From: Tomitella biformata AHU 1821
GTDB taxonomy: Bacteria; Actinomycetota; Actinomycetes; Mycobacteriales; Mycobacteriaceae
Direction of reading: 5' to 3'
Assembly (NCBI RefSeq): GCF_000524475.1
Contig: NZ_BAVQ01000070.1
Span: 62,001 to 126,000, forward strand
Length of the DNA: 64,000 bases
Position 1 is the stretch's first letter, and each line of letters starts with the position of its first letter. The position numbers and the translations under genes were made by a program. The notes beneath the pieces are model-generated. The model saw nothing but the letters and a program-made list of their open reading frames with translations, searched no databases and was not told the origin of the DNA. Positions 1 through 64,000 of this stretch are shown in pieces.

Positions 1-1007
1 TAGCCCAGGCCCATGCCGACCAGGCCGACGAGCAGGATCAGCATCAGCCGCCCGCGCGCCGGCATCGAGCGCTGGCACAGCCCGGCCAGTCCCGTCGCCG
101 CCAGCAGGCCGGTGGCCAGGACCATCACTGGCTGCGAGACCAGCGCGACGCCCGCTGCCCGCTCGGGCGAGATGAACGGGGCCCACGAGCTGGTGCCGCG
201 CAACACCTCGGTCAGGGACGTCCACTGGGTGGTGGTGACCGAGGACTCGATGAAGTCCAGGAAGGGCGGGCTGACCTTGCCGAGCAACAGCAGCGGCACG
301 ATCCACCACAGGCTCGCGAGCAGCAGCGACGGGATCCACCACGCGGTGAATGCGCGCCACCGCGGGTTCGGTTGGTGCGCCAACCACCACAGCCCCGCCA
401 CCAGGCAGGCTGCGACGGTCGCGACGGCGTTGACGGCGCCCATGAGGGCGACGGCCACGGCGGACTGGGCGGCGAGCACCCGCATGCTCCGCGGGGCACG
501 GTGGGGGGAGTCTGTGTTGTTCAATGCCAGGATCACCGGCAGCAGCACCCACGGCGCGAGAAGCATCGGCAGCGACTCAGAGGAGATGGAGCCGATGGTC
601 GTGAGCACACGGGGAGAGAGCGCGAACACCGCGGCGGCCAGCACGCGGGAGGAGCGGCTGCCGATGCCCAGGGCGTCGGCCACCCGCACCAGGCCCCAGA
701 AACCGGCGGCCAGCAGCACTGCCCACCACAGCCGCTGCGTGATCCAGGGCGGGATGTGGGCAAGTTGCCCCAGCGCGAAGAACGAGCCGTGTGGGAAGAA
801 GTAGCCGTAGGCCTGGTTCTGCACCTGGCCCAGCGGCGCGATCGACGACCACTGATGGGTGGCACGGGCCAGGAAGCCGAGCGGGTTCGCGGTCAGGTCG
901 AGCTTGGTGTCCGCGGCCAACTGGCCGGGGGCCTGCAGGAACGCCAGCAAGAACGCGACAACAGAGCCGATCCACAGCCAGCGCCGCGGCACGGGGCCGG
1001 CGCGCAT
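1..1007 (-). CDS. aftD: AftD-type alpha-(1->3)-arabinofuranosyltransferase, N-terminal part (runs off left edge)
   Basis: Polytopic membrane glycosyltransferase that uses decaprenyl-phosphoarabinose to branch arabinogalactan and lipoarabinomannan. I translated the reverse strand by eye: about 335 residues are visible, open to the window edge. The protein starts with a first membrane helix at about residues 10-25, then the family-typical ADTKLDLT and PLGFLARA segments, then QNQAYGYFFPHG and a run of hydrophobic helices. The family is about 1,400 residues, so only the N-terminal quarter is present. The ATG at 1007 lies 25 bp after the DUF2613 stop, so the two are probably co-transcribed. The same pairing exists at M. 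tuberculosis Rv0236c/Rv0236A. Identity rests on recalled family motifs. Confidence 0.88.
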   Translation of the reverse strand, partial: MRAGPVPRRWLWIGSVVAFLLAFLQAPGQLAADTKLDLTANPLGFLARATHQWSSIAPLGQVQNQAYGYFFPHGSFFALGQLAHIPPWITQRLWWAVLLAAGFWGLVRVADALGIGSRSSRVLAAAVFALSPRVLTTIGSISSESLPMLLAPWVLLPVILALNNTDSPHRAPRSMRVLAAQSAVAVALMGAVNAVATVAACLVAGLWWLAHQPNPRWRAFTAWWIPSLLLASLWWIVPLLLLGKVSPPFLDFIESSVTTTQWTSLTEVLRGTSSWAPFISPERAAGVALVSQPVMVLATGLLAATGLAGLCQRSMPARGRLMLILLVGLVGMGLG

Positions 1008-1032
1008 ACCGCTACCGGGAGTCAGGCGTGGA

Positions 1033-1194
1033 TCAGCGGGTGCCGTACTCAATCTCTGTCTGAGTCAGGCTGGACTGGTCGACGGCGGGCCGCGACGAGC
1101 CCTCGATGGCGGGCGTGATGGCGAAGATCGTGACCAGGGCTGCGATCGCACCTCCGGCGACAGCGCTGATCAAGGCGGATGCTCCGAACGGCAT
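1033..1194 (-). CDS. DUF2613 micro-protein (53 aa)
   Basis: A short gene found by reading the reverse strand upstream of aftD. It encodes 53 residues: MPFGASALIS, one glycine/alanine-rich hydrophobic segment (about residues 7-28), then a polar tail ending in EIEYGTR. Length, position and the single N-terminal membrane or signal segment match the DUF2613 family (Rv0236A in M. tuberculosis), which sits next to aftD and lpqI in mycobacteria. The function is unknown; the conserved linkage suggests a role around arabinan assembly. It probably opens the transcript that continues into aftD. Confidence 0.85.
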   Translation of the reverse strand: MPFGASALISAVAGGAIAALVTIFAITPAIEGSSRPAVDQSSLTQTEIEYGTR

Positions 1195-1294
1195 GGGGTC
1201 TCCTAAAGGAAGGTGCGGTCTGCTCGGCCCAAAGTATCACCTCATGCGTCCAACTCGAGCATCGCAGCGCCGATCGGGGCCGAGCAATGCCGGT

Positions 1295-2443
1295 TCACAT
1301 GCCGAGCGCGGTGAGCAGGGTGCGCAACTTCGCGTCGGTCTCCGCCAGCTCGTCCGCGGCATCGGAGCCGGCGACGATGCCCCCGCCGGCGAACGCGCGG
1401 GCGCTGCGGCGGTCCGCGCTGAGCTCGGCGCAGCGGATCGCCACCATCCAGTCGCCGTCCCCTGCGGCGTCGCACCAGCCGACGGCGCCGGCGTAGAAGC
1501 CGCGATCCTCCTCGGTCTCACGGATCGCCTGCATCGCCGCGCCCTGGGGTGTGCCGCACACGGCGGGGGTCGGGTGCAGCGCCAGTGCGAGGTCCAACGC
1601 GGTAACGCTGCCGCTGTGGGCGAGGGTGCCCGTGATGCGGGTGCCGAGGTGCCACAGGTCGGGGGTCGCGATCAGCGTGGGCGCCAGCGGGATCTCCAGG
1701 CGGGAGCACAGCGGGTCCAGCACCTCGCGCAGCCAATCGACCACGAAGGCGTGCTCATGCTGGTTCTTCTCGGACTCCAGCAGCTCGGCGGCGGCGGCGG
1801 CGTCGGCCACCGGGTCCTTCGAGCGGGCGACGGAACCGGCCAGCGGCCAGCAGGTGACCAGGTCGCCGTGGCGGCGGATCAGCGTCTCCGGGCTGGCGCC
1901 CACCAGCGCGCGGCCCACGTGTTCGTCGCCGGCCGGGCTCAGGTCCACGGTGAAGCCGTTGCCATTGGGGTCCTGCGCGATCAACCGGGACAGCAGCGCG
2001 GTCCGGGAGATGGGGCCGTCGGCCTCCAAGAGCACCGAACGGGCGGCGACCACCTTGTCCAGCTCGCCGGAGCGCACGCGCGCGATCAGTTGGTTGACCC
2101 GCTCAATGTGCTCCGCCGGTGCCGGGGCCTGGGCGGTGATGCGGACCGCGGGCGCGTCGGGCAGGGACTCCGGCGCGGGGGGCAGCCAGGGGCCCGCGCT
2201 GAACTCCACGGTCTCGGGGGCGGTCAGCGCGCACGGGTGCTCGTGGTCGAAGGCCAATGCGCCCACCACAATTCGGGCATCGCCAGCGGCAAGTGCGGCG
2301 CGGGCCGCCTGGTGATCATCGAACGCGGTGAGGCAGCCGCCGGCGCGGAGCGTGCGCTCGGGGCCGGAGAGCAAGAAGCCGTCGACGATAGAGAACGGCG
2401 GCCGCGCGCTGATCAGGCCGCCCAGGCCACTGGAGGATTCCAC
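1295..2443 (-). CDS. entC: Isochorismate synthase (MenF/EntC family)
   Basis: Chorismate-binding enzyme converting chorismate to isochorismate for menaquinone, siderophore or salicylate synthesis. The protein has 382 residues, the usual size for the monofunctional enzyme. The C-terminal half carries the conserved chorismate-binding region (HPTPAVCGTP, the ETEEDRGFYAGAVGW stretch and FAGGGIVAGSDA near the end). The start is a GTG at 2443. No other siderophore or menaquinone gene is nearby, so its pathway cannot be assigned. In M. tuberculosis the homologue (Rv3215) lies elsewhere, so entC and the adjacent stress protein interrupt the otherwise conserved aftD/DUF2613/lpqI neighbourhood. Confidence 0.85.
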   Translation of the reverse strand: MESSSGLGGLISARPPFSIVDGFLLSGPERTLRAGGCLTAFDDHQAARAALAAGDARIVVGALAFDHEHPCALTAPETVEFSAGPWLPPAPESLPDAPAVRITAQAPAPAEHIERVNQLIARVRSGELDKVVAARSVLLEADGPISRTALLSRLIAQDPNGNGFTVDLSPAGDEHVGRALVGASPETLIRRHGDLVTCWPLAGSVARSKDPVADAAAAAELLESEKNQHEHAFVVDWLREVLDPLCSRLEIPLAPTLIATPDLWHLGTRITGTLAHSGSVTALDLALALHPTPAVCGTPQGAAMQAIRETEEDRGFYAGAVGWCDAAGDGDWMVAIRCAELSADRRSARAFAGGGIVAGSDAADELAETDAKLRTLLTALGM

Positions 2444-2470
2444 GCGTCCATCATGCCTGGCGCGGCGTGT

Positions 2471-2947
2471 TCACTTGCCGGGCGGGACGATCAGCACGGG
2501 TCGGCGGCTGTGGCGCAGCACCTGATCTGCGGTGCTGGAGTGGATCAGCGAACGCAGGCCTGTGGTGCCGCGGGTGCCGGTGACGATGACGTCGGCGTTC
2601 AACTCATCGGCGATCTCGACGATGGTGGTCCACACCGTGGTGCCGGACTCCACGCAGCGCGCCTCCACCGTCAGCCCGGCCTTGCGGGCGAGCGCCAGGC
2701 CCTCCTCGGCGACGTCCCGCGCCTCGACATGCGCGACGTCGTCGCCGCCCTCGTCGGGCAGCCAATCCGGCTGCATCATGCCGGAGAGTCCGGACATTCG
2801 GGCGGCCTGGCGGATCATCGGCTCCCACACAGTCACCAGCACCGCGCGCTCGGCGGCGAGGAAGCGGCCCGCGTATTCGATTGCGCGCTGCGCGTTTTCG
2901 GACCCGTCGTAGGCGATGAGGATCAAATCGGCCGGCTGGGTCGTCAT
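2471..2947 (-). CDS. Universal stress protein (UspA family)
   Basis: Single-domain Usp of 158 residues. The ATG at 2947 (MTTQPADLILIAYDGS) is chosen because the upstream in-frame extension is not protein-like. The N-terminal IAYDGSENAQRA segment and C-terminal GTRGTTGLRSL loop followed by the VPPGK end fit the ATP-binding Usp motif G-2x-G-9x-G-S/T, although the last glycine of that motif appears to be serine. It lies 27 bp upstream of entC on the same strand, so the two may be co-transcribed. Usps bind nucleotide and are commonly induced in dormancy or stress; no specific partner can be named here. Confidence 0.85.
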   Translation of the reverse strand: MTTQPADLILIAYDGSENAQRAIEYAGRFLAAERAVLVTVWEPMIRQAARMSGLSGMMQPDWLPDEGGDDVAHVEARDVAEEGLALARKAGLTVEARCVESGTTVWTTIVEIADELNADVIVTGTRGTTGLRSLIHSSTADQVLRHSRRPVLIVPPGK

Positions 2948-3036
2948 GGCACTGCACCTTTGCTCGTGGTGGGAGTACTGGGCACAAGCCACGGTACTAC
3001 CGCAGGGCCGATTTTGGGCGTCTAAGCTGTGCAATT

Positions 3037-4218
3037 GTGGCTATGAAGAGAACGCGTCGGGTATTGCAGGTGGCTGCGGTCGGAGCGTCCGCGCTCGGGT
3101 TGCTCGCAGGGTGTGGGTCGGGGAGCACCGCCACCGGCAATGCCAACCTCACCCCCACTGCCACCGCGGAGACGGTCAGCACCGTGGAGACGGCTGCCCC
3201 GGCGCCGGAGCCCGACGCCTGCGACGCTCTGCTGGCCTCCCTGAACACCCGCGAGAAGCTGGCGCAGATGATCACCGTCGGCGTCACCGGCACCGACGAC
3301 GCCACCGCGATCATGTCCAGCGAGAAGATCGGCGGCATCTTCATCAGCGGCGGCACCGCCAACGAGTTGCTGCAGGGCGGAGTGGAGCGGGTCAACGCGG
3401 CATCGGCCATCGCCCCGCTGGTCTCCATCGACGAGGAGGGCGGCCGCGTCGCGCGCATCCCCAACCTTATTGGCCGCACCCCGTCCGCTCGCGAGGTCGC
3501 GGCGACGATGACGGTGGAGCAGGCGCGGCAGGAGGCGCTCGAGCGCGCGGCCAAGCTTCGCGCGATGGGCGTGACCGTGGACTTCGCGCCCGACGTCGAC
3601 GTGAGCGCCCAGCCCGACGACGCCGTCATCGGCGACCGCTCCTACAGCGACGACCCCGCCGTCGTCACCGAGTACGCGACCGCGTTCGCCGACGGCATGC
3701 GCGAGTCGGGCGTCTTCCCCGTCATCAAGCACTTCCCCGGACACGGTTCCTCCTCCGGCGACTCGCACATGGGCGCCGCGACGGTGCCGCCCCTCGAGCA
3801 GCTGCAGGACAAGGACCTCGTGCCGTTCCGCGCGATGGTGGGCACCGGGGTGGGCGTGATGGTCGGGCACCTCGACGTGCCCGGACTGACCGAGCCCGGC
3901 GTCCCCGCCAGTGTGAGCCCCGCCGCGATGCAGCTGCTGCGCGACGGCGTCGGCTATGGCGCGGCGCCGTTCACCGGTGTCATCTTCACCGACGACCTCA
4001 GCGGGATGGCCGCGATCACCGACCGCTTCACGCTGCCGCAGGCCGTCGTGGCCGCGCTCTCCGCCGGCGCGGACGTGGCGCTGTGGGGCTCGACGGACCG
4101 GGTGTCCGAGGTGCTCGACGCGCTTGAGACGGCCGTGGCCTCCGGGCAACTGCCGATCGAGCAGGTTGACGCGTCCGTCGCTCGGATCCTGAACCTCAAA
4201 AGCGTGGCGAACTGCTAG
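3037..4218 (+). CDS. lpqI: LpqI-like lipoprotein, glycoside hydrolase family 3 (beta-N-acetylglucosaminidase)
   Basis: Exported lipid-anchored GH3 enzyme, about 393 residues, likely releasing N-acetylglucosamine from muropeptides during cell-wall recycling (NagZ-type). The signal peptide ends in a lipobox LLAG-C (Cys26). GH3 motifs are clear: IDEEGGRVAR, then KHFPGHG with the SGDSHMG region holding the family His/Asp pair, then FTDDLSGM with the catalytic aspartate. It follows the order of Rv0236A-Rv0237(lpqI)-Rv0238(tetR). A TAAGCT -10 element (3023-3028) lies 8 nt before the GTG at 3037, suggesting a leaderless transcript. The alternative ATG is at 3043. Confidence 0.9.
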   Translation: MAMKRTRRVLQVAAVGASALGLLAGCGSGSTATGNANLTPTATAETVSTVETAAPAPEPDACDALLASLNTREKLAQMITVGVTGTDDATAIMSSEKIGGIFISGGTANELLQGGVERVNAASAIAPLVSIDEEGGRVARIPNLIGRTPSAREVAATMTVEQARQEALERAAKLRAMGVTVDFAPDVDVSAQPDDAVIGDRSYSDDPAVVTEYATAFADGMRESGVFPVIKHFPGHGSSSGDSHMGAATVPPLEQLQDKDLVPFRAMVGTGVGVMVGHLDVPGLTEPGVPASVSPAAMQLLRDGVGYGAAPFTGVIFTDDLSGMAAITDRFTLPQAVVAALSAGADVALWGSTDRVSEVLDALETAVASGQLPIEQVDASVARILNLKSVANC

Positions 4219-4251
4219 TCCTAACTAGTGGATCGGGCTTGGCCGCGATCC

Positions 4252-4265
4252 TTACTGACGGGTAA
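4252..4265. promoter_or_regulatory. Operator-like palindrome, site A (TTACTGACGGGTAA), over the TetR promoter
   Basis: An imperfect 14-bp inverted repeat that ends inside the probable -10 hexamer TAAGAT (4263-4268). The ATG of the TetR gene follows 6 nt later at 4275, so the transcript is probably leaderless and a bound repressor would block its own promoter. Related sites occur at 7728, 22207, 54650 and 54675. Confidence 0.55.
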
Positions 4266-4274
4266 GATCAGGTA

Positions 4275-4889
4275 ATGGTGAAAGAGAAGGTCGCGACCCG
4301 GGGAAAGCGGCTCCCCCGGGCAATTCGTGAGCAGCAGATGCTCGATTCCGCGCTCAAGGTCTTCTCCCTCAACGGTTTCCATCAAGCGTCCATGGACGCG
4401 ATCGCCAAGGAAGCCGCGATCTCCAAGCCGATGCTGTACCTCTACTACGGGTCCAAGGACGAGCTGTTCGCCGCCTGCCTGCATCGCGAGTCCGGCCGAT
4501 TCCTCGAGGCGATCTCCAAGGGCGGCGACCCGTCGCTGAGCCCGCGTGAGACCCTCGAGGTCACGCTGGGCGCCGTGCTCGAGTTCGTCGACGAGCACCG
4601 CGACGCGTGGCGGGTGCTGGTGCGTGAGGCGTCGTCCGTCAGCGCGTTCGCCCAGGACATCAACCAGAGTCGCGAGACCCTTGTGGGATTGACCGCGGAC
4701 CTGCTGCGCGCGGGCACCAAAGAGCCCGACGAGGGGCAGGATTTCGAGCTCATGGCCGTCGCGCTGGTCGGGGCGGGCGAGGCTGTCGCGAACCGGGTTG
4801 CCGAGGGCGGCCTCAACGCCAGCGCCGCCACCGACGCGATCATGGGGCTGGCATGGCTCGGCCTCTCGGGGCGCAAGAAGGAGTCCTGA
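4275..4889 (+). CDS. TetR/AcrR family regulator (Rv0238-like)
   Basis: 204-residue repressor. The N-terminal helix-turn-helix is at about residues 15-60 (MLDSALKVFSLNGF, then the ISKPMLYLYYGSKDEL recognition region), followed by an all-helical ligand-binding domain. Gene order after lpqI matches M. tuberculosis Rv0237-Rv0238. The gene appears leaderless: TAAGAT is 6 nt before the ATG and no Shine-Dalgarno sequence is visible. Site A overlaps the promoter, pointing to autoregulation. Recurrence of the same palindrome at fatty-acid genes in this window makes an acyl-CoA-responsive role attractive, but this is inference; the ligand is unknown. Confidence 0.88.
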   Translation: MVKEKVATRGKRLPRAIREQQMLDSALKVFSLNGFHQASMDAIAKEAAISKPMLYLYYGSKDELFAACLHRESGRFLEAISKGGDPSLSPRETLEVTLGAVLEFVDEHRDAWRVLVREASSVSAFAQDINQSRETLVGLTADLLRAGTKEPDEGQDFELMAVALVGAGEAVANRVAEGGLNASAATDAIMGLAWLGLSGRKKES

Positions 4890-4926
4890 CTTCCAGTCCG
4901 GGGCCGCGTGCGATAGTTTTGGCGCC

Positions 4927-5379
4927 ATGAGTGAGACCGAGGGACAGCGCATCGCGCTCATCCAAGCGACGTGGCACAGGAACATCGTGGACCGCGCGCG
5001 CGATGGGTTCACCGACGAGATCGTCGGGCTGGGCTACGCCAAGGACACCGTCGACTACTTCGAGGTGCCGGGGGCGTTCGAGATCCCGCTGCACGCGCGC
5101 CGGCTGGCGCAGACGGGCCGCTACCAGGCCATCGTCGCGGTGGGCCTGGTGGTCGACGGCGGCATCTACCGCCACGACTTCGTCGCGACGGCCGTCATCG
5201 ACGGACTCATGCGGGTGCAGCTCGACACAGACGTCCCCGTCTTCTCGGTGGTCCTGACGCCCCACCACTTCCACGAGCACGCCGAGCACATCGACTACTT
5301 CAGCGCCCACTTCACGAAGAAGGGCGCGGAGGCCGCGCGCGCGGTGGACGCCACTGTGAAGTCGCTGCGCGAGCTCTAA
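4927..5379 (+). CDS. ribH2: Type II 6,7-dimethyl-8-ribityllumazine synthase (RibH2-like)
   Basis: Condenses 5-amino-6-ribitylamino-uracil with 3,4-dihydroxybutanone phosphate to lumazine, the riboflavin precursor. It is 150 residues, starting ATG (MSETEGQRIAL). The sequence resembles the Brucella/Mesorhizobium type II enzyme rather than the usual RibH: IQATWHRNIVD with an N-terminal Trp, FEVPGAFEIPLHA, VVDGGIYRHDFVA and VVLTPHHFHEH. No other rib gene is nearby and no FMN riboswitch is visible. A TAGTTT element (4914-4919) 7 nt before the ATG and absence of a Shine-Dalgarno suggest a leaderless mRNA. It is followed by a strong terminator. Confidence 0.87.
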   Translation: MSETEGQRIALIQATWHRNIVDRARDGFTDEIVGLGYAKDTVDYFEVPGAFEIPLHARRLAQTGRYQAIVAVGLVVDGGIYRHDFVATAVIDGLMRVQLDTDVPVFSVVLTPHHFHEHAEHIDYFSAHFTKKGAEAARAVDATVKSLREL

Positions 5380-5390
5380 CCCCTGACGAG

Positions 5391-5428
5391 ACTGGCCCCC
5401 GACCTTCGCGAGAGGGTCGGGGGCCAGT
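5391..5428. terminator. Hairpin terminator between ribH2 and htdX
   Basis: Perfect 14-bp stem (ACTGGCCCCCGACC with its complement) around a 10-nt loop. It sits between two converging genes and can serve both; there is no long T-run, as usual in actinobacteria. Confidence 0.75.
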
Positions 5429-5461
5429 GCCATGCGAGGCTGGAGTCAGCCCAGCATGTGG

Positions 5462-6319
5462 TCAGCCGAGCGTCGCCGTCAGGTGCGGGTACAGCTTCTT
5501 GGGATGGCGCAGGGCCAGCTCCCACGTGCCGTCCGCCCGCTGCTCCGCGTACTCGTTGACCTTGGCCGGCAGGATGACGGGCTTGCCGAAGCGCACGTCG
5601 TAGACCACGTTGTCCGGGATGCGGCCCTCGACGATGGCCAGCGCCGCCGCCGCGCTCCACATGCCGTGCGCGATGGTCCGCGGGAAGCCGAAGGCCTTCG
5701 CGCCCAGCGAGGACACGTGGATCGGGTTCCGGTCGCCGGAGACCGCGGCGTAGCGGCTGATCAGCTTCTGATCGGCCTTGAGCACCGTCGCCGGGGCGCC
5801 GAGCGTCAGCTCCTCGGGCGCCTTCTTGTCTTTGGCGCCCGTCCCCCCGCCGATCTTGAGGAAGGTGCTGACCTGGCGCCAGACCAGCTCGCGGCCCACC
5901 TTGATCTCGCTGATGAAATCGAGCTGGGTGCCCTTGTCGTGCGGGCGCAGGTTCTCCGCCCGCACGGTGATGTCGAGGGGCTCGTCGACCGTGGCGGGCC
6001 GGGACTGCTCGATGCGGTTTTGGACATGCACCATGCCCATCGCCGGGAGCGGGAAGTCGCGGGCCACCAGGAGCTTCATGACCATGGGGAAGGTCAGGAC
6101 GAACCCGTAGGTCAGCGGCAGGGTGTTGGTCAGGCGCAGCCCGCAGACGCCCGCGTACGCGGCGAGGTTCGCGGGATCGACCTGGTAGCCCTCGAGCGCG
6201 AGGGTGCGCTCGGGCAGCGTCGAGGACCCGCCGGGCAGCGGCAGCAGCCCCAGTGCGGCCTGCGCGTAGCCGGCCAGCATGCTCGGCGGGCCGTCGAGGC
6301 GCTCGATCTTGTTGGCCAC
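5462..6319 (-). CDS. htdX: HtdX-like (3R)-hydroxyacyl dehydratase, double hot-dog MaoC family
   Basis: R-specific enoyl hydratase/dehydratase of about 285 residues. The C-terminal MaoC domain contains DRNPIHV and FPRTIAHGMWSAA, the hydratase-2 motif with its catalytic Asp and His; the N-terminal hot-dog fold is degenerate. The GTG at 6319 (VANKIERLDG) is preferred. It lies 5 bp after the fabG4 stop, with an AGGT element inside the end of fabG4; the longer in-frame start would overlap fabG4. The htdX-fabG4-fadA2 arrangement equals Rv0241c-Rv0242c-Rv0243, indicating one fatty acyl elongation or beta-oxidation module. Confidence 0.88.
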   Translation of the reverse strand: MANKIERLDGPPSMLAGYAQAALGLLPLPGGSSTLPERTLALEGYQVDPANLAAYAGVCGLRLTNTLPLTYGFVLTFPMVMKLLVARDFPLPAMGMVHVQNRIEQSRPATVDEPLDITVRAENLRPHDKGTQLDFISEIKVGRELVWRQVSTFLKIGGGTGAKDKKAPEELTLGAPATVLKADQKLISRYAAVSGDRNPIHVSSLGAKAFGFPRTIAHGMWSAAAALAIVEGRIPDNVVYDVRFGKPVILPAKVNEYAEQRADGTWELALRHPKKLYPHLTATLG

Positions 6320-6324
6320 CGACC

Positions 6325-7653
6325 TCACGCGCCCAGCAGCGACTGGCCGCACACGCGGACCACGTTCCCGGTGACCGCGCCGGAGGCGGGGCTGGCGAAG
6401 AACGCGATGGTCTCGGCGACGTCGATCGTCTGGCCGCCCTGCTGCATGGCGTTCATGCGACGGCCGACCTCGCGGGTGGCGAAGGGGATCGCCGCGGTCA
6501 TGTCGGTCTCGATGAAGCCGGGAGCCACCGCGTTGACGGTGATGCCCTTGCCCTCGTAGGCCTTCGAGTGCGTGTCCACCAGGCCGATGACGCCGGCCTT
6601 CGAGGTGCCGTAGTTGGTCTGGCCGCGGTTGCCCGCGATGCCCGCGATGGAGGAGACGTCGATGACGCGGCCGCCCTGGCCCAGGACGCCGTCGGCGATG
6701 AGCTTCTCCGTGATGCGCTGCGGGGCGATGAGGTTCACGCTCAGGACCGAGTGCCAGCGGCTCAGGTCCATGTTCGCGAGCAGCTTGTCGCGGGTGATAC
6801 CGGCGTTGTGGACGATGATGTCCAGCGTGCCACCCTGCTTCTTGACGGCCTCCGCGATGATCTCCGCCGCATTATCGGCCGTGACATCGACTGCGAGAGA
6901 CGTGCCGCCGACCTTGTTGGCCGTCTTCGAGAGCTTCTCGCCGGCCGCGGGGATGTCCGCGCAGATCACGTGCGCGCCGTCGCGGGAGAGGACCTCGGCG
7001 ATGGTCGCGCCGATGCCCTGGGCCGCGCCGGAGACGACGGCAACCTTGCCGGCCAGGGGCCTGTCCCAGTTGCCGGGCGCCGCCGCGTCCTTCTCATCGA
7101 CCCGGATGACCTGGCCATCGACGTAGGCGGACTTGCCGGAGAGCAGGAACCGCAGGGTCGAGGCGAGACCGGTGTTGCCCGGCTTGGCCTTCGGCGAGGT
7201 GTAGACGAGCTGGCAGGTGGCGCCGCGGCGCAGCTCCTTCGCGACGGATCGGGTGAAGCCCTCGAGCGAGCGCTGGGCAATGTGCTCCTCGCCCGACGTC
7301 AGCTCGGGGGTGGTGCCGAGGACCACGACGCGGCCCGACGGGGCCAGGGCGCGCAGGTCCGGCTGGAAGAACTGGAAGAGCTGCTCGAGCTCGGTGAGCG
7401 TTGTGATTCCGGTCGCGTCGAAGACCAGGGCCCCGTACTTGGCGGAGTCCGCGGACTGCGGGTAGTCGGACAGCAGCTCGCGGACCGGCTCGGCCAGACG
7501 GCCGCTGCCGCCCACCTTCAGCGGGCCAGGCAGCGCGGGCTCGCCCTGCTGGTAGCGGCGCAGGGCCTCGGGCTGCGGGAGCCCCACCTTGCTGGCCACA
7601 AACGCGCCAGGTCCTGAGTTTACGAACGTGGAGTAGAGATCAGAGTTAGCCAC
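6325..7653 (-). CDS. fabG4: FabG4-type high-molecular-weight 3-oxoacyl-CoA/ACP reductase
   Basis: NAD(H)-dependent short-chain reductase of 442 residues. This is the long FabG form: an N-terminal flavodoxin-like domain (about 1-190) fused to a classical SDR domain (about 200-442). The SDR part shows the cofactor loop GAAQGIG (209-215), the NAG motif near 283, and the catalytic Ser335-Tyr348-Lys352. The domain pattern and gene order match mycobacterial HMwFabG (Rv0242c). The gene is transcribed divergently from fadA2 across a 138-bp spacer holding a perfect palindrome, and is coupled to htdX downstream. It likely interconverts 3-oxoacyl and 3-hydroxyacyl thioesters handled by HtdX and FadA2. 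Confidence 0.92.
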
Positions 7654-7727
7654 GGGTCACCTTCTGCATGAGTCGACTTTCGGATGCGTGTGGTGCTGCC
7701 GACAACCCCTCGGTGTCGACAGCGACC

Positions 7728-7741
7728 TTACTCATGAGTAA
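7728..7741. promoter_or_regulatory. Perfect 14-bp palindrome, site B (TTACTCATGAGTAA), in the fabG4/fadA2 divergent promoter
   Basis: A fully self-complementary 14-mer, 75 bp from the fabG4 ATG and 51 bp from the fadA2 start, well placed to control both directions. It shares the TTACT/GTAA outer arms with sites A, C, D and E. Confidence 0.6.
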
Positions 7742-7791
7742 GAATACAGGACAGATCCTCGAATCACCGACCCGACCGCTTGGAGAACCAC

Positions 7792-9159
7792 GTGGCAACC
7801 AGTCCGAATTCCACTTCCGCCAAGGCCGCGGCGAAGGCCCCCGGCACCCCCCGCGCGGCCCGCCGCGTCGCCGTCCTGGGCGGCAACCGCATCCCGTTCG
7901 CCCGCTCGGACCGCAAGTACGCCCACGCGTCGAACCAGGACATGTTCACTGCGGCGCTCGAGGGCCTGGTCAGCCGCTTCAACCTCCAGGGCGAGCAGCT
8001 GGGCATGGTCGCCGGCGGCGCCGTCCTCAAGCACGCGCGGGATTTCAACCTCATCCGCGAGTCGGTTCTGGGCAGCCACCTGAGCCCGTACACCCCGGCC
8101 TTCGACCTCCAGCAGGCCTGCGGGACCGGCCTGCAGTCGATCATCGCGGTGGGCGACGCCATCGCGGCGGGCCGCATCGACGCCGGCATCGGCGGCGGCA
8201 CGGACACCACGTCCGACGCGCCCCTTGCCGTGGGCGACGACCTGCGCGAGTTCTTCCTCGAGCTCAACCGCGCGAAGACGATGGGCGACCGCATCAAGCT
8301 GCTGGCCAAGGCGCGCCCCGGCATGATCGGCCTGGACATCCCGCAGAACGGCGAGCCCCGCACCAAGATGTCGATGGGTGAGCACGCGGCCATCACGGCC
8401 AAGGAGTTCGGCATCGCCCGCGAGGACCAGGACCAGCTGGCCGTCGAGAGCCACCAGAAGATGGCCGCCGCCTACGACCGCGGCTTCTTCGACGACCTCG
8501 TCACCCCGTTCCTGGGCCTGACGCGCGATGACAACCTGCGCGCGGACTCCAACATCGAGAAGCTCGCCACCCTCAAGCCCGTCTTCGGCGTCAAGGCTGG
8601 CGCGGCCACAATGACCGCCGCGAACTCGACCCCGCTCACCGACGGCGCGTCCGTCGCGCTCCTCGCCAGCGAGGAGTGGGCCGCCGAGCACGGCCACGAG
8701 CCCCTCGCGTTCATCGCGGACTCGGAGACCGCCGCCATCGACTTCATCCACGGCCACGACGGCTGCACCCCGGACGGCCTGCTCATGGCCCCGACGTTCG
8801 CCGTCGCACGCCTGCTCGAGCGCAACGGCCTGACCCTGCAGGACTTCGACTACTACGAGATCCACGAGGCCTTCGCCTCGCAGGTACTCGCGACCCTGCA
8901 GGCCTGGGAGTCGGCGGAGTACTGCACGGACCGCCTGGGCCTGGACGCTCCGCTCGGCTCGATCGACCGCGCCAAGCTCAACGTCAACGGCTCATCCCTC
9001 GCGGCCGGGCACCCGTTCGCGGCGACCGGCGCGCGCATCGTCGCGACGCTCGCGAAAATGCTCGATGAGAAGGCGGCCGAGGAGAAGCGCCCTGTGCGCG
9101 GCCTGATCTCCATCTGCGCCGCCGGCGGCCAGGGCGTCACGATGATCCTGGAGCGCTGA
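7792..9159 (+). CDS. fadA2: FadA2-like acetyl-CoA acetyltransferase (thiolase)
   Basis: Thiolase of 455 residues that cleaves 3-oxoacyl-CoA or condenses acetyl-CoA. The active-site Cys110 lies in LQQACGTGLQS. The C-terminal catalytic motifs are NVNGSSLAAGHPF (His) and SICAAGGQG (Cys). The GTG at 7792 is chosen because GGAG (7782-7785) is correctly spaced; an in-frame TTG at 7780 would place that Shine-Dalgarno inside the gene. It is divergent from fabG4, as in M. tuberculosis Rv0242c/Rv0243. A 15-bp tandem duplication spans its stop codon, and a terminator follows. Confidence 0.93.
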   Translation: MATSPNSTSAKAAAKAPGTPRAARRVAVLGGNRIPFARSDRKYAHASNQDMFTAALEGLVSRFNLQGEQLGMVAGGAVLKHARDFNLIRESVLGSHLSPYTPAFDLQQACGTGLQSIIAVGDAIAAGRIDAGIGGGTDTTSDAPLAVGDDLREFFLELNRAKTMGDRIKLLAKARPGMIGLDIPQNGEPRTKMSMGEHAAITAKEFGIAREDQDQLAVESHQKMAAAYDRGFFDDLVTPFLGLTRDDNLRADSNIEKLATLKPVFGVKAGAATMTAANSTPLTDGASVALLASEEWAAEHGHEPLAFIADSETAAIDFIHGHDGCTPDGLLMAPTFAVARLLERNGLTLQDFDYYEIHEAFASQVLATLQAWESAEYCTDRLGLDAPLGSIDRAKLNVNGSSLAAGHPFAATGARIVATLAKMLDEKAAEEKRPVRGLISICAAGGQGVTMILER

Positions 9160-9175
9160 TTCCTGGAGCGCTGAT
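9146..9175. repeat. Tandem 15-bp duplication across the fadA2 stop codon
   Basis: TCCTGGAGCGCTGAT occurs twice, head to tail. The repeat is in frame, so readthrough of the first TGA would add four residues before an identical second TGA. It looks like recent replication slippage. Confidence 0.9.
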
Positions 9176-9193
9176 TCCGGATCAGCTTTGTGA

Positions 9194-9223
9194 GGCGCCG
9201 TCGACCGTGAGGTCGGCGGCGCC
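9194..9223. terminator. Terminator after fadA2
   Basis: A 13-bp stem (GGCGCCGTCGACC with its partner, one G-U pair) around a GTGA tetraloop, followed by CTTGTCT. It lies between the converging fadA2 and cupin genes. Confidence 0.75.
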
Positions 9224-9236
9224 CTTGTCTGCGGGG

Positions 9237-9683
9237 TCAGCTGCAGTCGACGGCGGGAGCGTCGTCGGACAGCGGCGCGCCGGCGGGTTCCACGTACACC
9301 GTCCACAGCTCGGCTGACGTCGCGCCGTTGTTCGCGCCGATGTGCGGGTGGTCTGCCCCGTGTGACTCCTCGACCACCTGGCCCGCGGAGGAGTCGACGA
9401 CTGTGCAGTCCTGCAATGTCCGGGTGAGAGTCCCCGCCGTGATCAGCGCGTATACCGGGCCCTGGTGATAGTGCCAGCCCGTCGCGCCGCCGGGGGCGAT
9501 GGCGATGTGCCGCAGGGTGACGGTGGCGACGTCGGGCACGGTGATCGCCCCGATGACCTCCGCGGTGACCCCGCTCGACGGCGTGGCCGAGGCTATTGCG
9601 GGGGTGAGCGCTGCCGAGACAATCGCGCAGGCAATCGCGCAGGCCATCGTGGCCGCGCGCCGAGCGTGGATGGGTGGCCGCAT
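9237..9683 (-). CDS. Secreted cupin-domain protein
   Basis: 148 residues. The ATG at 9683 follows GGAAGG with a 7-nt gap. An N-terminal signal peptide (hydrophobic core ATMACAIACAIVSAALTPAI, cleavage near ASA-TPSS) is followed by a single cupin barrel. The barrel has ATGWHYHQGPVYALITAGTLT as the first cupin motif with two histidines, and HPHIGANNG around the second. Cupins of this kind bind a divalent metal or act as small enzymes; the substrate is not evident. It is divergent from the AurF-like gene across about 280 bp. Confidence 0.75.
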   Translation of the reverse strand: MRPPIHARRAATMACAIACAIVSAALTPAIASATPSSGVTAEVIGAITVPDVATVTLRHIAIAPGGATGWHYHQGPVYALITAGTLTRTLQDCTVVDSSAGQVVEESHGADHPHIGANNGATSAELWTVYVEPAGAPLSDDAPAVDCS

Positions 9684-9919
9684 GCGGGCGCCTTCCGTCG
9701 CGAGTCGGCGATCGCACTCTTGCCGTCGCCGTATGTGATCAGTATCACATATCACGGTGGGGGATGGCGGCGATCGCCTGGATTGCGCGCGCCCGGTCGC
9801 GGCCAGCGATCGGGCGGCGTGATCGGCCCGTGGATCCCCGGATAACGGGTACTTTCGAGCAGATTCAGGGGTGTTGACCTGCGCGGGGACAGTTGCCCCT
9901 AGAAATTAGCGGGACTTAG

Positions 9920-9932
9920 AGTTACGGTAACT
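9920..9932. promoter_or_regulatory. Odd palindrome AGTTAC-G-GTAACT upstream of the AurF-like gene
   Basis: A perfect 6+1+6 inverted repeat 29 bp before the ATG at 9961, in the expected promoter zone. Its spacing differs from the TTACT-N-GTAA family of sites, so a different regulator is likely. The remaining 9684-9919 spacer shows no gene. Confidence 0.45.
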
Positions 9933-9960
9933 TCAACAGCACCACTGATGGAGGCGCAGC

Positions 9961-10968
9961 ATGACTCTCACCACAGATTCCCGCGTGGACCACCCCGTAG
10001 GCTCGACGGCGGAGTACCACGCGATGTTGAACCGGCTCTCCGCCGGCTCCGTGCACAAGAACTTCGACCCCTTCACGGATATCGATTGGGACGCCCCCGA
10101 GTTCGCGGTCACCCCGAACGACCCGCGCTGGGTGCTGCAGAAGGAATCCGACCCGATCGGCAGCCATTCCTGGTATCAGGCGCAGCCGGTCGAGAAGCAG
10201 ATCGAGATCGGCATGTGGCGCCAGGCCAACGTCGCCAAGGTCGGCCTGCAGTTCGAGAACATCCTGATCCGCGGGATGATGCAGTACGTCTTCGGGACCC
10301 CCAACGGCTCGCCCGAGGCGCGGTACTGCACGCACGAGGTCATCGAAGAGTGCAACCACACGATGATGTTCCAGGAGATGGTCAACCGCATCGGCAAGGA
10401 CACCCCGGGGATGAGCCCGGCGTTGCGCTTTATCGCGCAGTTCATTCCCCTGGCGGGCAACACGCTCCCCGTGATCTTCTTCATGGGGGTGCTTGCCGGC
10501 GAGGAGCCGATCGACCACGTGCAGAAGGCGGTCTTGCGCGAGGACGGCGTGATCCACCCGATCATGAAGGGCGTCATGGGGATCCACGTCGCCGAGGAGG
10601 CCCGCCACATCTCCTTCGCGCATGAGTTCCTGCGCCGCCGCGTCCCGAAGATGTCCAAGCTGGGCCGCTTCTTGGCATCCCTGATGATGCCGGTGATCAT
10701 GCGCACCCTGTGCGATGCCATCGTGATCCCGCCGAAGCAGTTCTGGGTGGAGTTCGACATCCCGAAGCAGGTGCGGAAGGACCTGTTCTGGTCCAGCCCG
10801 GCCGCGCGCCAGTCGCTGCGCGACTACTTCGCCGACGTGCGGATGCTCGCGCACGACTCCGGCCTGATGAACCCCGTCTCGAAGCTGGTCTGGAAGGCGC
10901 TCAAGATCGACGGCAAGGCCTCGCGCTACCGCAGCGAGCCCGCCCGCGGTCTAGACATCGCGGCCTGA
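9961..10968 (+). CDS. AurF-like di-iron N-oxygenase/hydroxylase family protein (Rv0885-like)
   Basis: 335-residue helical-bundle protein of the p-aminobenzoate N-oxygenase (AurF) family. Candidate iron ligands are visible: Glu100 (QFEN), Glu130-x2-His133 (EECNH), Glu213-x2-His216 (AEEARH) and His221. The Shine-Dalgarno is GGAGG just before the ATG. It is followed by fprB, the same pair as Rv0885-Rv0886, so FprB probably supplies electrons. The natural substrate is unknown for the mycobacterial branch; N-oxygenation of an arylamine is the family precedent only. Confidence 0.85.
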   Translation: MTLTTDSRVDHPVGSTAEYHAMLNRLSAGSVHKNFDPFTDIDWDAPEFAVTPNDPRWVLQKESDPIGSHSWYQAQPVEKQIEIGMWRQANVAKVGLQFENILIRGMMQYVFGTPNGSPEARYCTHEVIEECNHTMMFQEMVNRIGKDTPGMSPALRFIAQFIPLAGNTLPVIFFMGVLAGEEPIDHVQKAVLREDGVIHPIMKGVMGIHVAEEARHISFAHEFLRRRVPKMSKLGRFLASLMMPVIMRTLCDAIVIPPKQFWVEFDIPKQVRKDLFWSSPAARQSLRDYFADVRMLAHDSGLMNPVSKLVWKALKIDGKASRYRSEPARGLDIAA

Positions 10969-11018
10969 ACTTCCTGCCCTAGCGCCTCGCCCGCCACACA
11001 CGATCGGAAGCTCTCGAC

Positions 11019-12746
11019 ATGCCCCACGTGGTGACCCAGCCGTGCTGTAGCGACGCCTCGTGCGTGTACGCCTGCCCGGTGAACTGCATCCATCCGACGC
11101 CAGATGAGCCGGACTTCCTCACCGCGGAGATGCTGCACATCGACCCAGAGGCCTGTGTCGACTGCGGTGCGTGCGTCTCCGCGTGCCCGGTGGACGCCAT
11201 CGTGCCGGAGGCGCAGCTGTTGCCCTCGGAGCTGGTGTTCCTCGACATCAACGCGAGCTTCTACCGCGAGCGTCGGGACCGGCCGATCCTCGCGCCCGTC
11301 ATCCCCGCGCCGGTGGTGGCACCGGGGAAGGCCCCGCTGCGGGTCGCCATCGTCGGGTCCGGCCCGTCCGCCATGTACGCGGCGGACGAGCTGCTGACAT
11401 TGCCCGGCACTCAGGTCAATATCTTCGACCGGCTGCCAGTGCCCTATGGCCTCGTCCGCGCGGGCGTTGCCCCGGACCATCAACGGACCAAGGGCGTGAC
11501 CAAGCTGTTCGACAAGTTCGCGGAGCAGGACGGGCTGGAGTACTACCTCAATGTGGAGATCGGCGCGGATACAGATTCTGGGGCCATCACGCACGACGAG
11601 CTGCTCGCCGGACACCACGCCGTGATCTACGCCGTCGGCGCGTCCTCGGACCGCAAGCTCGGCATCCCGGGGGAGGGGTTGCCCGGCAGCAGCTCCGCCA
11701 CCGACTTTGTGGCCTGGTACAACGGGGACGCCCGGCACTCCGGCGAGACCTACGACCTCTCGCACCGGCGTGCCGTGATCATCGGCAACGGCAACGTGGC
11801 CCTCGATGTCGCGCGCATCCTCACCGTCGACCCGGAGACACTTGCGGGCACCGACATCTCCCGCCAGGCATTGGAGGCCTTGCGCGCCAGCAAGATCGAG
11901 GAGGTCGTGATCATCGGCCGCCGCGGCCCGGGACAGTCTGCGTTCACGGTCCCGGAGTTCGCGGGCCTGATCGAGACGCCCGGCATCGATGTCGCAATCC
12001 ACCCCGGGGAGGACCTGCTCGACGCGGACACCAAGAGGCGCAAGGGCGAGGCCGGGTTGTCGCATGCCGTGGAGCATAAGTTGGCGCTGCTCGACTCGCT
12101 CGATGCCAGGGAGTCCGCGGGCGGGCGCACGATCACTCTGCGCTACCTGCTCAGCCCCACGGAGATTACGGGAGACGACGCGGTGACCGGGATCGTCCTG
12201 TCCCGCAATGCCTATGCGGGAGGTGCCGCGCGCATCGAGTCGACCGACGAGACCGTGCGCCTGGACGCCGGGCTGGTGCTGACCTCGATCGGCTACCGCG
12301 GGGTCGCGACGGCCGGTGTGCCGTTCGACGAGGCCGCGGGTGTCATTCCGAACGCCGGGGGCCGCGTGTTGCGAGAGCCCGCGGGCGAGGTGCTGCCGGG
12401 CGCGTACGTCACCGGCTGGATCAAGCGGGGCCCGTCGGGCTTCATCGGCACCAACAAGTCCTGCGCGCAGGAGACGGTCAACCGCCTGGTCGACGACTAC
12501 AACGACGGCGAGCTCACCGCGCCCGCCACCACACCGCGGGAGTTCGACAAGTTGGTGCGCCGCCGCCAGCCCACGGTCGTGGACCGGGCTGGCTGGCATG
12601 CCATCGATCGGGCAGAGCGGGAGCTGGGCGCCCGCGGGGGCCGAGTCCGCGAGAAGATCACCGACCCTGCCGCGCTGGTGGAGGTCGCCGCCCAGGCGGC
12701 GCCGCCGGCCGGGGCTAGGAAGCTCCTGCGGAGCCTGCGTCGGTAG
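11019..12746 (+). CDS. fprB: FprB-type ferredoxin/FAD-dependent NADP(+) reductase
   Basis: 575 residues. The N-terminal ferredoxin domain has cysteine clusters around residues 9-23 and a CVDCGACVSACPVDA motif (Cys46, 49, 52, 56). It is fused to an adrenodoxin-reductase-type flavoprotein: FAD loop IVGSGPSAMYAA near 110, an NADPH-binding GNGNVALDVARIL segment near 255, and the C-terminal GWIKRGPSGFIGTNK. It transfers electrons between NADPH and iron-sulfur partners. The gene is 50 bp downstream of the AurF-like gene, so the pair likely forms an oxygenase plus its reductase. Confidence 0.92.
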   Translation: MPHVVTQPCCSDASCVYACPVNCIHPTPDEPDFLTAEMLHIDPEACVDCGACVSACPVDAIVPEAQLLPSELVFLDINASFYRERRDRPILAPVIPAPVVAPGKAPLRVAIVGSGPSAMYAADELLTLPGTQVNIFDRLPVPYGLVRAGVAPDHQRTKGVTKLFDKFAEQDGLEYYLNVEIGADTDSGAITHDELLAGHHAVIYAVGASSDRKLGIPGEGLPGSSSATDFVAWYNGDARHSGETYDLSHRRAVIIGNGNVALDVARILTVDPETLAGTDISRQALEALRASKIEEVVIIGRRGPGQSAFTVPEFAGLIETPGIDVAIHPGEDLLDADTKRRKGEAGLSHAVEHKLALLDSLDARESAGGRTITLRYLLSPTEITGDDAVTGIVLSRNAYAGGAARIESTDETVRLDAGLVLTSIGYRGVATAGVPFDEAAGVIPNAGGRVLREPAGEVLPGAYVTGWIKRGPSGFIGTNKSCAQETVNRLVDDYNDGELTAPATTPREFDKLVRRRQPTVVDRAGWHAIDRAERELGARGGRVREKITDPAALVEVAAQAAPPAGARKLLRSLRR

Positions 12747-12750
12747 GCCG

Positions 12751-14361
12751 TTATCCGCGCGCGCGTCGGCGGATGGCCACGGCGGCCAGTTCGGTCCGCG
12801 TGGCAACTCCGAGCTTGGACATCGCGTGCGACACGTGGCTTTGCACGGTGCGCGGAGAGATCGCCAACTGAGAGGCGATCTTCGGGCCGGTCAGCCCGTC
12901 GGCGACAAGCATGGTCACCGCCAGCTCGCGCGCCGTCAGCGATTCCCAGCCGCGGTCCGCATCGCGGTGCCCCGTGCGGTGGCCGAGCACGATGCCGAGT
13001 GCGCGCAGCCGGCTGCGCAATCGGTGGGAGACCGTAACCGAGCCAATGCGTTCCGCCAGCTCCAGCGTGCGCTCGGCCAGCTCACGGCTGACGTCGGGGT
13101 CGGTCCGGGCGGCGAGGTAGGAGGCCTCCTCGAACGCCATGGTCTCCGCGATGAGGTCGCCGGTGGACTGGAAGCCGACCGCCGCCCGCTGGGCCAACCG
13201 GTGATCGCCGGCCGCCATCGCCCGCGTGAGCAGCACTGCGCTCTCCAAAGCCGGCGCATGCGCGGCGCCCCAGCACAACTCGGTGCGAGCGGCGATCTGG
13301 CGGAGCAGCCCGAAATCGTGTGAGAGCGAGGCCTGGCGGGCGAGCATGGGCGACCGCGCGAGGACCCAGGGCGTCAACTCCTGTCGTGCAGCGAGCTCGA
13401 AGGCCCCGGCAGCCGCGGCGTGGGCCAGCTCGTCCTCACCGCGCAGTCGGTGCAGCTCAGCGCGGGCCAACTCGATATCCGGAAAGCCGAACAGGTCCGG
13501 CAGGGCCCGGGCGGCCCATGCGTCCAGGCGTTCGCCCGCGCGGTCTAGCCGTCCAAGGTGCAGATCCAGCAGTGCCCGGTCGGCGACGGCAGAGGACATC
13601 CAGCCAGAGCCGATCCCCTCGGCCTCGACCAGCGCCTCGTCGAACAGCATCGCGGCGATGCCGAGATCTCCGGTGGCCATGTGCGCCTCGGCGAGAAGGC
13701 CCTGGCGGAAGGGGCCGAGCCAGCGGTTGGTGATCCGCGTGTCCGGTCCGAACTCGTGCGGTGCGCGGGCGATCGCCAGCGCCGGGCCGTAGGCGGACCG
13801 GGTGGCCCACAGCGACCAGGCCGAGGCCGCCGCGGCCTCGGCCCCGAGCCACTGGCCGGGGCCGGCTCGGCTTTCCAGCGCGGCGTCGAAGGCGCCCAGC
13901 GCGCCGACGCAGTCGCCCCCGAGAAGCTGCCAGATAGCGTGCGCGGCGCCCGCGGCGGTGATGCCCGCGTCCGCCGGCCTGGGAGGGGACAGATCCCGCG
14001 GTTTCGCCGCGCCGGTCACGGCGAGGAGCCAGTGCCCACATTGCCGTGCCCAGGCCAGGGATTCTGGCGGGGTGGGGAGGGTGTCGAGCAGACGGATCGA
14101 GTCGAGCGCGTCGTCCACCTGGGCCGAGATCACGGAGAACGCCATCGCCATGAAGGCCAAGGCGATCTGGGCATCCGGCCCGTCGGCCACCGAGGCCGCG
14201 CGCCGGGTGAGCTCGCGCGCATCGAGCATCCGGCCGCTATCGGCAAGAGTCGCCGCGTGCGCGAGCACCTCCTCGACGTTGGCGAGGTCCGGGCCGAAGC
14301 CGACCGCGGCGGGCCGGCCGCCGGCTGTTGGCGGGCCCTCGAGCCGTAGGGATCCATGCAC
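12751..14361 (-). CDS. C-terminal half of a split LAL-type regulator (TPR-like region plus LuxR HTH)
   Basis: 536 residues from a GTG at 14361. Most of the protein is alpha-helical repeat-like sequence rich in Ala/Leu. The last about 65 residues are a LuxR/GerE DNA-binding domain (LTARELAVTMLVADG, then KIASQLAISPRTVQSHVSHAMSKLG). LAL regulators normally carry an ATPase, helical repeats and LuxR HTH in one chain of about 900 residues. Here the ATPase is encoded by the preceding reading frame, which stops 20 bp upstream in a different frame. No good Shine-Dalgarno is seen at the GTG. Either a frameshift split one gene, or two subunits are made. Confidence 0.75.
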   Translation of the reverse strand: MHGSLRLEGPPTAGGRPAAVGFGPDLANVEEVLAHAATLADSGRMLDARELTRRAASVADGPDAQIALAFMAMAFSVISAQVDDALDSIRLLDTLPTPPESLAWARQCGHWLLAVTGAAKPRDLSPPRPADAGITAAGAAHAIWQLLGGDCVGALGAFDAALESRAGPGQWLGAEAAAASAWSLWATRSAYGPALAIARAPHEFGPDTRITNRWLGPFRQGLLAEAHMATGDLGIAAMLFDEALVEAEGIGSGWMSSAVADRALLDLHLGRLDRAGERLDAWAARALPDLFGFPDIELARAELHRLRGEDELAHAAAAGAFELAARQELTPWVLARSPMLARQASLSHDFGLLRQIAARTELCWGAAHAPALESAVLLTRAMAAGDHRLAQRAAVGFQSTGDLIAETMAFEEASYLAARTDPDVSRELAERTLELAERIGSVTVSHRLRSRLRALGIVLGHRTGHRDADRGWESLTARELAVTMLVADGLTGPKIASQLAISPRTVQSHVSHAMSKLGVATRTELAAVAIRRRARG

Positions 14362-14381
14362 TTGCAGGGTGGCGGGCAGAC

Positions 14382-15458
14382 TCAGGCTGGGTCGTTCGAC
14401 TGCTCCCGGCGCCCATCCAGCACGGGTGCGACGGCGCCTCGGGCGCTAGCCACTGAATCGCTGATCAGGCGGAGCATCGGGCCGCTGAGCTGTGCGCGGA
14501 CGGCCGTCGCGTACACATCGGCCGTGAACCAGAGGGCGTCGCCCTGCCAGCCGAGGATGCCGGTGCCCACCGCGGCATCGATGGCCGGCACGAGCTCGCC
14601 CGGATGCTGGCGCCGGGCGCGCGCGAGGTCGGCGATGTCGACGGGCCGAGCCCACGTCGCGATTAGCTCCGCCAACTGCCGGATCTGAGGGTCGAGCACC
14701 GCGATGTGGCCTACCGCGGTGCGGGCGAGGGCCCGGGTGAGCTCGTCGGCGGACTGGCTGGTGTCCAGGGCGCCGTCCACTGGATCGCGGCGGAAGCCGT
14801 CGTCGCCCACCTGGTTCAAGAGCCGGGTGAGCAGGCCCGGATTGCCACCGGTGGCCGCCACCGCGCCCCGTAAATTGGGGCCGCTGGCCGCGCCGATGCA
14901 GACCCGCGTCAATCCCGCCGCCTCGTCCTCGGACAAGGGCTGCAGCCGCACCTCCCGGGCATTTACGGCGCTGGCGAGCATCGCGAGCGCCGTGCGGGCG
15001 GGGACCTGCCGCCACGCGATGACCAGCGCGATCGGCAGGCGGGGCAGCTCCAGCGAGAGCCGGTGCAGCGCGGCGAGCGAATCGCCGTCGGCCAACTGCG
15101 CGTCGTCGAGCAACAGCACGTGGGGTCCGCGCGCGGACATCTCCTCGAGTGCGGCCAGTGCCGCCGTCAACTGGCCGGCCGCGTCGGCGGGCGGCTGTGC
15201 CTGGGCGACCAACTGGGCCAGGACCGAGCCGGGATGCCACGTCGTCAACTCCTCGGCCGTCGTCAGCCGCACGGTGGCGTCAAGCTCGGCCCGCAGGCGC
15301 CGCGCCACGTCGGTGAGCAGGTGGGTCTTGCCCATCCCTGCGGAGCCGGTAACGGCGAACACGTCGGCGCCGCTCGACGGCTTCGGCCCCAACGCGGCGG
15401 AGACCCCCTCGACCACCTCCTCGACCAGCTCCCGCCGCGTCGAGATTCCCAGTGACAT
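14382..15458 (-). CDS. N-terminal ATPase half of a split LAL-type regulator
   Basis: 358 residues from an ATG at 15458 (MSLGISTRREL). It is an AAA/STAND ATPase with Walker A TGSAGMGKT near residue 35, Walker B HVLLLDDAQLAD, and a following winged-helix-like region. It ends at TGA 14382-14384 shortly after the point where helical repeats would normally begin. The downstream frame (-1 relative) is open for about 28 codons before the GTG used by the second half, consistent with a single indel near 14380-14450. Joined length would be about 900 residues, normal for LAL/MalT-like proteins. The regulon is unknown. Confidence 0.75.
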   Translation of the reverse strand: MSLGISTRRELVEEVVEGVSAALGPKPSSGADVFAVTGSAGMGKTHLLTDVARRLRAELDATVRLTTAEELTTWHPGSVLAQLVAQAQPPADAAGQLTAALAALEEMSARGPHVLLLDDAQLADGDSLAALHRLSLELPRLPIALVIAWRQVPARTALAMLASAVNAREVRLQPLSEDEAAGLTRVCIGAASGPNLRGAVAATGGNPGLLTRLLNQVGDDGFRRDPVDGALDTSQSADELTRALARTAVGHIAVLDPQIRQLAELIATWARPVDIADLARARRQHPGELVPAIDAAVGTGILGWQGDALWFTADVYATAVRAQLSGPMLRLISDSVASARGAVAPVLDGRREQSNDPA

Positions 15459-15571
15459 GGCCAGAAGGTTACTCACGCCTGGGGATCGGGGTCGTCGAAT
15501 GGCAGGCTCCAACCGCGATGCCCGCGGCCAAGAGGTGTAACAGCGGCGGAGGTGGTCCCGATAACTGGAGT

Positions 15572-15618
15572 AGACCGCATTTCCTCGCCAAACCCCGACC
15601 GGCGAGGAGATGCGGTCT
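15572..15618. other. Long hairpin in the LAL/VanW divergent spacer
   Basis: Two 18-nt arms (AGACCGCATTTCCTCGCC and its complement with one G-U) around an 11-nt loop, followed by a pyrimidine-rich run on the plus strand. It lies upstream of both flanking genes, so it is not a terminator for either. It could be a 5-prime-UTR element of the VanW gene or the terminator of a small RNA. Confidence 0.5.
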
Positions 15619-15694
15619 GCTTTCTGTCTGTCGCCGATATGCTGGTGGCGGTCCAGAATGGTCCGCTGAACATGTGAACAACTTGGAGGAAGCC

Positions 15695-17413
15695 ATGCCC
15701 GGCCACCCGGCCCCACCCGCAGGCTCGGACGCGCCCCGCTGGGGACGGCGATTGGTTTGGGCGGTCGCGGGGGCGCTCGTCCTCGCCGGAGGCGCCTATG
15801 TCGTGGACCTAGCGCTGTCCTCCGGCCAGTCCCCGCGCGGCGTCCGGGTGGCGGGAATTGAGGTTGGCGGTATGACACGGGGGGAGGTCGCGCAGGTGAT
15901 CGGGGCGCATGTCGACCAGATCCAGGGAAAGCCGCTGATCGTGCAGGTAGGGGACATCACGCAAGAGGTGATGCCCTCGCGCGCAGGTTTGACCGTGGAT
16001 CTGGACTCGACGCTGGATCTGATCGGGACGCAGCCGCTCAACCCGTTGACCCGCCTCACCTCGCTCTTCGGCAGCCGGGACATCGAGATCATTCCGTTGG
16101 TGAACACCCAGGCGCTGGCCTCCGTCGTCGGCGAGGTCGAGGCGGCCGCGCGGGTGGAGCCGGTGGAGGGGGCGATCGAGCTCGCGGACGGGCTGCCGGT
16201 GGAGACGGTGCCGACGATCGGCCAGGCGCTCGCCGACCCGGCCGCCGCGCAGGATGCGCTCGCCGCCCAATGGTTCAGCGGGGAGCCAATCGTGCTGGCC
16301 GCCGAGACGCTGCCGACGCGCAGCCGGCCAGCGCAGGTGCGCGCGATGTTCGAGGACGTCGCCGTTCCCGCGACCAGCGCCGACGTGGTGGTCACCGGCC
16401 ACGAGGGCGCCCGCGCCGTGCTGGCGCCCCCACAAGTGGCGGAGGTGCTGCGATTCGAGTTGGGCGAGGACGGCGTGCTCAACCCCGTATTCGATGCGGA
16501 GGCCGCAACCAGGATCCTGGCGCCGCAGCTGGAGCCGACCGAGACGAAGACCGTCGAGGCCACGGTGCGCCTCGCCGGCGGCCGCCCCGAGGTGGTGCCG
16601 TCTACGGACGGTGAGCGCATCAACTGGGAGCACACCCTGGCCGAGCTGCCAGCGCTGCTGGGGGCCCAAGCTGTGAACCCGGCGCGCGAGACTCCGGCCG
16701 TCTACGAGCCCGCGCCAGCCGCGTTCACCACGGCCGACGCGGAGGCGATGGGCATCAAGGAGGTCATCTCCGAGTACACGACGGGCGGCTTCAGCTACGC
16801 GTCGGGCGTGAACATCCGCCAGGTGGCCAAGCAGGTCAACGGCGCGGTGGTGCGGCCCGGCGATACGTTCTCGCTCAACGGCTACACCGGCCCGCGCGGG
16901 ACGGCGCAGGGCTACGTAGAGTCCGGCATCATCAACAACGGACGCGCGGACAACGCGGTCGGCGGCGGCATCAGCCAGTTCGCGACGACCCTCTACAACG
17001 CCGCGTACTTCGCGGGGCTGGAGGACGCGGGCCACACCGAGCACAGCTACTACATCTCGCGCTACCCCGCGGGCCGCGAGGCCACCGTCTTCGAGGGCGC
17101 GATCGACCTGCAGTTCCGCGCCAACTCCGACACCGGTGTGCTGATCGAGGCCATCGGCACCGGCTCCGACATCACCGTGCGGGTCTGGGGGACCAAGACG
17201 GTCGACGTCACGTCGAAGAACGGCGGCCGCTGGGCCCCGACGCAGCCGAACACGGTGACGGTCACGGAGCCCGACTGCTCCCCATCCGGCGGCGCGCCGG
17301 GCTTCACCACCAGCGACACCCGCATCATCAAGGACGCCAACTCGGGCAAGCAGCTCTCCAGCAGCACCCGCAACGTGCGCTACGACCCGTCGCCGATTGT
17401 GGTCTGCAAATAG
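15695..17413 (+). CDS. VanW family, membrane-anchored exported protein
   Basis: 572 residues. The ATG at 15695 is chosen by GGAGGA 4 nt upstream. One N-terminal membrane segment (about residues 20-42) precedes about 350 residues of repeated peptidoglycan-binding-like domains (PGB_4/YoaR type), then a C-terminal VanW domain with GFSYASGVNIRQVAKQ, FSLNGYTGPR, GGGISQFATTLYNAA and HSYYISRYPAGREATV. VanW domains occur in glycopeptide-resistance clusters and many Gram-positive surface proteins, but their biochemical role is not settled. No van genes are present, so no resistance role is inferred. Confidence 0.85.
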   Translation: MPGHPAPPAGSDAPRWGRRLVWAVAGALVLAGGAYVVDLALSSGQSPRGVRVAGIEVGGMTRGEVAQVIGAHVDQIQGKPLIVQVGDITQEVMPSRAGLTVDLDSTLDLIGTQPLNPLTRLTSLFGSRDIEIIPLVNTQALASVVGEVEAAARVEPVEGAIELADGLPVETVPTIGQALADPAAAQDALAAQWFSGEPIVLAAETLPTRSRPAQVRAMFEDVAVPATSADVVVTGHEGARAVLAPPQVAEVLRFELGEDGVLNPVFDAEAATRILAPQLEPTETKTVEATVRLAGGRPEVVPSTDGERINWEHTLAELPALLGAQAVNPARETPAVYEPAPAAFTTADAEAMGIKEVISEYTTGGFSYASGVNIRQVAKQVNGAVVRPGDTFSLNGYTGPRGTAQGYVESGIINNGRADNAVGGGISQFATTLYNAAYFAGLEDAGHTEHSYYISRYPAGREATVFEGAIDLQFRANSDTGVLIEAIGTGSDITVRVWGTKTVDVTSKNGGRWAPTQPNTVTVTEPDCSPSGGAPGFTTSDTRIIKDANSGKQLSSSTRNVRYDPSPIVVCK

Positions 17414-17420
17414 CGGGAGC

Positions 17421-19391
17421 CTAGACCTGCAGCGGCGGGTGCAGCCGCTCGATGGACCAGCGCCGGTCCCGGCGCACCGCGAGAGAGCTGGCGGCCAGGG
17501 ACACGACGAGCACCCCGATCAGCACGGCGATCGCTGTCCACAGCCGCTGGTCGATCCCGCCGAGCGTGAGCTGGCGCAGCCCGTTGACGGCATAGCTCAT
17601 CGGGTTCACCGGGTGCAGAATCTGGAACAGCTTGCCCGTGGTCTCCACCGGATAGACGCCGCCCGAGGACACCAGCTGCACCATTAAGAACGCGAGGGTG
17701 ACCACGCGCCCCACCGAGACGCCCAACACGATGTTGAACGCCTGGATCAGCGCCAGATAGGTGGCCGCGATCAGCAGGAGGAAGGCGACCATCCCGAAGG
17801 TGTGCGCGGGGTGCAGCCCGACGGCGAAGCGCACCACCAGGAACATCACTGTGACCTGTGCGATCACGATCCACAGGGCCGGCCAGTAGGACGCGGCCAC
17901 GACGCGCAGGGAGCTGAGCCTGGTGGACAGCGCCCGGGTCTGCAGCGGGCGCATCAGCATCCAGATGATGATGCAGCCGACGAACAGCGCCAGCGGCAGG
18001 AAGAACGGCGCGAAACCCGTGCCGAAGGTGGGCGCGTGCGTCATGCTCATCGTCGACAGGGCGACGGGCGCGCCGACAGTCGAGGCGACCTTCAGCCGTT
18101 CGGCGTCGTTCCATTTGGGCACGGAGTCCGCGCCCTCGGTGAGCTTGGTGGCCAACTCGCCGCTACCGTCGCGGAGCTGGGAGGTGCCGTCGGCGAGCGT
18201 CACCGCGCCGTCCGAGAGCTGGATCAGGCCGGAGTGCAGGTCGGTGGCCCCGGTGGTCAGCCGGTGGCCGCCGTCGGAGAGCTGGATCAGTCCGGAGCTG
18301 AGCTCGTTCGCGCCAGTGCCCGCCTGGGAGAGGCCGCCGCGGAACTGGCTTGACGGGTCGCCCAGCTCGGTCGCCAGCTGGCGTGCGCCGTCGCGGAGCT
18401 GGAACAGCTGACCGACCATCGACTGGTTGAAGCCCTCAGTGGAGAGAGTGCCCGAGAGTTGGTCGAGCGCGGTGACGGCCTGGCGGGAGAGCGGATCGGG
18501 GTTGGCGCGCAGCAAATTCGCAACTTGTTGCACGGAGGTCAGTGCCTCCTGCTGCGCCTGGGCGACGGGGTCGAGGGTGCCGACGAGAGTGTCGATGCCG
18601 CCGCTGATCTGGGTGGCGCCATCGCCCAACTGCGCCGCGCCGGTGTTGAGCTGGCCGAGGCCGCTGGCGAGGGCGGAGGCGCCGACGGAAGCGGTGTCGA
18701 TGCCCTCCGAGAGTGTCGCCGCGCCGGTGGCCAGTTCCGCGGAGCCGGACTCGGCGGTGTTCAAGCCGTCGCCCAATTGCTGTGCGCCCTCGTCGAGTTG
18801 GGCCGCGCCGTCGTTGAGCTGGTGGGCGCCGTCGGCGGCCTGCGCGATGCCGTCGCCGGCGGTCTGCAGGCCCACGAGCACCTTGTCGACCGCTTGGGCG
18901 CTGATCTTCTCGGTCACCGCGGCCAGCACCTGGTTCATGGCGCTCTCGCCGATGACGGTGGAGAGGTAGTTGTTGGCATCGTTGAAGGTGACCTCGAGCT
19001 GCGCCTGGCGGGGGTCGGCCGACATGGGGGACGCGACAGCGGCGCTGAAGCCCGCGGGGATCTCGAGCGCGAAGTAGTAGCGCCCGTGCTTGACCCCGTC
19101 CTGGGCCTCCTCGGCGGTGACGGTCTGCCAGTCGAGGTCCCCGCCGGCGAGGAGCTGGTCGGTGATCTCGGTGCCGGCGTTGAGGGCGGTGCCCTCGACC
19201 ACCGCGCCGCGGTCGTTGTTGACGAGGGCGATCGGCAGGTGCTGGACCTGGCCGAACGGGTTCCAGAACGCCCACAGGTACATCGCCCCATAGAGCAGCG
19301 GCATCAGGACGATGGCGAGGAGCGCGATCTTGGGCATCTTGCCCTTTTTGAATCGTCTCAGCTCGGTGCCGATGGATAGTCCGGCGACCAT
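17421..19391 (-). CDS. YhgE/Pip family membrane protein
   Basis: 656 residues from an ATG at 19391. One N-terminal transmembrane helix (residues about 18-40) is followed by a long exported region, about 360 residues of which are repeated QLxDGAxxLxxG-like heptads predicted as coiled coil. Five to six transmembrane helices at the C-terminus include the ABC-2-type YPVETTGKLFQILHPVNPMSYAVNGLR segment. This is the YhgE/Pip architecture, related to phage-infection protein and MmpL-associated or ESX-like export factors. Its gene begins 2 bp after the stop of an ABC-type ATPase, suggesting translational coupling and a two-component transporter. Confidence 0.88.
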   Translation of the reverse strand: MVAGLSIGTELRRFKKGKMPKIALLAIVLMPLLYGAMYLWAFWNPFGQVQHLPIALVNNDRGAVVEGTALNAGTEITDQLLAGGDLDWQTVTAEEAQDGVKHGRYYFALEIPAGFSAAVASPMSADPRQAQLEVTFNDANNYLSTVIGESAMNQVLAAVTEKISAQAVDKVLVGLQTAGDGIAQAADGAHQLNDGAAQLDEGAQQLGDGLNTAESGSAELATGAATLSEGIDTASVGASALASGLGQLNTGAAQLGDGATQISGGIDTLVGTLDPVAQAQQEALTSVQQVANLLRANPDPLSRQAVTALDQLSGTLSTEGFNQSMVGQLFQLRDGARQLATELGDPSSQFRGGLSQAGTGANELSSGLIQLSDGGHRLTTGATDLHSGLIQLSDGAVTLADGTSQLRDGSGELATKLTEGADSVPKWNDAERLKVASTVGAPVALSTMSMTHAPTFGTGFAPFFLPLALFVGCIIIWMLMRPLQTRALSTRLSSLRVVAASYWPALWIVIAQVTVMFLVVRFAVGLHPAHTFGMVAFLLLIAATYLALIQAFNIVLGVSVGRVVTLAFLMVQLVSSGGVYPVETTGKLFQILHPVNPMSYAVNGLRQLTLGGIDQRLWTAIAVLIGVLVVSLAASSLAVRRDRRWSIERLHPPLQV

Positions 19392-19393
19392 GA

Positions 19394-20098
19394 CTAGACC
19401 TCTTCTGCTGTTGTGGACGAGCCGAGTGCGGGCAGATGGTGGACCTGCAGACCGGGGGCGGCGGGCAGCGGGTTGATCGCGGACGCGACGACGGTGGCAA
19501 CCTGGCCCAACTCGATGAGCCGGTCGATCAGCTCGGCCTGCTCCGGCAGCGAGCGGACCTGTTCGAGGTCGTCGACCACAAGCAGCTGGGGGGAGAAGAA
19601 GGCGGCGAGCGCGATGCGCAGCAGCATGCGGTCCAGCTCCGCGAGGTCGCTGATGTACCGGTCCAGGGGAGGCAGGGGCCGGGGCCCGAAGACGGGGCCG
19701 CACAGGCGGTCATAGCTCTGCGCGTCGACTTTGGGTGCTCGGCGGAACCACTGCGTGTCCCACGCGATCTGCTCGTTGAGGACGTCGCGCACGCGGACTG
19801 CATCGTCCAGCACGTCGATGTCGCGGAAGCCCGCGACGGTGCTGATGCCGCGGATCGCACGGGCTTCGTGGGCGCCCAGCACGTCGAGCTCGCCGGCGAC
19901 CGGCTTGAAGCGGCCGGCGAGCGTCAGCAGCAGGGATGTGCGGCCGGATCCGGACGGGCCATGCAGCACGTGCAGGCCACCGGCCGGCAGGCGTAGGTCG
20001 AGAGGGCCGAATGCGATGCCGTCGGGGCCGGCGACACTCAGGCCGCGGGCGGTGATGCCTGGACGGGGCGGCGGCAGGGGCGTGTCGGGGGTGGACAC
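19394..20098 (-). CDS. Degenerate ABC-type ATP-binding protein paired with YhgE/Pip
   Basis: 234 residues from a GTG at 20098 with an AAGGAA Shine-Dalgarno. The fold is ABC-like, but key residues are changed: Walker A reads GPSGSGRTS (Arg replaces the catalytic Lys), the signature motif is ISDLAELDR rather than LSGGQ, Walker B is LLVVDDLEQ (Asp where the catalytic Glu is expected), and no H-loop His is apparent (VVASAINP). It may bind nucleotide without normal hydrolysis. It overlaps no neighbour and is directly upstream of the YhgE/Pip gene. Confidence 0.8.
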   Translation of the reverse strand: MSTPDTPLPPPRPGITARGLSVAGPDGIAFGPLDLRLPAGGLHVLHGPSGSGRTSLLLTLAGRFKPVAGELDVLGAHEARAIRGISTVAGFRDIDVLDDAVRVRDVLNEQIAWDTQWFRRAPKVDAQSYDRLCGPVFGPRPLPPLDRYISDLAELDRMLLRIALAAFFSPQLLVVDDLEQVRSLPEQAELIDRLIELGQVATVVASAINPLPAAPGLQVHHLPALGSSTTAEEV

Positions 20099-20131
20099 AG
20101 GGATTCCTTCTTTTGGTGGTAGCTGAAACAC

Positions 20132-20173
20132 AGATGCGGCCCGGCAGTGGAGCTTGGCTGCAGGGCCGCATCT
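20132..20173 (-). terminator. Probable terminator of fadE5
   Basis: An 11-bp perfect stem (AGATGCGGCCC and its complement) with a 20-nt loop, located just past the fadE5 stop on the minus strand and before the ABC gene. Confidence 0.55.
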
Positions 20174-20213
20174 GGCTATTCGGCGCTGATCGGGATCAGC
20201 ACAGGGCTGGCAA

Positions 20214-22049
20214 TCAGAACGCAGCCTCGTCGAGCTCCATGATGTCGATGTCGGTGTGGTCGACGACCTTTCGCGACGCGGTCAGCTCGGGGAGCATGTT
20301 GCGGGCGAAGAACTGGGCGACGGACACCTTGCCCTGGTAGAAGGCGCGATCCTTTTCGGCGGGCTCGTTGTCGAGCGCGGCGAGGGCGATCTCGGCGTGG
20401 TGCAGAAGCTGCCAGCCGACGAGCAGGTCGCCGAAGCCCATGAGGAAGCGCACGGAGGCCAGGCCCACCTTGTACAGGTCGGTCGGCGTCTCCTGCGCGC
20501 CCATGAGCCAGCCGGTCATGGTGGTGACCATGCCCTGGATGTCCTCGAGGGCGGTGGCCAGCAGCACGCGCTCGCCCTTGAGCCGGCTGTCCGCCGAGTC
20601 ACTGGTGAGGAACGCCTGGATCTGACCGGCCAGGTGGGCCAGGGCGACGCCACGGTCGCGGGCGATCTTCCGGAAGAAGAAGTCCTGCGCCTGGATGGCG
20701 GTGGTGCCCTCGTACAGCGAGTCGATCTTGGCATCGCGGATGTACTGCTCGATGGGGTAGTCCTGCAGGAAGCCGGAGCCGCCGAGGGTCTGCAGGCTGT
20801 CCGTCAGGTGCTGGTAGGCGCGCTCGGAGCCCACACCCTTGACGATGGGGAGCAGCAGGTCGTTGACGCGGTGCGCGGTCGCGTGGTCCGCGCCGGAGAC
20901 GTGCAGCGCCATCGCGTCGTCCTGGTGCGCGGCGGTGTAGGCGTAGATGGCGCGCAGGCCCTCGGAGTAGGCCTTCTGGACCATCAGCGAGCGGCGCACG
21001 TCCGGGTGGTGGGTGATGGACACGCGCGGCGCGGCCTTGTCCGTCATCTGGGTCATGTCCGCGCCCTGGATGCGCTCCTTGGCGTACTCCAGCGCGTTGA
21101 GGTAGCCGGTGGACAGGGTGCCGATGGCCTTGGTGCCGACCATCATGCGGGCGTGCTCGATGACATCGAACATCTGGGCAATGCCGTTGTGGACCTCGCC
21201 GACGAGCCAGCCCTGCGCCGGGACGCCGTGGCCGCCGAACGTGAGCTCACAGGTGGTGGAGGCCTTCAGGCCCATCTTGTGCTCGACGTTCGTGACAAAA
21301 ACGCCGTTGCGCTCGCCCATCGTGTTGGTCTCGAAGTCGAAGTGGGTCTTCGGGACGAAGAACAGGCTCAGGCCCTTGGTGCCGGGGCCGGCACCCTCGG
21401 GGCGGGCGAGCACCAGGTGGAAGATGTTCTCGAACATGTCGTCCGAGTCCGCCGACGTGATGAAGCGCTTGACGCCCTCGATGTGCCACGAGCCGTCATC
21501 CTGCGCGATCGCCTTGGTCACACCCGCGCCGACGTCCGATCCGGCGTCGGGCTCGGTGAGCACCATCGTGGCGCCCCAGCCGCGCTCGACACAGGTGGCG
21601 GCCCACTTCTTCTGCTCCGGTGTGCCGTTCTCGAACAGCACACCGGCGAAGGACGGGCCCGCCGCGTACATGAACGCCGCAGGCTGCGCGCCGAGCATCA
21701 TCTCGTTCAGGCTCCAGCCGAGCGCGCGGGGCGCGGGGATGCCGCCGAGCTCATCTGCGAGGCCCATGCGGTACCACTCGCCGTCCCACATCGACTTGAA
21801 GGCCTTCTTGAAGCCCTCGGGGATCGAGGCGGTGTGCGTCTTGGGGTCGAACACGGGGGGATTGCGGTCGGTGTCGGCGAAGGACTCGGCGAGCGGGCCC
21901 TCGGCCAGCTTCGCGACCTCGTCGATCATGGTGCGGGCGGTGTCCTCGTCCAGGTCGCCCCAGGCTCCGTCCGCCATCGGCTTCTGGATCTCGAGCACCT
22001 CGAAGAGGTTGAACTCGATATCGCGGGTGTTGCTCTTGTAATGGCCCAT
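20214..22049 (-). CDS. fadE5: FadE5-like acyl-CoA dehydrogenase
   Basis: Large (611-residue) FAD-dependent acyl-CoA dehydrogenase with the extended C-terminus typical of FadE5 and AidB-like members. The ATG at 22049 gives [19 protein letters not shown], very close to the start of Rv0244c. Visible features are [20 protein letters not shown] (flavin/substrate contact region), and [36 protein letters not shown] near the catalytic segment. It performs the first step of beta-oxidation and passes electrons through ETF, for which EtfD is the membrane acceptor. In M. tuberculosis it adjoins fadA2; here it lies 11 kb away but shares an operator motif with that cluster. Confidence 0.92.
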
Positions 22050-22365
22050 GTCTGCGCTCTTTCGTGACAAGCCTTGACTCGGCTGGCGGTGTGCCCGGTG
22101 CGTGGACTGATCATGCCAGTCTTCCGGCCACATTGCGGTGGAGTTGGGGTGGTGGTCTCTGTCGTCGGCGGTCAGTGTGACTGCCGGTTACTGGCCCACA
22201 GGCATGCTACTGGTCAGTAACTTACGGATAGCCTACGCCTAAATCTGAATGTTGCAAACGTGAGGCATTGCTCAAATTGCTCCTGTGGTGTACAACGCAC
22301 CCGGGTGCTCGGAATGACGTCCGGCGCCCGCGGGCCGCGCTATCGCCTGCCCCACGGTGCGGCGG
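22050..22365. other. fadE5 5-prime region, no gene seen
   Basis: 316 bp without a credible gene. On the minus strand it carries a TAGGCT -10-like hexamer (22230-22235), site C just downstream, and an additional TTACTGG half-site at 22188. A TTGAGCAATGC-like sequence (reverse strand, 22261-22275) resembles part of the second TetR motif. Confidence 0.5.
22207..22220. promoter_or_regulatory. Operator-like site C (CTACTGGTCAGTAA) upstream of fadE5
   Basis: Matches the arms of sites A, B, D and E with one outer mismatch. It begins about 10 nt downstream of the likely -10 of fadE5, where a bound repressor would overlap the transcription start. Confidence 0.55.
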
Positions 22366-22962
22366 TCACGGCTTGCGGGCGAAGACGAGCGCGTCGATCG
22401 CCAACCCGTGCGGGGTGTCCCGGCCCAGGTCGCGGGCGAAGTCGACCTGCATCGTCGGGTCCAGTTCCGCCACGATATCTGCAGGGCTGAATAAGATCGC
22501 GGCGTTCTGGGGCCCGCCGACGCCCTCGGCGAGGTTGCGGACATGGTGGCCAAGCACCAGCAGCGCGCCGCCGGGGGCGAGGGCATCCTGTGCGCGGCGC
22601 AGCAGCTGGGCGCGTTCGTCGGCAGGCAGGTGGATGTAGACGATCAGCGCGAGGTCGACGTCCGCGCCGAGGGGCGCGGCGCGCAAGTCCGCGCACGTCC
22701 AGGTGAGCCGCTCCAGCACGGCGGCGGGCGCGTCGGCTGTGGTGGCGGCCGCCTTCTCGAGCGCGGCGGCGGAGAAGTCGAGGCCCTCGACCTGCCAACC
22801 GCGCGTTGCCAGCCACAGGGCGTTGCGGCCCTCTCCGCAGCCGATGTCGATGGCCCGTCCCCGGGGCAGAGCCGTGGCCAGTTCCACGACGATCTCATTT
22901 GGCGGTGCGCCCCAGACCAATTCGGATCCCTGGTAGCGGTTGTCCCAGTCCTGTGCGTCCAT
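22366..22962 (-). CDS. Class I SAM-dependent methyltransferase
   Basis: 198 residues with a Rossmann-type methyltransferase fold: motif I IDIGCGEGRNALWLA near residue 38, an acidic residue after motif II (VEGLDFS), and a DVDLALIVYIHLP segment. The N-terminal NRYQGSELVWGAPPNEIV resembles TehB/thiopurine methyltransferase-like proteins of actinobacteria. The substrate cannot be told from sequence. It is divergent from the GST gene across 81 bp. Confidence 0.8.
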   Translation of the reverse strand: MDAQDWDNRYQGSELVWGAPPNEIVVELATALPRGRAIDIGCGEGRNALWLATRGWQVEGLDFSAAALEKAAATTADAPAAVLERLTWTCADLRAAPLGADVDLALIVYIHLPADERAQLLRRAQDALAPGGALLVLGHHVRNLAEGVGGPQNAAILFSPADIVAELDPTMQVDFARDLGRDTPHGLAIDALVFARKP

Positions 22963-23043
22963 GGGTCCAAATCTAGCGCCCCCGAGAATCCTGATTCGGC
23001 ACTACGGTGGGGGCGAAGCGGGAACAGTTGAAAAGGAGCGGAC

Positions 23044-24063
23044 ATGGGTGCGGACAAGAATGTCGACGAGGAGCTCTATGTGAAGGCCGGAGAGCCGTTC
23101 GACCGCGACATGAACTACATCAACGACCGGATCACCGCGGACGGGACAAGCGGCTACCAGGTGGCGGCCGGCCGATACCGGCTCGTCGCCGCACGCGCGT
23201 GCCCGTGGGCGAATCGGGCGATGATTGTGCGCCGGCTCCTGGGGCTGGAGGACGCAATCTCGCTGGGGTTGTGCGGGCCAACGCACGACCAGCGCTCCTG
23301 GACCTTCGACCTCGACCCCGGCGGGGTGGACCCGGTGCTGAAGATCCCGCGCCTGCAGGACGCGTATTTCGCCCGTTTCGCCGACTATCCCCGCGGCATC
23401 ACCGTGCCCGCGATGGTCGAGATCCCCACTGGCCAGGTCGTGACGAACGATTTCCGGCAGATCACGCTCGACATGTCCCTCGAGTGGGGCGAGTTCCACC
23501 GCCGCGGAGCCCCGGACCTGTACCCGGAGTCGATGCGCGCCGAGATGGACGAGCTGATGCAGACCATCCACACCGATGTGAACGACGGCGTCTACAAGGC
23601 CGGGTTCGCCGGCTCCCAGGAAGCCTACGAGTCGGCGTACGACGCGCTGTTCGCCCGCCTCGACTGGCTCTCCGAGCGGCTGCTGGGCCAGCGCTTCCTG
23701 ATGGGGGACACCATCACCGAGGCCGACGTCCGACTGTTCACGACCCTGGCCCGCTTCGACGCGGTCTATCACGGGCACTTCAAGTGCAACAGGCAAAAGC
23801 TCTCCGAGATGCCGGTGCTGTGGAACTACGCGCGGGACCTGTTCCAGACCCCCGGCTTCGGTGACACCACCGACTTCCGGCAGATCAAGAAGCACTACTA
23901 CGTGGTGCATAGGGACCTGAACCCCACGCAGATCGTGCCCAAGGGGCCGAGCCTGTTCGGCTGGCTGGAGCCGCACAACCGCGAGATGCTCGGCGGGCGG
24001 CCGTTTGGCGAGGGCACGCTGCCCGAGCCGGTGCGCGAGGACGAGCGGGTGCTGCGGGCCTGA
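23044..24063 (+). CDS. Xi-class glutathione S-transferase-like reductase (YqjG/ECM4 family)
   Basis: 339 residues with a strong AAAAGGAG ribosome site. An N-terminal thioredoxin-like domain carries the catalytic Cys53 in ARACPWANR, the xi-class signature CPW; the C-terminal helical GST domain follows (LGQRFLMGDTITEADVRLFTTLARFDAVY). Family members reductively cleave glutathionyl-hydroquinones. Mycolata use mycothiol, so the physiological thiol here is probably mycothiol, which is inference. It is followed at 21 bp by an MFS gene. Confidence 0.85.
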   Translation: MGADKNVDEELYVKAGEPFDRDMNYINDRITADGTSGYQVAAGRYRLVAARACPWANRAMIVRRLLGLEDAISLGLCGPTHDQRSWTFDLDPGGVDPVLKIPRLQDAYFARFADYPRGITVPAMVEIPTGQVVTNDFRQITLDMSLEWGEFHRRGAPDLYPESMRAEMDELMQTIHTDVNDGVYKAGFAGSQEAYESAYDALFARLDWLSERLLGQRFLMGDTITEADVRLFTTLARFDAVYHGHFKCNRQKLSEMPVLWNYARDLFQTPGFGDTTDFRQIKKHYYVVHRDLNPTQIVPKGPSLFGWLEPHNREMLGGRPFGEGTLPEPVREDERVLRA

Positions 24064-24084
24064 GCTGCGGCTAGGCTCCCAGCC

Positions 24085-25431
24085 ATGAGCGCAACCGCGG
24101 ATCTCGCCCCGTCCGTCGCAGTGCCCCGTCGGCAGGTGTTCGCGTGGGGTCTGTGGGACTGGGGCGGCTCCGCGTTCCACGCGGTGATCCTCACGTTCGT
24201 CTTCTCCGTCTACCTCACGGACGCGGTGGGGGACGACCTGCCCGGCGGGATCTCCGCGAGCTCTTGGCTGGGGTGGGTGCTGGGCCTCTCGGGCCTGATC
24301 ATCGCGCTGGTGGCCCCGGTTTCGGGCCGGCAGAACGACGCGAACGGTCGCCGCAAGAAGTCCCTGGCCCTGCTCACGTTCGGCACCGTCGCGCTGATGG
24401 CCTTGATGTTCCTGGTCCAGGACGACTACCACTACCTGTGGCTGGGCCTGGTGCTGCTGGGCGCGGCCTCGGTGGTCGCGGAGCTGGCGCAGGTGCCCTA
24501 CAACGCGATGCTCCGGCAGGTGTCCACACCTGAGACGGTCGGCCGTGTCTCCGGATTCGGTTGGGCCATGGGCTATTTGGGCGGCGTTGTGCTGCTGCTG
24601 CTGGTCTACACGGGGTTCGTGGCGGGCGACGGCGACAATCGGGGGTTCTTGTCCATCACCACGGACGGCGGGCTGAACATCCGGCTCATCGCACTGTTCG
24701 CGGCGCTCTGGTTCGCGGTGTTCGCGCTGCCGGTGCTGTTCGCGGTGCCGGAGAGGGCGCCGACCGCCGCCGTTGGCGAACCGAAGCCGGGCCTGCTCGC
24801 GTCGTACAAGATCCTCTGGGGCGATCTGAAGAGCCTGTGGCTCGAGGACCGCGCGACGGTGTGGTTCCTGGGCGCCTCCGCGTTGTTCCGAGACGGGCTC
24901 GCCGGCGTGTTCACGTTCGGCGCGGTCCTCGCGGTGGGCGTCTACGGCATCAGCGCGGCGGACGTGCTGCTGTTCGGCGTCGCCGCGAACGTTGTGGCCG
25001 CGGCGGGCGCGTTGATCGCGGGCCGGCTGGACGACAAGGTGGGGCCCAAGGCCGTCATCGTGTTCTCGCTGTTCGCGATGATCGGTGTGGGCATCGCGCT
25101 GCTGATCGTCAGCGGGCCGGCGATGTTCTGGCTATTCGGGCTGCTGCTGTGCCTGTTCGTGGGCCCGGCGCAGGCGTCCTCACGCGCGTTCATGTCCCGC
25201 ATCACCCCGCCGGGGCGCGAGGGCGAGATGTTCGGCCTCTACGCCACGACGGGCCGCGCCGTGTCCTTCCTGGCCCCGACGCTGTTCGGCTTCTTCGCCT
25301 GGTGGTTCGGCGCGGACCGCGCGGGGATCGTGGGCCTGCTGGTGGTGCTGGCGCTCGGTCTCGCGGCGCTGCTGGCGATCCAGGCGCCGCGCGACCGCGC
25401 GTTCGACAAGGTCAGCTCGCAGGCCGGGTGA
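24085..25431 (+). CDS. MFS transporter, UMF1/Atg22-like
   Basis: 448 residues, twelve hydrophobic segments. The opening WGLWDWGGSAFHAVILTFV and the conserved ELAQVPYNAMLRQVST/VGRVSGFGWAMGYLGG stretch are typical of the UMF1 (Atg22-like) MFS family. Charged loop SGRQNDANGRRKKS matches the MFS loop 2-3 motif. The substrate is unknown; Atg22 relatives export amino acids. Its last 20 bp overlap the end of the converging VOC gene. Confidence 0.85.
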   Translation: MSATADLAPSVAVPRRQVFAWGLWDWGGSAFHAVILTFVFSVYLTDAVGDDLPGGISASSWLGWVLGLSGLIIALVAPVSGRQNDANGRRKKSLALLTFGTVALMALMFLVQDDYHYLWLGLVLLGAASVVAELAQVPYNAMLRQVSTPETVGRVSGFGWAMGYLGGVVLLLLVYTGFVAGDGDNRGFLSITTDGGLNIRLIALFAALWFAVFALPVLFAVPERAPTAAVGEPKPGLLASYKILWGDLKSLWLEDRATVWFLGASALFRDGLAGVFTFGAVLAVGVYGISAADVLLFGVAANVVAAAGALIAGRLDDKVGPKAVIVFSLFAMIGVGIALLIVSGPAMFWLFGLLLCLFVGPAQASSRAFMSRITPPGREGEMFGLYATTGRAVSFLAPTLFGFFAWWFGADRAGIVGLLVVLALGLAALLAIQAPRDRAFDKVSSQAG

Positions 25432-26188
25432 TCACGCAGAAACGCGCGCCCAGGGGGTCGGCGACGCCGGCCATGCGGCCGTACGGGGTGTCCTCGGCGG
25501 GGCGGTCGACAGTGCCGCCGTTCGCGATGACGGCGGCGAGGGTGGCGTCGACGTCCGCCGAGCTGATGTAGACCTGCCAGAACGAGGGGACCCCCGCGGG
25601 CAGGAAGCCGTCGGCATCCATGAGGCCCGCAAGATCCTCGCCGGCGCGGGTCAGCGTGCTGTAGCGGAACTCGTCGGTGTCACCCTGGACCTGCGCCGTC
25701 AGGTCGAACACGTCGGTGTAGAACGGCACCGCCTTGGCGTAGTCGCGGGACATGGACTCGAACCACACCGGCGTGCCGGGGCGCTCGGAGCGGTCGAAGC
25801 CGTTGTGCCCGCCCGCCTGCCACAGCGAGATGACGGCGCCGGCGGGGTCTGTCAACATCGCCATCTGGCCCTGTTCGGGGACAGTCATCGCGGGCATGAT
25901 GACCTGGCCGCCAGCGGACTCCGCCTTGGCTGAGCTGGCCGCGATGTCATCGGTGGCGAGGTAGACGGACCACACGTTCTGGTCTGGATTGCCCTCCTGC
26001 GCGGGCATGACGCCGGCCACCGGGCTGTCGTACTTGCTGAAGGTCCCGTAGCCGCCGTAGCGCGGGTCGTCGCTGACATCCGCCTGCCAGCCGAACACCG
26101 CGGAGTAGAAGTCGATGGCGGCCGCGGTGTCGGAGCTCATCAGGTCGATCCAACAGGGCGTGCCGAGGGGGAGAGGTCTCACAGTCAT
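25412..26188 (-). CDS. VOC superfamily protein (two glyoxalase-like domains)
   Basis: 258 residues comprising two vicinal-oxygen-chelate domains (about 8-125 and 135-256). Each opens with a metal-site-like strand (TPCWIDLMSSDTAAAIDFYSAVFGW; TPVWFESMSRDYAKAVPFYTDVFDL). Proteins of this build occur as putative dioxygenases, glyoxalases or antibiotic-binding proteins; no substrate can be assigned. The 3-prime end overlaps that of the MFS gene by 20 bp, tail to tail. Confidence 0.8.
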   Translation of the reverse strand: MTVRPLPLGTPCWIDLMSSDTAAAIDFYSAVFGWQADVSDDPRYGGYGTFSKYDSPVAGVMPAQEGNPDQNVWSVYLATDDIAASSAKAESAGGQVIMPAMTVPEQGQMAMLTDPAGAVISLWQAGGHNGFDRSERPGTPVWFESMSRDYAKAVPFYTDVFDLTAQVQGDTDEFRYSTLTRAGEDLAGLMDADGFLPAGVPSFWQVYISSADVDATLAAVIANGGTVDRPAEDTPYGRMAGVADPLGARFCVITRPAS

Positions 26189-26238
26189 ACGAATGCTCCA
26201 ATCGAGGGGCGAGGGGCAGCCTCGAATCTACGCCGACT

Positions 26239-26997
26239 TCACACCATCTTGGCGACAATCGGCAACGGCAGGTACCGCATCGCGAGCCCCAGCGGCACCC
26301 ACGGCCAGGCGGGCACGGAGGCCTTCCGCGGCTCGCGCTCGATGGCGGCGGCCAGGGCCCGGCAGCCGGTCTCGGTGTCGACGATGAACGGCGCCTTCTT
26401 GACCTTCTCGTTGATCTCCGAGCGGATGAAGCCGGGGAAGACGGTGGTCACCGTAATGCCGGTCCCGGCCAGGTCCGCGGCCATGCCCTCGCCGAGGGTG
26501 GCGACGGCCGCCTTCGACGCCGCGTACGTGGTGAGGTTGCGGGGCATCCCGCGCATCGCGCTGATGGAGGAGACCAGCACCAGGTGGCCATCGCCCCTGG
26601 GCCGCAACAACTCCAGGGCCGCCTCGCTCTGGGCGAGCACCCCGAGGAAGTTGGTGTTGGCGGTCTGCGCGTTGGCGTGGAAGTAGCCGGTGCCGAGGGG
26701 CTGCCCCTTGCCCAGGCCCGCGTTGGCGATGAAGCGGTCGATACCGCCGAGCTCCTCGTCGAGCTCGCGGAACACGGTGAACACATCCTCGTGGACGTTG
26801 ACGTCCAAGGCGCGCACCGTGATCCGGATGCCGGGGTGCTTCGCCGTCAGCTCCGCGCGCAGCGCCTCGAGGCGCTCGGTCCGGCGCGCGCACAGCGCGA
26901 GATCGCGCCCGCGGTCGGCGAACTCGCGGGCCATCCCGGCGCCCAGGCCCGAGCTGGCGCCGGTGATGAGGATGGCTTGGCGGTGCTTTTTGGTCAT
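26239..26997 (-). CDS. SDR family oxidoreductase
   Basis: 252 residues. Classical SDR: cofactor loop TGASSGLGAGMAREF, NAG motif (IANAGLGKG), catalytic Ser in SSISAMRG and YAASKAA with Tyr/Lys. The ATG overlaps the stop of the upstream phosphotransferase gene as ATGA, so the two are translationally coupled. Third gene of the fadE-phosphotransferase-SDR operon, which probably degrades a fatty acid or steroid-side-chain-like acyl substrate. Confidence 0.87.
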   Translation of the reverse strand: MTKKHRQAILITGASSGLGAGMAREFADRGRDLALCARRTERLEALRAELTAKHPGIRITVRALDVNVHEDVFTVFRELDEELGGIDRFIANAGLGKGQPLGTGYFHANAQTANTNFLGVLAQSEAALELLRPRGDGHLVLVSSISAMRGMPRNLTTYAASKAAVATLGEGMAADLAGTGITVTTVFPGFIRSEINEKVKKAPFIVDTETGCRALAAAIEREPRKASVPAWPWVPLGLAMRYLPLPIVAKMV

Positions 26998-28058
26998 GCG
27001 GCCTCGATCAGTTGCGTGCAGCGGGAGTCCAGGTAGCCGACGATGACCCAGAAGTCCTTGAACGCCGGATTGGTCGTCTGCCCGTGGTGGTAGCGGTAGT
27101 AGATCTGCTGGGCGATCACGGCCAGGCGGAACAGGCCGAACACCTCATAGAAGCGCCAGTTGTCCGTGGACAGCCCGGTCTTGTCCAGGTAGTACTCGAC
27201 GATCTCGGCGCGGGTGAGCATGCCCGGCAGGTCCGAGGGCTGGCGTTTGGTCAGCCGCATCATCGGATCATCCTCCGCCTCAACCCAATACGCGAGCGCT
27301 GCGCCGAGGTCCATGAGCGGGTCGCCGATGGTGGCGAGTTCCCAGTCCAGCACCGCGGCGGGTGCGAGGTCCGGGCCGAGCACGATGTTGTCGAGGCGGA
27401 AGTCCCCGTGGATCACGGCCGACGCGACATCCACCGGCTGGTGCTCGGCGAGCCACCGGGTCACGCGCGCGAAGTCCGGCACGTTCTCCGTGTGCGCCTT
27501 GGCGAAGCGGCCGGTCCACCCAGACACCTGCCGCGCCACATAGCCTGCGCCCCTGCTGAACTCGTCAAGGCCGGTGGCGACGGGATCTACCTGGTGCAGC
27601 TCGATGAGCAAGTCGAACACGCTCGTGCACAGCGCGCGGGCCTGGGCCGGCGAGAGGTCCGGCGCCGCGTCCCCGCGCAGGATCTGGCCGGGCACGCGCT
27701 CCATCACGTAGAAATCGCCGCCGATGACGGCGGGGTCCTGGCACAGGCCGATCATCTGCGGCACGTGTGGATACGCCCCGGCGAGCAGCGACTGGATGCG
27801 GTGCTCCCGGTGCATGTCGTGCCCCGACGACGGCTTCGCGCCCGTGGGGGGCCGGCGCAGCACGAGGTCGCGGCCCGGGTAGCGCAGCAGATACGTCAGA
27901 TTCGATGCGCCGCCGGCGAACTGGCGCACCTCGGGAACTCCCTCGACGCCAGCCTCGGCCGCCAGCCACGACGCGACGGCGGCGACGTCGAAGGCATCCT
28001 CGGCGCGGACGGGCTGGGCGTTGGCTGGCAGTGCGTTGGCGGGGAGGTCGGAGTTCAT
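26994..28058 (-). CDS. APH-like phosphotransferase family protein linked to an acyl-CoA dehydrogenase
   Basis: 354 residues. Kinase-like fold of the APH/choline-kinase superfamily: ASNLTYLL glycine-rich loop, DLVLRRPP (lysine site replaced by Arg), VIHGDFRLDNIVL (catalytic loop HGD..N) and VLDWELATIGDPLMDL (metal-binding Asp). Members coded beside FadE proteins are similar to the N-terminal domain of human ACAD10/11, which phosphorylates 4-hydroxyacyl-CoAs; a similar role with the adjacent FadE is plausible. ATGA overlaps join it to both neighbours. The longer open frame upstream is the antisense shadow of fadE. Confidence 0.85.
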   Translation of the reverse strand: MNSDLPANALPANAQPVRAEDAFDVAAVASWLAAEAGVEGVPEVRQFAGGASNLTYLLRYPGRDLVLRRPPTGAKPSSGHDMHREHRIQSLLAGAYPHVPQMIGLCQDPAVIGGDFYVMERVPGQILRGDAAPDLSPAQARALCTSVFDLLIELHQVDPVATGLDEFSRGAGYVARQVSGWTGRFAKAHTENVPDFARVTRWLAEHQPVDVASAVIHGDFRLDNIVLGPDLAPAAVLDWELATIGDPLMDLGAALAYWVEAEDDPMMRLTKRQPSDLPGMLTRAEIVEYYLDKTGLSTDNWRFYEVFGLFRLAVIAQQIYYRYHHGQTTNPAFKDFWVIVGYLDSRCTQLIEAA

Positions 28059-29266
28059 CGGCCCGCCCCGTGCTTTCCGAGTTCGTAGCGGGCCACCATG
28101 CCCTGGTGCACCTCGTCGGGGCCGTCCGCCAGGCGCAGGGCGCGGGCGACGGTCCACGCCTCGGCGAGTGGGAAGTCGTCGGAAAGGCCTGCCCCGCCGT
28201 GGATCTGCATCGAGAAGTCGACGACCTGCTGGACTACGCGCGGCGCGGCGACCTTGATCTCGGCCACCGCGGACTGTGCGCCGGTGAGGCCCTGGGTGTC
28301 GAGCAGCCAGGCGCAGTTGAGGACGAGCAGCCGCAGCGAGTTGATGGCGATGCGGGCGTCGGCGACGCGCTCGCGGTTGCCCCCGAGGTTGATCACCGGC
28401 TTGCCGAAGGCGACACGCTCGAGGCCGCGCTTGCAGGCGAGGTCGAGGGCCATCTCCGCGAGGCCGACCAGCCGCATGCAGTGGTGCACGCGGCCGGGTC
28501 CGAGGCGCCCCTGGGCGATCTCGAAGCCGCGGCCGGGCCCGGCGATGATCGCGTCCAGGGACAGCCGGACGTTGTCGAAGCTGACCTGGCCGTGCCCGCC
28601 GGGCTCGTCGTAGAGGCCCATGGTCGAGAGCATCCGGTCGACGCTGACGCCGGGGGTGTCCATCGGGACCAGGACCATCGAATGCCGTTGGTGGCGTGGG
28701 GCCTCCGGGTCGGTGACGCCCATGAAGATCAGCACCTTGCAGTCGGCGCTGCCGACCCCGGTGCTCCACCACTTGCGGCCGTTCAGGACCACCTCGTCGC
28801 CCTCCACAGTGGCGGTCGCGGCCATATTGGTGGCGTCGGAGGAGGCGACGTCGGGCTCGGTCATGCAGAACGCGGAGCGGATGTCGCCGTTGAGCAGGGG
28901 CTGCAGCCAGCGTTCCTTCTGGGCGGTGCTGCCGTAGTGGTAGAGCACCTCCATGTTGCCGGTGTCGGGGGCATTGCAGTTGAAGACGCCGGCGTTGAAG
29001 GGGGAGCGGCCCATCTCCTCGGCCAGTGGGGCGTACTCCACGTTGGACAGGCCGGCGCCGAGTTGCGCGTCGGGCAGGAAGAGATTCCACAGGCCGGCCG
29101 CGCGGGCCTTGCGCTGCAATTCGCGGTACTCGGGCGGCACTGTCCAATCCACGGCGGCGGCGCGTTCCGCCCTGAGCTGGGCCTCGACCGGCACGACCTC
29201 GGTGGCGATGAAGGCGCGGAGCTTCTCTAGGTACTCGCGCGAGCGTGCGGAATGGGCGAAGTCCAT
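28055..29266 (-). CDS. Acyl-CoA dehydrogenase (FadE), ACAD10/11-like
   Basis: 403 residues with an intact acyl-CoA dehydrogenase fold: FCMTEPDVASSDATN (flavin/substrate region), KWWSTGVGSADC, and ALRLADGPDEVHQGMVARYELGK at the C-terminus where the FAD-ADP contact lies. Shine-Dalgarno GGGAGGAA precedes the ATG. First gene of a three-gene operon with a kinase-like protein and an SDR. The promoter region shared with the divergent ligase contains TTGAGCAATGCTTAGTTA, the same site found before the TetR gene at 30921. Confidence 0.9.
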   Translation of the reverse strand: MDFAHSARSREYLEKLRAFIATEVVPVEAQLRAERAAAVDWTVPPEYRELQRKARAAGLWNLFLPDAQLGAGLSNVEYAPLAEEMGRSPFNAGVFNCNAPDTGNMEVLYHYGSTAQKERWLQPLLNGDIRSAFCMTEPDVASSDATNMAATATVEGDEVVLNGRKWWSTGVGSADCKVLIFMGVTDPEAPRHQRHSMVLVPMDTPGVSVDRMLSTMGLYDEPGGHGQVSFDNVRLSLDAIIAGPGRGFEIAQGRLGPGRVHHCMRLVGLAEMALDLACKRGLERVAFGKPVINLGGNRERVADARIAINSLRLLVLNCAWLLDTQGLTGAQSAVAEIKVAAPRVVQQVVDFSMQIHGGAGLSDDFPLAEAWTVARALRLADGPDEVHQGMVARYELGKHGAGR

Positions 29267-29291
29267 GGGGTTCCTCCCGGAGCGGGTCTAA

Positions 29292-29309
29292 TTGAGCAAT
29301 GCTTAGTTA
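29292..29309. promoter_or_regulatory. TetR-2 operator candidate TTGAGCAATGCTTAGTTA in the fadE/ligase divergent promoter
   Basis: Differs by one base from the site at 30904-30921. The palindromic core is TGAGCA-A-TGCTYA. It lies 25 bp upstream of the fadE ATG. Confidence 0.65.
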
Positions 29310-29397
29310 GGTTAGCGTCCCGGGCGCGGGCGAATCAAGGGTTTGGATAATCCAGGTGGAGGCTCGTCGGACAGGCGGGGGTGATTTGATTGCGGGC

Positions 29398-30903
29398 ATG
29401 ACGACCATCCGTGGATTCTGGAAGCTCGCGGCGCGGGACCCGCAGCGCCCGGCCGTAGTAACTGTGGCGGACGGGGAGGTCACGACCTTCGGCGAGCTGG
29501 CGGCGACTGCGAACCGGCTCTCCAATGGGCTGCGCGGGCGCGGGCTGGGGGTCGGCGACGTGCTGGCGCTGGTGCTGTCGAACCGGGTGGAATACCTGGC
29601 CCTGCAGCTGGCGGCACATCAGATCGGGCTGCACCTGCTGCCGGTCAACCGCCATCTGACGACGCCGGAGACCGCGCACATCCTGGCTGACAGCGGGGCG
29701 GCGCTAGTGGTGGTGGACGAGCGCACCGCGGAGGTGGCCGTGGCGGCCGCGGCCCAGGCGGGGATCACGGCGGTCTATGGGATCGGCGTCGTAGCGGGTT
29801 TGCGGGATTACGCGGCGCTGCTCGGCGAGCCGACCCCGCCCGCGGACCGGGTCGCCGGGGCCATGCTGTTCTACAGCTCCGGGACCACCGGGCGGCCCAA
29901 GGGGATCTTGCGCCAGCTCTCGGGCCTGACGCCGGAGCTGGAGCAGGAGCGCATGATCGAGGCCGGCGAGGCGCTGGGGATGACGCCGGACGGAATGTTC
30001 CTGTCCGTGGGCCCGCTCTACCATGCGGCCCCCAACCAGAACATGTTCATGGGCCTGCAGCTGGGGCAGACGGTGATCCTCGCGCCGCGCTTCGACCCGG
30101 CGTCCGCGCTGGCCCTGATCCAGAACTATGCGGTGACCGACACCTTCCTCGTGCCGACGATGATGCATCGGCTGTTGGCGGCCCCCGGCCGCGTGGAGTT
30201 CGATGTGTCCTCGCTGCGCACGGTCCTACACGGCGGCGGCATGTGCCCGGTGGCCGTCAAGCGCGCGATGATCGACTGGCTCGGCCCGGTGCTGATGGAG
30301 TACTACGGCTCCAGCGAGTCGCGCGCGGTCACCCTCATCGGCAGCGCGGACTGGCTGCGCCACGAGGGCTCCGTTGGTCGGCCGAAGCCCGGCTTGAAGG
30401 TGCGCATCTGCGGCGAGGACGGTGTGGAGCGGCCCGTGGGGACGACGGGAATGATCCAGCTGCACACCGGATTCACCGTCGAGTACATCGGCGACCCGGC
30501 CAAGACGGCGAGCAGCTACCAGGACGGCTACTTCATCCCCGGCGATATCGGCTACCTCGATGAGGACGGCTGGCTGTTCGTGTGCGACCGGCGCACAGAC
30601 CTGATCGTCTCCGGCGGCGTCAACATCTACCCGGCGGAGATCGAGGGCGTCCTGCTGGCGCATCCCGACGTGCATGACGCCGCCGTCTTCGGCGCGGCGG
30701 ACCCGGAGTGGGGTCAGTCCGTGGTGGCCCTGGTCGAGCTGCGGGAGCCGGTCGGCACCGAGGAGTTGGCCCGGCACTGCCGCGAGAGCCTGGCCAAGTT
30801 CAAGCTCCCGCGAGTGCTCGAGGTCGTGGCCGCGCTGCCCCGCACGCCCATGGGCAAGGTCAACAGGGGAGCGCTGCGCGAGGCCTATGAGAGCTCCCGA
30901 TAG
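29398..30903 (+). CDS. Acyl-CoA ligase (FadD/AMP-binding family)
   Basis: 501 residues from the ATG at 29398. ANL-superfamily motifs: phosphate loop YSSGTTGRPKG (A3), YYGSSESR (A5), and the C-terminal hinge CDRRTDLIVSGGVNIYP with the catalytic lysine in PRTPMGKVNR. It activates a carboxylic acid to its CoA thioester, probably feeding the divergent FadE operon. It is flanked at both ends by copies of the same operator-like sequence, and the TetR regulator follows directly. Confidence 0.9.
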   Translation: MTTIRGFWKLAARDPQRPAVVTVADGEVTTFGELAATANRLSNGLRGRGLGVGDVLALVLSNRVEYLALQLAAHQIGLHLLPVNRHLTTPETAHILADSGAALVVVDERTAEVAVAAAAQAGITAVYGIGVVAGLRDYAALLGEPTPPADRVAGAMLFYSSGTTGRPKGILRQLSGLTPELEQERMIEAGEALGMTPDGMFLSVGPLYHAAPNQNMFMGLQLGQTVILAPRFDPASALALIQNYAVTDTFLVPTMMHRLLAAPGRVEFDVSSLRTVLHGGGMCPVAVKRAMIDWLGPVLMEYYGSSESRAVTLIGSADWLRHEGSVGRPKPGLKVRICGEDGVERPVGTTGMIQLHTGFTVEYIGDPAKTASSYQDGYFIPGDIGYLDEDGWLFVCDRRTDLIVSGGVNIYPAEIEGVLLAHPDVHDAAVFGAADPEWGQSVVALVELREPVGTEELARHCRESLAKFKLPRVLEVVAALPRTPMGKVNRGALREAYESSR

Positions 30904-30921
30904 TTGAGCAATGCTCAGTTA
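30904..30921. promoter_or_regulatory. TetR-2 operator candidate TTGAGCAATGCTCAGTTA
   Basis: Contains the perfect odd palindrome TGAGCA-A-TGCTCA. It abuts the first possible start codon of the TetR gene and lies just past the ligase stop. Confidence 0.7.
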
Positions 30922-31511
30922 TGCTGGCGGGTGTGAGCACGACAGAGCGGCCCCAGCGTAAGCGCCTGCCGCCGGACGAGCGCCGCCGGCAACTGGTGGC
31001 CATCGGCCTGCAGGAGCTGTCGAACAGACCCATCCAGGCCCTGTCGATCGACCACATCGCGGAGCTCGCCGGCATCTCCCGCGGACTGCTCTTCCGCTAT
31101 TTCCCCACCAAACACGACTATTACGTGGCCGTCGTGGCGGCGGCCGCGCGCCGATTGCTGCGCGCCGCCGTGCCCGATGAGGACGATGACTCGGGCGATC
31201 AGCTGCGGGCCATCGTCGCGGCCTTCGTGTCCTTTGTTGACCGGCACGGGGTCAACTACCAGGAGTTCTTCCACGGCGGCTTCGGCTCCGACCCGCAGAT
31301 TCGCGAGATCCACGAGCACCTCAAAGACACGATGGCCGAGCGGGCCGTTGTCGCGCTCGGCGTGGAGTCCACGCCGCTGACGCTGCTGCGGCTACGAGGC
31401 TGGTGGTCGATGGTGGAGTCGCTCGCTGTGGACCGGCTGGCGGTCCCCGAGATCGGGGTGGCCGACGTGCTCGAGGATGCGGTCCGGTTCTGCCCGGTTC
31501 GGCGGGGATAG
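30921..31511 (+). CDS. TetR family regulator (probable repressor of the fadE/ligase genes)
   Basis: 196 residues. N-terminal HTH (RRRQLVAIGLQEL, then HIAELAGISRGLLFRYFPTKHDYY). Start is ATG 30921 or GTG 30933; the operator-like repeat ends at 30921, so the GTG may be the true start. Presence of near-identical 18-bp sites at its own 5-prime end and in the fadE/ligase divergent promoter makes it the obvious local repressor. Its last 120 bp overlap the 3-prime end of the converging PAP2 gene. Confidence 0.87.
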   Translation: MLAGVSTTERPQRKRLPPDERRRQLVAIGLQELSNRPIQALSIDHIAELAGISRGLLFRYFPTKHDYYVAVVAAAARRLLRAAVPDEDDDSGDQLRAIVAAFVSFVDRHGVNYQEFFHGGFGSDPQIREIHEHLKDTMAERAVVALGVESTPLTLLRLRGWWSMVESLAVDRLAVPEIGVADVLEDAVRFCPVRRG

Positions 31512-32615
31512 CACCGAGGTGGTGGTCGCGCCCCTGCGTGCCCACCAACGCTCGACCGCGGCACAGCCGACGATCACGGCGGCTGCCATGGCCCAGCCGA
31601 GGAGGACATCAAGGACATAGTGTTCGCCGGTGTAGACCAGCGCGAACCCCATGATGAGGGGGTACGCCGCCCACACGGCCCACCATCGCCGGCGGACCAG
31701 CGGCCACACGAACAGCGCGACCATCATCGTGAGGCCCGCGTGCAAGGACGGGATCGCAGCGACGAGGTTGGAGCCGGCTTGGCCGGACTCGACGGCGGTG
31801 GTCGCCGCGGTCAGGTGCGTCTCGTCCCAGCCGCGGGTGGAGATCCGCTCGACGTAGGGCGCCGCGCCGGGGTGGTGGGGGTCGACGACGCCGAGGAGGC
31901 CGCCGTTCGGCGCGTCGGCCGGCGAGTCGAACATGCACGGCGGGCTGGACGGGTGGTCCGCGACCTGCTCCGCGGTGCAGCGGGCCGCGGCCCACGGGGG
32001 CGCGGCCGGCACCAGGATGTAGCCGATGAGCGCCGCGAACGAGATCACCACGAACCGCACCACATACCTGCGCCACGCCTGCCTATTACGCAGCCACAGG
32101 ATCGTCGCCACGCCGATCGGGATGATGAAGTAGGACATGTAGACCGTGCTGACCAGCACCTCCCACCAGGGCACGTCCACCGACTTGAGGTGCGACTGCA
32201 GCCAGACCGTCGGCACCTGGCCGAAGAACATCCACTTGTCCGCGTCGACCGCCAAATGCCACTGGGTGGGCATGCCGATGACCAGCGCGGCGCGGCGGCT
32301 CAGGTCATAGGCGCCCAGCAGGAGCGCGAAGGGCAGCCAGTCCCGCAGCACCAAGAGGACGGAGCGGCGGCCGATGCTGGTGGCGACCAGGCCCAGGCAG
32401 ATCAGGATCAGCAGCTGGAGGAGGTCGAAGGACCAGCCGAGGATCGCGACCCGCAGGACGACGACGGCGGCCCAGCCGAGATAGGCCCAGCGGCGGATCA
32501 TGGTCAGGTCGCGCGGCGGGGAGGTGGCTGTGCCAACGTCCCCATCTCCAGTCTGGGAGTCCGGCGCCACGTCCTGTTCGGACAGCGTGGCGCGAGCGGG
32601 TTCCAGCTGGGGCAT
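31392..32615 (-). CDS. PAP2-family membrane phosphatase/inositolphosphotransferase-like
   Basis: 407 residues, about six membrane helices between residues 45 and 355. Catalytic PAP2_3-type motifs are AAIPSLHAG near 288-294 (His) and GEHYVLDVLLG near 330-340 (His/Asp), with GYILVPAAPPW near 199. This subfamily includes AUR1/Ipt1-like inositolphosphotransferases. The last 39 codons are antisense to the 3-prime end of the TetR gene and have no recognisable fold, so the C-terminal tail may have been acquired by stop-codon loss. Confidence 0.85.
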   Translation of the reverse strand: MPQLEPARATLSEQDVAPDSQTGDGDVGTATSPPRDLTMIRRWAYLGWAAVVVLRVAILGWSFDLLQLLILICLGLVATSIGRRSVLLVLRDWLPFALLLGAYDLSRRAALVIGMPTQWHLAVDADKWMFFGQVPTVWLQSHLKSVDVPWWEVLVSTVYMSYFIIPIGVATILWLRNRQAWRRYVVRFVVISFAALIGYILVPAAPPWAAARCTAEQVADHPSSPPCMFDSPADAPNGGLLGVVDPHHPGAAPYVERISTRGWDETHLTAATTAVESGQAGSNLVAAIPSLHAGLTMMVALFVWPLVRRRWWAVWAAYPLIMGFALVYTGEHYVLDVLLGWAMAAAVIVGCAAVERWWARRGATTTSVLSPPNRAEPDRILEHVGHPDLGDRQPVHSERLHHRPPAS

Positions 32616-32821
32616 GCGGCTTGTCCTCTGTGGGGCTGATAGTCCAGATATTCCTTAGCGGCAGGTGAATGTTAGCCGGGGGAGGACAGCCTGACCTGGG
32701 GCCACCGCGTCGGCAGCGGGCCTCGTCATCGAATCGGCCCGCGTCGATTCGCGGGGGCCGCAGGTGGCGGCGGGTTTCGGCCGGGTGTACTGCAGCTGAA
32801 CGGCCGGCTACTTGTTGTTGG
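32616..32821. other. PAP2 upstream spacer
   Basis: 206 bp with no gene seen. It contains a short inverted repeat CGAATC/GATTCG near 32730-32750, and must hold the minus-strand PAP2 promoter. Confidence 0.4.
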
Positions 32822-33724
32822 TCACTCCGGCGCGCCGAGATTCATCTCGTCCGGGTGGAGGCCGACGCGGGCCCCGTCATCGAGGGTGCCGATCTCGGCG
32901 AGGTCCACATCGGTCAGGTCGAAATCGAACACGTCGATGTTCTGGGCGATGCGCTCCGGGTGGGCGGATTTCGGGATGACGATCAGCCCGTTCTGCAGGT
33001 GCCAGCGGATCAACACCTGCGCCGGGGACTTGCCGTGCCGACCCGCGATGGCGGCGATGGCGGGATCTGTCAGGAGGGTGTTCGGCTTGGAGTCTTGGCC
33101 CCAGCCGGCATTGGCGGTGCCGCCCAGCGGACTCCATGACTGCACCGCGACTCCCAGTCCCGCTGCAGCGCTCCGGATCTGATGCTGAGGGAGGTGCGGG
33201 TGCAGCTCCACCTGGTTGATGGCCGGCAGGATCGAGCCGCGGTCGGCCAGGAACTCCAGGTGGTGCGGCTCAAAGTTGCACACGCCGATGGACTTCGCGC
33301 GCCCGGACGCCACGATCTCCTCGAGCGCCTCCCACGTGCGCAGCAGCCGGTCGCGGTCCTGCAGCGGCCAGTGGATCAGGTAGAGATCCACGTAGTCGAC
33401 GCCGAGCTTGTCCAGGCTGACGTCGAACGCGTCGAACGCGCGCTGGTAGCCCTGGTCGGAGTTCCACAGCTTGGTGGTGAGGAAGATGTCCTCGCGAGGG
33501 ACTCCCGACGTGGCGAGCCCGCGCCCGACGCCCGCCTCGTTGCCGTAGGCCGCGGCGGTGTCGATGTGCCGATAGCCGGCCTCGCCCAGCGCGTAGGCGA
33601 CGGCGCCCTCGGTCTCGGAGTCGGTGGCCTGCCAGACGCCGAGACCCAACTGCGGAATCGCCGCGCCGGAGTTGAGGGTGACCGTGGGACTCTTCTGGGG
33701 CGCGCCGCCGCCTAGTTCGCTCAT
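32822..33724 (-). CDS. Aldo/keto reductase
   Basis: 300 residues from the ATG at 33724. AKR signatures: GYRHIDTAAAYGNEAGVG (Asp/Tyr), LTTKLWNS (Lys), YLIHWPL (His) and IPKSAHPERIAQNIDVFDF at the C-terminus for NADPH binding. Sequence matches the actinobacterial 2,5-diketo-D-gluconate-reductase-like group (Rv2971 type), which reduces small carbonyls such as methylglyoxal. It is 26 bp downstream of the acyl-CoA synthetase, same strand. Confidence 0.9.
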   Translation of the reverse strand: MSELGGGAPQKSPTVTLNSGAAIPQLGLGVWQATDSETEGAVAYALGEAGYRHIDTAAAYGNEAGVGRGLATSGVPREDIFLTTKLWNSDQGYQRAFDAFDVSLDKLGVDYVDLYLIHWPLQDRDRLLRTWEALEEIVASGRAKSIGVCNFEPHHLEFLADRGSILPAINQVELHPHLPQHQIRSAAAGLGVAVQSWSPLGGTANAGWGQDSKPNTLLTDPAIAAIAGRHGKSPAQVLIRWHLQNGLIVIPKSAHPERIAQNIDVFDFDLTDVDLAEIGTLDDGARVGLHPDEMNLGAPE

Positions 33725-33750
33725 GCGTCCCAGGCTAGCGCGCACCAACG

Positions 33751-35364
33751 TCAGTGCTGTTCAGCGCGCTCCTTGCGCAGCAGGAAGCGCTGGATCTTTC
33801 CGCTGGGGGTCTTCGGCAGCGCCCGCGTGAAGTGGATTTGACGCGGGAACGCGTGCGCGGCGAACTCGTCCTTGACCCATTTTTGCAGCGCGGCGACGAG
33901 TGCGTCGTCCTCCACGGTGCCGTCCCGGGTGACCACGTAGGCCTCGAGGACCTCGCCGCGGATCTCGTCGGGCACGCCGATCACCGCGGACTCCGCGACG
34001 GCGGGGTGCGTGGCGAGGACGCTCTCGACGTCGAACGGCCCGATGCGGTAGCCCGCCATGATGATCACGTCGTCATCGCGCGAGGAGAAGAAGAAGTGCC
34101 CATCCTCATCGATGGCGCCGGCATCGCCGGTGAGGTACCAGCGGCCGTCCTCGGAGAAGCGCTCGGCGGTCTTGTCGGGGGACTGGTAGTAGCCGCGGAA
34201 CCACATCATGGGGCTGGCGGGGGTGTCGATCGCGATGCGGCCCATCGCGCCGCGCTCGGCGGGCACGTCGGTCTCCTCCTGGAGCGCCTCCGCGGACCAC
34301 CCGGGCAGGGGCTCGCCCATCGAGCCCGCGCGCAGGTCGGCGCGGATCGCGTCATGCCAGCCGTTGACGATCATCATGCCGTGCTCGGTCTGTCCGTAGT
34401 GGTCCCGCACCGGGATGCCGAAAGTCTCTGTGGCCCAGCTGATCACCTCGGGGGTGAGCGGCTCGCCGGCGGAGGACGCGCAGCGCAGCGGGTGGCCGGA
34501 GCCGATGGCCTCCGGCTTGGCGCGCATCGAGCGGTAGACGGTGGGGGCGGCGGCGAAGTTCGTCACGCCGAAGGTGCGCAGGACAGCGACGGACAGGGCG
34601 GGGGAGAAGCCCGCAGATAGCAGCAGGCTGCGCCGTCCCGCGGCCAGCGGCCCGAGGATGCCGTAGTAGAGCCCGTACGCCCAGCCGGGGTCGGCGGCGT
34701 TCCAGAACACGTCGTCCGCGCGCACGTCCAGGCCCAACTCCACGTACTCGTGGAAGGAGGCCAGCGCGAACACCGGGACCGGGACGCCCTTCGGGGTGCC
34801 GGTGGTGCCGGAGGTGAAGATCATGACCATGGTCGCGTCGGGCCCGGTCTGCGCGGCGGCCCGGCCCGGCTCCTGGGCGTCGAAGAGCGCGGCCAGCGAG
34901 AGGTCCCCGCCGGCCAGCACGGGGTCGGGCCCGGCGACCACGACGGACGCCTTCGCCTCGGTGAGCTTGGCCCGCTGGTCCTGGTCCGTCACCACCACCT
35001 GGGCGCCGCTGGCATCTAGGCGCAATTCGATTGCAGGCCAGGCGAATGCGGTGAACAGCGGCACGTGCACCGCGCCAAGACGCCAAATCGACATGAGCGT
35101 GAAGACCAGGTCCGCGGACTTGCCCATCAGCGTCGCGACAGCGTCGCCCTCCTGCACGCCCAGCGCCGCCAGTGCGGCGGCGCCCTGCTCGGATCGGGTG
35201 CGCAGCTCGCCATAGGTGATGTCCTGGGAGCTCAGGTCGGCGGCGATGATGGTGAACGCGACGGCGTCCGGCGCATGTCGGTCGCACAGCAGGCCCGCGG
35301 CACTCGCCTCCGGGGCGCTGTACTGGTTGATCAGGTCCTCGACATACTCGGCCATGTCCGTCAT
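33751..35364 (-). CDS. AMP-binding acyl-CoA synthetase (acetyl/medium-chain type)
   Basis: 537 residues. ANL motifs: IFTSGTTGTPKGVP (A3), HYGQTEHGM (A5), YYLTGD-like RWYLTGDAGAIDEDGHF and SSRDDDVIIMAGYRIGPFDVES (hinge), with the catalytic Lys in LPKTPSGKIQRFLLR. The overall pattern is closer to acetyl-CoA synthetase/medium-chain ligases than to long-chain FadD. The ATG follows a GGGAGGCGG ribosome site. Co-directional with the downstream AKR. Confidence 0.9.
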   Translation of the reverse strand: MTDMAEYVEDLINQYSAPEASAAGLLCDRHAPDAVAFTIIAADLSSQDITYGELRTRSEQGAAALAALGVQEGDAVATLMGKSADLVFTLMSIWRLGAVHVPLFTAFAWPAIELRLDASGAQVVVTDQDQRAKLTEAKASVVVAGPDPVLAGGDLSLAALFDAQEPGRAAAQTGPDATMVMIFTSGTTGTPKGVPVPVFALASFHEYVELGLDVRADDVFWNAADPGWAYGLYYGILGPLAAGRRSLLLSAGFSPALSVAVLRTFGVTNFAAAPTVYRSMRAKPEAIGSGHPLRCASSAGEPLTPEVISWATETFGIPVRDHYGQTEHGMMIVNGWHDAIRADLRAGSMGEPLPGWSAEALQEETDVPAERGAMGRIAIDTPASPMMWFRGYYQSPDKTAERFSEDGRWYLTGDAGAIDEDGHFFFSSRDDDVIIMAGYRIGPFDVESVLATHPAVAESAVIGVPDEIRGEVLEAYVVTRDGTVEDDALVAALQKWVKDEFAAHAFPRQIHFTRALPKTPSGKIQRFLLRKERAEQH

Positions 35365-35688
35365 CGGTTCCGCCTCCCGGCACAGTGTTCTCGACTATCG
35401 GGGACTGTGTCCCACGTCATAGTTCCAGCGTAGCGAAGCTTGGCAGAATGTGGCCGGCGCCCGGTAGACCCAAAAGAGGGTATTGGCCGCTCCTGCCGTC
35501 GGCGCCGGCGGTGACGACTTCGGCGACGGGGCCAGTGCTCGTGATCAGCGCGCGAAATCCGCCGTGCGACAGGTCTCGCGCAGCTTCGCCGGGGTGAACC
35601 CCGGTTAACGTCCGCGCCTCTTTCCGGGTTGCTACCGTGGCCTCAGCCGCCCGCGCCGGGTGGCGGAACCGTCCACGAGAGGACTGCT
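35365..35688. other. Divergent spacer between acyl-CoA synthetase and thioesterase
   Basis: 324 bp with no credible gene. It contains an inverted repeat CCGGGGT-GA-ACCCCGG (35589-35604), about 85 bp before the thioesterase start, that could be an operator. Confidence 0.45.
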
Positions 35689-36156
35689 GTGACCGACACG
35701 AACGAGGCTCCCCAGATCGCCGACATGATCAACGGCATGATGGAGAAGACGATTCCCGTGGTGCATGGCATGGGCGTCGAAGCTACCGTCGCCCGCCGCG
35801 GCTACGCGTCGAGCACAGTGCCGATGGAGGGCAACGGCAACCACTTCGGCGTGATGTACGCGGGCGTGCTGTTCACGGTCGCGGAGGTCCTTGGCGGAGC
35901 CCTGGCGATCGCCAGCTTCGACGCGGCCGCCTACTACCCGCTGGTGAAGGACCTCAAGATCTCCTTCCGCCGGCCCGCGACGACGGATGTGACGGCCGAG
36001 GCCTCGCTCGACGACGCGGAGCTGGACCGGATCACCGCGGCGGCCGCCGCGAACGGCAAGTGCGATTTCACCCTCGAGGCGACAGTCACGGACGCGAACG
36101 GCGTCGTCGTGGCCACCACGACCGGCCTGTATCAGCTGCGCGCGCACGGGAAGTAG
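35689..36156 (+). CDS. Hot-dog fold thioesterase (YiiD/PaaI-like)
   Basis: 155 residues from the GTG at 35689, preceded by GAGAGG. A single hot-dog domain: GNHFGVMYAGVLFTVAEVLGGALAI corresponds to the long central helix with the family catalytic region, and KDLKISFRRPATTDVTAEA to the sheet. It likely hydrolyses acyl-CoA or acyl-ACP; specificity unknown. Neighbouring CoA ligases suggest acyl-CoA turnover. Confidence 0.75.
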   Translation: MTDTNEAPQIADMINGMMEKTIPVVHGMGVEATVARRGYASSTVPMEGNGNHFGVMYAGVLFTVAEVLGGALAIASFDAAAYYPLVKDLKISFRRPATTDVTAEASLDDAELDRITAAAAANGKCDFTLEATVTDANGVVVATTTGLYQLRAHGK

Positions 36157-36330
36157 CACGCCAGGGGGAGGCCGTTTGTCATGGGGAGAGGTCAGCCGGA
36201 ACCGGCGGAACCGGCCGGGGGGCAGCGGCGTTCCGGTCGACCGAAATCTACTTAAGCGGCGCCCCGACGGGGAATCCCACGGCAATCCCCAAGACCCACG
36301 CCCCTTTTCGGAGTCTTTAGCGTCTGTTGT

Positions 36331-36390
36331 CGAAGGGGATTAGCTCCCCACTGCGCTGTCGGACGGTCGATGGCCATTGACGCAAGGGCC
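36331..36390 (+). ncRNA. Possible yybP-ykoY-like (manganese) riboswitch or other structured leader
   Basis: Directly upstream of the CaCA antiporter gene. It has GAAGGGGATTAGCTCCCC (similar to the conserved GGGGAGUAGC of the Mn-sensing yybP-ykoY RNA), then GGTCGATGG, then CGCAAGGGCC (similar to the GCAAGACC segment). The AAGGG at 36384-36388 is also the likely Shine-Dalgarno, so folding could control translation. It is shorter than the textbook aptamer and the match is by eye. The upstream 36157-36330 stretch has no gene. Confidence 0.4.
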
Positions 36391-36397
36391 CGTGATC

Positions 36398-37666
36398 ATG
36401 TCGTCGCGAATTGCAGTGCGAGATTCAACCGGGGTAACCGTGCGCCGGGACGTCTTGTGGCGATCAGGGGCGATCACCGCCGTTTTCATTCTGCCCGCCC
36501 TGGTCCTGCGCTTCTCCGCGCTGGACCCCCATCCCGTCGTGGCCCTGGTGGTCTACGGCGCCGCCGTGATCTCGGCGAGCTTCCTGCTGGCCTGGGCCGC
36601 GGAGGCCGCGCAGATGGACGTCTCCGGCGGGCTGGCGATCGCGGTGCTGGCGCTGATCGCCGTGCTGCCCGAGTACGCCGTCGACCTCTATTACGCCTAT
36701 ACGGCGGGCCACGACCCCGAGTACGTGCAATACGCCGCGGCGAACATGACCGGCTCGAACCGGCTGCTGATGGGCCTGGGGTGGCCGGTCGTCGTGCTGG
36801 TCTCGCTCGCCGTCGCGAACAAGATGACGGCGAAGAAGATGACCGCAAAGCCGGTGTCCACGTTGGCGCTCGAGCAGGGCAATCGCGTCGAGCTGGGCTT
36901 CCTGCTGATCGCGGGCATCGCGGCGTTCATCATCCCCGTGACGGGCCGGATCCATGTGGTGTTCGGCATCGCGCTGCTCGCCTGGTTCGGCTTCTACCTC
37001 TATAAGCTCACCCGCGGCGACGTTGAGGAGCCGGAGCTGATCGGCACCGCCGCCACGATCGGCGGGATGTCCACGAAGGCCCGGCGGAGCACCGTCATCG
37101 CGATGCTCGTCTTCGCCGCCATGGTCATCCTCGTGTGCGCGGAGCCGTTCGCGAACAGCCTCATTGATGCCGGCTCTGAGCTCGGCATCGACCAGTTCCT
37201 GCTGGTCCAGTGGCTCGCGCCCCTTGCGTCCGAGGCCCCGGAGTTCATCATTGCGATCATCTTCGCCTCCCGCGGCAAAGGCACCGCGGCGATCGCGATG
37301 CTCATCTCCTCCAAGGTGAACCAGTGGACCCTGCTCGTCGGCTCGCTGCCGATCGCGTACCTCGCCGGGGGCGGCGAGGGCGCGTCGCTGGTGCTCGACG
37401 GGCGCCAGACCGAGGAGATGCTGCTGACCGCCACCCAGACCATGATGGGCGTCGCGCTGATCCTGGCGCTGGGCTTCCACCGCTGGTCCGCCTGGGTGCT
37501 GCTGGCGCTGTTCCTCATCCAGTTCCCCATCACCTCCACCGAGGGCAGGTTGGTGATCTGCGGGGTCTACGCGGTCATCGCAGTCTGCGCGCTGGTGGTC
37601 AACCGCCGGCACATCCTGCCGAGCCTGACAGCGCCGTTCAGAGGGCACGGGTCCCCGGGGCTCTAG
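36398..37666 (+). CDS. CaCA-superfamily cation antiporter (Na+/Ca2+ or H+ exchanger-like)
   Basis: About 422 residues from the ATG at 36398 (in-frame GTG 36392 and TTG 36377 are alternatives). Ten to eleven membrane helices form two inverted alpha-repeats: AVLPEYAVDLYYAY with ANMTGSNRLLMGLGWP in the first, LASEAPEFIIAIIFASRGKG with MLISSKVNQWTLLVGSLP in the second. The acidic and Asn/Ser residues of these repeats bind the cation in the family. Calcium is the default substrate; a riboswitch-like leader hints at manganese. Its stop overlaps that of the converging reductase by 4 bp. Confidence 0.85.
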   Translation: MSSRIAVRDSTGVTVRRDVLWRSGAITAVFILPALVLRFSALDPHPVVALVVYGAAVISASFLLAWAAEAAQMDVSGGLAIAVLALIAVLPEYAVDLYYAYTAGHDPEYVQYAAANMTGSNRLLMGLGWPVVVLVSLAVANKMTAKKMTAKPVSTLALEQGNRVELGFLLIAGIAAFIIPVTGRIHVVFGIALLAWFGFYLYKLTRGDVEEPELIGTAATIGGMSTKARRSTVIAMLVFAAMVILVCAEPFANSLIDAGSELGIDQFLLVQWLAPLASEAPEFIIAIIFASRGKGTAAIAMLISSKVNQWTLLVGSLPIAYLAGGGEGASLVLDGRQTEEMLLTATQTMMGVALILALGFHRWSAWVLLALFLIQFPITSTEGRLVICGVYAVIAVCALVVNRRHILPSLTAPFRGHGSPGL

Positions 37667-39051
37667 CCGAGCGTGTCGAAGAGCAGGTTCAGGCCTTCGC
37701 CCATCGTCGGGTGGGTCAGCACCGCGTCGCGGACGGACTGGTAGGGCAGCCCGCCGATCATCGCCATCTGCACCGCGGAGATCACCTCGCCGGCGCCCCG
37801 CCCCAGCAGTGCGGCGCCGAGGATCTCGCCCGACTCTGCGTCGACCACCGCCTTCCACATGCCGGTCTGCTCGTGCGTCGTCTTGGCCCGGGGGATGGCG
37901 GAGACGGCAATCTTCGCCACCGCGACCTGATGGCCGGCGGCACGCGCCTCGGTCTCCGTCATCCCCACCCGGGCCAGTTCGGGGGTTATGAAGACGGTGT
38001 AGGGCACCAAACGGCCGGAGGTCGACGTGTCCGCACCGGTCAGGTTCGCGCGCATGATGCGGAAGTCGTTCCAGGAGGCGTGGGTGAACTGTGGGCTGCC
38101 CGCCACGTCGCCCGCAGCCCAGACGTGCTCCGCGCTGGTGCGCAGATGGTCGTCGACGTCCACGAAGCCGCGGTCCGTCACCTGCACGCCCGCGGCCTCC
38201 AGCCCGAGCTGCGCGGTCACGGGGGCACGTCCCGTGGCGACCAGGAGCTCATCGCCCGTCAGTGTGGATCCGTCCTCGAGCGTGAGCGTGACCGGGCCGT
38301 GGTTCGGCGCGCGCCGCACCGACGCGACCCGCGTGCCGGTGTGCAGGTCGACCCCCTGCCCGGTGAGGATCTCGGCCACCTCGGCGGCGATGTCGTGGTC
38401 CTCGCGGGGCAGCACCTGGGCGGGGCCCTGGACCAGCACGACCTTCGTCCCGAACAGGGCGAACATCGACGCGAACTCGCACCCGATGTAGCCGCCGCCA
38501 AGGATGAGCAGGGTCTGCGGGAGCCGGTCCAGCCGCAGAATCGTCTCCGAGGTCCAGACGTGCGACTCGGCGATGCCGGGCAGATCGGGCAGCGCGGGGG
38601 TGGCGCCGGTGTTGATCACGACATCCCGGCCGCGGAGCACTCGGACGGTGCCGTCGTCGGCCGTGATCTGCACGGTGCGGGGTGCGATGAACCGGGCCGT
38701 GCCCATGATGAAGTCCATGCCGGAGTCGATGAACATCTGCCGGTGGGCGTCCACCATCCCGCCGACGACCGATTCCTTGTGGTGGCGCAGTGCCTCCAGG
38801 GAGACCGCGGGCTCGCCGTCGAGGTCGATACCCATCGAGGCGGCGCGGCGGATCGTCTCAAGGGCCCGCGCGGACTCGACCAGCGCCTTGGTCGGGATGC
38901 ACGCGACGTTGATGCAGGTGCCCCCGACCTTGTCCCGCTCGACCATCGCCACGGACCAACCGGCCTTGGCGCGGTCCATCGCCAGCGACTTGCCGGCCTT
39001 GCCTCCGCCGACGACCAACAGATCGAAGTCCTCGGGCTCCTCGTATGCCAT
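37663..39051 (-). CDS. Pyridine-nucleotide disulfide oxidoreductase (mercuric-reductase/lipoamide-dehydrogenase-like)
   Basis: 462 residues from the ATG at 39051. Class I flavin disulfide reductase: FAD loop VVGGGKAGKSLAMD, redox-active pair in GGTCINVACIPTK (Cys46-x4-Cys51), NAD(P) loop LILGGGYIGCEFAS, second FAD motif VWAAGDVAGSPQ, and the C-terminal HPTMGEGLNLLF base region. The Rv3303c/LpdA-like quinone reductases lack the Cys pair, so this is a true disulfide-type enzyme; the physiological disulfide is unknown (mycothione reductase is possible but the sequence looks closer to MerA-like proteins without the N-terminal HMA domain). Confidence 0.85.
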   Translation of the reverse strand: MAYEEPEDFDLLVVGGGKAGKSLAMDRAKAGWSVAMVERDKVGGTCINVACIPTKALVESARALETIRRAASMGIDLDGEPAVSLEALRHHKESVVGGMVDAHRQMFIDSGMDFIMGTARFIAPRTVQITADDGTVRVLRGRDVVINTGATPALPDLPGIAESHVWTSETILRLDRLPQTLLILGGGYIGCEFASMFALFGTKVVLVQGPAQVLPREDHDIAAEVAEILTGQGVDLHTGTRVASVRRAPNHGPVTLTLEDGSTLTGDELLVATGRAPVTAQLGLEAAGVQVTDRGFVDVDDHLRTSAEHVWAAGDVAGSPQFTHASWNDFRIMRANLTGADTSTSGRLVPYTVFITPELARVGMTETEARAAGHQVAVAKIAVSAIPRAKTTHEQTGMWKAVVDAESGEILGAALLGRGAGEVISAVQMAMIGGLPYQSVRDAVLTHPTMGEGLNLLFDTLG

Positions 39052-39141
39052 GCGTCTCCCGTATTCGGTTCGACCCACTGCCGTTCGGCCAGTCGAAAAT
39101 GACCCTACGCCCGGGACGGTTGCTAGGTCCCCGCAAGACGA

Positions 39142-39177
39142 AAAGCCCCGACCAGAAAACGCTCTGGCCGGGGCTTT
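39142..39177 (-). terminator. Terminator of the tRNA-Gly transcript
   Basis: A 15-bp stem (AAAGCCCCGACCAGA with its partner, one mismatch) and a 6-nt loop. On the minus strand it is followed by TTTTCGTCTT, giving a good intrinsic terminator just past the tRNA. Confidence 0.8.
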
Positions 39178-39183
39178 CATCTG

Positions 39184-39254
39184 AGCCGATGACGGGAATC
39201 GAACCCGCGTGTCCAGCTTGGGAAGCTGGCGTTCTACCATTGAACTACATCGGC
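39184..39254 (-). tRNA. tRNA-Gly (anticodon CCC)
   Basis: 71-nt cloverleaf on the minus strand. Acceptor arms GCCGATG and CATCGGC pair fully, the T-loop contains GGTTCGATTC, the anticodon stem CCAGC/GCTGG encloses loop TTCCCAA, giving anticodon CCC (codon GGG). CCA is not encoded. tRNA-Gly beside dcd is also the arrangement in mycobacteria. Confidence 0.95.
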
Positions 39255-39404
39255 ATACAAAGTTCGCGACCTGGGCTTTCGAGCTCTCCCAGACCGTGAT
39301 TGCTTGCAGTTTGAGACTCTAGCAGAACCCCGCTGGGCCTCGAGACGGCCCTGCTCCGGCGCGCCCGCCGCTCGGCCGCGAAGCGGGATGGATACCCTGA
39401 CGGG

Positions 39405-39971
39405 GTGCTGCTATCTGATCGTGACATCCGCGCGTCCCTGGCCGAAGGCAAGTTGGGCATCGAGCCGTTCGACGACTCCCTTGTGCAGCCGTCGAGCATC
39501 GATGTCCGCCTCGACGGCTTGTTTCGGGTCTTCAACAACACCCGCTACACGCATATCGACCCCGCGAAGCAGCAAGACGAGCTGACAACGCTCGTCGAGC
39601 CGGCCGAGGGCGAGCCCTTTGTGCTGCACCCCGGCGAGTTCGTGCTGGGCTCGACGCTCGAGAAGTTCTCCCTGCCGGATGACCTGGCGGGCCGGTTGGA
39701 GGGCAAGTCGAGCCTGGGCCGTCTGGGCCTGCTGACGCACTCCACCGCGGGGTTCATCGACCCCGGCTTCTCCGGGCACATCACCTTGGAGCTGTCCAAC
39801 GTCGCGAACCTGCCGATCACGCTGTGGCCGGGGATGAAGATCGGTCAGCTGTGCCTGCTGCGACTGACCAGCCCCGCCGAGAGCCCCTACGGCAGTGCCG
39901 CGGCGGGCTCGAAATACCAGGGCCAGCGGGGCCCGACGCCGTCGCGCGCTTACCTGAACTTCACCCGCTGA
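39405..39971 (+). CDS. dcd: dCTP deaminase (Dcd)
   Basis: 188 residues. Trimeric dUTPase-fold enzyme: [19 protein letters not shown], the [24 protein letters not shown] core, HITLELSN with the catalytic Glu, and the C-terminal [13 protein letters not shown] lid. The M. tuberculosis enzyme both deaminates dCTP and hydrolyses the product to dUMP; the close similarity here suggests the same. The start is GTG 39405 with no Shine-Dalgarno; TACCCT (39393-39398) 6 nt upstream implies a leaderless mRNA. Confidence 0.95.
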
Positions 39972-40082
39972 CGTAACCGCCGCGATTCGGGCCAAAACTC
40001 CCGGCCTGGCCCATTACGCTGGGGCTGTGGCGCACCTGATCGGCGCCTGGTGGCGATCGGCACAGTAGAGGTAAGGGGAGCG

Positions 40083-41309
40083 GTGGTCCGCGCAGTCAGT
40101 GGAGATGGGGGCAGCCACGAGAGTGGTCGCATCAGCGCGATTCTGGGCGTGAGCGTCAATGGGGACGTGATTCGCATGGCCATCGCCGATGCGCCCACCG
40201 CGGAGGTTGGCGGGACGGCGGCGGGTCGGGGCGGAATACGCCCCCGGGCCACGCAGGAGCTCGATATCTCGGCTTTCCTCGAGCGGGTGCCGGCGCATGG
40301 CACGCCGGAGGAGCAGACGGCGGCGGTGCTGCGGGAGCTGATCGAGGACGGCCGGGGCGACGGCGTGCCCATCCGTTCCGTCGTCGCCGCCTATCACGAC
40401 GAGGACCAGGCGAAGCGGCTCACCACCGCGATGGAAGCGCTGGGTTTGTCGAACTACAGCCTGGTCTCCGCGCCCGCAGCCGCGCTCGCCGCACTGGTGG
40501 TGACCCGCCAAGTGGGGTTCGCCCGCTCGATTGCTGTGTGCGACTTGGACACGTGGCTCTACAGCTGCGGCGTCATCAACGTCTCCGGGGAACTGCTCGG
40601 CGGGATCCAGACGGTGACCACGGAGTCGCTGGTGGCCGCGGATGCGGACGTGCTCGACGGCATCGCGGCGGTCGTCAGCGCCGCGGCCCGCTCCGCACGG
40701 CAGGAGCCGGACCTGGTGGTGCTGGTCGGGGAGAGCGCCGCGGAGGTGGCCGACCTCGAGTACGTCGAGCGCGAGCTGGGCCGGCCCCTGATCGTCCCCG
40801 ACAGCCCTGCGCTGCTCGTCGCGCGCGGCGCCTCATTGCTGCCGAGCCGGCCAATGCGCGGCTCGGGCACCGTCGCCGCGTCGGACTCGGATTGGGCTCC
40901 GCTCGCCAAGAGACAGCGGGCGCTGCCGGACTGGTTCCCCAACGCGGCCGCCGTCGGCGGGATTTTGGCGCTGGTGCTGGTGGGCGGTCTTGCCGCGCTG
41001 GGCCTGGTGGCGATGGGCACCTTCTCAGATATGGGCGGCTCCAGCGGGGACACTGAGACGACCACGCCGACGACCACCGCGCCTGCCGTGCCCCCCGTTG
41101 TCGAGCCGCCCTCGGAGGCCCCGGCGCTGACCACGGTGGAGCCGCCCGCCCCGGCACCGGCACCCGAGCCGGTGGTGGTCCCGCAGCCTGCGCCGCCGCC
41201 GCCGGCCCCGACGCCCGCTCCGGTCCTGCCTCCTGCCCCGGAACCGCCGCCGGCTATCGAGATCCCCGGGCTGCCACCCATCGAGCTGCCGCAGATCCCG
41301 GGGCTCTAA
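40083..41309 (+). CDS. DUF7159-like membrane protein with actin/Hsp70-like N-terminus and Pro-rich tail
   Basis: 408 residues. The GTG at 40083 is chosen because AAGGGGAG is well placed before it; an in-frame GTG at 40050 lacks one. The N-terminal about 260 residues (SAILGVSVNGDVIRMAIADAP onward) resemble the mycobacterial DUF7159 proteins, an Hsp70-like ATPase fold without clear nucleotide motifs. One transmembrane helix at about 290-315 leads to about 90 residues of Pro/Ala/Thr-rich extracellular sequence ending in IPGL. The function is unknown; topology suggests an envelope sensor or scaffold. Confidence 0.7.
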   Translation: MVRAVSGDGGSHESGRISAILGVSVNGDVIRMAIADAPTAEVGGTAAGRGGIRPRATQELDISAFLERVPAHGTPEEQTAAVLRELIEDGRGDGVPIRSVVAAYHDEDQAKRLTTAMEALGLSNYSLVSAPAAALAALVVTRQVGFARSIAVCDLDTWLYSCGVINVSGELLGGIQTVTTESLVAADADVLDGIAAVVSAAARSARQEPDLVVLVGESAAEVADLEYVERELGRPLIVPDSPALLVARGASLLPSRPMRGSGTVAASDSDWAPLAKRQRALPDWFPNAAAVGGILALVLVGGLAALGLVAMGTFSDMGGSSGDTETTTPTTTAPAVPPVVEPPSEAPALTTVEPPAPAPAPEPVVVPQPAPPPPAPTPAPVLPPAPEPPPAIEIPGLPPIELPQIPGL

Positions 41310-41326
41310 CGCCGACTACGGAGCGG

Positions 41327-42613
41327 CTACTGCTTGTAGTTGGACATGAAGTTGCCGAAGCGCTCGATGGCCGTTGCCAGGTCCCGCGCCCAGGGCAGGG
41401 TAACGATGCGGATGTGGTCGGGCTTGGGCCAGTTGAAGCCGGTGCCCTGCGTGACCAGGATCTTCTCCTGCAGCAAGAGGTCGTAGACCAGCTTGTTGTC
41501 GTCGTGGATCTCATGCACGTTGGGATCCAGGTGCGGGAACACATACAGCGAGCCCTTGGGCTCCACGCAGGAGACGCCGGGGATCTCGTTGAGTTTGGCC
41601 ACAGCGACATCGCGCTGCTCGAGGAGGCGGCCGCCGGGCAGGATCAGGTCATTGATCGACTGGTAGCCGCCGAGCGCCACCTGGATCGCGTGCTGCGCGG
41701 GGACATTTGGGCACAGGCGTGTCGACGCGAGCAGGTTGATGCCCTCGAGGAACCCGGCCGCATGCGACTTGGGGCCCGTGATCGCGAGCCAGCCGGAGCG
41801 GTAGCCCGCCACACGGTAGGCCTTGGACAGCCCGTTGAACGTCAGGCACAGCAGGTCCGGGGCCAGCGACGCCAGGCTGATGTGCTCCGCGTCGTCGTAG
41901 AGGATCTTGTCGTAGATCTCGTCGGCCAGCAGCAGCAGCTTGTGCTTGCGCGCCAACTCCACGATCTTCGTGAGCACCTCGCGGGAGTACACCGCGCCCG
42001 TCGGGTTGTTCGGGTTGATCACCAGCAGCGCCTTGGTGCGCGGGGTGATCTTCGACTCGAGGTCCTCGATGTCTGGTTCCCAGCCGCTGGACTCGTCGCA
42101 CAGGTAATGCACGGGAGTGCCGCCGGACAGGCTCGTCATCGCGGTCCACAGCGGGTAGTCAGGGGCGGGGATCAACACCTCGTCGCCGTCGTTGAGCAAC
42201 GCCTGCATGGTGATCGTGATCAGCTCTGACACTCCGTTGCCGAGGTAGATGTCCTCGACATCCAGGTACGGGAAGTCCTTGACCAGCTCGTAGCGGGTCA
42301 CGATGGCGCGGCGGGCAGACAGGATGCCCTTGGACTCGGAGTAGCCCTGCGCGTACGGCAGCGCGGCGATCATGTCGCGGATGATCACGTCGGGCGCGTC
42401 GAAGCCGAACGGGGCGGGGTTGCCGATGTTGAGCTTGAGGATGCGGTGGCCCTCGGCCTCCAGGCGGGCGGCGTGAGCGTGCACCGGTCCACGGATCTCG
42501 TAGAGGACGTTCTGCAGCTTGCTGGACTGTTCCAGGACACGCTGCTGCGGGTGCGGGTTGGGCGCGGGAGTGCTCTCCGAGCGCGCATTCTCTTGTGTGC
42601 TCACCCTGTACAT
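41327..42613 (-). CDS. PLP-dependent class I aminotransferase (Rv0337c/AlaA-like)
   Basis: 428 residues. Fold-type I aminotransferase: NPNNPTGAVYS (PLP/substrate Asn), LADEIYDKILYDD (Asp binding the pyridine N), NGLSKAYRVAGYRSGW with the Schiff-base lysine, and a C-terminal Arg in HIRIVTLPW. Closest by pattern to the AspC/AlaA group where M. tuberculosis Rv0337c belongs; likely alanine/valine or aspartate transamination. Starts possible at ATG 42613 or GTG 42604. In M. tuberculosis its neighbour is etfD; here etfD lies about 9 kb downstream. Confidence 0.9.
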   Translation of the reverse strand: MYRVSTQENARSESTPAPNPHPQQRVLEQSSKLQNVLYEIRGPVHAHAARLEAEGHRILKLNIGNPAPFGFDAPDVIIRDMIAALPYAQGYSESKGILSARRAIVTRYELVKDFPYLDVEDIYLGNGVSELITITMQALLNDGDEVLIPAPDYPLWTAMTSLSGGTPVHYLCDESSGWEPDIEDLESKITPRTKALLVINPNNPTGAVYSREVLTKIVELARKHKLLLLADEIYDKILYDDAEHISLASLAPDLLCLTFNGLSKAYRVAGYRSGWLAITGPKSHAAGFLEGINLLASTRLCPNVPAQHAIQVALGGYQSINDLILPGGRLLEQRDVAVAKLNEIPGVSCVEPKGSLYVFPHLDPNVHEIHDDNKLVYDLLLQEKILVTQGTGFNWPKPDHIRIVTLPWARDLATAIERFGNFMSNYKQ

Positions 42614-42667
42614 GGTGCCACTGAGTGCGGATGAGGCGCGCCGCGACCGTGTTATAGCTAGCGTTGG

Positions 42668-43267
42668 GTGATGAGCTCGCTGCTCGGATGGCTGCAGGGT
42701 ATCGGCGGCAACGTGATCTATATAGCCGTCGGGCTGATGGTTTTCGCGGAGGACGCGCTATTGCTCGGATTCGTCGTGCCCGGCGAGACCGCGGCGATTC
42801 TCGGTGGGGTCCTGGTGAGCGAGGGCCGGGTGAACCTGTGGCTGATGATGGCCGTCGTGTCGGTCGCGGCAGTCGCGGGGGACTCGGCCGGGTACTTCGT
42901 GGGCAGGCGGCTCGGGCCCCGACTGGCGGCGAGACAGGACGGTTCCAAGAGGCAGCAGCGATTCGAGCGGGCCGGGGATTTTGTGGACCGCCATGGCGGG
43001 GTCGCGATCTTCCTCGGCAGATTCGTGGCCTTCGTCCGCACCGTGGTGCCCGCGATCGCCGGGGCCACGGGGATCCGCTACCGCAAGTTCGTGTTCTACA
43101 ACGTGCCGGCGGGCATCATCTGGGGGATTGGCAACGTGCTGATCGGGGTGGTGGCCGCGCAGTCCTATGAGCGGGTGGCGTCGGCGCTGGGGACCGGCAC
43201 AGCACTGCTTCTGGGGGTGCTCGTGGTGCTCGCTGTCGTGGTGTGGCGGGTGCGGCGGCAGGCCTAG
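42668..43267 (+). CDS. DedA family membrane protein
   Basis: 199 residues, GTG 42668 or ATG 42671. It has the DedA (VTT/SNARE-assoc) core: membrane-reentrant GETAAILGG near the first acidic site, DSAGYFVGRRLG, and FVAFVRTVVPAIAGATGIRYRKFVFYN with the conserved Arg and Pro. Family members act in lipid or polyprenyl-phosphate recycling and pH/voltage homeostasis. It is divergent from the aminotransferase and its stop overlaps that of the converging TetR gene by 4 bp. Confidence 0.87.
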   Translation: MMSSLLGWLQGIGGNVIYIAVGLMVFAEDALLLGFVVPGETAAILGGVLVSEGRVNLWLMMAVVSVAAVAGDSAGYFVGRRLGPRLAARQDGSKRQQRFERAGDFVDRHGGVAIFLGRFVAFVRTVVPAIAGATGIRYRKFVFYNVPAGIIWGIGNVLIGVVAAQSYERVASALGTGTALLLGVLVVLAVVVWRVRRQA

Positions 43268-43866
43268 CGCGCGTCCGCCAGCAGGTCCGCGACCATGCCG
43301 CGGCCGACGCGGATCGGCTCCTCGCTGCACGCGAACTTCGACCCGGCCAGGGCGCCGTCGTAGATGGTCTGGATCTTGGTGGCCAGCACGGGCGCGTCGG
43401 GGATCTTGGCCGTGGTGAGGAGGGCCGTCAACTGCTCGTGCAGCCACACGCGGTGCTCGCTGACGGGGCTCAGCACGCCATGCAGCTCGCCCGGGAATTC
43501 CGTTGCGGCATTGAGATATTGGCAGCCGCGGTAGTTGCGCACGGGGGCGGAGGCGATCGCCAGGTCGAAGAAGGCGAAGATGCGTCCGACGGGGCTGTCG
43601 AGGCCGGCGACGGCATCCTCCCACCGCTGACGATCGCGCAGGTCCAGCTGGTGGAGGTACTCGGTGACGAGGGCGTCCTTCGACCCGAAGCCGGAGTACA
43701 GGCTCGCGCGCGCGACGCCGGCCTCGCCGATGATCCTGTCGATGCCCACGGCCCTGATGCCATGCGCGGCGAAGAGCTCGGTGGCCGCCGTCAGGAGGCG
43801 GTCGGCGGGGCTGGGCTTGGTGGGCGTGGCAGTGGTGGTCGAGGCGGGCACGGGGCAAGAGTACAT
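43264..43866 (-). CDS. TetR family regulator facing the organosulfur operon
   Basis: 200 residues. HTH near 20-65: DRLLTAATELFAAHGIRAVGID, then RIIGEAGVARASLYSGFGSKDALV. C-terminal ligand domain of the TetR_C type seen in LfrR/AcrR-like regulators. It is divergent from the cysteine leader peptide, and TAGACAGACCGGTCTA (43893-43908) lies 27 bp before its ATG, between the -35 and -10 of the opposite promoter. It is therefore likely to repress both itself and the sulfur operon; the inducing ligand may be an organosulfur compound (inference). Confidence 0.87.
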   Translation of the reverse strand: MYSCPVPASTTTATPTKPSPADRLLTAATELFAAHGIRAVGIDRIIGEAGVARASLYSGFGSKDALVTEYLHQLDLRDRQRWEDAVAGLDSPVGRIFAFFDLAIASAPVRNYRGCQYLNAATEFPGELHGVLSPVSEHRVWLHEQLTALLTTAKIPDAPVLATKIQTIYDGALAGSKFACSEEPIRVGRGMVADLLADAR

Positions 43867-43892
43867 CGCCCGGCCGCCGAGAACAGAAGAAT

Positions 43893-43921
43893 AGACAGAC
43901 CGGTCTAGCTACCGCTACACT
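43893..43921 (+). promoter_or_regulatory. Promoter of the Cys-leader/organosulfur operon with embedded TetR operator
   Basis: TAGACA (-35, 43893-43898), a 17-bp spacer, and TACACT (-10, 43916-43921). The GTG of the leader peptide is 8 nt after the -10, so transcription starts at or next to it. The perfect palindrome AGACCGGTCT (43897-43906) overlaps the -35 edge and spacer, the classic place for TetR repression. Confidence 0.7.
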
Positions 43922-43929
43922 CGCTCACT

Positions 43930-44022
43930 GTGACCCGAAGCGTTCTGACCCGCCGCCTGCACCTGGACTTGGTGCGGGTGGCTGGCGCTGCGTGTTGTCG
44001 CTGTCGCTGCTGTTGCTGTTGA
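43930..44022 (+). CDS. Polycysteine leader peptide (30 aa), putative attenuator
   Basis: A reading frame too short for most gene callers: GTG, 29 sense codons, TGA. The N-terminal part reads TRRLHLDLVRVAGA, the RRLHxDLxRVxxA signature of actinobacterial sulfur-gene leader peptides. The last nine residues are CCRCRCCCC, seven cysteines in total (five TGT and two TGC codons). No Shine-Dalgarno; probably leaderless. Polycysteine leaders in mycobacteria stall ribosomes when cysteinyl-tRNA is scarce and raise expression of downstream sulfur genes. The genes that follow are an organosulfur uptake/oxidation set, which fits. Confidence 0.85.
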   Translation: MTRSVLTRRLHLDLVRVAGAACCRCRCCCC

Positions 44023-44180
44023 TTTTCAACCCCGCCAGCGAATTCTCGGCTCATCGAGCCATTCCCTAGATCGCCATCCCGCCGCAGGCCAATAATTTGG
44101 CCGGGACTGCGGGCTGTTTAGGCCACACGATCTTGGCGGCCGAGCCTCCTCTCACCGGATCTACTCTGGAAGGCATTCCC
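44023..44180 (+). promoter_or_regulatory. Attenuator-like leader RNA between Cys peptide and first structural gene
   Basis: 158 nt. A hairpin CCGCAG-GCCAA-TAAT-TTGGC ... CTGCGG spans 44082-44112 (11 bp with a 5-nt bulge). A small stem GGCTC-ATC-GAGCC lies at 44048-44060. CTCGGC (44045-44050) can alternatively pair with GCCGAG (44139-44144) near the downstream ribosome site. Such mutually exclusive pairings are expected if ribosome position on the cysteine codons controls the operon; the structures were found by eye only. Confidence 0.5.
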
Positions 44181-44702
44181 ATGTCGCTGTACCTGTATGA
44201 AATTGTTCCCGCGGCCGAGCGTCGCGACGAGATCTCGCAGATCATCAAGGAATTCGCCGCGGAGATCACCACCGCCGGCGGCGAGCTCATCGAGACCCAG
44301 GTGACGAAGGACCACGGCCGCATCTTCGCGATCTCCGAGTTCTCGGGCTGCGCAGCGCCGGAGCTCAAGGTCGACGTGCTGGCTGGAGCCGAGCTCGAGG
44401 GCCCGCACCAGGTCCGCCTCGTCGGCGCCGAGCTGGCAGAGATCAAGGCCGCCCGCCCCGAGGCCGGCTACCTCGTCGAGTGGGACATCCCCGCCGAGAT
44501 CGACATGGACACCTACCTGGCCCGCAAGAAGGAGAAGTCCCCGCTGTACGCCGATGTCAAGGACGTGAGCTTCCTGCGCACCTACGTCCGCGAGGACACG
44601 GCCAAGTGCCTGTGCTTCTACGACGCCGCCGACGAGGATGCTGTGCGCCGCGCCCGTGAGGTCGTCAGCACCCCGGTCAGCCGCCTGCACCAGCTCGACT
44701 GA
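44181..44702 (+). CDS. DUF4242-domain protein, first gene of the organosulfur operon
   Basis: 173 residues from the ATG at 44181, with GGAAGG 7 nt upstream. Two ferredoxin-like alpha/beta-barrel halves: residues about 1-95 and a C-terminal DUF4242 segment (DVSFLRTYVREDTAKCLCFYDAADEDAVRRA). DUF4242 proteins (SCO4226 type) are small, sometimes nickel-binding, of unknown function. Its position between a cysteine leader and an SfnB-like oxidase suggests a role in sulfur-compound handling, possibly as a dimeric-barrel monooxygenase or metal binder; this is inference. Confidence 0.75.
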   Translation: MSLYLYEIVPAAERRDEISQIIKEFAAEITTAGGELIETQVTKDHGRIFAISEFSGCAAPELKVDVLAGAELEGPHQVRLVGAELAEIKAARPEAGYLVEWDIPAEIDMDTYLARKKEKSPLYADVKDVSFLRTYVREDTAKCLCFYDAADEDAVRRAREVVSTPVSRLHQLD

Positions 44703-44740
44703 CCAGCTCCTTCGAACACGAGACAGGGTAGGAATACACG

Positions 44741-45796
44741 ATGACCGCAACCATCACCGATTCCATCGCGCAGCGTCGCGTGAGCGCGAGCGAGTTCGTT
44801 CGCGAGCGCGCCGCGGCACTCGACCTGGGCGAGACCGACACCCGGATCGATGTGTCCAAGCTCGGTGAGCTGGGCCTATTCGGCCTCGGCTGTCAGGGCG
44901 GGCCGGTGGCGGAGATGGTCGCGGTCATCGAAGATGTGGCGGCCGAGAGCCTGTCCGCGGGCTTCAGCGCCTGGGCGCATCGCATGGCGCTTGAATATGT
45001 GGTCCGCGGGCCGGCTGCGGTCCAGGCCAAGTACCAGGCGAAGCTGGAGTCTGGCGCCGCAGTGGGCGTCACGGCGATGGCAGCCGGCCTCAAGTACGTC
45101 GCCGGGCTCGGTGAGGTGGCGCTCGTGGCCACCGAGGTCGACGGCGGCGGGCTCCAGATCAGCGGACCCATCCACTGGGCATCCAACGTGTTCGACGACG
45201 CGCTCATCGTGCTGTGCGCCCGCAGCGCGGACAGCACCAAGACGTACGTCGCGATCATCGAGGCGTCGGCGCCCGGCATCACCGTCCGGCCCGCGTCGCA
45301 GTTGCTCGCGCTGAACTCCACGGCGTCGACCTCCCTGGTTCTGGACGCCGTGCACATCCCGGCCGAGAACATTATCGGCACGGACCTGACGGAGTTCGTC
45401 AAGGGTGTGCGCCCGACGTTCCTGCTGCTGCAGACAGCATTCTGCAGTGGCATCTCCCGCACGTCCGTCGAGGAGTCCGCCAAGTGCCTCGGCGGGCTCG
45501 GCGAGGGCTTTGTCGACGAGCATGCCGAGCTAGCGGTCGAGCTCGCCGCCTTGCGAGATCGCTTGGGGCGCTTCGCCGCCGACACCACCAGCGCCAGCGC
45601 GCGCGAGCTCATCCAGCTACGGCTTGACGGCTCCCGCCTGGCGATGGCCGCGACGCGCCTCGAGGTGACACTGAAAGGCGGGGCCGGCTACTCCATGAAG
45701 TCGCCGACCAACCGCCGATTCCGCGAGGCCGCCTTCCTGCCCGTCCAATCACCGTCGGAAGGACAGCTGCGATGGGAACTCGCGCGCTCCAGCTGA
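44741..45796 (+). CDS. Acyl-CoA-dehydrogenase-fold protein, SfnB/DszC-like, likely FMN-dependent
   Basis: 351 residues, shorter than typical acyl-CoA dehydrogenases (380-400). Recognisable ACAD pieces: LGELGLFGLGCQGG, a mid-domain ISGPIHWASNVFDDALIVLCA, and a C-terminal helical bundle (STASTSLVLDAVHIPAENIIG onward). Near-complete loss of the acyl-CoA catalytic Glu region and the context place it with SfnB/DszC-type flavin monooxygenases used in desulfurisation. It is 38 bp after the DUF4242 gene, and its last 25 bp overlap the ABC ATPase. Confidence 0.75.
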   Translation: MTATITDSIAQRRVSASEFVRERAAALDLGETDTRIDVSKLGELGLFGLGCQGGPVAEMVAVIEDVAAESLSAGFSAWAHRMALEYVVRGPAAVQAKYQAKLESGAAVGVTAMAAGLKYVAGLGEVALVATEVDGGGLQISGPIHWASNVFDDALIVLCARSADSTKTYVAIIEASAPGITVRPASQLLALNSTASTSLVLDAVHIPAENIIGTDLTEFVKGVRPTFLLLQTAFCSGISRTSVEESAKCLGGLGEGFVDEHAELAVELAALRDRLGRFAADTTSASARELIQLRLDGSRLAMAATRLEVTLKGGAGYSMKSPTNRRFREAAFLPVQSPSEGQLRWELARSS

Positions 45797-46500
45797 CCGG
45801 CGGCCGCAAGAGCTATCCGGGCCGCCCGGATGTGCTCCAAGGCGTCGACATCGGTGTGGACCAGGGCGAGTTCCTGGTGATCCTCGGCCGCAGCGGCAGT
45901 GGCAAGTCCACGCTGCTGCGCATCATGGCGGGTTTGGAGACCCTCGATGGGGGCAACCTCGAGTGGGCCGTCGAGGGCCCGCGCATCGGCGTCGTGTTCC
46001 AGCAGCCACTGCTGCTGCCCTGGCTGAACGTGCGGGAGAACATCCGCTTGGGCGGGCGGTTCGCGGCGAACAAGGCGGCCTTCGACGCGGCCTTCGCCGA
46101 CGAGCTGCTGACCCACTTCGGCCTTGCCGACCTCGCCGACTCCTACCCGGACCAGCTGTCCGGGGGCCAGGCCCAGCGCATCGCCGTGATCCGCGCCGTC
46201 GCCATCCGACCGCAGGCACTGCTGCTCGACGAGCCCTTCAGCGCCCTCGACCCGGCGATCCGCGGAGATCTGCAGGTGTGGCTCGGGCAGGTCGCCAGCG
46301 AGCTGGGCTTCACCACCGTCCTGGTCACCCATGACGTCGACGAGGCCATCACCCTGGGGGACCGCATCGCACTGCTCGGCACAGCCGGGATCGTGCGACG
46401 CGAATGGCTTTGCGGCACAGATGCTGTGGACAAGGTGGTGCTGCGAACAGAGATCCTGGCGGAGTACCGGGACACATCCACGCGCATCCGGGTGTCGTGA
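45772..46500 (+). CDS. SsuB/TauB-like ABC transporter ATPase
   Basis: 242 residues. Complete ABC ATPase: Walker A GRSGSGKST, Q-loop VFQQPLLLPWLNV, signature LSGGQAQR, Walker B LLLDEPFSALDP, H-loop VTHDVDEA. The short form and the PLLLPWL Q-loop motif are typical of nitrate/sulfonate/taurine importers. It overlaps the upstream gene by 25 bp and the downstream binding protein by GTGA, so the transporter subunits are translationally coupled. It energises import of the organosulfur substrate. Confidence 0.88.
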   Translation: MGTRALQLTGGRKSYPGRPDVLQGVDIGVDQGEFLVILGRSGSGKSTLLRIMAGLETLDGGNLEWAVEGPRIGVVFQQPLLLPWLNVRENIRLGGRFAANKAAFDAAFADELLTHFGLADLADSYPDQLSGGQAQRIAVIRAVAIRPQALLLDEPFSALDPAIRGDLQVWLGQVASELGFTTVLVTHDVDEAITLGDRIALLGTAGIVRREWLCGTDAVDKVVLRTEILAEYRDTSTRIRVS

Positions 46501-47672
46501 CGATGATCGACGGTGTGGGGCGCAGAACCGTGCTGCGCGGCGCGCTCGGCCTAGCGGCGCTTGGCGGAGTGGCCGGGATCGTGGACCTCGGCCGCGCCGC
46601 CGCCACCGACCGCTCCAACGGCACCGACAAACTGCGCGTCGGCTACCTGCCCATCACCGACGCCGCCCCGCTGCTGGTGGCGCATGGCGCCGATCTGTTC
46701 CAACCCGAGGTCGTCAGCTCGAGCCAGCCGGTGATGTTCCGCAGCTGGTCCAGCCTGGCAGAGGCGTTCATCAGCCGGCAGGTCGACGTGGTCCACCTGC
46801 TCATGCCGATGGCCGTGCAGCTGAAGTACTCCCTCGGCAGCTCCGCCCGGATACTCGGCTGGAACCACACCAACGGCTCCGCGCTGACCGTGGCCCCGCA
46901 CATCACGGACCTCGAACAGCTCGCGGGAACTCAAGTGGCAGTGCCGTTCTGGTGGTCCATCCACAACATCGTGCTGCAGGACATGCTGCGTGCCCGCGGC
47001 CTGACTCCCGTGGTGCGCACCGCGCCGTCGAAAGCCGCCGGGACGGTGGGGCTGGTCGTGATGAGCCCGTCGGACATGGTGCCGGCGCTGGCCAACGGCG
47101 CGATCTCCGCATACACCGTCGCCGACCCGTTCAACGCGGTCGCGGAGATCAAGGGCATCGGCAAGATCCATTGCTTCCTGGGAGACGTGTGGCGAGATCA
47201 CGCCTGCTGCGCGCTGCTGGTGCACCAGGACGTGATCGACCGCAACCCCGCCGCAGTGCAGGGCCTCACGGACTCCATCGTCGCCGCGCAAATGATGATC
47301 AACGCGGACCGGCCCGCGGCCGCGGCCATGCTGAGCGGGGGCCGCTATTTGCCGCAGCCGGAGAAGGCCATCGCGAAGGCACTGACCTACCCGCCTGAGA
47401 ACTACCAGATCGCGAACCCGTCCTGGTCGCCGCAGAAGATCGGCTACCAGCCGTTCCCGTTCGAGTCCTTCACGACCGCGCTGGTGGGGGCCATGCACTC
47501 GACCGTCGTGGACGGCAACCGGGACTTCTTGGACCGCATCGACATCGACACTGTGCACCAAGAATTGATCGACGACCGCTTCGTGCGGTCCTCCATCGCC
47601 GGTGTCGGCGGGCCCTCCGCATTCGGCCTGCCCACCGGATTGACCAGAACTGAGGAAGTGGACCTGACGTGA
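46497..47672 (+). CDS. ABC transporter substrate-binding protein (SsuA/TauA-like), Tat-exported
   Basis: 391 residues from GTG 46497 (GTGA overlap with the ATPase stop; ATG 46503 is the alternative). N-terminal twin-arginine motif GRRTVLRGALGLAALGG predicts Tat export; there is no lipobox cysteine. The mature part has the NMT1/SsuA-like fold: RVGYLPITDAAPLLVAHG, then QVDVVHLLMPMAVQLKY, GTQVAVPFWWS and SPSDMVPALANGAISAY. Likely binds an alkanesulfonate, taurine or aromatic organosulfur compound; ligand unproven. Confidence 0.85.
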   Translation: MTMIDGVGRRTVLRGALGLAALGGVAGIVDLGRAAATDRSNGTDKLRVGYLPITDAAPLLVAHGADLFQPEVVSSSQPVMFRSWSSLAEAFISRQVDVVHLLMPMAVQLKYSLGSSARILGWNHTNGSALTVAPHITDLEQLAGTQVAVPFWWSIHNIVLQDMLRARGLTPVVRTAPSKAAGTVGLVVMSPSDMVPALANGAISAYTVADPFNAVAEIKGIGKIHCFLGDVWRDHACCALLVHQDVIDRNPAAVQGLTDSIVAAQMMINADRPAAAAMLSGGRYLPQPEKAIAKALTYPPENYQIANPSWSPQKIGYQPFPFESFTTALVGAMHSTVVDGNRDFLDRIDIDTVHQELIDDRFVRSSIAGVGGPSAFGLPTGLTRTEEVDLT

Positions 47673-48517
47673 GTGCGACGAAGCCCCGCAGGCTGTCGTG
47701 GTCGGCCTTCTGGCCGCCCGCTGCCGCGATCGTGTTGGCCATTGCCGTCTGGTGGCTGCTCACGGCCGTGGTGGCCGCGCCCGACTCGCTGATCCGCTCC
47801 TTCGCCCCGCAACATGTCCTGCCAGCGCTGTGGGAGCTCCTCGAGCGCGGCGTGCTGCTGCCGGACATCGGCGCCAGCATGTACCGCCTCCTGGTGGGCC
47901 TGCTCATCGCCGGCGTCATCGGCATCCCGCTGGGATTGGTGATCGGGCTGAGCGGAGTCCTCGAGCGGGCAAGCCGACCCGTGATGCAATTCCTCCGCAT
48001 GGTGTCCCCGCTGTCCTGGGCCCCTATTGCCGTGGCGCTCTTCGGCGTTGGCCATCGTCCGGTGATCTTCCTGATCGCCGCGGCCGCGGTGTGGCCGATA
48101 GTGATCAACACCGCCGCCGGCGTGCACGCCATCGATCCCGGCCACCTGCAGGTCGCCCGCTCGATGGGGGCCACGTTCCGCGAACGGCTGTTCGTCATTG
48201 TGCTGCCCGCCATCCGCGACCATGTGCAGACCGGTCTGCGGGTGGGCCTTGGCATCGCGTGGGTGGTGCTGGTGCCCGCCGAGATGCTGGGCGTCCGCTC
48301 CGGTCTCGGCTACCAAATCCTCAACGCCCGTGACCAATTGGCGTACAACGAGGTCATGGCGGTGATCTTGGTGATCGGCATCCTCGGCTACATCCTGGAC
48401 TCCGCCGCCCGCGCCCTCCTGGGCGAGCGCCGGCGAAAGACGCCGGAGCTCCCGGAAAAGTCGGACAGCGTCGACAAGATCGAGGACGCGCCGAAACCCG
48501 TGGAATACACGATCTAG
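47669..48517 (+). CDS. ABC transporter permease (SsuC/TauC-like)
   Basis: 282 residues, six membrane helices. The inner-membrane coupling segment ARSMGATFRERLFVIVLPAI is the EAA motif of sulfonate/nitrate importer permeases, and AEMLGVRSGLGYQILNARD follows it. GTG 47669 overlaps the binding-protein stop as GTGA. Last gene of the operon, followed after 9 bp by a strong terminator. Confidence 0.88.
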   Translation: MSATKPRRLSWSAFWPPAAAIVLAIAVWWLLTAVVAAPDSLIRSFAPQHVLPALWELLERGVLLPDIGASMYRLLVGLLIAGVIGIPLGLVIGLSGVLERASRPVMQFLRMVSPLSWAPIAVALFGVGHRPVIFLIAAAAVWPIVINTAAGVHAIDPGHLQVARSMGATFRERLFVIVLPAIRDHVQTGLRVGLGIAWVVLVPAEMLGVRSGLGYQILNARDQLAYNEVMAVILVIGILGYILDSAARALLGERRRKTPELPEKSDSVDKIEDAPKPVEYTI

Positions 48518-48526
48518 CAGGCAACA

Positions 48527-48570
48527 CCGCGGCCCGGGATCCCTTCTGGCGGAGGGGTCCCAGGCCGCGG
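48527..48570 (+). terminator. Terminator of the organosulfur operon
   Basis: Arms CCGCGGCC and GGCCGCGG close an interrupted stem that also pairs GGGATCCC-like and GGGGTCCC-like segments. It ends the leader-to-permease transcript. Confidence 0.7.
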
Positions 48571-48650
48571 CACGCTCAGCGGAACGCGAAGACCATCACC
48601 CGTGCTCGGCTGGCGGCATCGATGTTGATCGACCTCGCCATGCGGTATCC

Positions 48651-50489
48651 CTACGCCGTCTCCCGCCAGGGCGGGTCGAAGAGCTCCGCGTCCTGCGGAG
48701 GTGCTGACTTCGGGATGTATCCGGGAGGGCCGGGGAATCGCGCCGGCGGCAGCAGATACTCCCGCGGGTGATGGTGGTGGTTGACCCGGCCGCGCCGCAG
48801 TGGGTCGATGCAGGCCGGGGGATGCCAGATCGTGCGGTAGGCGTAATCGGTCCCGGGCTCGCCCACCGTCGTCGCCCAGTCTTGATCTCCGGGCCCGATC
48901 AGCGGGTGGTGCTCCAGGCACGCGAAGGTTAGCCGCTCAATGTCGGTGTGGCCGCCGTTGGCCCAGTCGTCGACGTGATGCGCCTCGCAGCGGTAGCCGG
49001 GCCGAGTGCAGTCGGGGAAAGTGCAGCCGCGGGCCCCGGCATGGAGCACTAGCCGCTGATCTGCGGAGGCCAGCCGTTTCGCTCGGCCGAGGTGCAGGGG
49101 CCTGCCGTCATCGTCGTAGATCAACAGGTAATGGTGGGCGCGGGCGGCCATGCGGATGGCCTCGCGCATCGGGATCATCGTTCCGCTGCCGGCGAAGGCG
49201 TTGCCGGTGGCCTGTTCGAGTTGCTCGAGGGTCATGGTGATGATGGCGGTCACGGGCAGCCCTCGGTGCTGGCCCAGGCCGGGCGAGCCTAGGACTGAGC
49301 GGAAGAGGCGCTTGATCGCGTCGTGTCGACGCTGCCCGAGGCTGCGCCGGTCCACTGGCGGATCCTCGCAGTGGTCGCTGGGCGGATCGGGAGGTTCCTT
49401 TGGAGGAGCTTCCGTCGGTTCCGGAGGCCACTGCATCTCTGAAGCGCTGGGCCTTTCTGGGGCGCTGGGATTTTCGGGCGCGCTGGGCTCTCCGGATTCA
49501 GGGGGCTTGGATGGCGTGGTGTCGTCAGCTGAAGTGTCGGGGCTGGCGGTCGCGGTCGCGGCGGCTCCCGGATCGTCAGGCACTGGCGCTGCCGTGGCCT
49601 CCGGGGCGGCTTGATTCTCTGCGTCAGCGCGGTCTTGCTTGTCCCTGGCGGCGGCGAAGAAGTCGAATAGGTCCTGCTGTGCCGCGGTGGGCGGTGGGGG
49701 AGTGGGACGTTCACCGTCGGATGCGGGGTTGCCGATGTCGACCACATCAAATAGGGGATGGTCGGCGTTAGCGGGCCCCGCCGTGTCTGTCTTGGCGAAA
49801 TAGGCGTCGACATAGGCGCGGGTTTCCGCGTCTATACAGAAGGTGCCGCGGGTGAGCTTGTCGCGGCCCTGCGGTTTCATATTGAAGAAAGTCTGGCCCT
49901 CGCGCTCGTGCTCGGAGGGCTCGTCGCCGTCGGGGTTCAGGTGCGCCTCGATCTGTTTCGCGGCGACCGCGACTGCTTCCGGGTGGGTGTGCTTCGCGAG
50001 GTCCACCAGTTGTGCCTCGGCCTTCTCGAGGTCCTCGGTGGAGATTGATGGAGGTAGGCGCTTGAAGAATCTGAGGATCACATCGGCGTGCTCGGGATTG
50101 ATATCGCCGTCGCGTTGGGCCTGGCCGGTGGGCGCGTGTTCGGCGGGGAGCGGTTGGCCGCCGAGCGTGGTGCCGGGGCCGAGCAATGCGGCATGGGCGA
50201 TCCGGCGCTTGGCCTCGGCGGGGGCGATGTGCAGGCGCTGGGACAGGAGCACGTGCAGCTTCTTGGCCTGGAGCTCCTCGGCGGCGTTTTGTTGGCCGAG
50301 CTGGTTGATCAGCTCGTGATTGATGCCGGGGATGGCCCGGAGGAGGTGCTCGAACTCGTCAAGCAGGTCCAGGCGTGCGAGGTTGCCCAGGTGTCCGTAT
50401 TCACGGCCGCGCAGGGCGGCGATCGAGGCAGTGGACAGGTCCATTAGCTCGGCTGTGGAGAGGCCGTCGAGCTGCCACTGATTAGTCAT
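48651..50489 (-). CDS. DUF222/HNH endonuclease-like protein (REP13E12 family)
   Basis: About 612 residues from the ATG at 50489 (GGGGAG spaced correctly; GTG 50495 is the alternative). An N-terminal DUF222 region (about 20-250) is followed by an acidic, Pro/Ala-rich low-complexity insert (about 270-370), then a C-terminal HNH domain: GCTFPDCTRPGYRCEAHHVDDWANGG and LACLEHH-like FACLEHHPLI. These proteins are present in many copies in mycolata genomes, often repeat-associated. Function unproven; a nuclease role is predicted. Confidence 0.85.
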   Translation of the reverse strand: MTNQWQLDGLSTAELMDLSTASIAALRGREYGHLGNLARLDLLDEFEHLLRAIPGINHELINQLGQQNAAEELQAKKLHVLLSQRLHIAPAEAKRRIAHAALLGPGTTLGGQPLPAEHAPTGQAQRDGDINPEHADVILRFFKRLPPSISTEDLEKAEAQLVDLAKHTHPEAVAVAAKQIEAHLNPDGDEPSEHEREGQTFFNMKPQGRDKLTRGTFCIDAETRAYVDAYFAKTDTAGPANADHPLFDVVDIGNPASDGERPTPPPPTAAQQDLFDFFAAARDKQDRADAENQAAPEATAAPVPDDPGAAATATASPDTSADDTTPSKPPESGEPSAPENPSAPERPSASEMQWPPEPTEAPPKEPPDPPSDHCEDPPVDRRSLGQRRHDAIKRLFRSVLGSPGLGQHRGLPVTAIITMTLEQLEQATGNAFAGSGTMIPMREAIRMAARAHHYLLIYDDDGRPLHLGRAKRLASADQRLVLHAGARGCTFPDCTRPGYRCEAHHVDDWANGGHTDIERLTFACLEHHPLIGPGDQDWATTVGEPGTDYAYRTIWHPPACIDPLRRGRVNHHHHPREYLLPPARFPGPPGYIPKSAPPQDAELFDPPWRETA

Positions 50490-50637
50490 CGTCACTCCCC
50501 TCGGGCGCTGGGATGTTCGAATCTTGATTGTGCCTTGAGGCTAGCGGAGGGGTCTGACACAAATCGGTCCAGAAGTGCCAGAATGAAGCCGTTGAATGTA
50601 ACAGTTAGGTAACGATTGGTGGCGCGTGAATGGGAAG

Positions 50638-50665
50638 GCCCGCTCACGTGTCCGTGAGCGGGCCA
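50638..50665 (-). terminator. Terminator of the SIMPL lipoprotein gene
   Basis: A perfect 12-bp stem GGCCCGCTCACG with a 4-nt loop, 20 bp past the SIMPL stop on the minus strand. Confidence 0.8.
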
Positions 50666-50685
50666 ACTTTCCTGCGGGGTGAGCC

Positions 50686-51399
50686 TTAGTCGATCTCGTA
50701 GACCACTGCCACGGACACCGACAATTGCTGGCTGCCCGCCTCGATGGGCGTGGCCGAGGCCATGTCCGCGCGTCCCATCGACTGTGGGAATGGCTGCGCG
50801 CTGGAGGTGTGGTCCTCGGTGATGGAGCGGATATCGCCCAGCTCGACTCCGGCGGCATCGGCGATCTGCCTCGCCTGGTCCTGCGCCTGCTTGACGGCCT
50901 GCGTGCGCGCCTGGGTGCGGAGGTCGCTGTCGTCGGCGATGGAGAAGGTCAGCTGCTGGACTCGGATCGCGTCGCCTGCGGCGCCGGCGGCGGCATCGAT
51001 GAGATCGCCAGCCTTGGACACGTCGTGCATTGTGGCGGTTACCTGGTTGGTGACGGAATATCCGGAGACCTTCCCGCTGGCGGAATCATAATTCGGGCTC
51101 ACCGACAGGTTGCTGGTCTGGATGTCATCGTCCTGCACGCCCTTCGCCTTGATCGTCTCGATCAGCCCGGACGCGAGCCGCGCGTTCTCCGCCAGCGCGC
51201 CCTCGGCCGCGGAGCCCTGTGTCTGCACGCCGAGCACCACTGTCACGGTGTCGGGGGTGCCGGTGACCATGCCCGTGCCCATGGTGCTGATGCCCACGGG
51301 GGTGGAGTCGGATGAGGTGTCTGGGGAACTGGAGCAGCCGGCGATCAGCAGCGCGGTGGTGGCGGAGAGGATCAGGGCAGCGGAGGCTCGTTTATTCAT
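50686..51399 (-). CDS. SIMPL-domain (DUF541) lipoprotein
   Basis: 237 residues from ATG 51399 (GTG 51405 is an alternative). A signal peptide ends in lipobox LLIAG-C (Cys22). The mature protein is a SIMPL domain (about 38-235): VTVVLGVQTQGSAAEGALAENA and the KAGDLIDAAAGAAGDAIRVQQLTFSI core, then QARQIADAAGVELGDIRSITED. SIMPL proteins act in periplasmic or outer-envelope oligomers, sometimes in oxidative-stress signalling; the role here is unknown. Confidence 0.85.
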   Translation of the reverse strand: MNKRASAALILSATTALLIAGCSSSPDTSSDSTPVGISTMGTGMVTGTPDTVTVVLGVQTQGSAAEGALAENARLASGLIETIKAKGVQDDDIQTSNLSVSPNYDSASGKVSGYSVTNQVTATMHDVSKAGDLIDAAAGAAGDAIRVQQLTFSIADDSDLRTQARTQAVKQAQDQARQIADAAGVELGDIRSITEDHTSSAQPFPQSMGRADMASATPIEAGSQQLSVSVAVVYEID

Positions 51400-51444
51400 T
51401 CGCACACCACACTATTGCGCATCGGTAGGGCGGTTGCGCACTAA

Positions 51445-51498
51445 CGACGGATCCCCGCCGGTCAGACGAGTTAACGTCTGGCCGACGGGGATCCGTCG
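51445..51498 (-). terminator. Terminator of etfD
   Basis: A long interrupted stem: CGACGGATCCCCG pairs perfectly with its complement, a one-base mismatch, then CGG/CCG, a G-U and CAGACG/CGTCTG around the loop AGTTAA. Confidence 0.8.
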
Positions 51499-51507
51499 AT
51501 GCTCTCG

Positions 51508-54500
51508 CTACTTCTTGCCGGGCGGCTTGAGGCCGCCCTTCATGCCCAGGCCCTTGGGCTTCACGCTTAGGGGCGGAGTCTCAGGAGCCGCAGAAGGCTC
51601 AGAAGGCTCGGCAGCGTCCGCCACCGCGGCGGGCTCGGGGGCCGCAGGCTCAGCCTCCACTGCAGGCGCGGGCTCAGCAGCCTTGGGCGCCGCAGCCTTG
51701 GGTGCGCCGGGACGCTTCGCGCCTGGTGCGCCCAGTCCGCCGGCCATGCCCAGGCCCTTGGGCTTGACAGCTAGGCCAGCAGGCTTCTCCGCCGCAGCCG
51801 GAGCCTCGGCAACAGGAGCCTCAGGTGCGTCGGGTGCCTCGGGAGCCGGGGCGGCGGGAGCGGTGGCGGGGGGCTTGGGTGCGCCCGGACGCTTCGCGCC
51901 CGGAGCCTTCAGCCCACCTGCCATACCGAGTCCCTTGACCGCAGGCTTCGAGGCGGCCGGAGCATCCGCAGCCGGTGCCTCAGCGGCGGGTGCCTCAGCG
52001 GCGGGTGCCGCTGCGGCGGGGGGCGTGGGAGCGGCGGCCTTCTTTGCGCCCGGGGGCTTCATGCCGCCAGCCATGCCGAGTCCCTTGACCGCGGGCTTCG
52101 GTGCCGAGGGAGCCTCGGCGGCCGGTGCGTCAGCGGCGGCCGGAGCCGCTGCCTTCGCGCCAGGCGCCTTCAACCCGCCAGCCATGCCCAGGCCCTTGCC
52201 GGGGGCCTTCATGCCGCCGGCCATGCCGAGTCCCTTGACCGCGGGCTTCGGGGTGCCCGGAGCAGCGGCGGCGGAAGCCGGTGCGGCGGCGGGAGCCGGC
52301 GCGGCCGCGGGGGCCGGTGCGGCCGCGGGGGCCGGTGCGGCAACCGGTGCGGCGGCGGGAGCTGCTGCGACGGCGGCCTTCTCTCGGACGGGGGAGCTGA
52401 CGTTCAGCTGGGCCAGGCCCCGCTGAACACCCTCGAGGAGCACCTGCGCGACGTCGACAACCTCGACACCCGCGGCGGCGTCCTCCTTGGCGGTGACGCC
52501 ATCGGCCATCATCACCTTGCAGAACGGGCAGGCTGTGACAATCTTCTTCGGCTTGGTGGTCAGGGCCTCGTCGACACGCTCCATATTGATGCGCTTGCCG
52601 ACCTGCTCCTCCATCCACATGCGTGCGCCACCGGCGCCACAGCAGAGGGACCGTTCGGCGTTGCGCGGCATCTCGACGATGTTCGCATTGGTGCCGATGA
52701 GCTCACGGGGTGCGTCGTAGATCTTGTTGTGGCGGCCGACGAAGCAGGGGTCGTGGTAAGTCACGTCCTCCTTCGCCGGGCTGGCGACGGGCACGAGGCG
52801 CTTGTCGCGAACCAGCCGGTTGAGCAGCTGGGTGTGGTGGACAACCTCGTAGTTGCCGCCGATCTCCGGGTACTCATTGGTCAGGGTGTTGAAGCAGTGG
52901 GCGCAGGTCGCGACGACTTTGCGCTTGCGCTTCTCGACGCCGTCGAAGAGCCCGTTGATGGTCTCGACGTTCTGCATCGCGAGCTGCTGAAACAGGAACT
53001 CGTTGCCGGCGCGTCGGGCAGGGTCGCCGGTGCAGGTCTCACCGTCGCCCAGGACCATGAAGTTCACGGCCGCGATGTTCAGGAGCTCCGCGACAGCCTT
53101 GGTGGTGCGCTTGGCGCGGTCCTCGTAGGCGCCGGCGCAGCCGACCCAGAACAGGTACTCGAAGTCCTCGAAGGAGTCGACGTCCTTGCCGAACACGGGG
53201 ATATCGAAGTCCATCTCGGAGATCCAGCTGAGGCGGTCCTGGGAGTTCTGGCCCCACGGATTGCCCTTGTTCTCCAGGTTCTTGAACAGCCCGGCCAGCT
53301 CGGACGGGAACTCCGACTCGATGAGCACCTGGTAGCGGCGCATATCGACGATGTGGTCAACGTGCTCGATGTCCACCGGGCACTGCTCGACGCACGCGCC
53401 GCAGTTGGTGCAGGACCAGAGCGCCTCGGCGTCGAAGACGGGGGCGAGCTCACCCTCGATCAGGTCGCCGACCAGCTTGCGGTCGGCCTCCCGGCGGGCG
53501 GCCTCGGGGATGGCGGCCAGCTTGGCCTCATCGGGGTTTCCGTCCGCGTCGACTAAGCCGACCTCGTTGCCCTCCATGTCCTTCTTGCCGCCGGCAAGGA
53601 GGTAGGGGGCCTTGGCGAAGCCGTGGTCGCGCAGCGACATGATCATCAGCTTGGGGCTCAGCGGCTTGCCCGTGTTCCAGGCGGGGCACTGGCTCTGGCA
53701 GCGGCCGCACTCGGTGCACGTGGTGAAGTCGAGCCAGCCCTTCCAGGAGAAGTCCTCGATCTTGCCGGCGCCGAACGCGTCGACGTCGGGGTCGGCCTCC
53801 TCCATATCCAGGATCTTGCCGCCGGACATCATCGGCTTGACCGCGCCGAGCGCGGGCCCGCCGTCGTCCTCGCGCTTGAAGTAGATGTTGAAGAACGCGG
53901 AGAAGCGGTGCCAGGCGACGCCCCAGGTGACGTAGCGGCCGACGACGGCGAGCCACAGCATGCCGGAGAGCAGTTTGACGAGGGCCGCGTAGCTGACGGA
54001 GATCTCGGGGATGCCGTCGAAGAGCATCGCGAAGTAGTGGGTGAAGAACGATGTCCAGATCGGCGGGTCCTCGATGCCGCTGGCGATCTTGAAGGTCTTC
54101 ACGAAGATCATGCCCAGGCCCTCGACCAGCACGACCCACTCGACGAAGTAGGCGGCCTTGAAGTCCGAGCCGGTGAATCGGGCCATCTTGGCGGGGGTGC
54201 GGGGGTGGTTCATCTGGCGGATGATCATCAGCGCGGTGATGCCGATGACGGTGCCGATGCCCAGCAGTTCGCTCCACAGGGACCAGATGTTCCACGCGCC
54301 GAAGATGGGCCAGTGGAAGCTCGGGCTGTAGATCTCGCCGTAGGCCTCAAACCACAGGAGCGCGCCGCCGAGGAAGCCGATCATCACGAGCCAGTGGAAG
54401 ATGCCGACGCTGCGGATCTTCACCATCTTGGTGTGCGCGATGAACTCGACGACCATCGTCTTCAGGCGCGGCACGAACGGGCCGTTGCGGGTCCGGTCGG

Positions 54501-54615
54501 GCTGGCCGAGCGAGATGGTCTTGACGATTCGCCAGACGCCAGAGCCGAATGATGCCCAACAGACAAGGCTGATCAAAGCGGCGATGGTGCCCAACGTGAT
54601 TGTCAGGGCATTCAT
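51508..54615 (-). CDS. etfD: EtfD-like membrane iron-sulfur oxidoreductase with a repeat-rich C-terminal tail
   Basis: 1,035 residues. N-terminal membrane domain (five to six helices, about 5-245, heterodisulfide-reductase/NarI-like), two 4Fe-4S motifs (Cys300-303-306-310; Cys402-405-408-412), then two CCG domains (VGCAGAY near 492; HDPCFVGRH near 622; LCCGAGGARMW near 658; ACPFCK near 696). This is the Rv0338c architecture, the membrane acceptor of electrons from ETF in beta-oxidation. The last about 295 residues (741-1035) are Ala/Pro-rich with six GLGM-x-GG repeats and make it longer than the mycobacterial protein. Two operator-like sites lie upstream. Confidence 0.92.
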   Translation of the reverse strand: MNALTITLGTIAALISLVCWASFGSGVWRIVKTISLGQPDRTRNGPFVPRLKTMVVEFIAHTKMVKIRSVGIFHWLVMIGFLGGALLWFEAYGEIYSPSFHWPIFGAWNIWSLWSELLGIGTVIGITALMIIRQMNHPRTPAKMARFTGSDFKAAYFVEWVVLVEGLGMIFVKTFKIASGIEDPPIWTSFFTHYFAMLFDGIPEISVSYAALVKLLSGMLWLAVVGRYVTWGVAWHRFSAFFNIYFKREDDGGPALGAVKPMMSGGKILDMEEADPDVDAFGAGKIEDFSWKGWLDFTTCTECGRCQSQCPAWNTGKPLSPKLMIMSLRDHGFAKAPYLLAGGKKDMEGNEVGLVDADGNPDEAKLAAIPEAARREADRKLVGDLIEGELAPVFDAEALWSCTNCGACVEQCPVDIEHVDHIVDMRRYQVLIESEFPSELAGLFKNLENKGNPWGQNSQDRLSWISEMDFDIPVFGKDVDSFEDFEYLFWVGCAGAYEDRAKRTTKAVAELLNIAAVNFMVLGDGETCTGDPARRAGNEFLFQQLAMQNVETINGLFDGVEKRKRKVVATCAHCFNTLTNEYPEIGGNYEVVHHTQLLNRLVRDKRLVPVASPAKEDVTYHDPCFVGRHNKIYDAPRELIGTNANIVEMPRNAERSLCCGAGGARMWMEEQVGKRINMERVDEALTTKPKKIVTACPFCKVMMADGVTAKEDAAAGVEVVDVAQVLLEGVQRGLAQLNVSSPVREKAAVAAAPAAAPVAAPAPAAAPAPAAAPAPAAAPASAAAAPGTPKPAVKGLGMAGGMKAPGKGLGMAGGLKAPGAKAAAPAAADAPAAEAPSAPKPAVKGLGMAGGMKPPGAKKAAAPTPPAAAAPAAEAPAAEAPAADAPAASKPAVKGLGMAGGLKAPGAKRPGAPKPPATAPAAPAPEAPDAPEAPVAEAPAAAEKPAGLAVKPKGLGMAGGLGAPGAKRPGAPKAAAPKAAEPAPAVEAEPAAPEPAAVADAAEPSEPSAAPETPPLSVKPKGLGMKGGLKPPGKK
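51511..52395 (-). repeat. GLGMAGG repeat region within etfD
   Basis: Codes residues 741-1035 of EtfD. Six copies of a 12-residue unit close to GLGMAGGLKAPG are separated by 20-60 residues of Ala/Pro/Glu-rich linker. Copies: MKAPG, LKAPG, MKPPG, LKAPG, LGAPG endings, and a final GLGMKGGLKPPG at the C-terminus. Confidence 0.85.
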
Positions 54616-54649
54616 TTCGGTCCCTTCTTCGGGGCGGTCACAAGGCGGG

Positions 54650-54663
54650 TTACTGGCTGGTAA
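54650..54663. promoter_or_regulatory. Operator-like site D (TTACTGGCTGGTAA) upstream of etfD
   Basis: 35 bp before the etfD ATG. Outer arms TTAC/GTAA pair, and 25 bp from site E. Same family as sites A, B and C. Confidence 0.55.
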
Positions 54664-54674
54664 CTAGATCTATG

Positions 54675-54688
54675 TTACTGGCGGGTAC
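54675..54688. promoter_or_regulatory. Operator-like site E (TTACTGGCGGGTAC) upstream of etfD
   Basis: Differs from site A/D in two to three positions. It overlaps a TAACAT -10-like hexamer on the minus strand (54672-54677). Confidence 0.5.
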
Positions 54689-54952
54689 ACCGTGTCTATC
54701 CAGGCTGGACGACTGAAAATTCCCAGTCTTAGCGATCAGCGTAGGTGGTCGCCCTCGGGTGAGCGAGGGAAGGGTGTCCATATCTGGCAGGGCTCTGGGT
54801 CCCGTGTGCACCATCGGCGCTGCTGGGGCTGGGTGCAAATTAATCCGAGGACCGAAGTCGTTTATTGTGTTCCACCTGTGGTGTCGGTTACTATCTGAGC
54901 CAAAGATGAGCTGTCGCGCAGCTCACCGTGAGGTCAAGGGAATGGGCCGACA

Positions 54953-55228
54953 ATGAAACGTATGACGTTTGTGGCTGCACCGCTTCTGGTGGCGGGGTTG
55001 ATGGTCTCGACGGTAGGTGTTGCGGCGGCAGACCCGATTGGGGACATTGCTGGCGGAATTGGGACCGGTATGCAGGTCGGCGGGTCTATTGGGGGCTTGT
55101 TAGACATGGGTCTTGGATCCGCAGGCGGCGACCTTGCGAACTTTCAGGGCGCTGCTGGCCTAATCGGCGAATTGCTTGGCGGTTCCATTGGGCTAGGTGC
55201 CGTAGTGCTTCCGACGCTTGTCCCGTAG
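54953..55228 (+). CDS. Small secreted glycine-rich protein 1
   Basis: 91 residues. Signal peptide MKRMTFVAAPLLVAGLMVST, cleaved near AAA-DPIG, leaving about 65 residues very rich in Gly/Ala/Ile (GDIAGGIGTGMQVGGSIGG). This gives a glycine-zipper-like, possibly membrane-inserting mature chain. AAGGGA lies upstream. No family name recognised. It has a paralogue-like neighbour 72 bp downstream. Confidence 0.7.
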   Translation: MKRMTFVAAPLLVAGLMVSTVGVAAADPIGDIAGGIGTGMQVGGSIGGLLDMGLGSAGGDLANFQGAAGLIGELLGGSIGLGAVVLPTLVP

Positions 55229-55300
55229 TTGATGGCTTTACTCACTGATTTCCCCGCGCACAAGCGCGGTGTCCACGATATTCACCCGTAGGAGAATCCC

Positions 55301-55642
55301 ATGAAGCTTGCACGTATGATTGCCGCTCCTGTGGCGGCCGCAGCCATTGTCATCGGTTCGACGGTCGGCGTGGCCGGCGTCGCGTCCGCAGAGCCGGCGC
55401 CCCCGGCGCTGAATCTCGAGGGGTTCGCAGATCAGCTTGGCACCTACACGACAATTGGCGGATTTGCTGGCACCGCGGTTGGCGCTGGCATTGGTTGCCT
55501 GCTGCTGGGCACCGCGGCGGGCACCGCGGCGCCCATCGCGGGTAGCATCGCCGGCTGCACTGCGGGGGCTGGCATCGGCGGACTTATCGGAACCCTGATC
55601 GGCGGCTCGTTCGCGCTGCCGTCGCTGTTCCCCGCTGGCTAG
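55301..55642 (+). CDS. Small secreted glycine-rich protein 2
   Basis: 113 residues with a GGAG ribosome site. Signal peptide (core AAPVAAAAIVIGSTVGVAGV), cleaved near ASA-EPAP. The mature part resembles protein 1: GGFAGTAVGAGIGCLLLG, then AGAGIGGLIGTLIGGSFALPSLFP. It contains two cysteines (near residues 67 and 87) that protein 1 lacks. A perfect 16-bp terminator follows. The pair looks like a mycolata-specific envelope family; function not known. Confidence 0.7.
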   Translation: MKLARMIAAPVAAAAIVIGSTVGVAGVASAEPAPPALNLEGFADQLGTYTTIGGFAGTAVGAGIGCLLLGTAAGTAAPIAGSIAGCTAGAGIGGLIGTLIGGSFALPSLFPAG

Positions 55643-55653
55643 AAGTTTGCATT

Positions 55654-55690
55654 GCGCGGCCCGGGCACCCAAGCGGTGCCCGGGCCGCGC
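55654..55690 (+). terminator. Terminator after the small secreted genes
   Basis: A perfect 16-bp stem (GCGCGGCCCGGGCACC) with loop CAAGC, 12 bp past the stop. Confidence 0.85.
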
Positions 55691-55761
55691 TGCTGTGCCC
55701 GAGCGGCAGGGCGTGCGTCGGGAACAAATCCGCGACGAGGATGGTTGGGGCTACTGACTAG

Positions 55762-55782
55762 CTTGAGTGTATGTGACTCAAC
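55762..55782. promoter_or_regulatory. HspR operator HAIR-1 (CTTGAGT-N7-ACTCAAC)
   Basis: Matches the HAIR consensus CTTGAGT-N7-ACTCAAG with one mismatch in the last base. It lies 171 bp upstream of dnaK. Confidence 0.85.
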
Positions 55783-55816
55783 TCCACTTGACGGGCGCCA
55801 GTCGCCTGATGCAAGA

Positions 55817-55835
55817 TTGAGCGCATAGTGCTCAA
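55817..55835. promoter_or_regulatory. HspR operator HAIR-2 (TTGAGC-N7-GCTCAA)
   Basis: A perfect inverted repeat with the correct 7-nt spacing, a weaker HAIR variant 55 bp after HAIR-1. Confidence 0.65.
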
Positions 55836-55866
55836 CGTCCCCCGGGGTAGTGGGGGCACGTTGAGC
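55830..55866 (+). other. Hairpin in the dnaK leader, overlapping HAIR-2
   Basis: GCTCAACGT pairs with ACGTTGAGC, with an inner C5/G5 stem and a GGGGTAGT loop. The right half of HAIR-2 forms its 5-prime arm. May be a leader structure or a terminator of upstream transcription. Confidence 0.5.
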
Positions 55867-55952
55867 CCGCGACTTTGTGCCGCGGGTTCAGCGCGGCACA
55901 TCTGAGCTAGACGAAGCAGCGAATGCAAAGTCCCTAATCACAGGAGGAAATC

Positions 55953-57806
55953 ATGGCACGTGCGGTCGGAATCGACCTCGGGACGACCAACTCGGTCGTC
56001 TCGGTACTCGAGGGCGGCGAGGCCGTCGTCGTCGCCAACGCCGAGGGCGCGCGCACCACGCCCTCCGTCGTGGCCTTCGCGAAGAACGGCGAGGTCCTCG
56101 TGGGCCAGCCCGCGAAGAACCAGGCCGTCACCAACGTCGACCGGACCATTCGGTCCGTCAAGCGCCACATCGGCACCGACTGGTCGGTCGCCATCGACGA
56201 CAAGAACTACACCCCGCAGGAGATCAGCGCCCGCACGCTGATGAAGCTCAAGCGCGACGCCGAGGCGTACCTGGGCGAGGAGATCACGGACGCCGTGATC
56301 ACCGTCCCCGCGTACTTCGAGGACAGCCAGCGCCAGGCCACCAAGGAAGCCGGGCAGATCGCGGGACTGAACGTCCTGCGGATTGTCAACGAGCCCACCG
56401 CCGCCGCACTGGCGTACGGCCTGGACAAGGGTGAGAAGGAACAGACCATCCTGGTCTTCGACCTCGGCGGCGGCACGTTCGACGTGTCCCTGCTGGAGAT
56501 CGGCGACGGCGTCGTCGAGGTCCGCGCGACCTCCGGCGACAACCACCTGGGCGGCGACGACTGGGACGAGCGCGTCGTCACCTGGCTCGTCGACAAGTTC
56601 AAGGCCAGCAGCGGCATTGACCTGACCAAGGACAAGATGGCCCTGCAGCGTCTCCGCGAGGCCGCGGAGAAGGCGAAGATCGAGCTGTCCAGCTCGCAGT
56701 CGACGTCCATCAACCTGCCCTACATCACCGTGGACGCGGACAAGAACCCGCTGTTCCTCGACGAGCAGCTCACGCGCAGCGAGTTCCAGAAGATCACCCA
56801 GGATCTGCTGGACCGCACCCGCACGCCGTTCCAGTCCGTCATCAAGGACGCGGGCGTCGCGATCGGCGATGTCGACCACGTGGTCCTCGTCGGCGGCTCC
56901 ACCCGCATGCCCGCCGTGACCGAGCTGGTCAAGGAGATGACCGGCGGCCGCGAGCCCAACAAGGGCGTCAACCCGGACGAGGTCGTCGCAGTCGGCGCCG
57001 CGCTCCAGGCTGGCGTGCTCAAGGGCGAGGTTAAGGACGTCCTGCTGCTCGATGTCACCCCGCTCTCGCTGGGTATCGAGACCAAGGGCGGCGTGATGAC
57101 CAAGCTCATCGAGCGCAACACCACGATCCCGACCAAGCGCTCCGAGACCTTCACCACGGCGGACGATAGCCAGCCGTCGGTGCAGATCCAGGTGTTCCAG
57201 GGTGAGCGCGAGATTGCCGCGCACAACAAGCTCCTCGGCTCTTTCGAGCTGACGGGCATCCCGCCGGCACCCCGCGGCGTCCCGCAGATCGAGGTCACCT
57301 TCGACATCGACGCGAATGGCATCGTGCACGTCACGGCCAAGGACAAGGGCACCGGCAAGGAGAACACGATCAAGATCCAGGACGGCTCCGGCTTGTCCAA
57401 GGAAGAGATCGACCGCATGGTCAAGGACGCTGAGGCGCACGCCGATGAGGACAAGGCCCGCCGCGAGGAGGCCGACGTCCGCAACCAGGCCGAGTCTCTC
57501 GTTTACCAGACGGAGAAGTTCGTCAAGGAGAACAAGGAGAGCCCGGGGAAGGTCTCCGATGAAATCCTGGAGACCGTCGAGGCCTCCATCCAGGGCGCGA
57601 AGGATGCGCTGGCCGGTGGCGACATCTCCGCGATCAAGACTGCGGTGGAGAAGCTGAACACCGACTCGCAGCAGCTGGGCCAGGCGATCTACGACGCCTC
57701 GGCAGCCGAGGGCGGCGCTGACGGCGGCGAGAGCGCCGATGGCAACGACGATGTCGTTGACGCCGAGGTTGTCGACGACGCGGGATCGGACCAGGAGCAG
57801 AAGTGA
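55953..57806 (+). CDS. dnaK: Chaperone DnaK (Hsp70)
   Basis: 617 residues, full length. ATPase domain (1 to about 360) with [40 protein letters not shown] and [11 protein letters not shown]; interdomain linker [12 protein letters not shown]; substrate domain and a C-terminal acidic tail [15 protein letters not shown]. Shine-Dalgarno AGGAGGAA. First gene of dnaK-grpE-dnaJ-hspR, controlled by HspR through the upstream HAIR sites. Its stop overlaps the grpE GTG. Confidence 0.98.
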
Positions 57807-58459
57807 CGAACGAGCCCCAGAACCCCAAGGCGGGCGAGCGCCCCGACCTGGGCGAGGCTCGCGAGACGGACCCGGCGGGGCAGCCCGCCGGGGACGGCCC
57901 CGCGGCTGACGCCCCAGTGGGAGACGACCAGGGTTTCGATGGTCAGGTGCTCGACGGCCAGGTGCTCGACGCGGCAGATGCCGCCGAGGCCACTGGCGGC
58001 GAGTCGGATCACGACGCGAAGATTGCCGAGCTGACCAACGACCTGCAGCGCAAGCACGCGGAGTTCCTGAACTTCCGCAAGCGGACCCAGCGCGACATCG
58101 AGGACGCCAAGGTGAAGGCGAAGGGCGCGGTGCTCGCGTCAATGCTGGATGTCTTGGACGATGTGGATCGGGCGCGAGCGCACGGCGACCTGGAGGAGGG
58201 CCCGCTCCGCGCGTTCTCCGACAAGCTGCTCGGCGCGCTCACGGGCCAGGGCCTGACGGCCTTCGGCGAGGTCGGCGACGGCTTCGACCCGGAGCTACAC
58301 GAGGCCGTGCAGCATTCCGGTGACGGCGACGTCCCGGTGCTGGCGGTGGTGCTGCGGCGCGGCTACCGCGCGGACGACCGGGTATTGCGCACCGCAATGG
58401 TCGTCGTCGAGGACCGTCCCGCTGGGGATAGCCCAGAAGGCGACGCGCAAACAGAGTGA
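57803..58459 (+). CDS. grpE: Nucleotide exchange factor GrpE
   Basis: 218 residues, GTG start in a GTGA overlap with the dnaK stop. The N-terminus is acidic and disordered (about 1-65), then the long GrpE helix ([20 protein letters not shown]) and the beta-wing ([36 protein letters not shown]). It releases ADP from DnaK. A strong hairpin follows before dnaJ. Confidence 0.97.
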
Positions 58460-58466
58460 CCAGGCA

Positions 58467-58506
58467 TGATAGCGCGAGACCGGTGATCGTCGGTCTCGCG
58501 CTATCA
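58467..58506 (+). other. 16-bp perfect hairpin between grpE and dnaJ
   Basis: TGATAGCGCGAGACCG and its exact complement enclose an 8-nt loop. It lies in the 91-bp grpE-dnaJ gap and could attenuate or process the operon mRNA; no T-run follows, so full termination is unlikely. Confidence 0.7.
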
Positions 58507-58550
58507 GGCCCAACATCGATAGCAGTACTTACGGAGGGAGGAGGCGCCCA

Positions 58551-59711
58551 GTGACGCAGCGCGAGTGGGTGGAGCGAGATTTCTATGCAGACCTGGGTGT
58601 CTCGTCCACCGCAACACAGGACGAAATCAAGAAGGCCTACCGAAAGCTGGCCAAGGAACTTCATCCGGATGCCAATCCGGGGGACAAGAAGGCCGAGTCG
58701 CGGTTCAAGTCGGTCAGCGAGGCCAATGCGGTGCTGGCCGACCAGGCCAAGCGCAAGGAGTACGACGAGGCCAGGCGGGTCTTCGCGTCGGGCGGCCTCG
58801 GCAACGGGGGCTTTCGTCCCGGCACCGGCCGCGGCGGCTTCCGTTCGGAGAACATCGACCTGAGCGACCTCTTCGGGCAGGGCGGCTCGGGTGGCAGCTC
58901 CGGCATGAACGACATGTTCGGCGGGCTGTTCAACCGTGGCTCGCGGCCCAGCCGGCCCAGCCGCGGCAACGACATCGAGACGGAAACGACTCTGGAGTTC
59001 CGCGAGGCGGCGCTCGGGTCTGTCGTGCCTTTGCAGTTGACCAGCCCCAGCCCGTGCACCACCTGCCATGGCAGCGGAGCGCGCCCGGGCACCAGCCCGA
59101 AGGTCTGCGCCAGCTGCAACGGCGCGGGCGTGATCAACCGCAACCAGGGGCACTTCGCGTTCAGCGAGCCCTGCTCGGATTGCCGCGGCACCGGCTCGAC
59201 GGTGGAGAACCCCTGTGGGGACTGCGCCGGCACCGGCGTGACCACTCGGACCCGCACTATCAGCGTGCGGGTGCCATCGGGGGTCAAGGACGGGCAGCGG
59301 ATCAGGCTTGCGGGCCAGGGCCAGGCGGGCCTGCGGGGCGCGCCCTCCGGCGACCTCTATGTGACGGTGCACGTCACCGCGGACCGGGTGTTCGCCCGCG
59401 ACGGCGATCATCTGACGCTGACCGTGCCGGTCTCCTTCAGCGAGTTGGCGCTCGGCACCACGGTGTCGATCCCGACGCTCGATGGCAAGGTTGGCATGAA
59501 GATCCCTGCCGGCACCGCGGATGGCCGGACGCTGCGCGTGCGCGGCAAGGGCGTGCCGCGACGCAAGGGCGGCGCCGGCGACCTGCTGGTCACCGTCCGG
59601 ACCGCCGTACCGCCGAAGCTGAGCGCGGAGGCCATAGCGGCCCTCGAGGCGTACGCCGCGGCGGAGAAGGAATGCGGCTTCGATCCACGTGAGGATTGGG
59701 CAGGTGTGTGA
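58551..59711 (+). CDS. dnaJ: Chaperone DnaJ (Hsp40), type I
   Basis: 386 residues, GTG 58551 with GGAGGGAGGAG upstream. J domain with HPD motif ([11 protein letters not shown]), Gly/Phe region, four CxxCxGxG zinc repeats ([32 protein letters not shown]), C-terminal substrate domain. It stimulates DnaK ATPase. Its stop overlaps the hspR start by 1 nt. Confidence 0.97.
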
Positions 59712-60127
59712 TGAACACGTCGGGACGGGACGAACGGGCACCGCGCAGCGCCGTTGAGGCGACGCTGTTCGGCATCTCCGTGGCCGCGGAGATGGCGGGT
59801 ATGCACGCGCAGACGCTGCGCACCTACGACCGCATCGGGCTAGTCAAGCCGGCCCGCACGTCCGGCGGCGGCCGGCGATACTCGGACCGGGACGTGGACC
59901 TGCTGCGCGAGGTGCAGCGGCTGTCTCAGGACGAGGGCGTGAACCTCGCGGGCATCAAGCGGATCATCGAGCTGACGACCCAGGTGGAGGCGCTCAGCCA
60001 GCGGGTCGCGGAGATGGACCAGCAGATAGCGCAGTTGCAGGCGCGGACCGGCCGCCCGCGCGCGGACATCGTGCCGTTCCGGCCGGGCAGCGCGATTGTG
60101 GTCTGGAAGCCCCGCAACCAGCGCTAG
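59711..60127 (+). CDS. hspR: Heat-shock repressor HspR (MerR family)
   Basis: 138 residues. Winged HTH of the MerR type: ISVAAEMAGMHAQTLRTYDRIGLVKPARTSGGGRRYSD; then a coiled-coil (VEALSQRVAEMDQQIAQLQAR). It binds HAIR sites with DnaK as co-repressor to control the dnaK operon. TGATG overlap with dnaJ indicates coupling. Its stop overlaps that of the converging flavohaemoglobin by 4 bp. Confidence 0.95.
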   Translation: MNTSGRDERAPRSAVEATLFGISVAAEMAGMHAQTLRTYDRIGLVKPARTSGGGRRYSDRDVDLLREVQRLSQDEGVNLAGIKRIIELTTQVEALSQRVAEMDQQIAQLQARTGRPRADIVPFRPGSAIVVWKPRNQR

Positions 60128-61284
60128 TAGGGGTCGTAGGAGATACCCGCCGGCGGGGCCCCGCGCTCGACGAGCCTGCGCATGGTGTGCTGGATCATCC
60201 CGGGCGCGCCGCTGATGAGAATCTGCCGATCCGACCAGCCGCCATATGAGGTGACGATGTCGGCGAGCGTGCCGGTCTGCCGGGCATGCATTCCGGTGTG
60301 CGGATTCCCCGGCTGCGCGGATCGGCCGCTGGCCAGCCACCAGGGATCGTCCTCCTCCTCGGACACCGGCACGACGGTCAACCACGGATTCGTGATCGAT
60401 AGCTGCCAGAGCGTGGCCATCTCCGTGAGCTCACCCGGATACTTCGCTCCGTAGAACAGGTGCACGCGGGGATTGTGGCCGTACTTGCACATCTCGAGGA
60501 TCAACGCGCGGAGTGGCGCGATGCCGGTGCCGCCAGCCACCATCAACACGTCCTGCCCGCTCTCGCGGTCCACGTGGAGAGATCCGTGGGGCGCGCCGAT
60601 CCGCCAGCGGTCGCCGGTCCGAGTGCTGGACACCAGCAGCGGACTGACCGCGCCGCCCTCGATCGCCTTGACGTTGAACTCCAGCAGTCCGTGGGGGTCC
60701 GCGGGCATCGTCGGCGAGAGGTAGCGCCAGGTGCCGGGCTGCTGCGGCGTCTGGACACTGATGTACTGGCCGGCGGCATAGGGCAGTGGGCCGTCGGCCT
60801 CGAGCCGGATCAGCGCGTGGTCGCGGCCGAGCCTGATGTGCTCGACCACCGTCGCCTCCCAGTAGGGGGGCAGAGTCTTCGCCTCGCTCTGCGCGGCGGC
60901 GTCCATGACGCCGGCGGTGAGGGTGATGAGCTGGGTGATGAGGTTGTTCATCGCGGGTGTACGGCGATCGTCCAGGCAGCGGATGATCTCCTTGACCAAC
61001 GCCGTGCTGAATGCCTTGTAGTGCGCGGACGTGACGCCGTATTTGCGGTGGTCACGGCCCAGCTGGCTCAAGAACGCGATCATCTCCGCCTCGCCGATGC
61101 GGCTGTAGAGGGTCTCCAGGACGTACTCGAGCACCTGGAACAGGATCTGGCGTTGGTCGACCATATTCGCGGGGAACATCCCCCGGGCGTCGGGGGCCAG
61201 GGCGAAGAAGTGGGCGTAGAAATCGGCCATGAACCGATCGGAGTCTTCTTCGAGTATTGAGATGAGCTCTGCGGACGGGGTCAT
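60124..61284 (-). CDS. Type II flavohaemoglobin
   Basis: 386 residues from the ATG at 61284. Globin domain (about 1-135) with proximal His in GRDHRKYGV, then FAD-binding (about 145-245) and NAD-binding domains (GGTGIAPLRALILEM; ISGAPGMI). The FAD motif reads WRYLSP instead of the canonical RxYS with conserved neighbours, as reported for the mycobacterial type II enzymes (Rv0385) that lack NO-dioxygenase activity and reduce the haem with other donors. The role may be D-lactate or quinone-linked rather than NO removal (family inference). Confidence 0.85.
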   Translation of the reverse strand: MTPSAELISILEEDSDRFMADFYAHFFALAPDARGMFPANMVDQRQILFQVLEYVLETLYSRIGEAEMIAFLSQLGRDHRKYGVTSAHYKAFSTALVKEIIRCLDDRRTPAMNNLITQLITLTAGVMDAAAQSEAKTLPPYWEATVVEHIRLGRDHALIRLEADGPLPYAAGQYISVQTPQQPGTWRYLSPTMPADPHGLLEFNVKAIEGGAVSPLLVSSTRTGDRWRIGAPHGSLHVDRESGQDVLMVAGGTGIAPLRALILEMCKYGHNPRVHLFYGAKYPGELTEMATLWQLSITNPWLTVVPVSEEEDDPWWLASGRSAQPGNPHTGMHARQTGTLADIVTSYGGWSDRQILISGAPGMIQHTMRRLVERGAPPAGISYDPY

Positions 61285-61426
61285 CGGCAGGGTATGTAGG
61301 CGGTGCGACGGTGCCAAGTCTGCTGACCCCCTCTTCTGGCTGGCTCTGGTGGGCGACCGGCCCATAGATTACTAGTTTTCCCGAGTGCTCATGCGCGCCG
61401 GACTTCTCGTGTATGGGGGGCGGAAT

Positions 61427-61452
61427 TAGAACCTGTATCAGTTTCTGTTCTA
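61427..61452. promoter_or_regulatory. Inverted repeat TAGAAC-N14-GTTCTA before the FadD8-like gene
   Basis: Half-sites resemble those of the KstR/TetR lipid regulators (TnnAACnnGTTnnA). It is 35 bp upstream of the ATG, in the divergent spacer with the flavohaemoglobin gene. Confidence 0.4.
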
Positions 61453-61486
61453 GTGTAAGACAGATCACCACGAGAGCGGAGCGGCA

Positions 61487-63109
61487 ATGTCCATTGAGCA
61501 CGAGTCCATCCAGTCGGCAGCCCAGAATAATACGGCACAGGAGCAGGGCGACGCTTTGCACCGGATGCAGTACATGCCGGACCTGTTGATCCGCGCGCTG
61601 GAACGCAACGCCGACCGCCCGGCCCTGTACCTGGACGATGTCGTCCTGACGGCTGGCGAGCTGCGCGATGAGATCAGCCGCTTCATCCAGGCCCTGGACT
61701 CGTTGGGCATCGGCAAGGGCACTCCCGCCTCGATGCTGTCGAAGAACCGCCCGGAGGTGCTCATCAGCATGGGCGCGACCATCGTCGCCGGCTGCCGCAA
61801 CACCGCGCTGAACCCGTCGGGCTCCTTCGACGATCACCAGTATGTGGTGGCGGACGCGGAGATCGAGATGATCGTCTTCGACCCGGTCCACTTCGAGGAG
61901 CGGGCGGCGGCGCTCAAGGCGTCGTGCCCGTCGATCACGCTCCTGCTCTCGCTCGGCCCGTCTGAGGTGGGCGTCGACATCCTCGCGCTGGCCGCGACGT
62001 TCGAGCCGCGGCGGCTCGTGGCGGCGGACGTGGACGGCGACGACCCGTCGAGCATGGTCTACACCGGCGGCACCACGGGCAAGCCGAAGGGCGTCGTCAA
62101 CACCTATCGCTCGGGCGCGACGCTGCCGCAGATCCAAATGTCGGAGTGGCAGCTGCCCGAGGAAGTGCGCTTTCTCGTCGCCACGCCCCTCTCGCATGCC
62201 GGCGCCGCGTTCTTCCTGCCGACGCTGCTGCGCGGGGGAGCGCTGGTGGTGCTGCCGGCCTTCGAGCCCGGCGCGGTGCTCGCCGCGATCGAGAAGCACA
62301 AGATCAACGCGACCATGCTGGTCCCGACCATGATCTACATGCTCCTGGACCACCCCGACATCGACACCCGCGACCTATCCAGCCTCGAGACGCTGTTCTA
62401 CGGCGCCGCGGCGATGGCACCGGCCCGCCTGCGCGAGGGTATCGAGAAGCTGGGCCCGGTGTTCTTCCAGTTCTACGGCCAGTCGGAGTGCGGCATGTCG
62501 ATCGCGGTGCTGCACCGCGAGGAGCATGACCTGGACAACCCGGAGCGGCTCGCGTCGTGCGGCCGGCCGGTGCCGTGGCTGGACGTGCGGCTGCTCGACG
62601 ACGACCTGAACGAGGTGGCCCAGGGTGAGCTCGGCGAGATCTGCGTGCGCGGGCCGCTGGTGATGAAGGGCTACTGGAACAAGCCCGAGGAGACGGCGGA
62701 GGCGCTACGCGGCGGCTGGCTGCACACCGGCGATATCGCGCGGGCGGATCGACAGGGGTTCCTGTCGATCGTGGACCGCAAGAAGGACATGATCGTCACC
62801 GGCGGCTTCAACGTGTTTCCCCGCGAGATCGAAGACGTGATCTCCGCGCACCCGGCCGTCGCCGCGGTGGCCGTGGTGGGCGTGCCGGACGAGAAGTGGG
62901 GCGAGGCCGTCAAGGCGTGCGTCGTGTTCCGCCCCGGCCAGAGCGCCGACGCGGCCGTCCTGACGGAGATGGTCAAATCCGCGAAGGGCTCGGTGCACGC
63001 GCCGAAGTCCGTCGACGTGCTCGACGCGATCCCGCTGACCGCGCTCGGCAAGCCGGACAAGAAGACTCTGCGCGCGCGGTACTGGGAGGGCGCTGCGCGG
63101 CAGGTCTAG
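61487..63109 (+). CDS. FadD8-like fatty-acid-CoA ligase
   Basis: 540 residues. ANL motifs YTGGTTGKPKGVVN, FYGQSECGM, WLHTGDIARADRQGF, DRKKDMIVTGGFNVFP, and the C-terminal Lys in LTALGKPDKKTLR. The GGFNVFPREIE hinge and overall length match mycobacterial FadD8. Possible KstR-like site upstream. Followed at 40 bp by a PadR regulator. Confidence 0.87.
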   Translation: MSIEHESIQSAAQNNTAQEQGDALHRMQYMPDLLIRALERNADRPALYLDDVVLTAGELRDEISRFIQALDSLGIGKGTPASMLSKNRPEVLISMGATIVAGCRNTALNPSGSFDDHQYVVADAEIEMIVFDPVHFEERAAALKASCPSITLLLSLGPSEVGVDILALAATFEPRRLVAADVDGDDPSSMVYTGGTTGKPKGVVNTYRSGATLPQIQMSEWQLPEEVRFLVATPLSHAGAAFFLPTLLRGGALVVLPAFEPGAVLAAIEKHKINATMLVPTMIYMLLDHPDIDTRDLSSLETLFYGAAAMAPARLREGIEKLGPVFFQFYGQSECGMSIAVLHREEHDLDNPERLASCGRPVPWLDVRLLDDDLNEVAQGELGEICVRGPLVMKGYWNKPEETAEALRGGWLHTGDIARADRQGFLSIVDRKKDMIVTGGFNVFPREIEDVISAHPAVAAVAVVGVPDEKWGEAVKACVVFRPGQSADAAVLTEMVKSAKGSVHAPKSVDVLDAIPLTALGKPDKKTLRARYWEGAARQV

Positions 63110-63149
63110 GGCCGGTGGCTCTCGACCTGCGCGTTGTTAGGATCGGCGC

Positions 63150-63815
63150 ATGGTCTCGCCGAACGATCCCGCATATCCGAACCTCCCGGCGACGAGCTGG
63201 GCGGTGCTCGGGATGCTCACGCACAGCGAGCCGTTGACCGGTTACGACGCCAAGAAGTGGGCGGACTGGAGCATCGGCTTCTTCTATTGGAGCCCATCGA
63301 TCAGCCAGGTCTACGCGGAGCTGAAGAAGTTGGAGTCGCTGGGGTTGGCGGAGTCCCGGGTGGTCACGCAGGCGGGGGAGCGCGATCGCCGGGAGTACGC
63401 GATCACCGAGCTCGGCACCCGGGCCGCGCGGGACTGGTCGCGGGAGGCGCCGGTGGAGGCTCCGGTGCTCAAGCACGGTGTGATGCTGCGCCTGTGGATG
63501 GGGCACCTCAACAAGCCCGAGGAACTCAAGGCCATCGTGCGCGCGCACATCGAGAATATCGAGGGCCAGCGCGCGCAGGCCGCGCTGCGAGCCGAGCACT
63601 CCCGCGCCGAGCCCGGCTGGGCCTTCCCGACGATGAGCCTGACGTGGGCGACGCGCTACTTCGACGCGGAGCTGGACCTCGCGCGGGCGTTGCTCGACGA
63701 CATCGACGAGGCCGCACGGCAATTGGCCACCGTCAAGCACAAGGACGGCCTGGGCAATCCGGTGCCAATCGAGCCGGGCCGCTGGCGGGCCATCGAGGAC
63801 TTCCTCGAGGATTGA
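63150..63815 (+). CDS. PadR family regulator
   Basis: 221 residues. Winged HTH at the N-terminus (SWAVLGMLTHSEPLTGYDAKKW; SQVYAELKKLESLGLAESRVV; YAITELG) and a C-terminal Vir_act_alpha_C-type helical domain (about 105-215). PadR proteins often respond to phenolic acids or detergents; the target is not evident, but the upstream fadD8-like gene is co-directional. Confidence 0.87.
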   Translation: MVSPNDPAYPNLPATSWAVLGMLTHSEPLTGYDAKKWADWSIGFFYWSPSISQVYAELKKLESLGLAESRVVTQAGERDRREYAITELGTRAARDWSREAPVEAPVLKHGVMLRLWMGHLNKPEELKAIVRAHIENIEGQRAQAALRAEHSRAEPGWAFPTMSLTWATRYFDAELDLARALLDDIDEAARQLATVKHKDGLGNPVPIEPGRWRAIEDFLED

Positions 63816-64000
63816 TCAGCGCCCGGCGGTCAGCCTCTCGACGTCGGGTGCGTACACGGTCATCCAGTGTGGCCGGAGCCGGTAGTAGACGACCTCGTTC
63901 TCCCAGTCGAACGCGTCGTTGCCGTAGAAGCCCTTGAAGTAGGGAAGCAGTCTCGGCCAGTCCTCGGCGGGCTCGCGCTCGCTGGGGTTGAGGATCTCCA
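63816..64000 (-). CDS. Partial gene at right edge, C-terminal 61 residues
   Basis: The reverse strand is open from the window edge to TGA 63816-63818, immediately past the PadR stop. The visible part reads EILNPSEREPAEDWPRLLPY, then FKGFYGNDAFDWENEVVYYR and ends in DVERLTAGR. It resembles the C-terminal strand/helix of FMN/PPOX-type or ligand-binding alpha/beta proteins, but too little is visible to name it. Confidence 0.5.
   Translation of the reverse strand, partial: EILNPSEREPAEDWPRLLPYFKGFYGNDAFDWENEVVYYRLRPHWMTVYAPDVERLTAGR

Follow-up and report, generated by a model that had tools for sequence, protein, structure and literature searches.

A candidate cysteine-responsive leader peptide between a predicted TetR-type operator and a putative organosulfur operon in Tomitella biformata

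The window analyzed here is a stretch of 64,000 nucleotides from Tomitella biformata AHU 1821 (contig NZ_BAVQ01000070.1, positions 62,001 to 126,000), and the coordinates in Table 1 refer to it. It contains a five-gene operon for a DUF4242 protein, a flavoenzyme and an ABC importer, preceded by a short leader ORF and a divergent TetR-family gene. The set downstream of the leader is predicted to serve sulfur metabolism, comprising an SsuABC-type importer and a distantly SfnB-like enzyme with scores below the equivalog cut-offs. Its organosulfur-scavenging role is thus a prediction, as the flavoenzyme and the binding protein stay below the curated cut-offs of SfnB and SsuA. The original prediction that the leader heads a sulfur-linked operon agrees with the profile similarity of the downstream genes, and leader and operon are kept together in part of the relatives. 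A search of solved structures gave no more than distant relatives for the flavoenzyme and the binding protein, and nothing for the DUF4242 protein. Term searches in two sulfur-source omics studies (PMC7661421, PMC8557817) gave nothing attributable to the window operon. Similarly, no description of a cysteine leader paired with a DUF4242 gene was found in the open-licence literature, judged by titles, abstract starts and listings. Downstream of the operon, a long open frame on the minus strand (48651-50495) looks DUF222/HNH-type from reading its sequence.

Table 1. Features of the leader locus and operon, in window coordinates
Feature	Position	Strand	Basis or remark
Divergent TetR-family regulator	43264..43866	-	Pfam TetR_N 3e-13
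Predicted palindromic operator TAGACAGACCGGTCTAGCTA	43892..43911		overlaps -35-like hexamer 43892-43897
-10 hexamer TACACT	43916..43921	+	promoter scan; ends 8 nt before GTG
Leader ORF	43930..44022	+	30 codons, GTG-TGA, probably leaderless
Candidate RNA hairpin within leader ORF	43933..43995	+	inner stem 43952-43963 / 43971-43982; weaker outer arm
Candidate sensor codon Cys22 (TGT), conserved	43993..43995	+	TGT in 28/28 distinct leaders
Tail with six further Cys codons	43996..44019	+	relatives have zero to two Cys there
C-rich, G-poor stretch, leader stop to Shine-Dalgarno	44023..44165	+	C/G 1.51; candidate Rho-loading region
11-bp hairpin of the original prediction	44082..44112	+	6 bp GGCCAA/UUGGCC and 5 bp CCGCA/UGCGG, 5-nt bulge; paired by hand
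Shine-Dalgarno GGAAGG of DUF4242 gene	44168..44173	+	sequence
DUF4242 protein (SCO4226-like)	44181..44702	+	Pfam PF14026 3.7e-20
Acyl-CoA dehydrogenase-type flavoenzyme, distantly SfnB-like	44741..45796	+	TIGR04022 34.7 bits, cut-off 430.9
ABC ATPase, sulfonate/nitrate/taurine type	45772..46500	+	Pfam; NCBIfam below curated cut-offs among matches listed
ABC substrate-binding protein, NMT1_2 / SsuA type	46497..47672, start approximate	+	PF13379 3e-41; TIGR01728 62.4 bits, cut-off 163.5
ABC permease, SsuC/TauC-like	47669..48517	+	PF00528; NCBIfam below cut-offs

The leader ORF runs from GTG 43930 to TGA 44022 and encodes MTRSVLTRRLHLDLVRVAGAACCRCRCCCC. The frame, the start, the stop and the motifs RRLHLDL and CCRCRCCCC were all confirmed as originally described. 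The peptide belongs to a known class of cysteine-type leaders, as had been proposed, since it matches the NCBIfam profile NF042934 (cis_reg_atten, "putative leader peptide") with 29 bits against a curated cut-off of 27. Leader residues 5-22 align with positions 2-19 of the 19-position profile. The score was 28.1 bits in the genome-wide search, and 14 control genomes gave no match over the cut-off. The absence of a Shine-Dalgarno-like sequence upstream of the GTG and the placement of the -10 hexamer were likewise verified in the sequence and by the promoter scan.

Relatives of the locus were fetched by DUF4242 alignment, which gave 121 entries encoding a relative, and the best 80 of the 121 were kept (L014-L093). 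By tblastn, all five genes occur in the same order and on the same strand in 72 of these 80 loci. The exceptions are L024, L035, L040, L073, L078, L081, L084 and L088, some of which lie near contig ends. In L088 (Streptosporangium saharense) the ABC genes are located on the opposite strand beyond the TetR orthologue and the operator lies close before the DUF4242 gene, with no leader found; this arrangement reads as a rearranged version of the locus. Among 81 genomes around the window's own, 10 contain DUF4242 relatives, one of them a short weak match. With a single pattern, a leader was detected between the operator and the first gene in 30 of the 80 loci, belonging to Rhodococcus, Prescottella, Nocardia, one Gordonia, Pseudonocardia, Amycolatopsis, one Streptomyces and one metagenomic genome. 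The same pattern, which a diverged leader could escape, detected none in the other 50, including Mycolicibacter, Mycolicibacterium, Dietzia, Kocuria and Rothia. Therefore, the operon does not require the leader. The detailed counts below refer to 29 leaders fitting a stricter pattern, namely the window and 28 loci; L061 and L068 did not fit.

Two further loci, L005 and the plasmid locus L012, likewise carry the leader. On the latter, the Pseudonocardia plasmid pBCI1-2, which is typed as mobilizable, leader and operon adjoin a second ABC set, an NtaA/DmoA-type monooxygenase and a rhodanese-like protein (1390-14248), and this region is possibly a plasmid-borne organosulfur island. The five-gene block was also found on a Thermomicrobium plasmid and on the Synechococcus plasmid pANL, where it adjoins cysK. 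A passage of PMC8049743 describes pANL as encoding many sulfur-related genes, and srpI, located on pANL, as induced by sulfur starvation in S. elongatus.

The promoter appears to hold a second control layer, unnoticed in the original prediction, in the form of a predicted palindromic operator beside the divergent TetR gene. Its consensus in the relatives is TAGACAGACNNGTCTGTCTA. Allowing up to three mismatches, the operator has a single match in the 4.7-Mb genome, and the control has 0. Calling an operator in relatives at 13 or more of 18 matches, a threshold chosen by us, we found it in 60 of the 80 loci; a TetR orthologue lies next to it in 49 of these but not in the other 11. Of the remaining 20 loci, 19 have neither operator nor TetR and L069 has TetR only. 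In total, tblastn placed a TetR orthologue on the strand opposite the operon in 50 of the 80 loci. The loci that keep the operator with no TetR orthologue within the fetched sequence are L024, L035-L041, L045, L048 and L054; ten are labelled Dietzia, and L040 Actinomycetales. In loci with the operator and without the leader, the operator begins 55-77 nt before the gene, and the leader therefore resembles a module that was inserted or lost while the promoter switch on one side and the Shine-Dalgarno sequence on the other stayed in place. A similarity to the McbR operator was considered and dropped, because the conserved center differs.

Comparison of the 29 leaders supports a leaderless start. 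All 29 have a [TC]ANNNT hexamer whose end lies 6-8 nt upstream of the start codon, against 4.4% of random positions in the same loci, and a Shine-Dalgarno-like sequence ahead of the start codon is found in none. Based on this spacing of the -10 hexamer, the leader mRNA is very probably leaderless. Over codons 2-22 of 25 distinct cores, pN/pS is 0.33 in frame compared to 1.67 and 2.18 in the two other frames, indicating that selection acts on the peptide and not on the DNA alone. The conserved leader body reads VTRSxLTRRLHxDLVRVAxAAC, whereas the tail is not conserved. Accordingly, the comparative alignment upheld the peptide body and Cys22 as conserved in relatives, but not the further Cys codons.

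The last nine leader residues include seven Cys, so that the run of Cys codons at the 3' end is present in the window. The window has 1371 stop-to-stop frames with 15 or more codons, and the leader is the only one of them with five or more Cys in its last nine residues. Among 60 first-order Markov copies of the window, 1 contained a frame with 5 Cys in this stretch and 0 reached 7. Chance alone would not be expected to yield a frame end so rich in Cys. The tract consists of a low-complexity repeat of TGT, CGC and TGC, and slippage may therefore account for part of its length. After Cys22, six Cys are found in the window leader, two in that of L050, one in seven others and none in the remaining 20. 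The polycysteine run, originally taken as the signature of the class, does not hold as such here, for the other 28 leaders have zero to two Cys past Cys22. The long run is peculiar to this genome and reads as a lineage-specific extension. Cys22 is the sole invariant Cys of the 29 leaders. Its codon is TGT in all 28 distinct leaders, compared to 48 of 327 Cys codons (15%) in matched operon and tetR stretches of the same loci. The Amycolatopsis leader L068, outside the 29, has TGC at this codon as read from its sequence. One particular Cys codon, rather than a long Cys run, is suggested as the conserved sensor.

The codon usage at this position was surveyed with NF042934 matches from related and phylum-wide genomes, the loci covering part of the matches, mostly the best-scoring. 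Of 58 loci taken, L119 and L151 were left out, and the rest represent 52 distinct leaders, with L111 belonging to the DUF4242 class. One of them, L142, lacks a Cys at the motif position. The remaining 51 family leaders were selected by a motif filter that itself demands the Asp, the Arg and, for the third-base count, the Cys; in these, the Cys nine residues after Asp is encoded by TGT in 48 and TGC in 3. At this codon the third base is U at a frequency of 0.94, compared to 0.33 or less at 15 other positions. At other Cys positions of the surveyed peptides, TGC and TGT numbered 17 and 2 (two after Asp), 3 and 1 (five after), 9 and 10 (seven after, i.e. two before the sensor), 9 and 0 (eight after), and 18 and 12 (beyond the sensor), or 56 and 25 when all non-sensor Cys codons are pooled (25/81). 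The long-ORF baseline of the same loci is 285 TGC and 49 TGT. Fisher tests comparing the sensor UGU with the position two after Asp, the position seven after and all other Cys codons gave p values of 2e-11, 2e-4 and 7e-14, respectively, with related leaders not being independent. The near-equal numbers of TGC and TGT seven after Asp show that UGU also occurs outside the sensor. In DUF4242-class leaders the third base of codon 20 (Ala) is U in 72%, for which pairing with the 5' arm may be the source; the UGU is possibly also a by-product of hairpin pairing (A4-U66) in this class.

Tentatively, and with clearly less than even confidence, we propose that the actinobacterial cysteine leader family needs no polycysteine run. 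A single UGU codon, read by wobble nine residues after the Asp, would sense cysteine and be kept against strong GC pressure, with the stall aided by the peptide body in the exit tunnel, and polycysteine tails would be later amplifications. Among the titles listed from the literature on UGU and cysteine leaders, none pointed to such a rule. The occurrence of UGU at one position in 48 of 51 family leaders provides a simple testable rule for the sensor codon, and argues that "polycysteine" names only a subset.

A candidate RNA hairpin was found within the leader ORF. In the window it folds with a z of -3.2 against dinucleotide shuffles. Covariation was evaluated on 23 gapless leaders, leaving out those identical over the stretch and the divergent Pseudonocardia, Amycolatopsis and Streptomyces leaders. 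In this set 90.8% of the cells pair, compared to 87.9% in shuffles, and all slid versions are lower; the model was drawn from the folds of the same sequences, which favours the hairpin in this test. Both-sided changes occur in 8 cells versus 1.8 in shuffles, all in the inner stem and none in the outer arm, and the RNAalifold consensus contains the inner stem only. Against synonymous recodings the mean z is -0.61 over 25 leaders, with 14 below zero. This control gives strong support for L043, L044, L050 and L051, and values near or above zero for many Nocardia leaders. The hairpin is likely a feature of the window leader and its closer relatives rather than of the whole family, because 27 other family leaders have a mean z of -0.21 against synonymous controls, with 13 below zero. 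Downstream of the leader, the 11-bp hairpin described originally does exist, and its surrounding stretch folds with a z of -2.1 against shuffles (region 44023-44160, -0.4), but the stretch that holds it is without an equivalent in any of the 10 relatives aligned to the window. The alternative pairing envisaged near the first structural gene is a weak possibility at most, according to the folding and swap tests. No conserved downstream hairpin emerged from the alignments made of the region between the stop and the Shine-Dalgarno sequence, and Rfam gave no match for 43700-44400 up to an E of 1.

No intrinsic terminator, the hairpin with U-run of a classical transcription attenuator, was found in 43860-44200. 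Rho loading is usually marked by RNA rich in C and poor in G, and the stretch between the leader stop and the Shine-Dalgarno sequence has this composition. It ranks at the 95th percentile of same-length stretches around the window locus, and C exceeds G in 29 of 29 leader loci. The C/G ratio reaches at least the 90th percentile of same-length locus stretches in 26 of the 29 leader loci and in 22 of 26 other family loci. The median is 1.60 in 28 leader loci versus 1.08 in 76 upstream gaps of other predicted genes, these gene predictions being approximate. We read the bias as a signature of Rho loading and nothing beyond it, in leader loci that are related. The stretch is poorly conserved in sequence. 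The Shine-Dalgarno GGAAGG that follows is present in all 11 rows of the alignment of the window with its relatives, and GAAAGG, GGAAGG or similar in a further alignment. Rho-dependent attenuation is favoured over a hairpin-type read-out, because the region is C-rich and G-poor, Rho has earlier been suggested for cys leaders, and sequestration of the Shine-Dalgarno sequence found no support in folding. Against the Rho step counts that a ribosome stalled at Cys22 would cover little RNA past the stop codon.

Mycobacterial polycysteine leaders, according to work by Canestrari of 2020, reportedly act by translation attenuation, with the ribosome-binding site hidden until the ribosome stalls. A passage of PMC13236596 cites this mechanism for cysteine genes of M. 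smegmatis. At the window locus it would require that RNA structure masks the Shine-Dalgarno sequence of the DUF4242 gene until a ribosome stalled on the leader disrupts this structure. In the predicted fold at the window locus, the Shine-Dalgarno sequence indeed pairs mainly with leader nucleotides. Twelve Nocardia-type sequences share a weak consensus stem near it with 2 both-sided changes, and in 18 of 29 loci the native pairing of leader nucleotides 43-56 with it exceeds the average of the swaps, this being the best result among 10 windows tried. However, thermodynamic models of 28 loci gave a flat mean unpaired probability for the Shine-Dalgarno sequence, with 0.277 for free RNA, 0.272 with a ribosome at Cys22 and 0.283 with a ribosome at the stop. 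Pairing between leader and Shine-Dalgarno sequence surpasses that of swaps in about half of the 29 loci (11 to 18), and intergenic RNA pairs with the Shine-Dalgarno sequence no more strongly than shuffles do (mean z -0.17). For the leader arms against intergenic RNA, the mean z values were 0.29 and -0.38. The poor conservation of the intervening stretch also speaks against masking. Folding with masked ribosomes and swap tests thus gave no clear signal of sequestration by leader or intergenic RNA, and we give translation attenuation a credible chance that is well short of even.

The conservation of the leader ORF itself could have other origins. In nascent-chain-assisted arrest, the R-x-H-x-D-L-x-R body would act in the exit tunnel to halt the ribosome at one slow UGU, and one Cys codon would then be enough for sensing. 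The purifying selection on the residues before Cys22, the third-base preference at the sensor and the 20 of 29 leaders that have no Cys past it are in agreement with such an arrest. The conserved RNA hairpin over the same stretch could explain part of the conservation, though, while polycysteine members point to plain codon hunger, and UGU at 10 of the 19 Cys two before the sensor is not specific to it; on balance this arrest is rather unlikely. It is improbable that the ORF matters chiefly as the RNA hairpin with the peptide as a by-product. The covariation and the fold of the window leader in excess of shuffles fit that idea, but selection is specific to the reading frame and synonymous recodings fold about equally well on average. 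A modified ribosomal peptide (a RiPP/TOMM precursor of the streptolysin S family) is hardly conceivable. TIGR03602 matches the leader with an E of 1.1e-4, but the score of 22 bits lies below the cut-off of 35, no YcaO match is present in the whole genome and the long Cys tail is not conserved. This candidate was rejected on the sub-cut-off score together with the missing YcaO cyclodehydratase.

Taken together, the locus quite probably carries a cysteine-responsive NF042934-class leader that sits on a leaderless mRNA and separates a TetR-type operator/promoter from an organosulfur-scavenging operon, with ribosome stalling and a Rho-type read-out inferred. The leaderless architecture, the purifying selection on the peptide, the invariant UGU at Cys22 and the conservation of operon and operator can be read from the sequences. 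When Cys-tRNA is scarce, the ribosome would stall at Cys22 (in the window also at the six Cys codons after it), and the operon behind the leader would be expressed. When cysteine is plentiful, the ribosome would complete the leader and leave, and expression would be cut, most likely via Rho loading on C-rich RNA left uncovered ahead of the DUF4242 gene. TetR would provide a second, operon-specific input at the promoter, making this a dual-input operon. An organosulfur importer operon would thus join the candidate gene set under ribosome-directed cysteine control, and cysteine leader control would be stacked upon a TetR promoter switch. The compact locus makes Rho-dependent versus translational attenuation in such leaders directly testable.

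The leader is best described as a further case of a known attenuator class, with a corrected anatomy that combines a single invariant UGU codon for Cys, a polycysteine extension specific to the lineage, a predicted TetR operator and a favoured Rho-type read-out. NF042934 matches at an E of 0.01 are found in 52 of 61 related genomes, and at 0.001 in 15 of 198 genomes drawn from the phylum. The window's own genome has three below 0.001. One over-cut-off leader of this genome precedes a DUF4395 and rhodanese pair, and one below the cut-off precedes a sulfite/nitrite reductase gene; L094 (1483-1569) and L096 are the two further family leaders of this genome. Downstream of other family leaders 30 genes were found, those of 13 loci being put through library searches. 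Elsewhere the family precedes genes for APS kinase (2), CysE, uroporphyrinogen-III methyltransferase, sulfite/nitrite reductase, an alkanesulfonate monooxygenase-like protein, a DszC/SfnB-like protein and TauE; of the 13 loci put through the searches, three (L105, L115 and L116) carry transporter families of a general kind that bear no sulfur label. The window leader shares with the family the R-x-H-x-D-L-x-R motif, the terminal Cys, a score above the cut-off and downstream sulfur genes, whereas its unusually long Cys tail, DUF4242-led operon and predicted TetR operator set it apart.

Similar cases have been reported in other bacteria. Shell 2015 (PMC4633059) describes cysteine-rich uORFs at cysA2/Msmeg_5788 and nirA in mycobacteria. 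Like these leaderless sORFs (cysA2/Msmeg_5788, Rv0485 and nirA), the window leader has a leaderless start, terminal Cys codons and a cysteine-linked operon. It differs in its target operon, its orthologues carry one to three Cys codons, and folding here lends no support to sequestration of the Shine-Dalgarno sequence. The candidate Cys leader peptides of Seliverstov 2005 resemble it in the Cys codons near the stop and the missing conserved terminator hairpin, with Rho proposed as a possibility, but in the relevant passages of PMC1262725 they are reported for cys and cbs operons and not for a DUF4242 operon. The uORFC-8-2 motif before cysS in Rhodobacterales, as presented in a section of PMC8632094, is also a uORF with Cys codons read as a ribosome-mediated attenuator. 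It differs in being alphaproteobacterial, with two tandem Cys codons, UGC dominant, and an intrinsic terminator.
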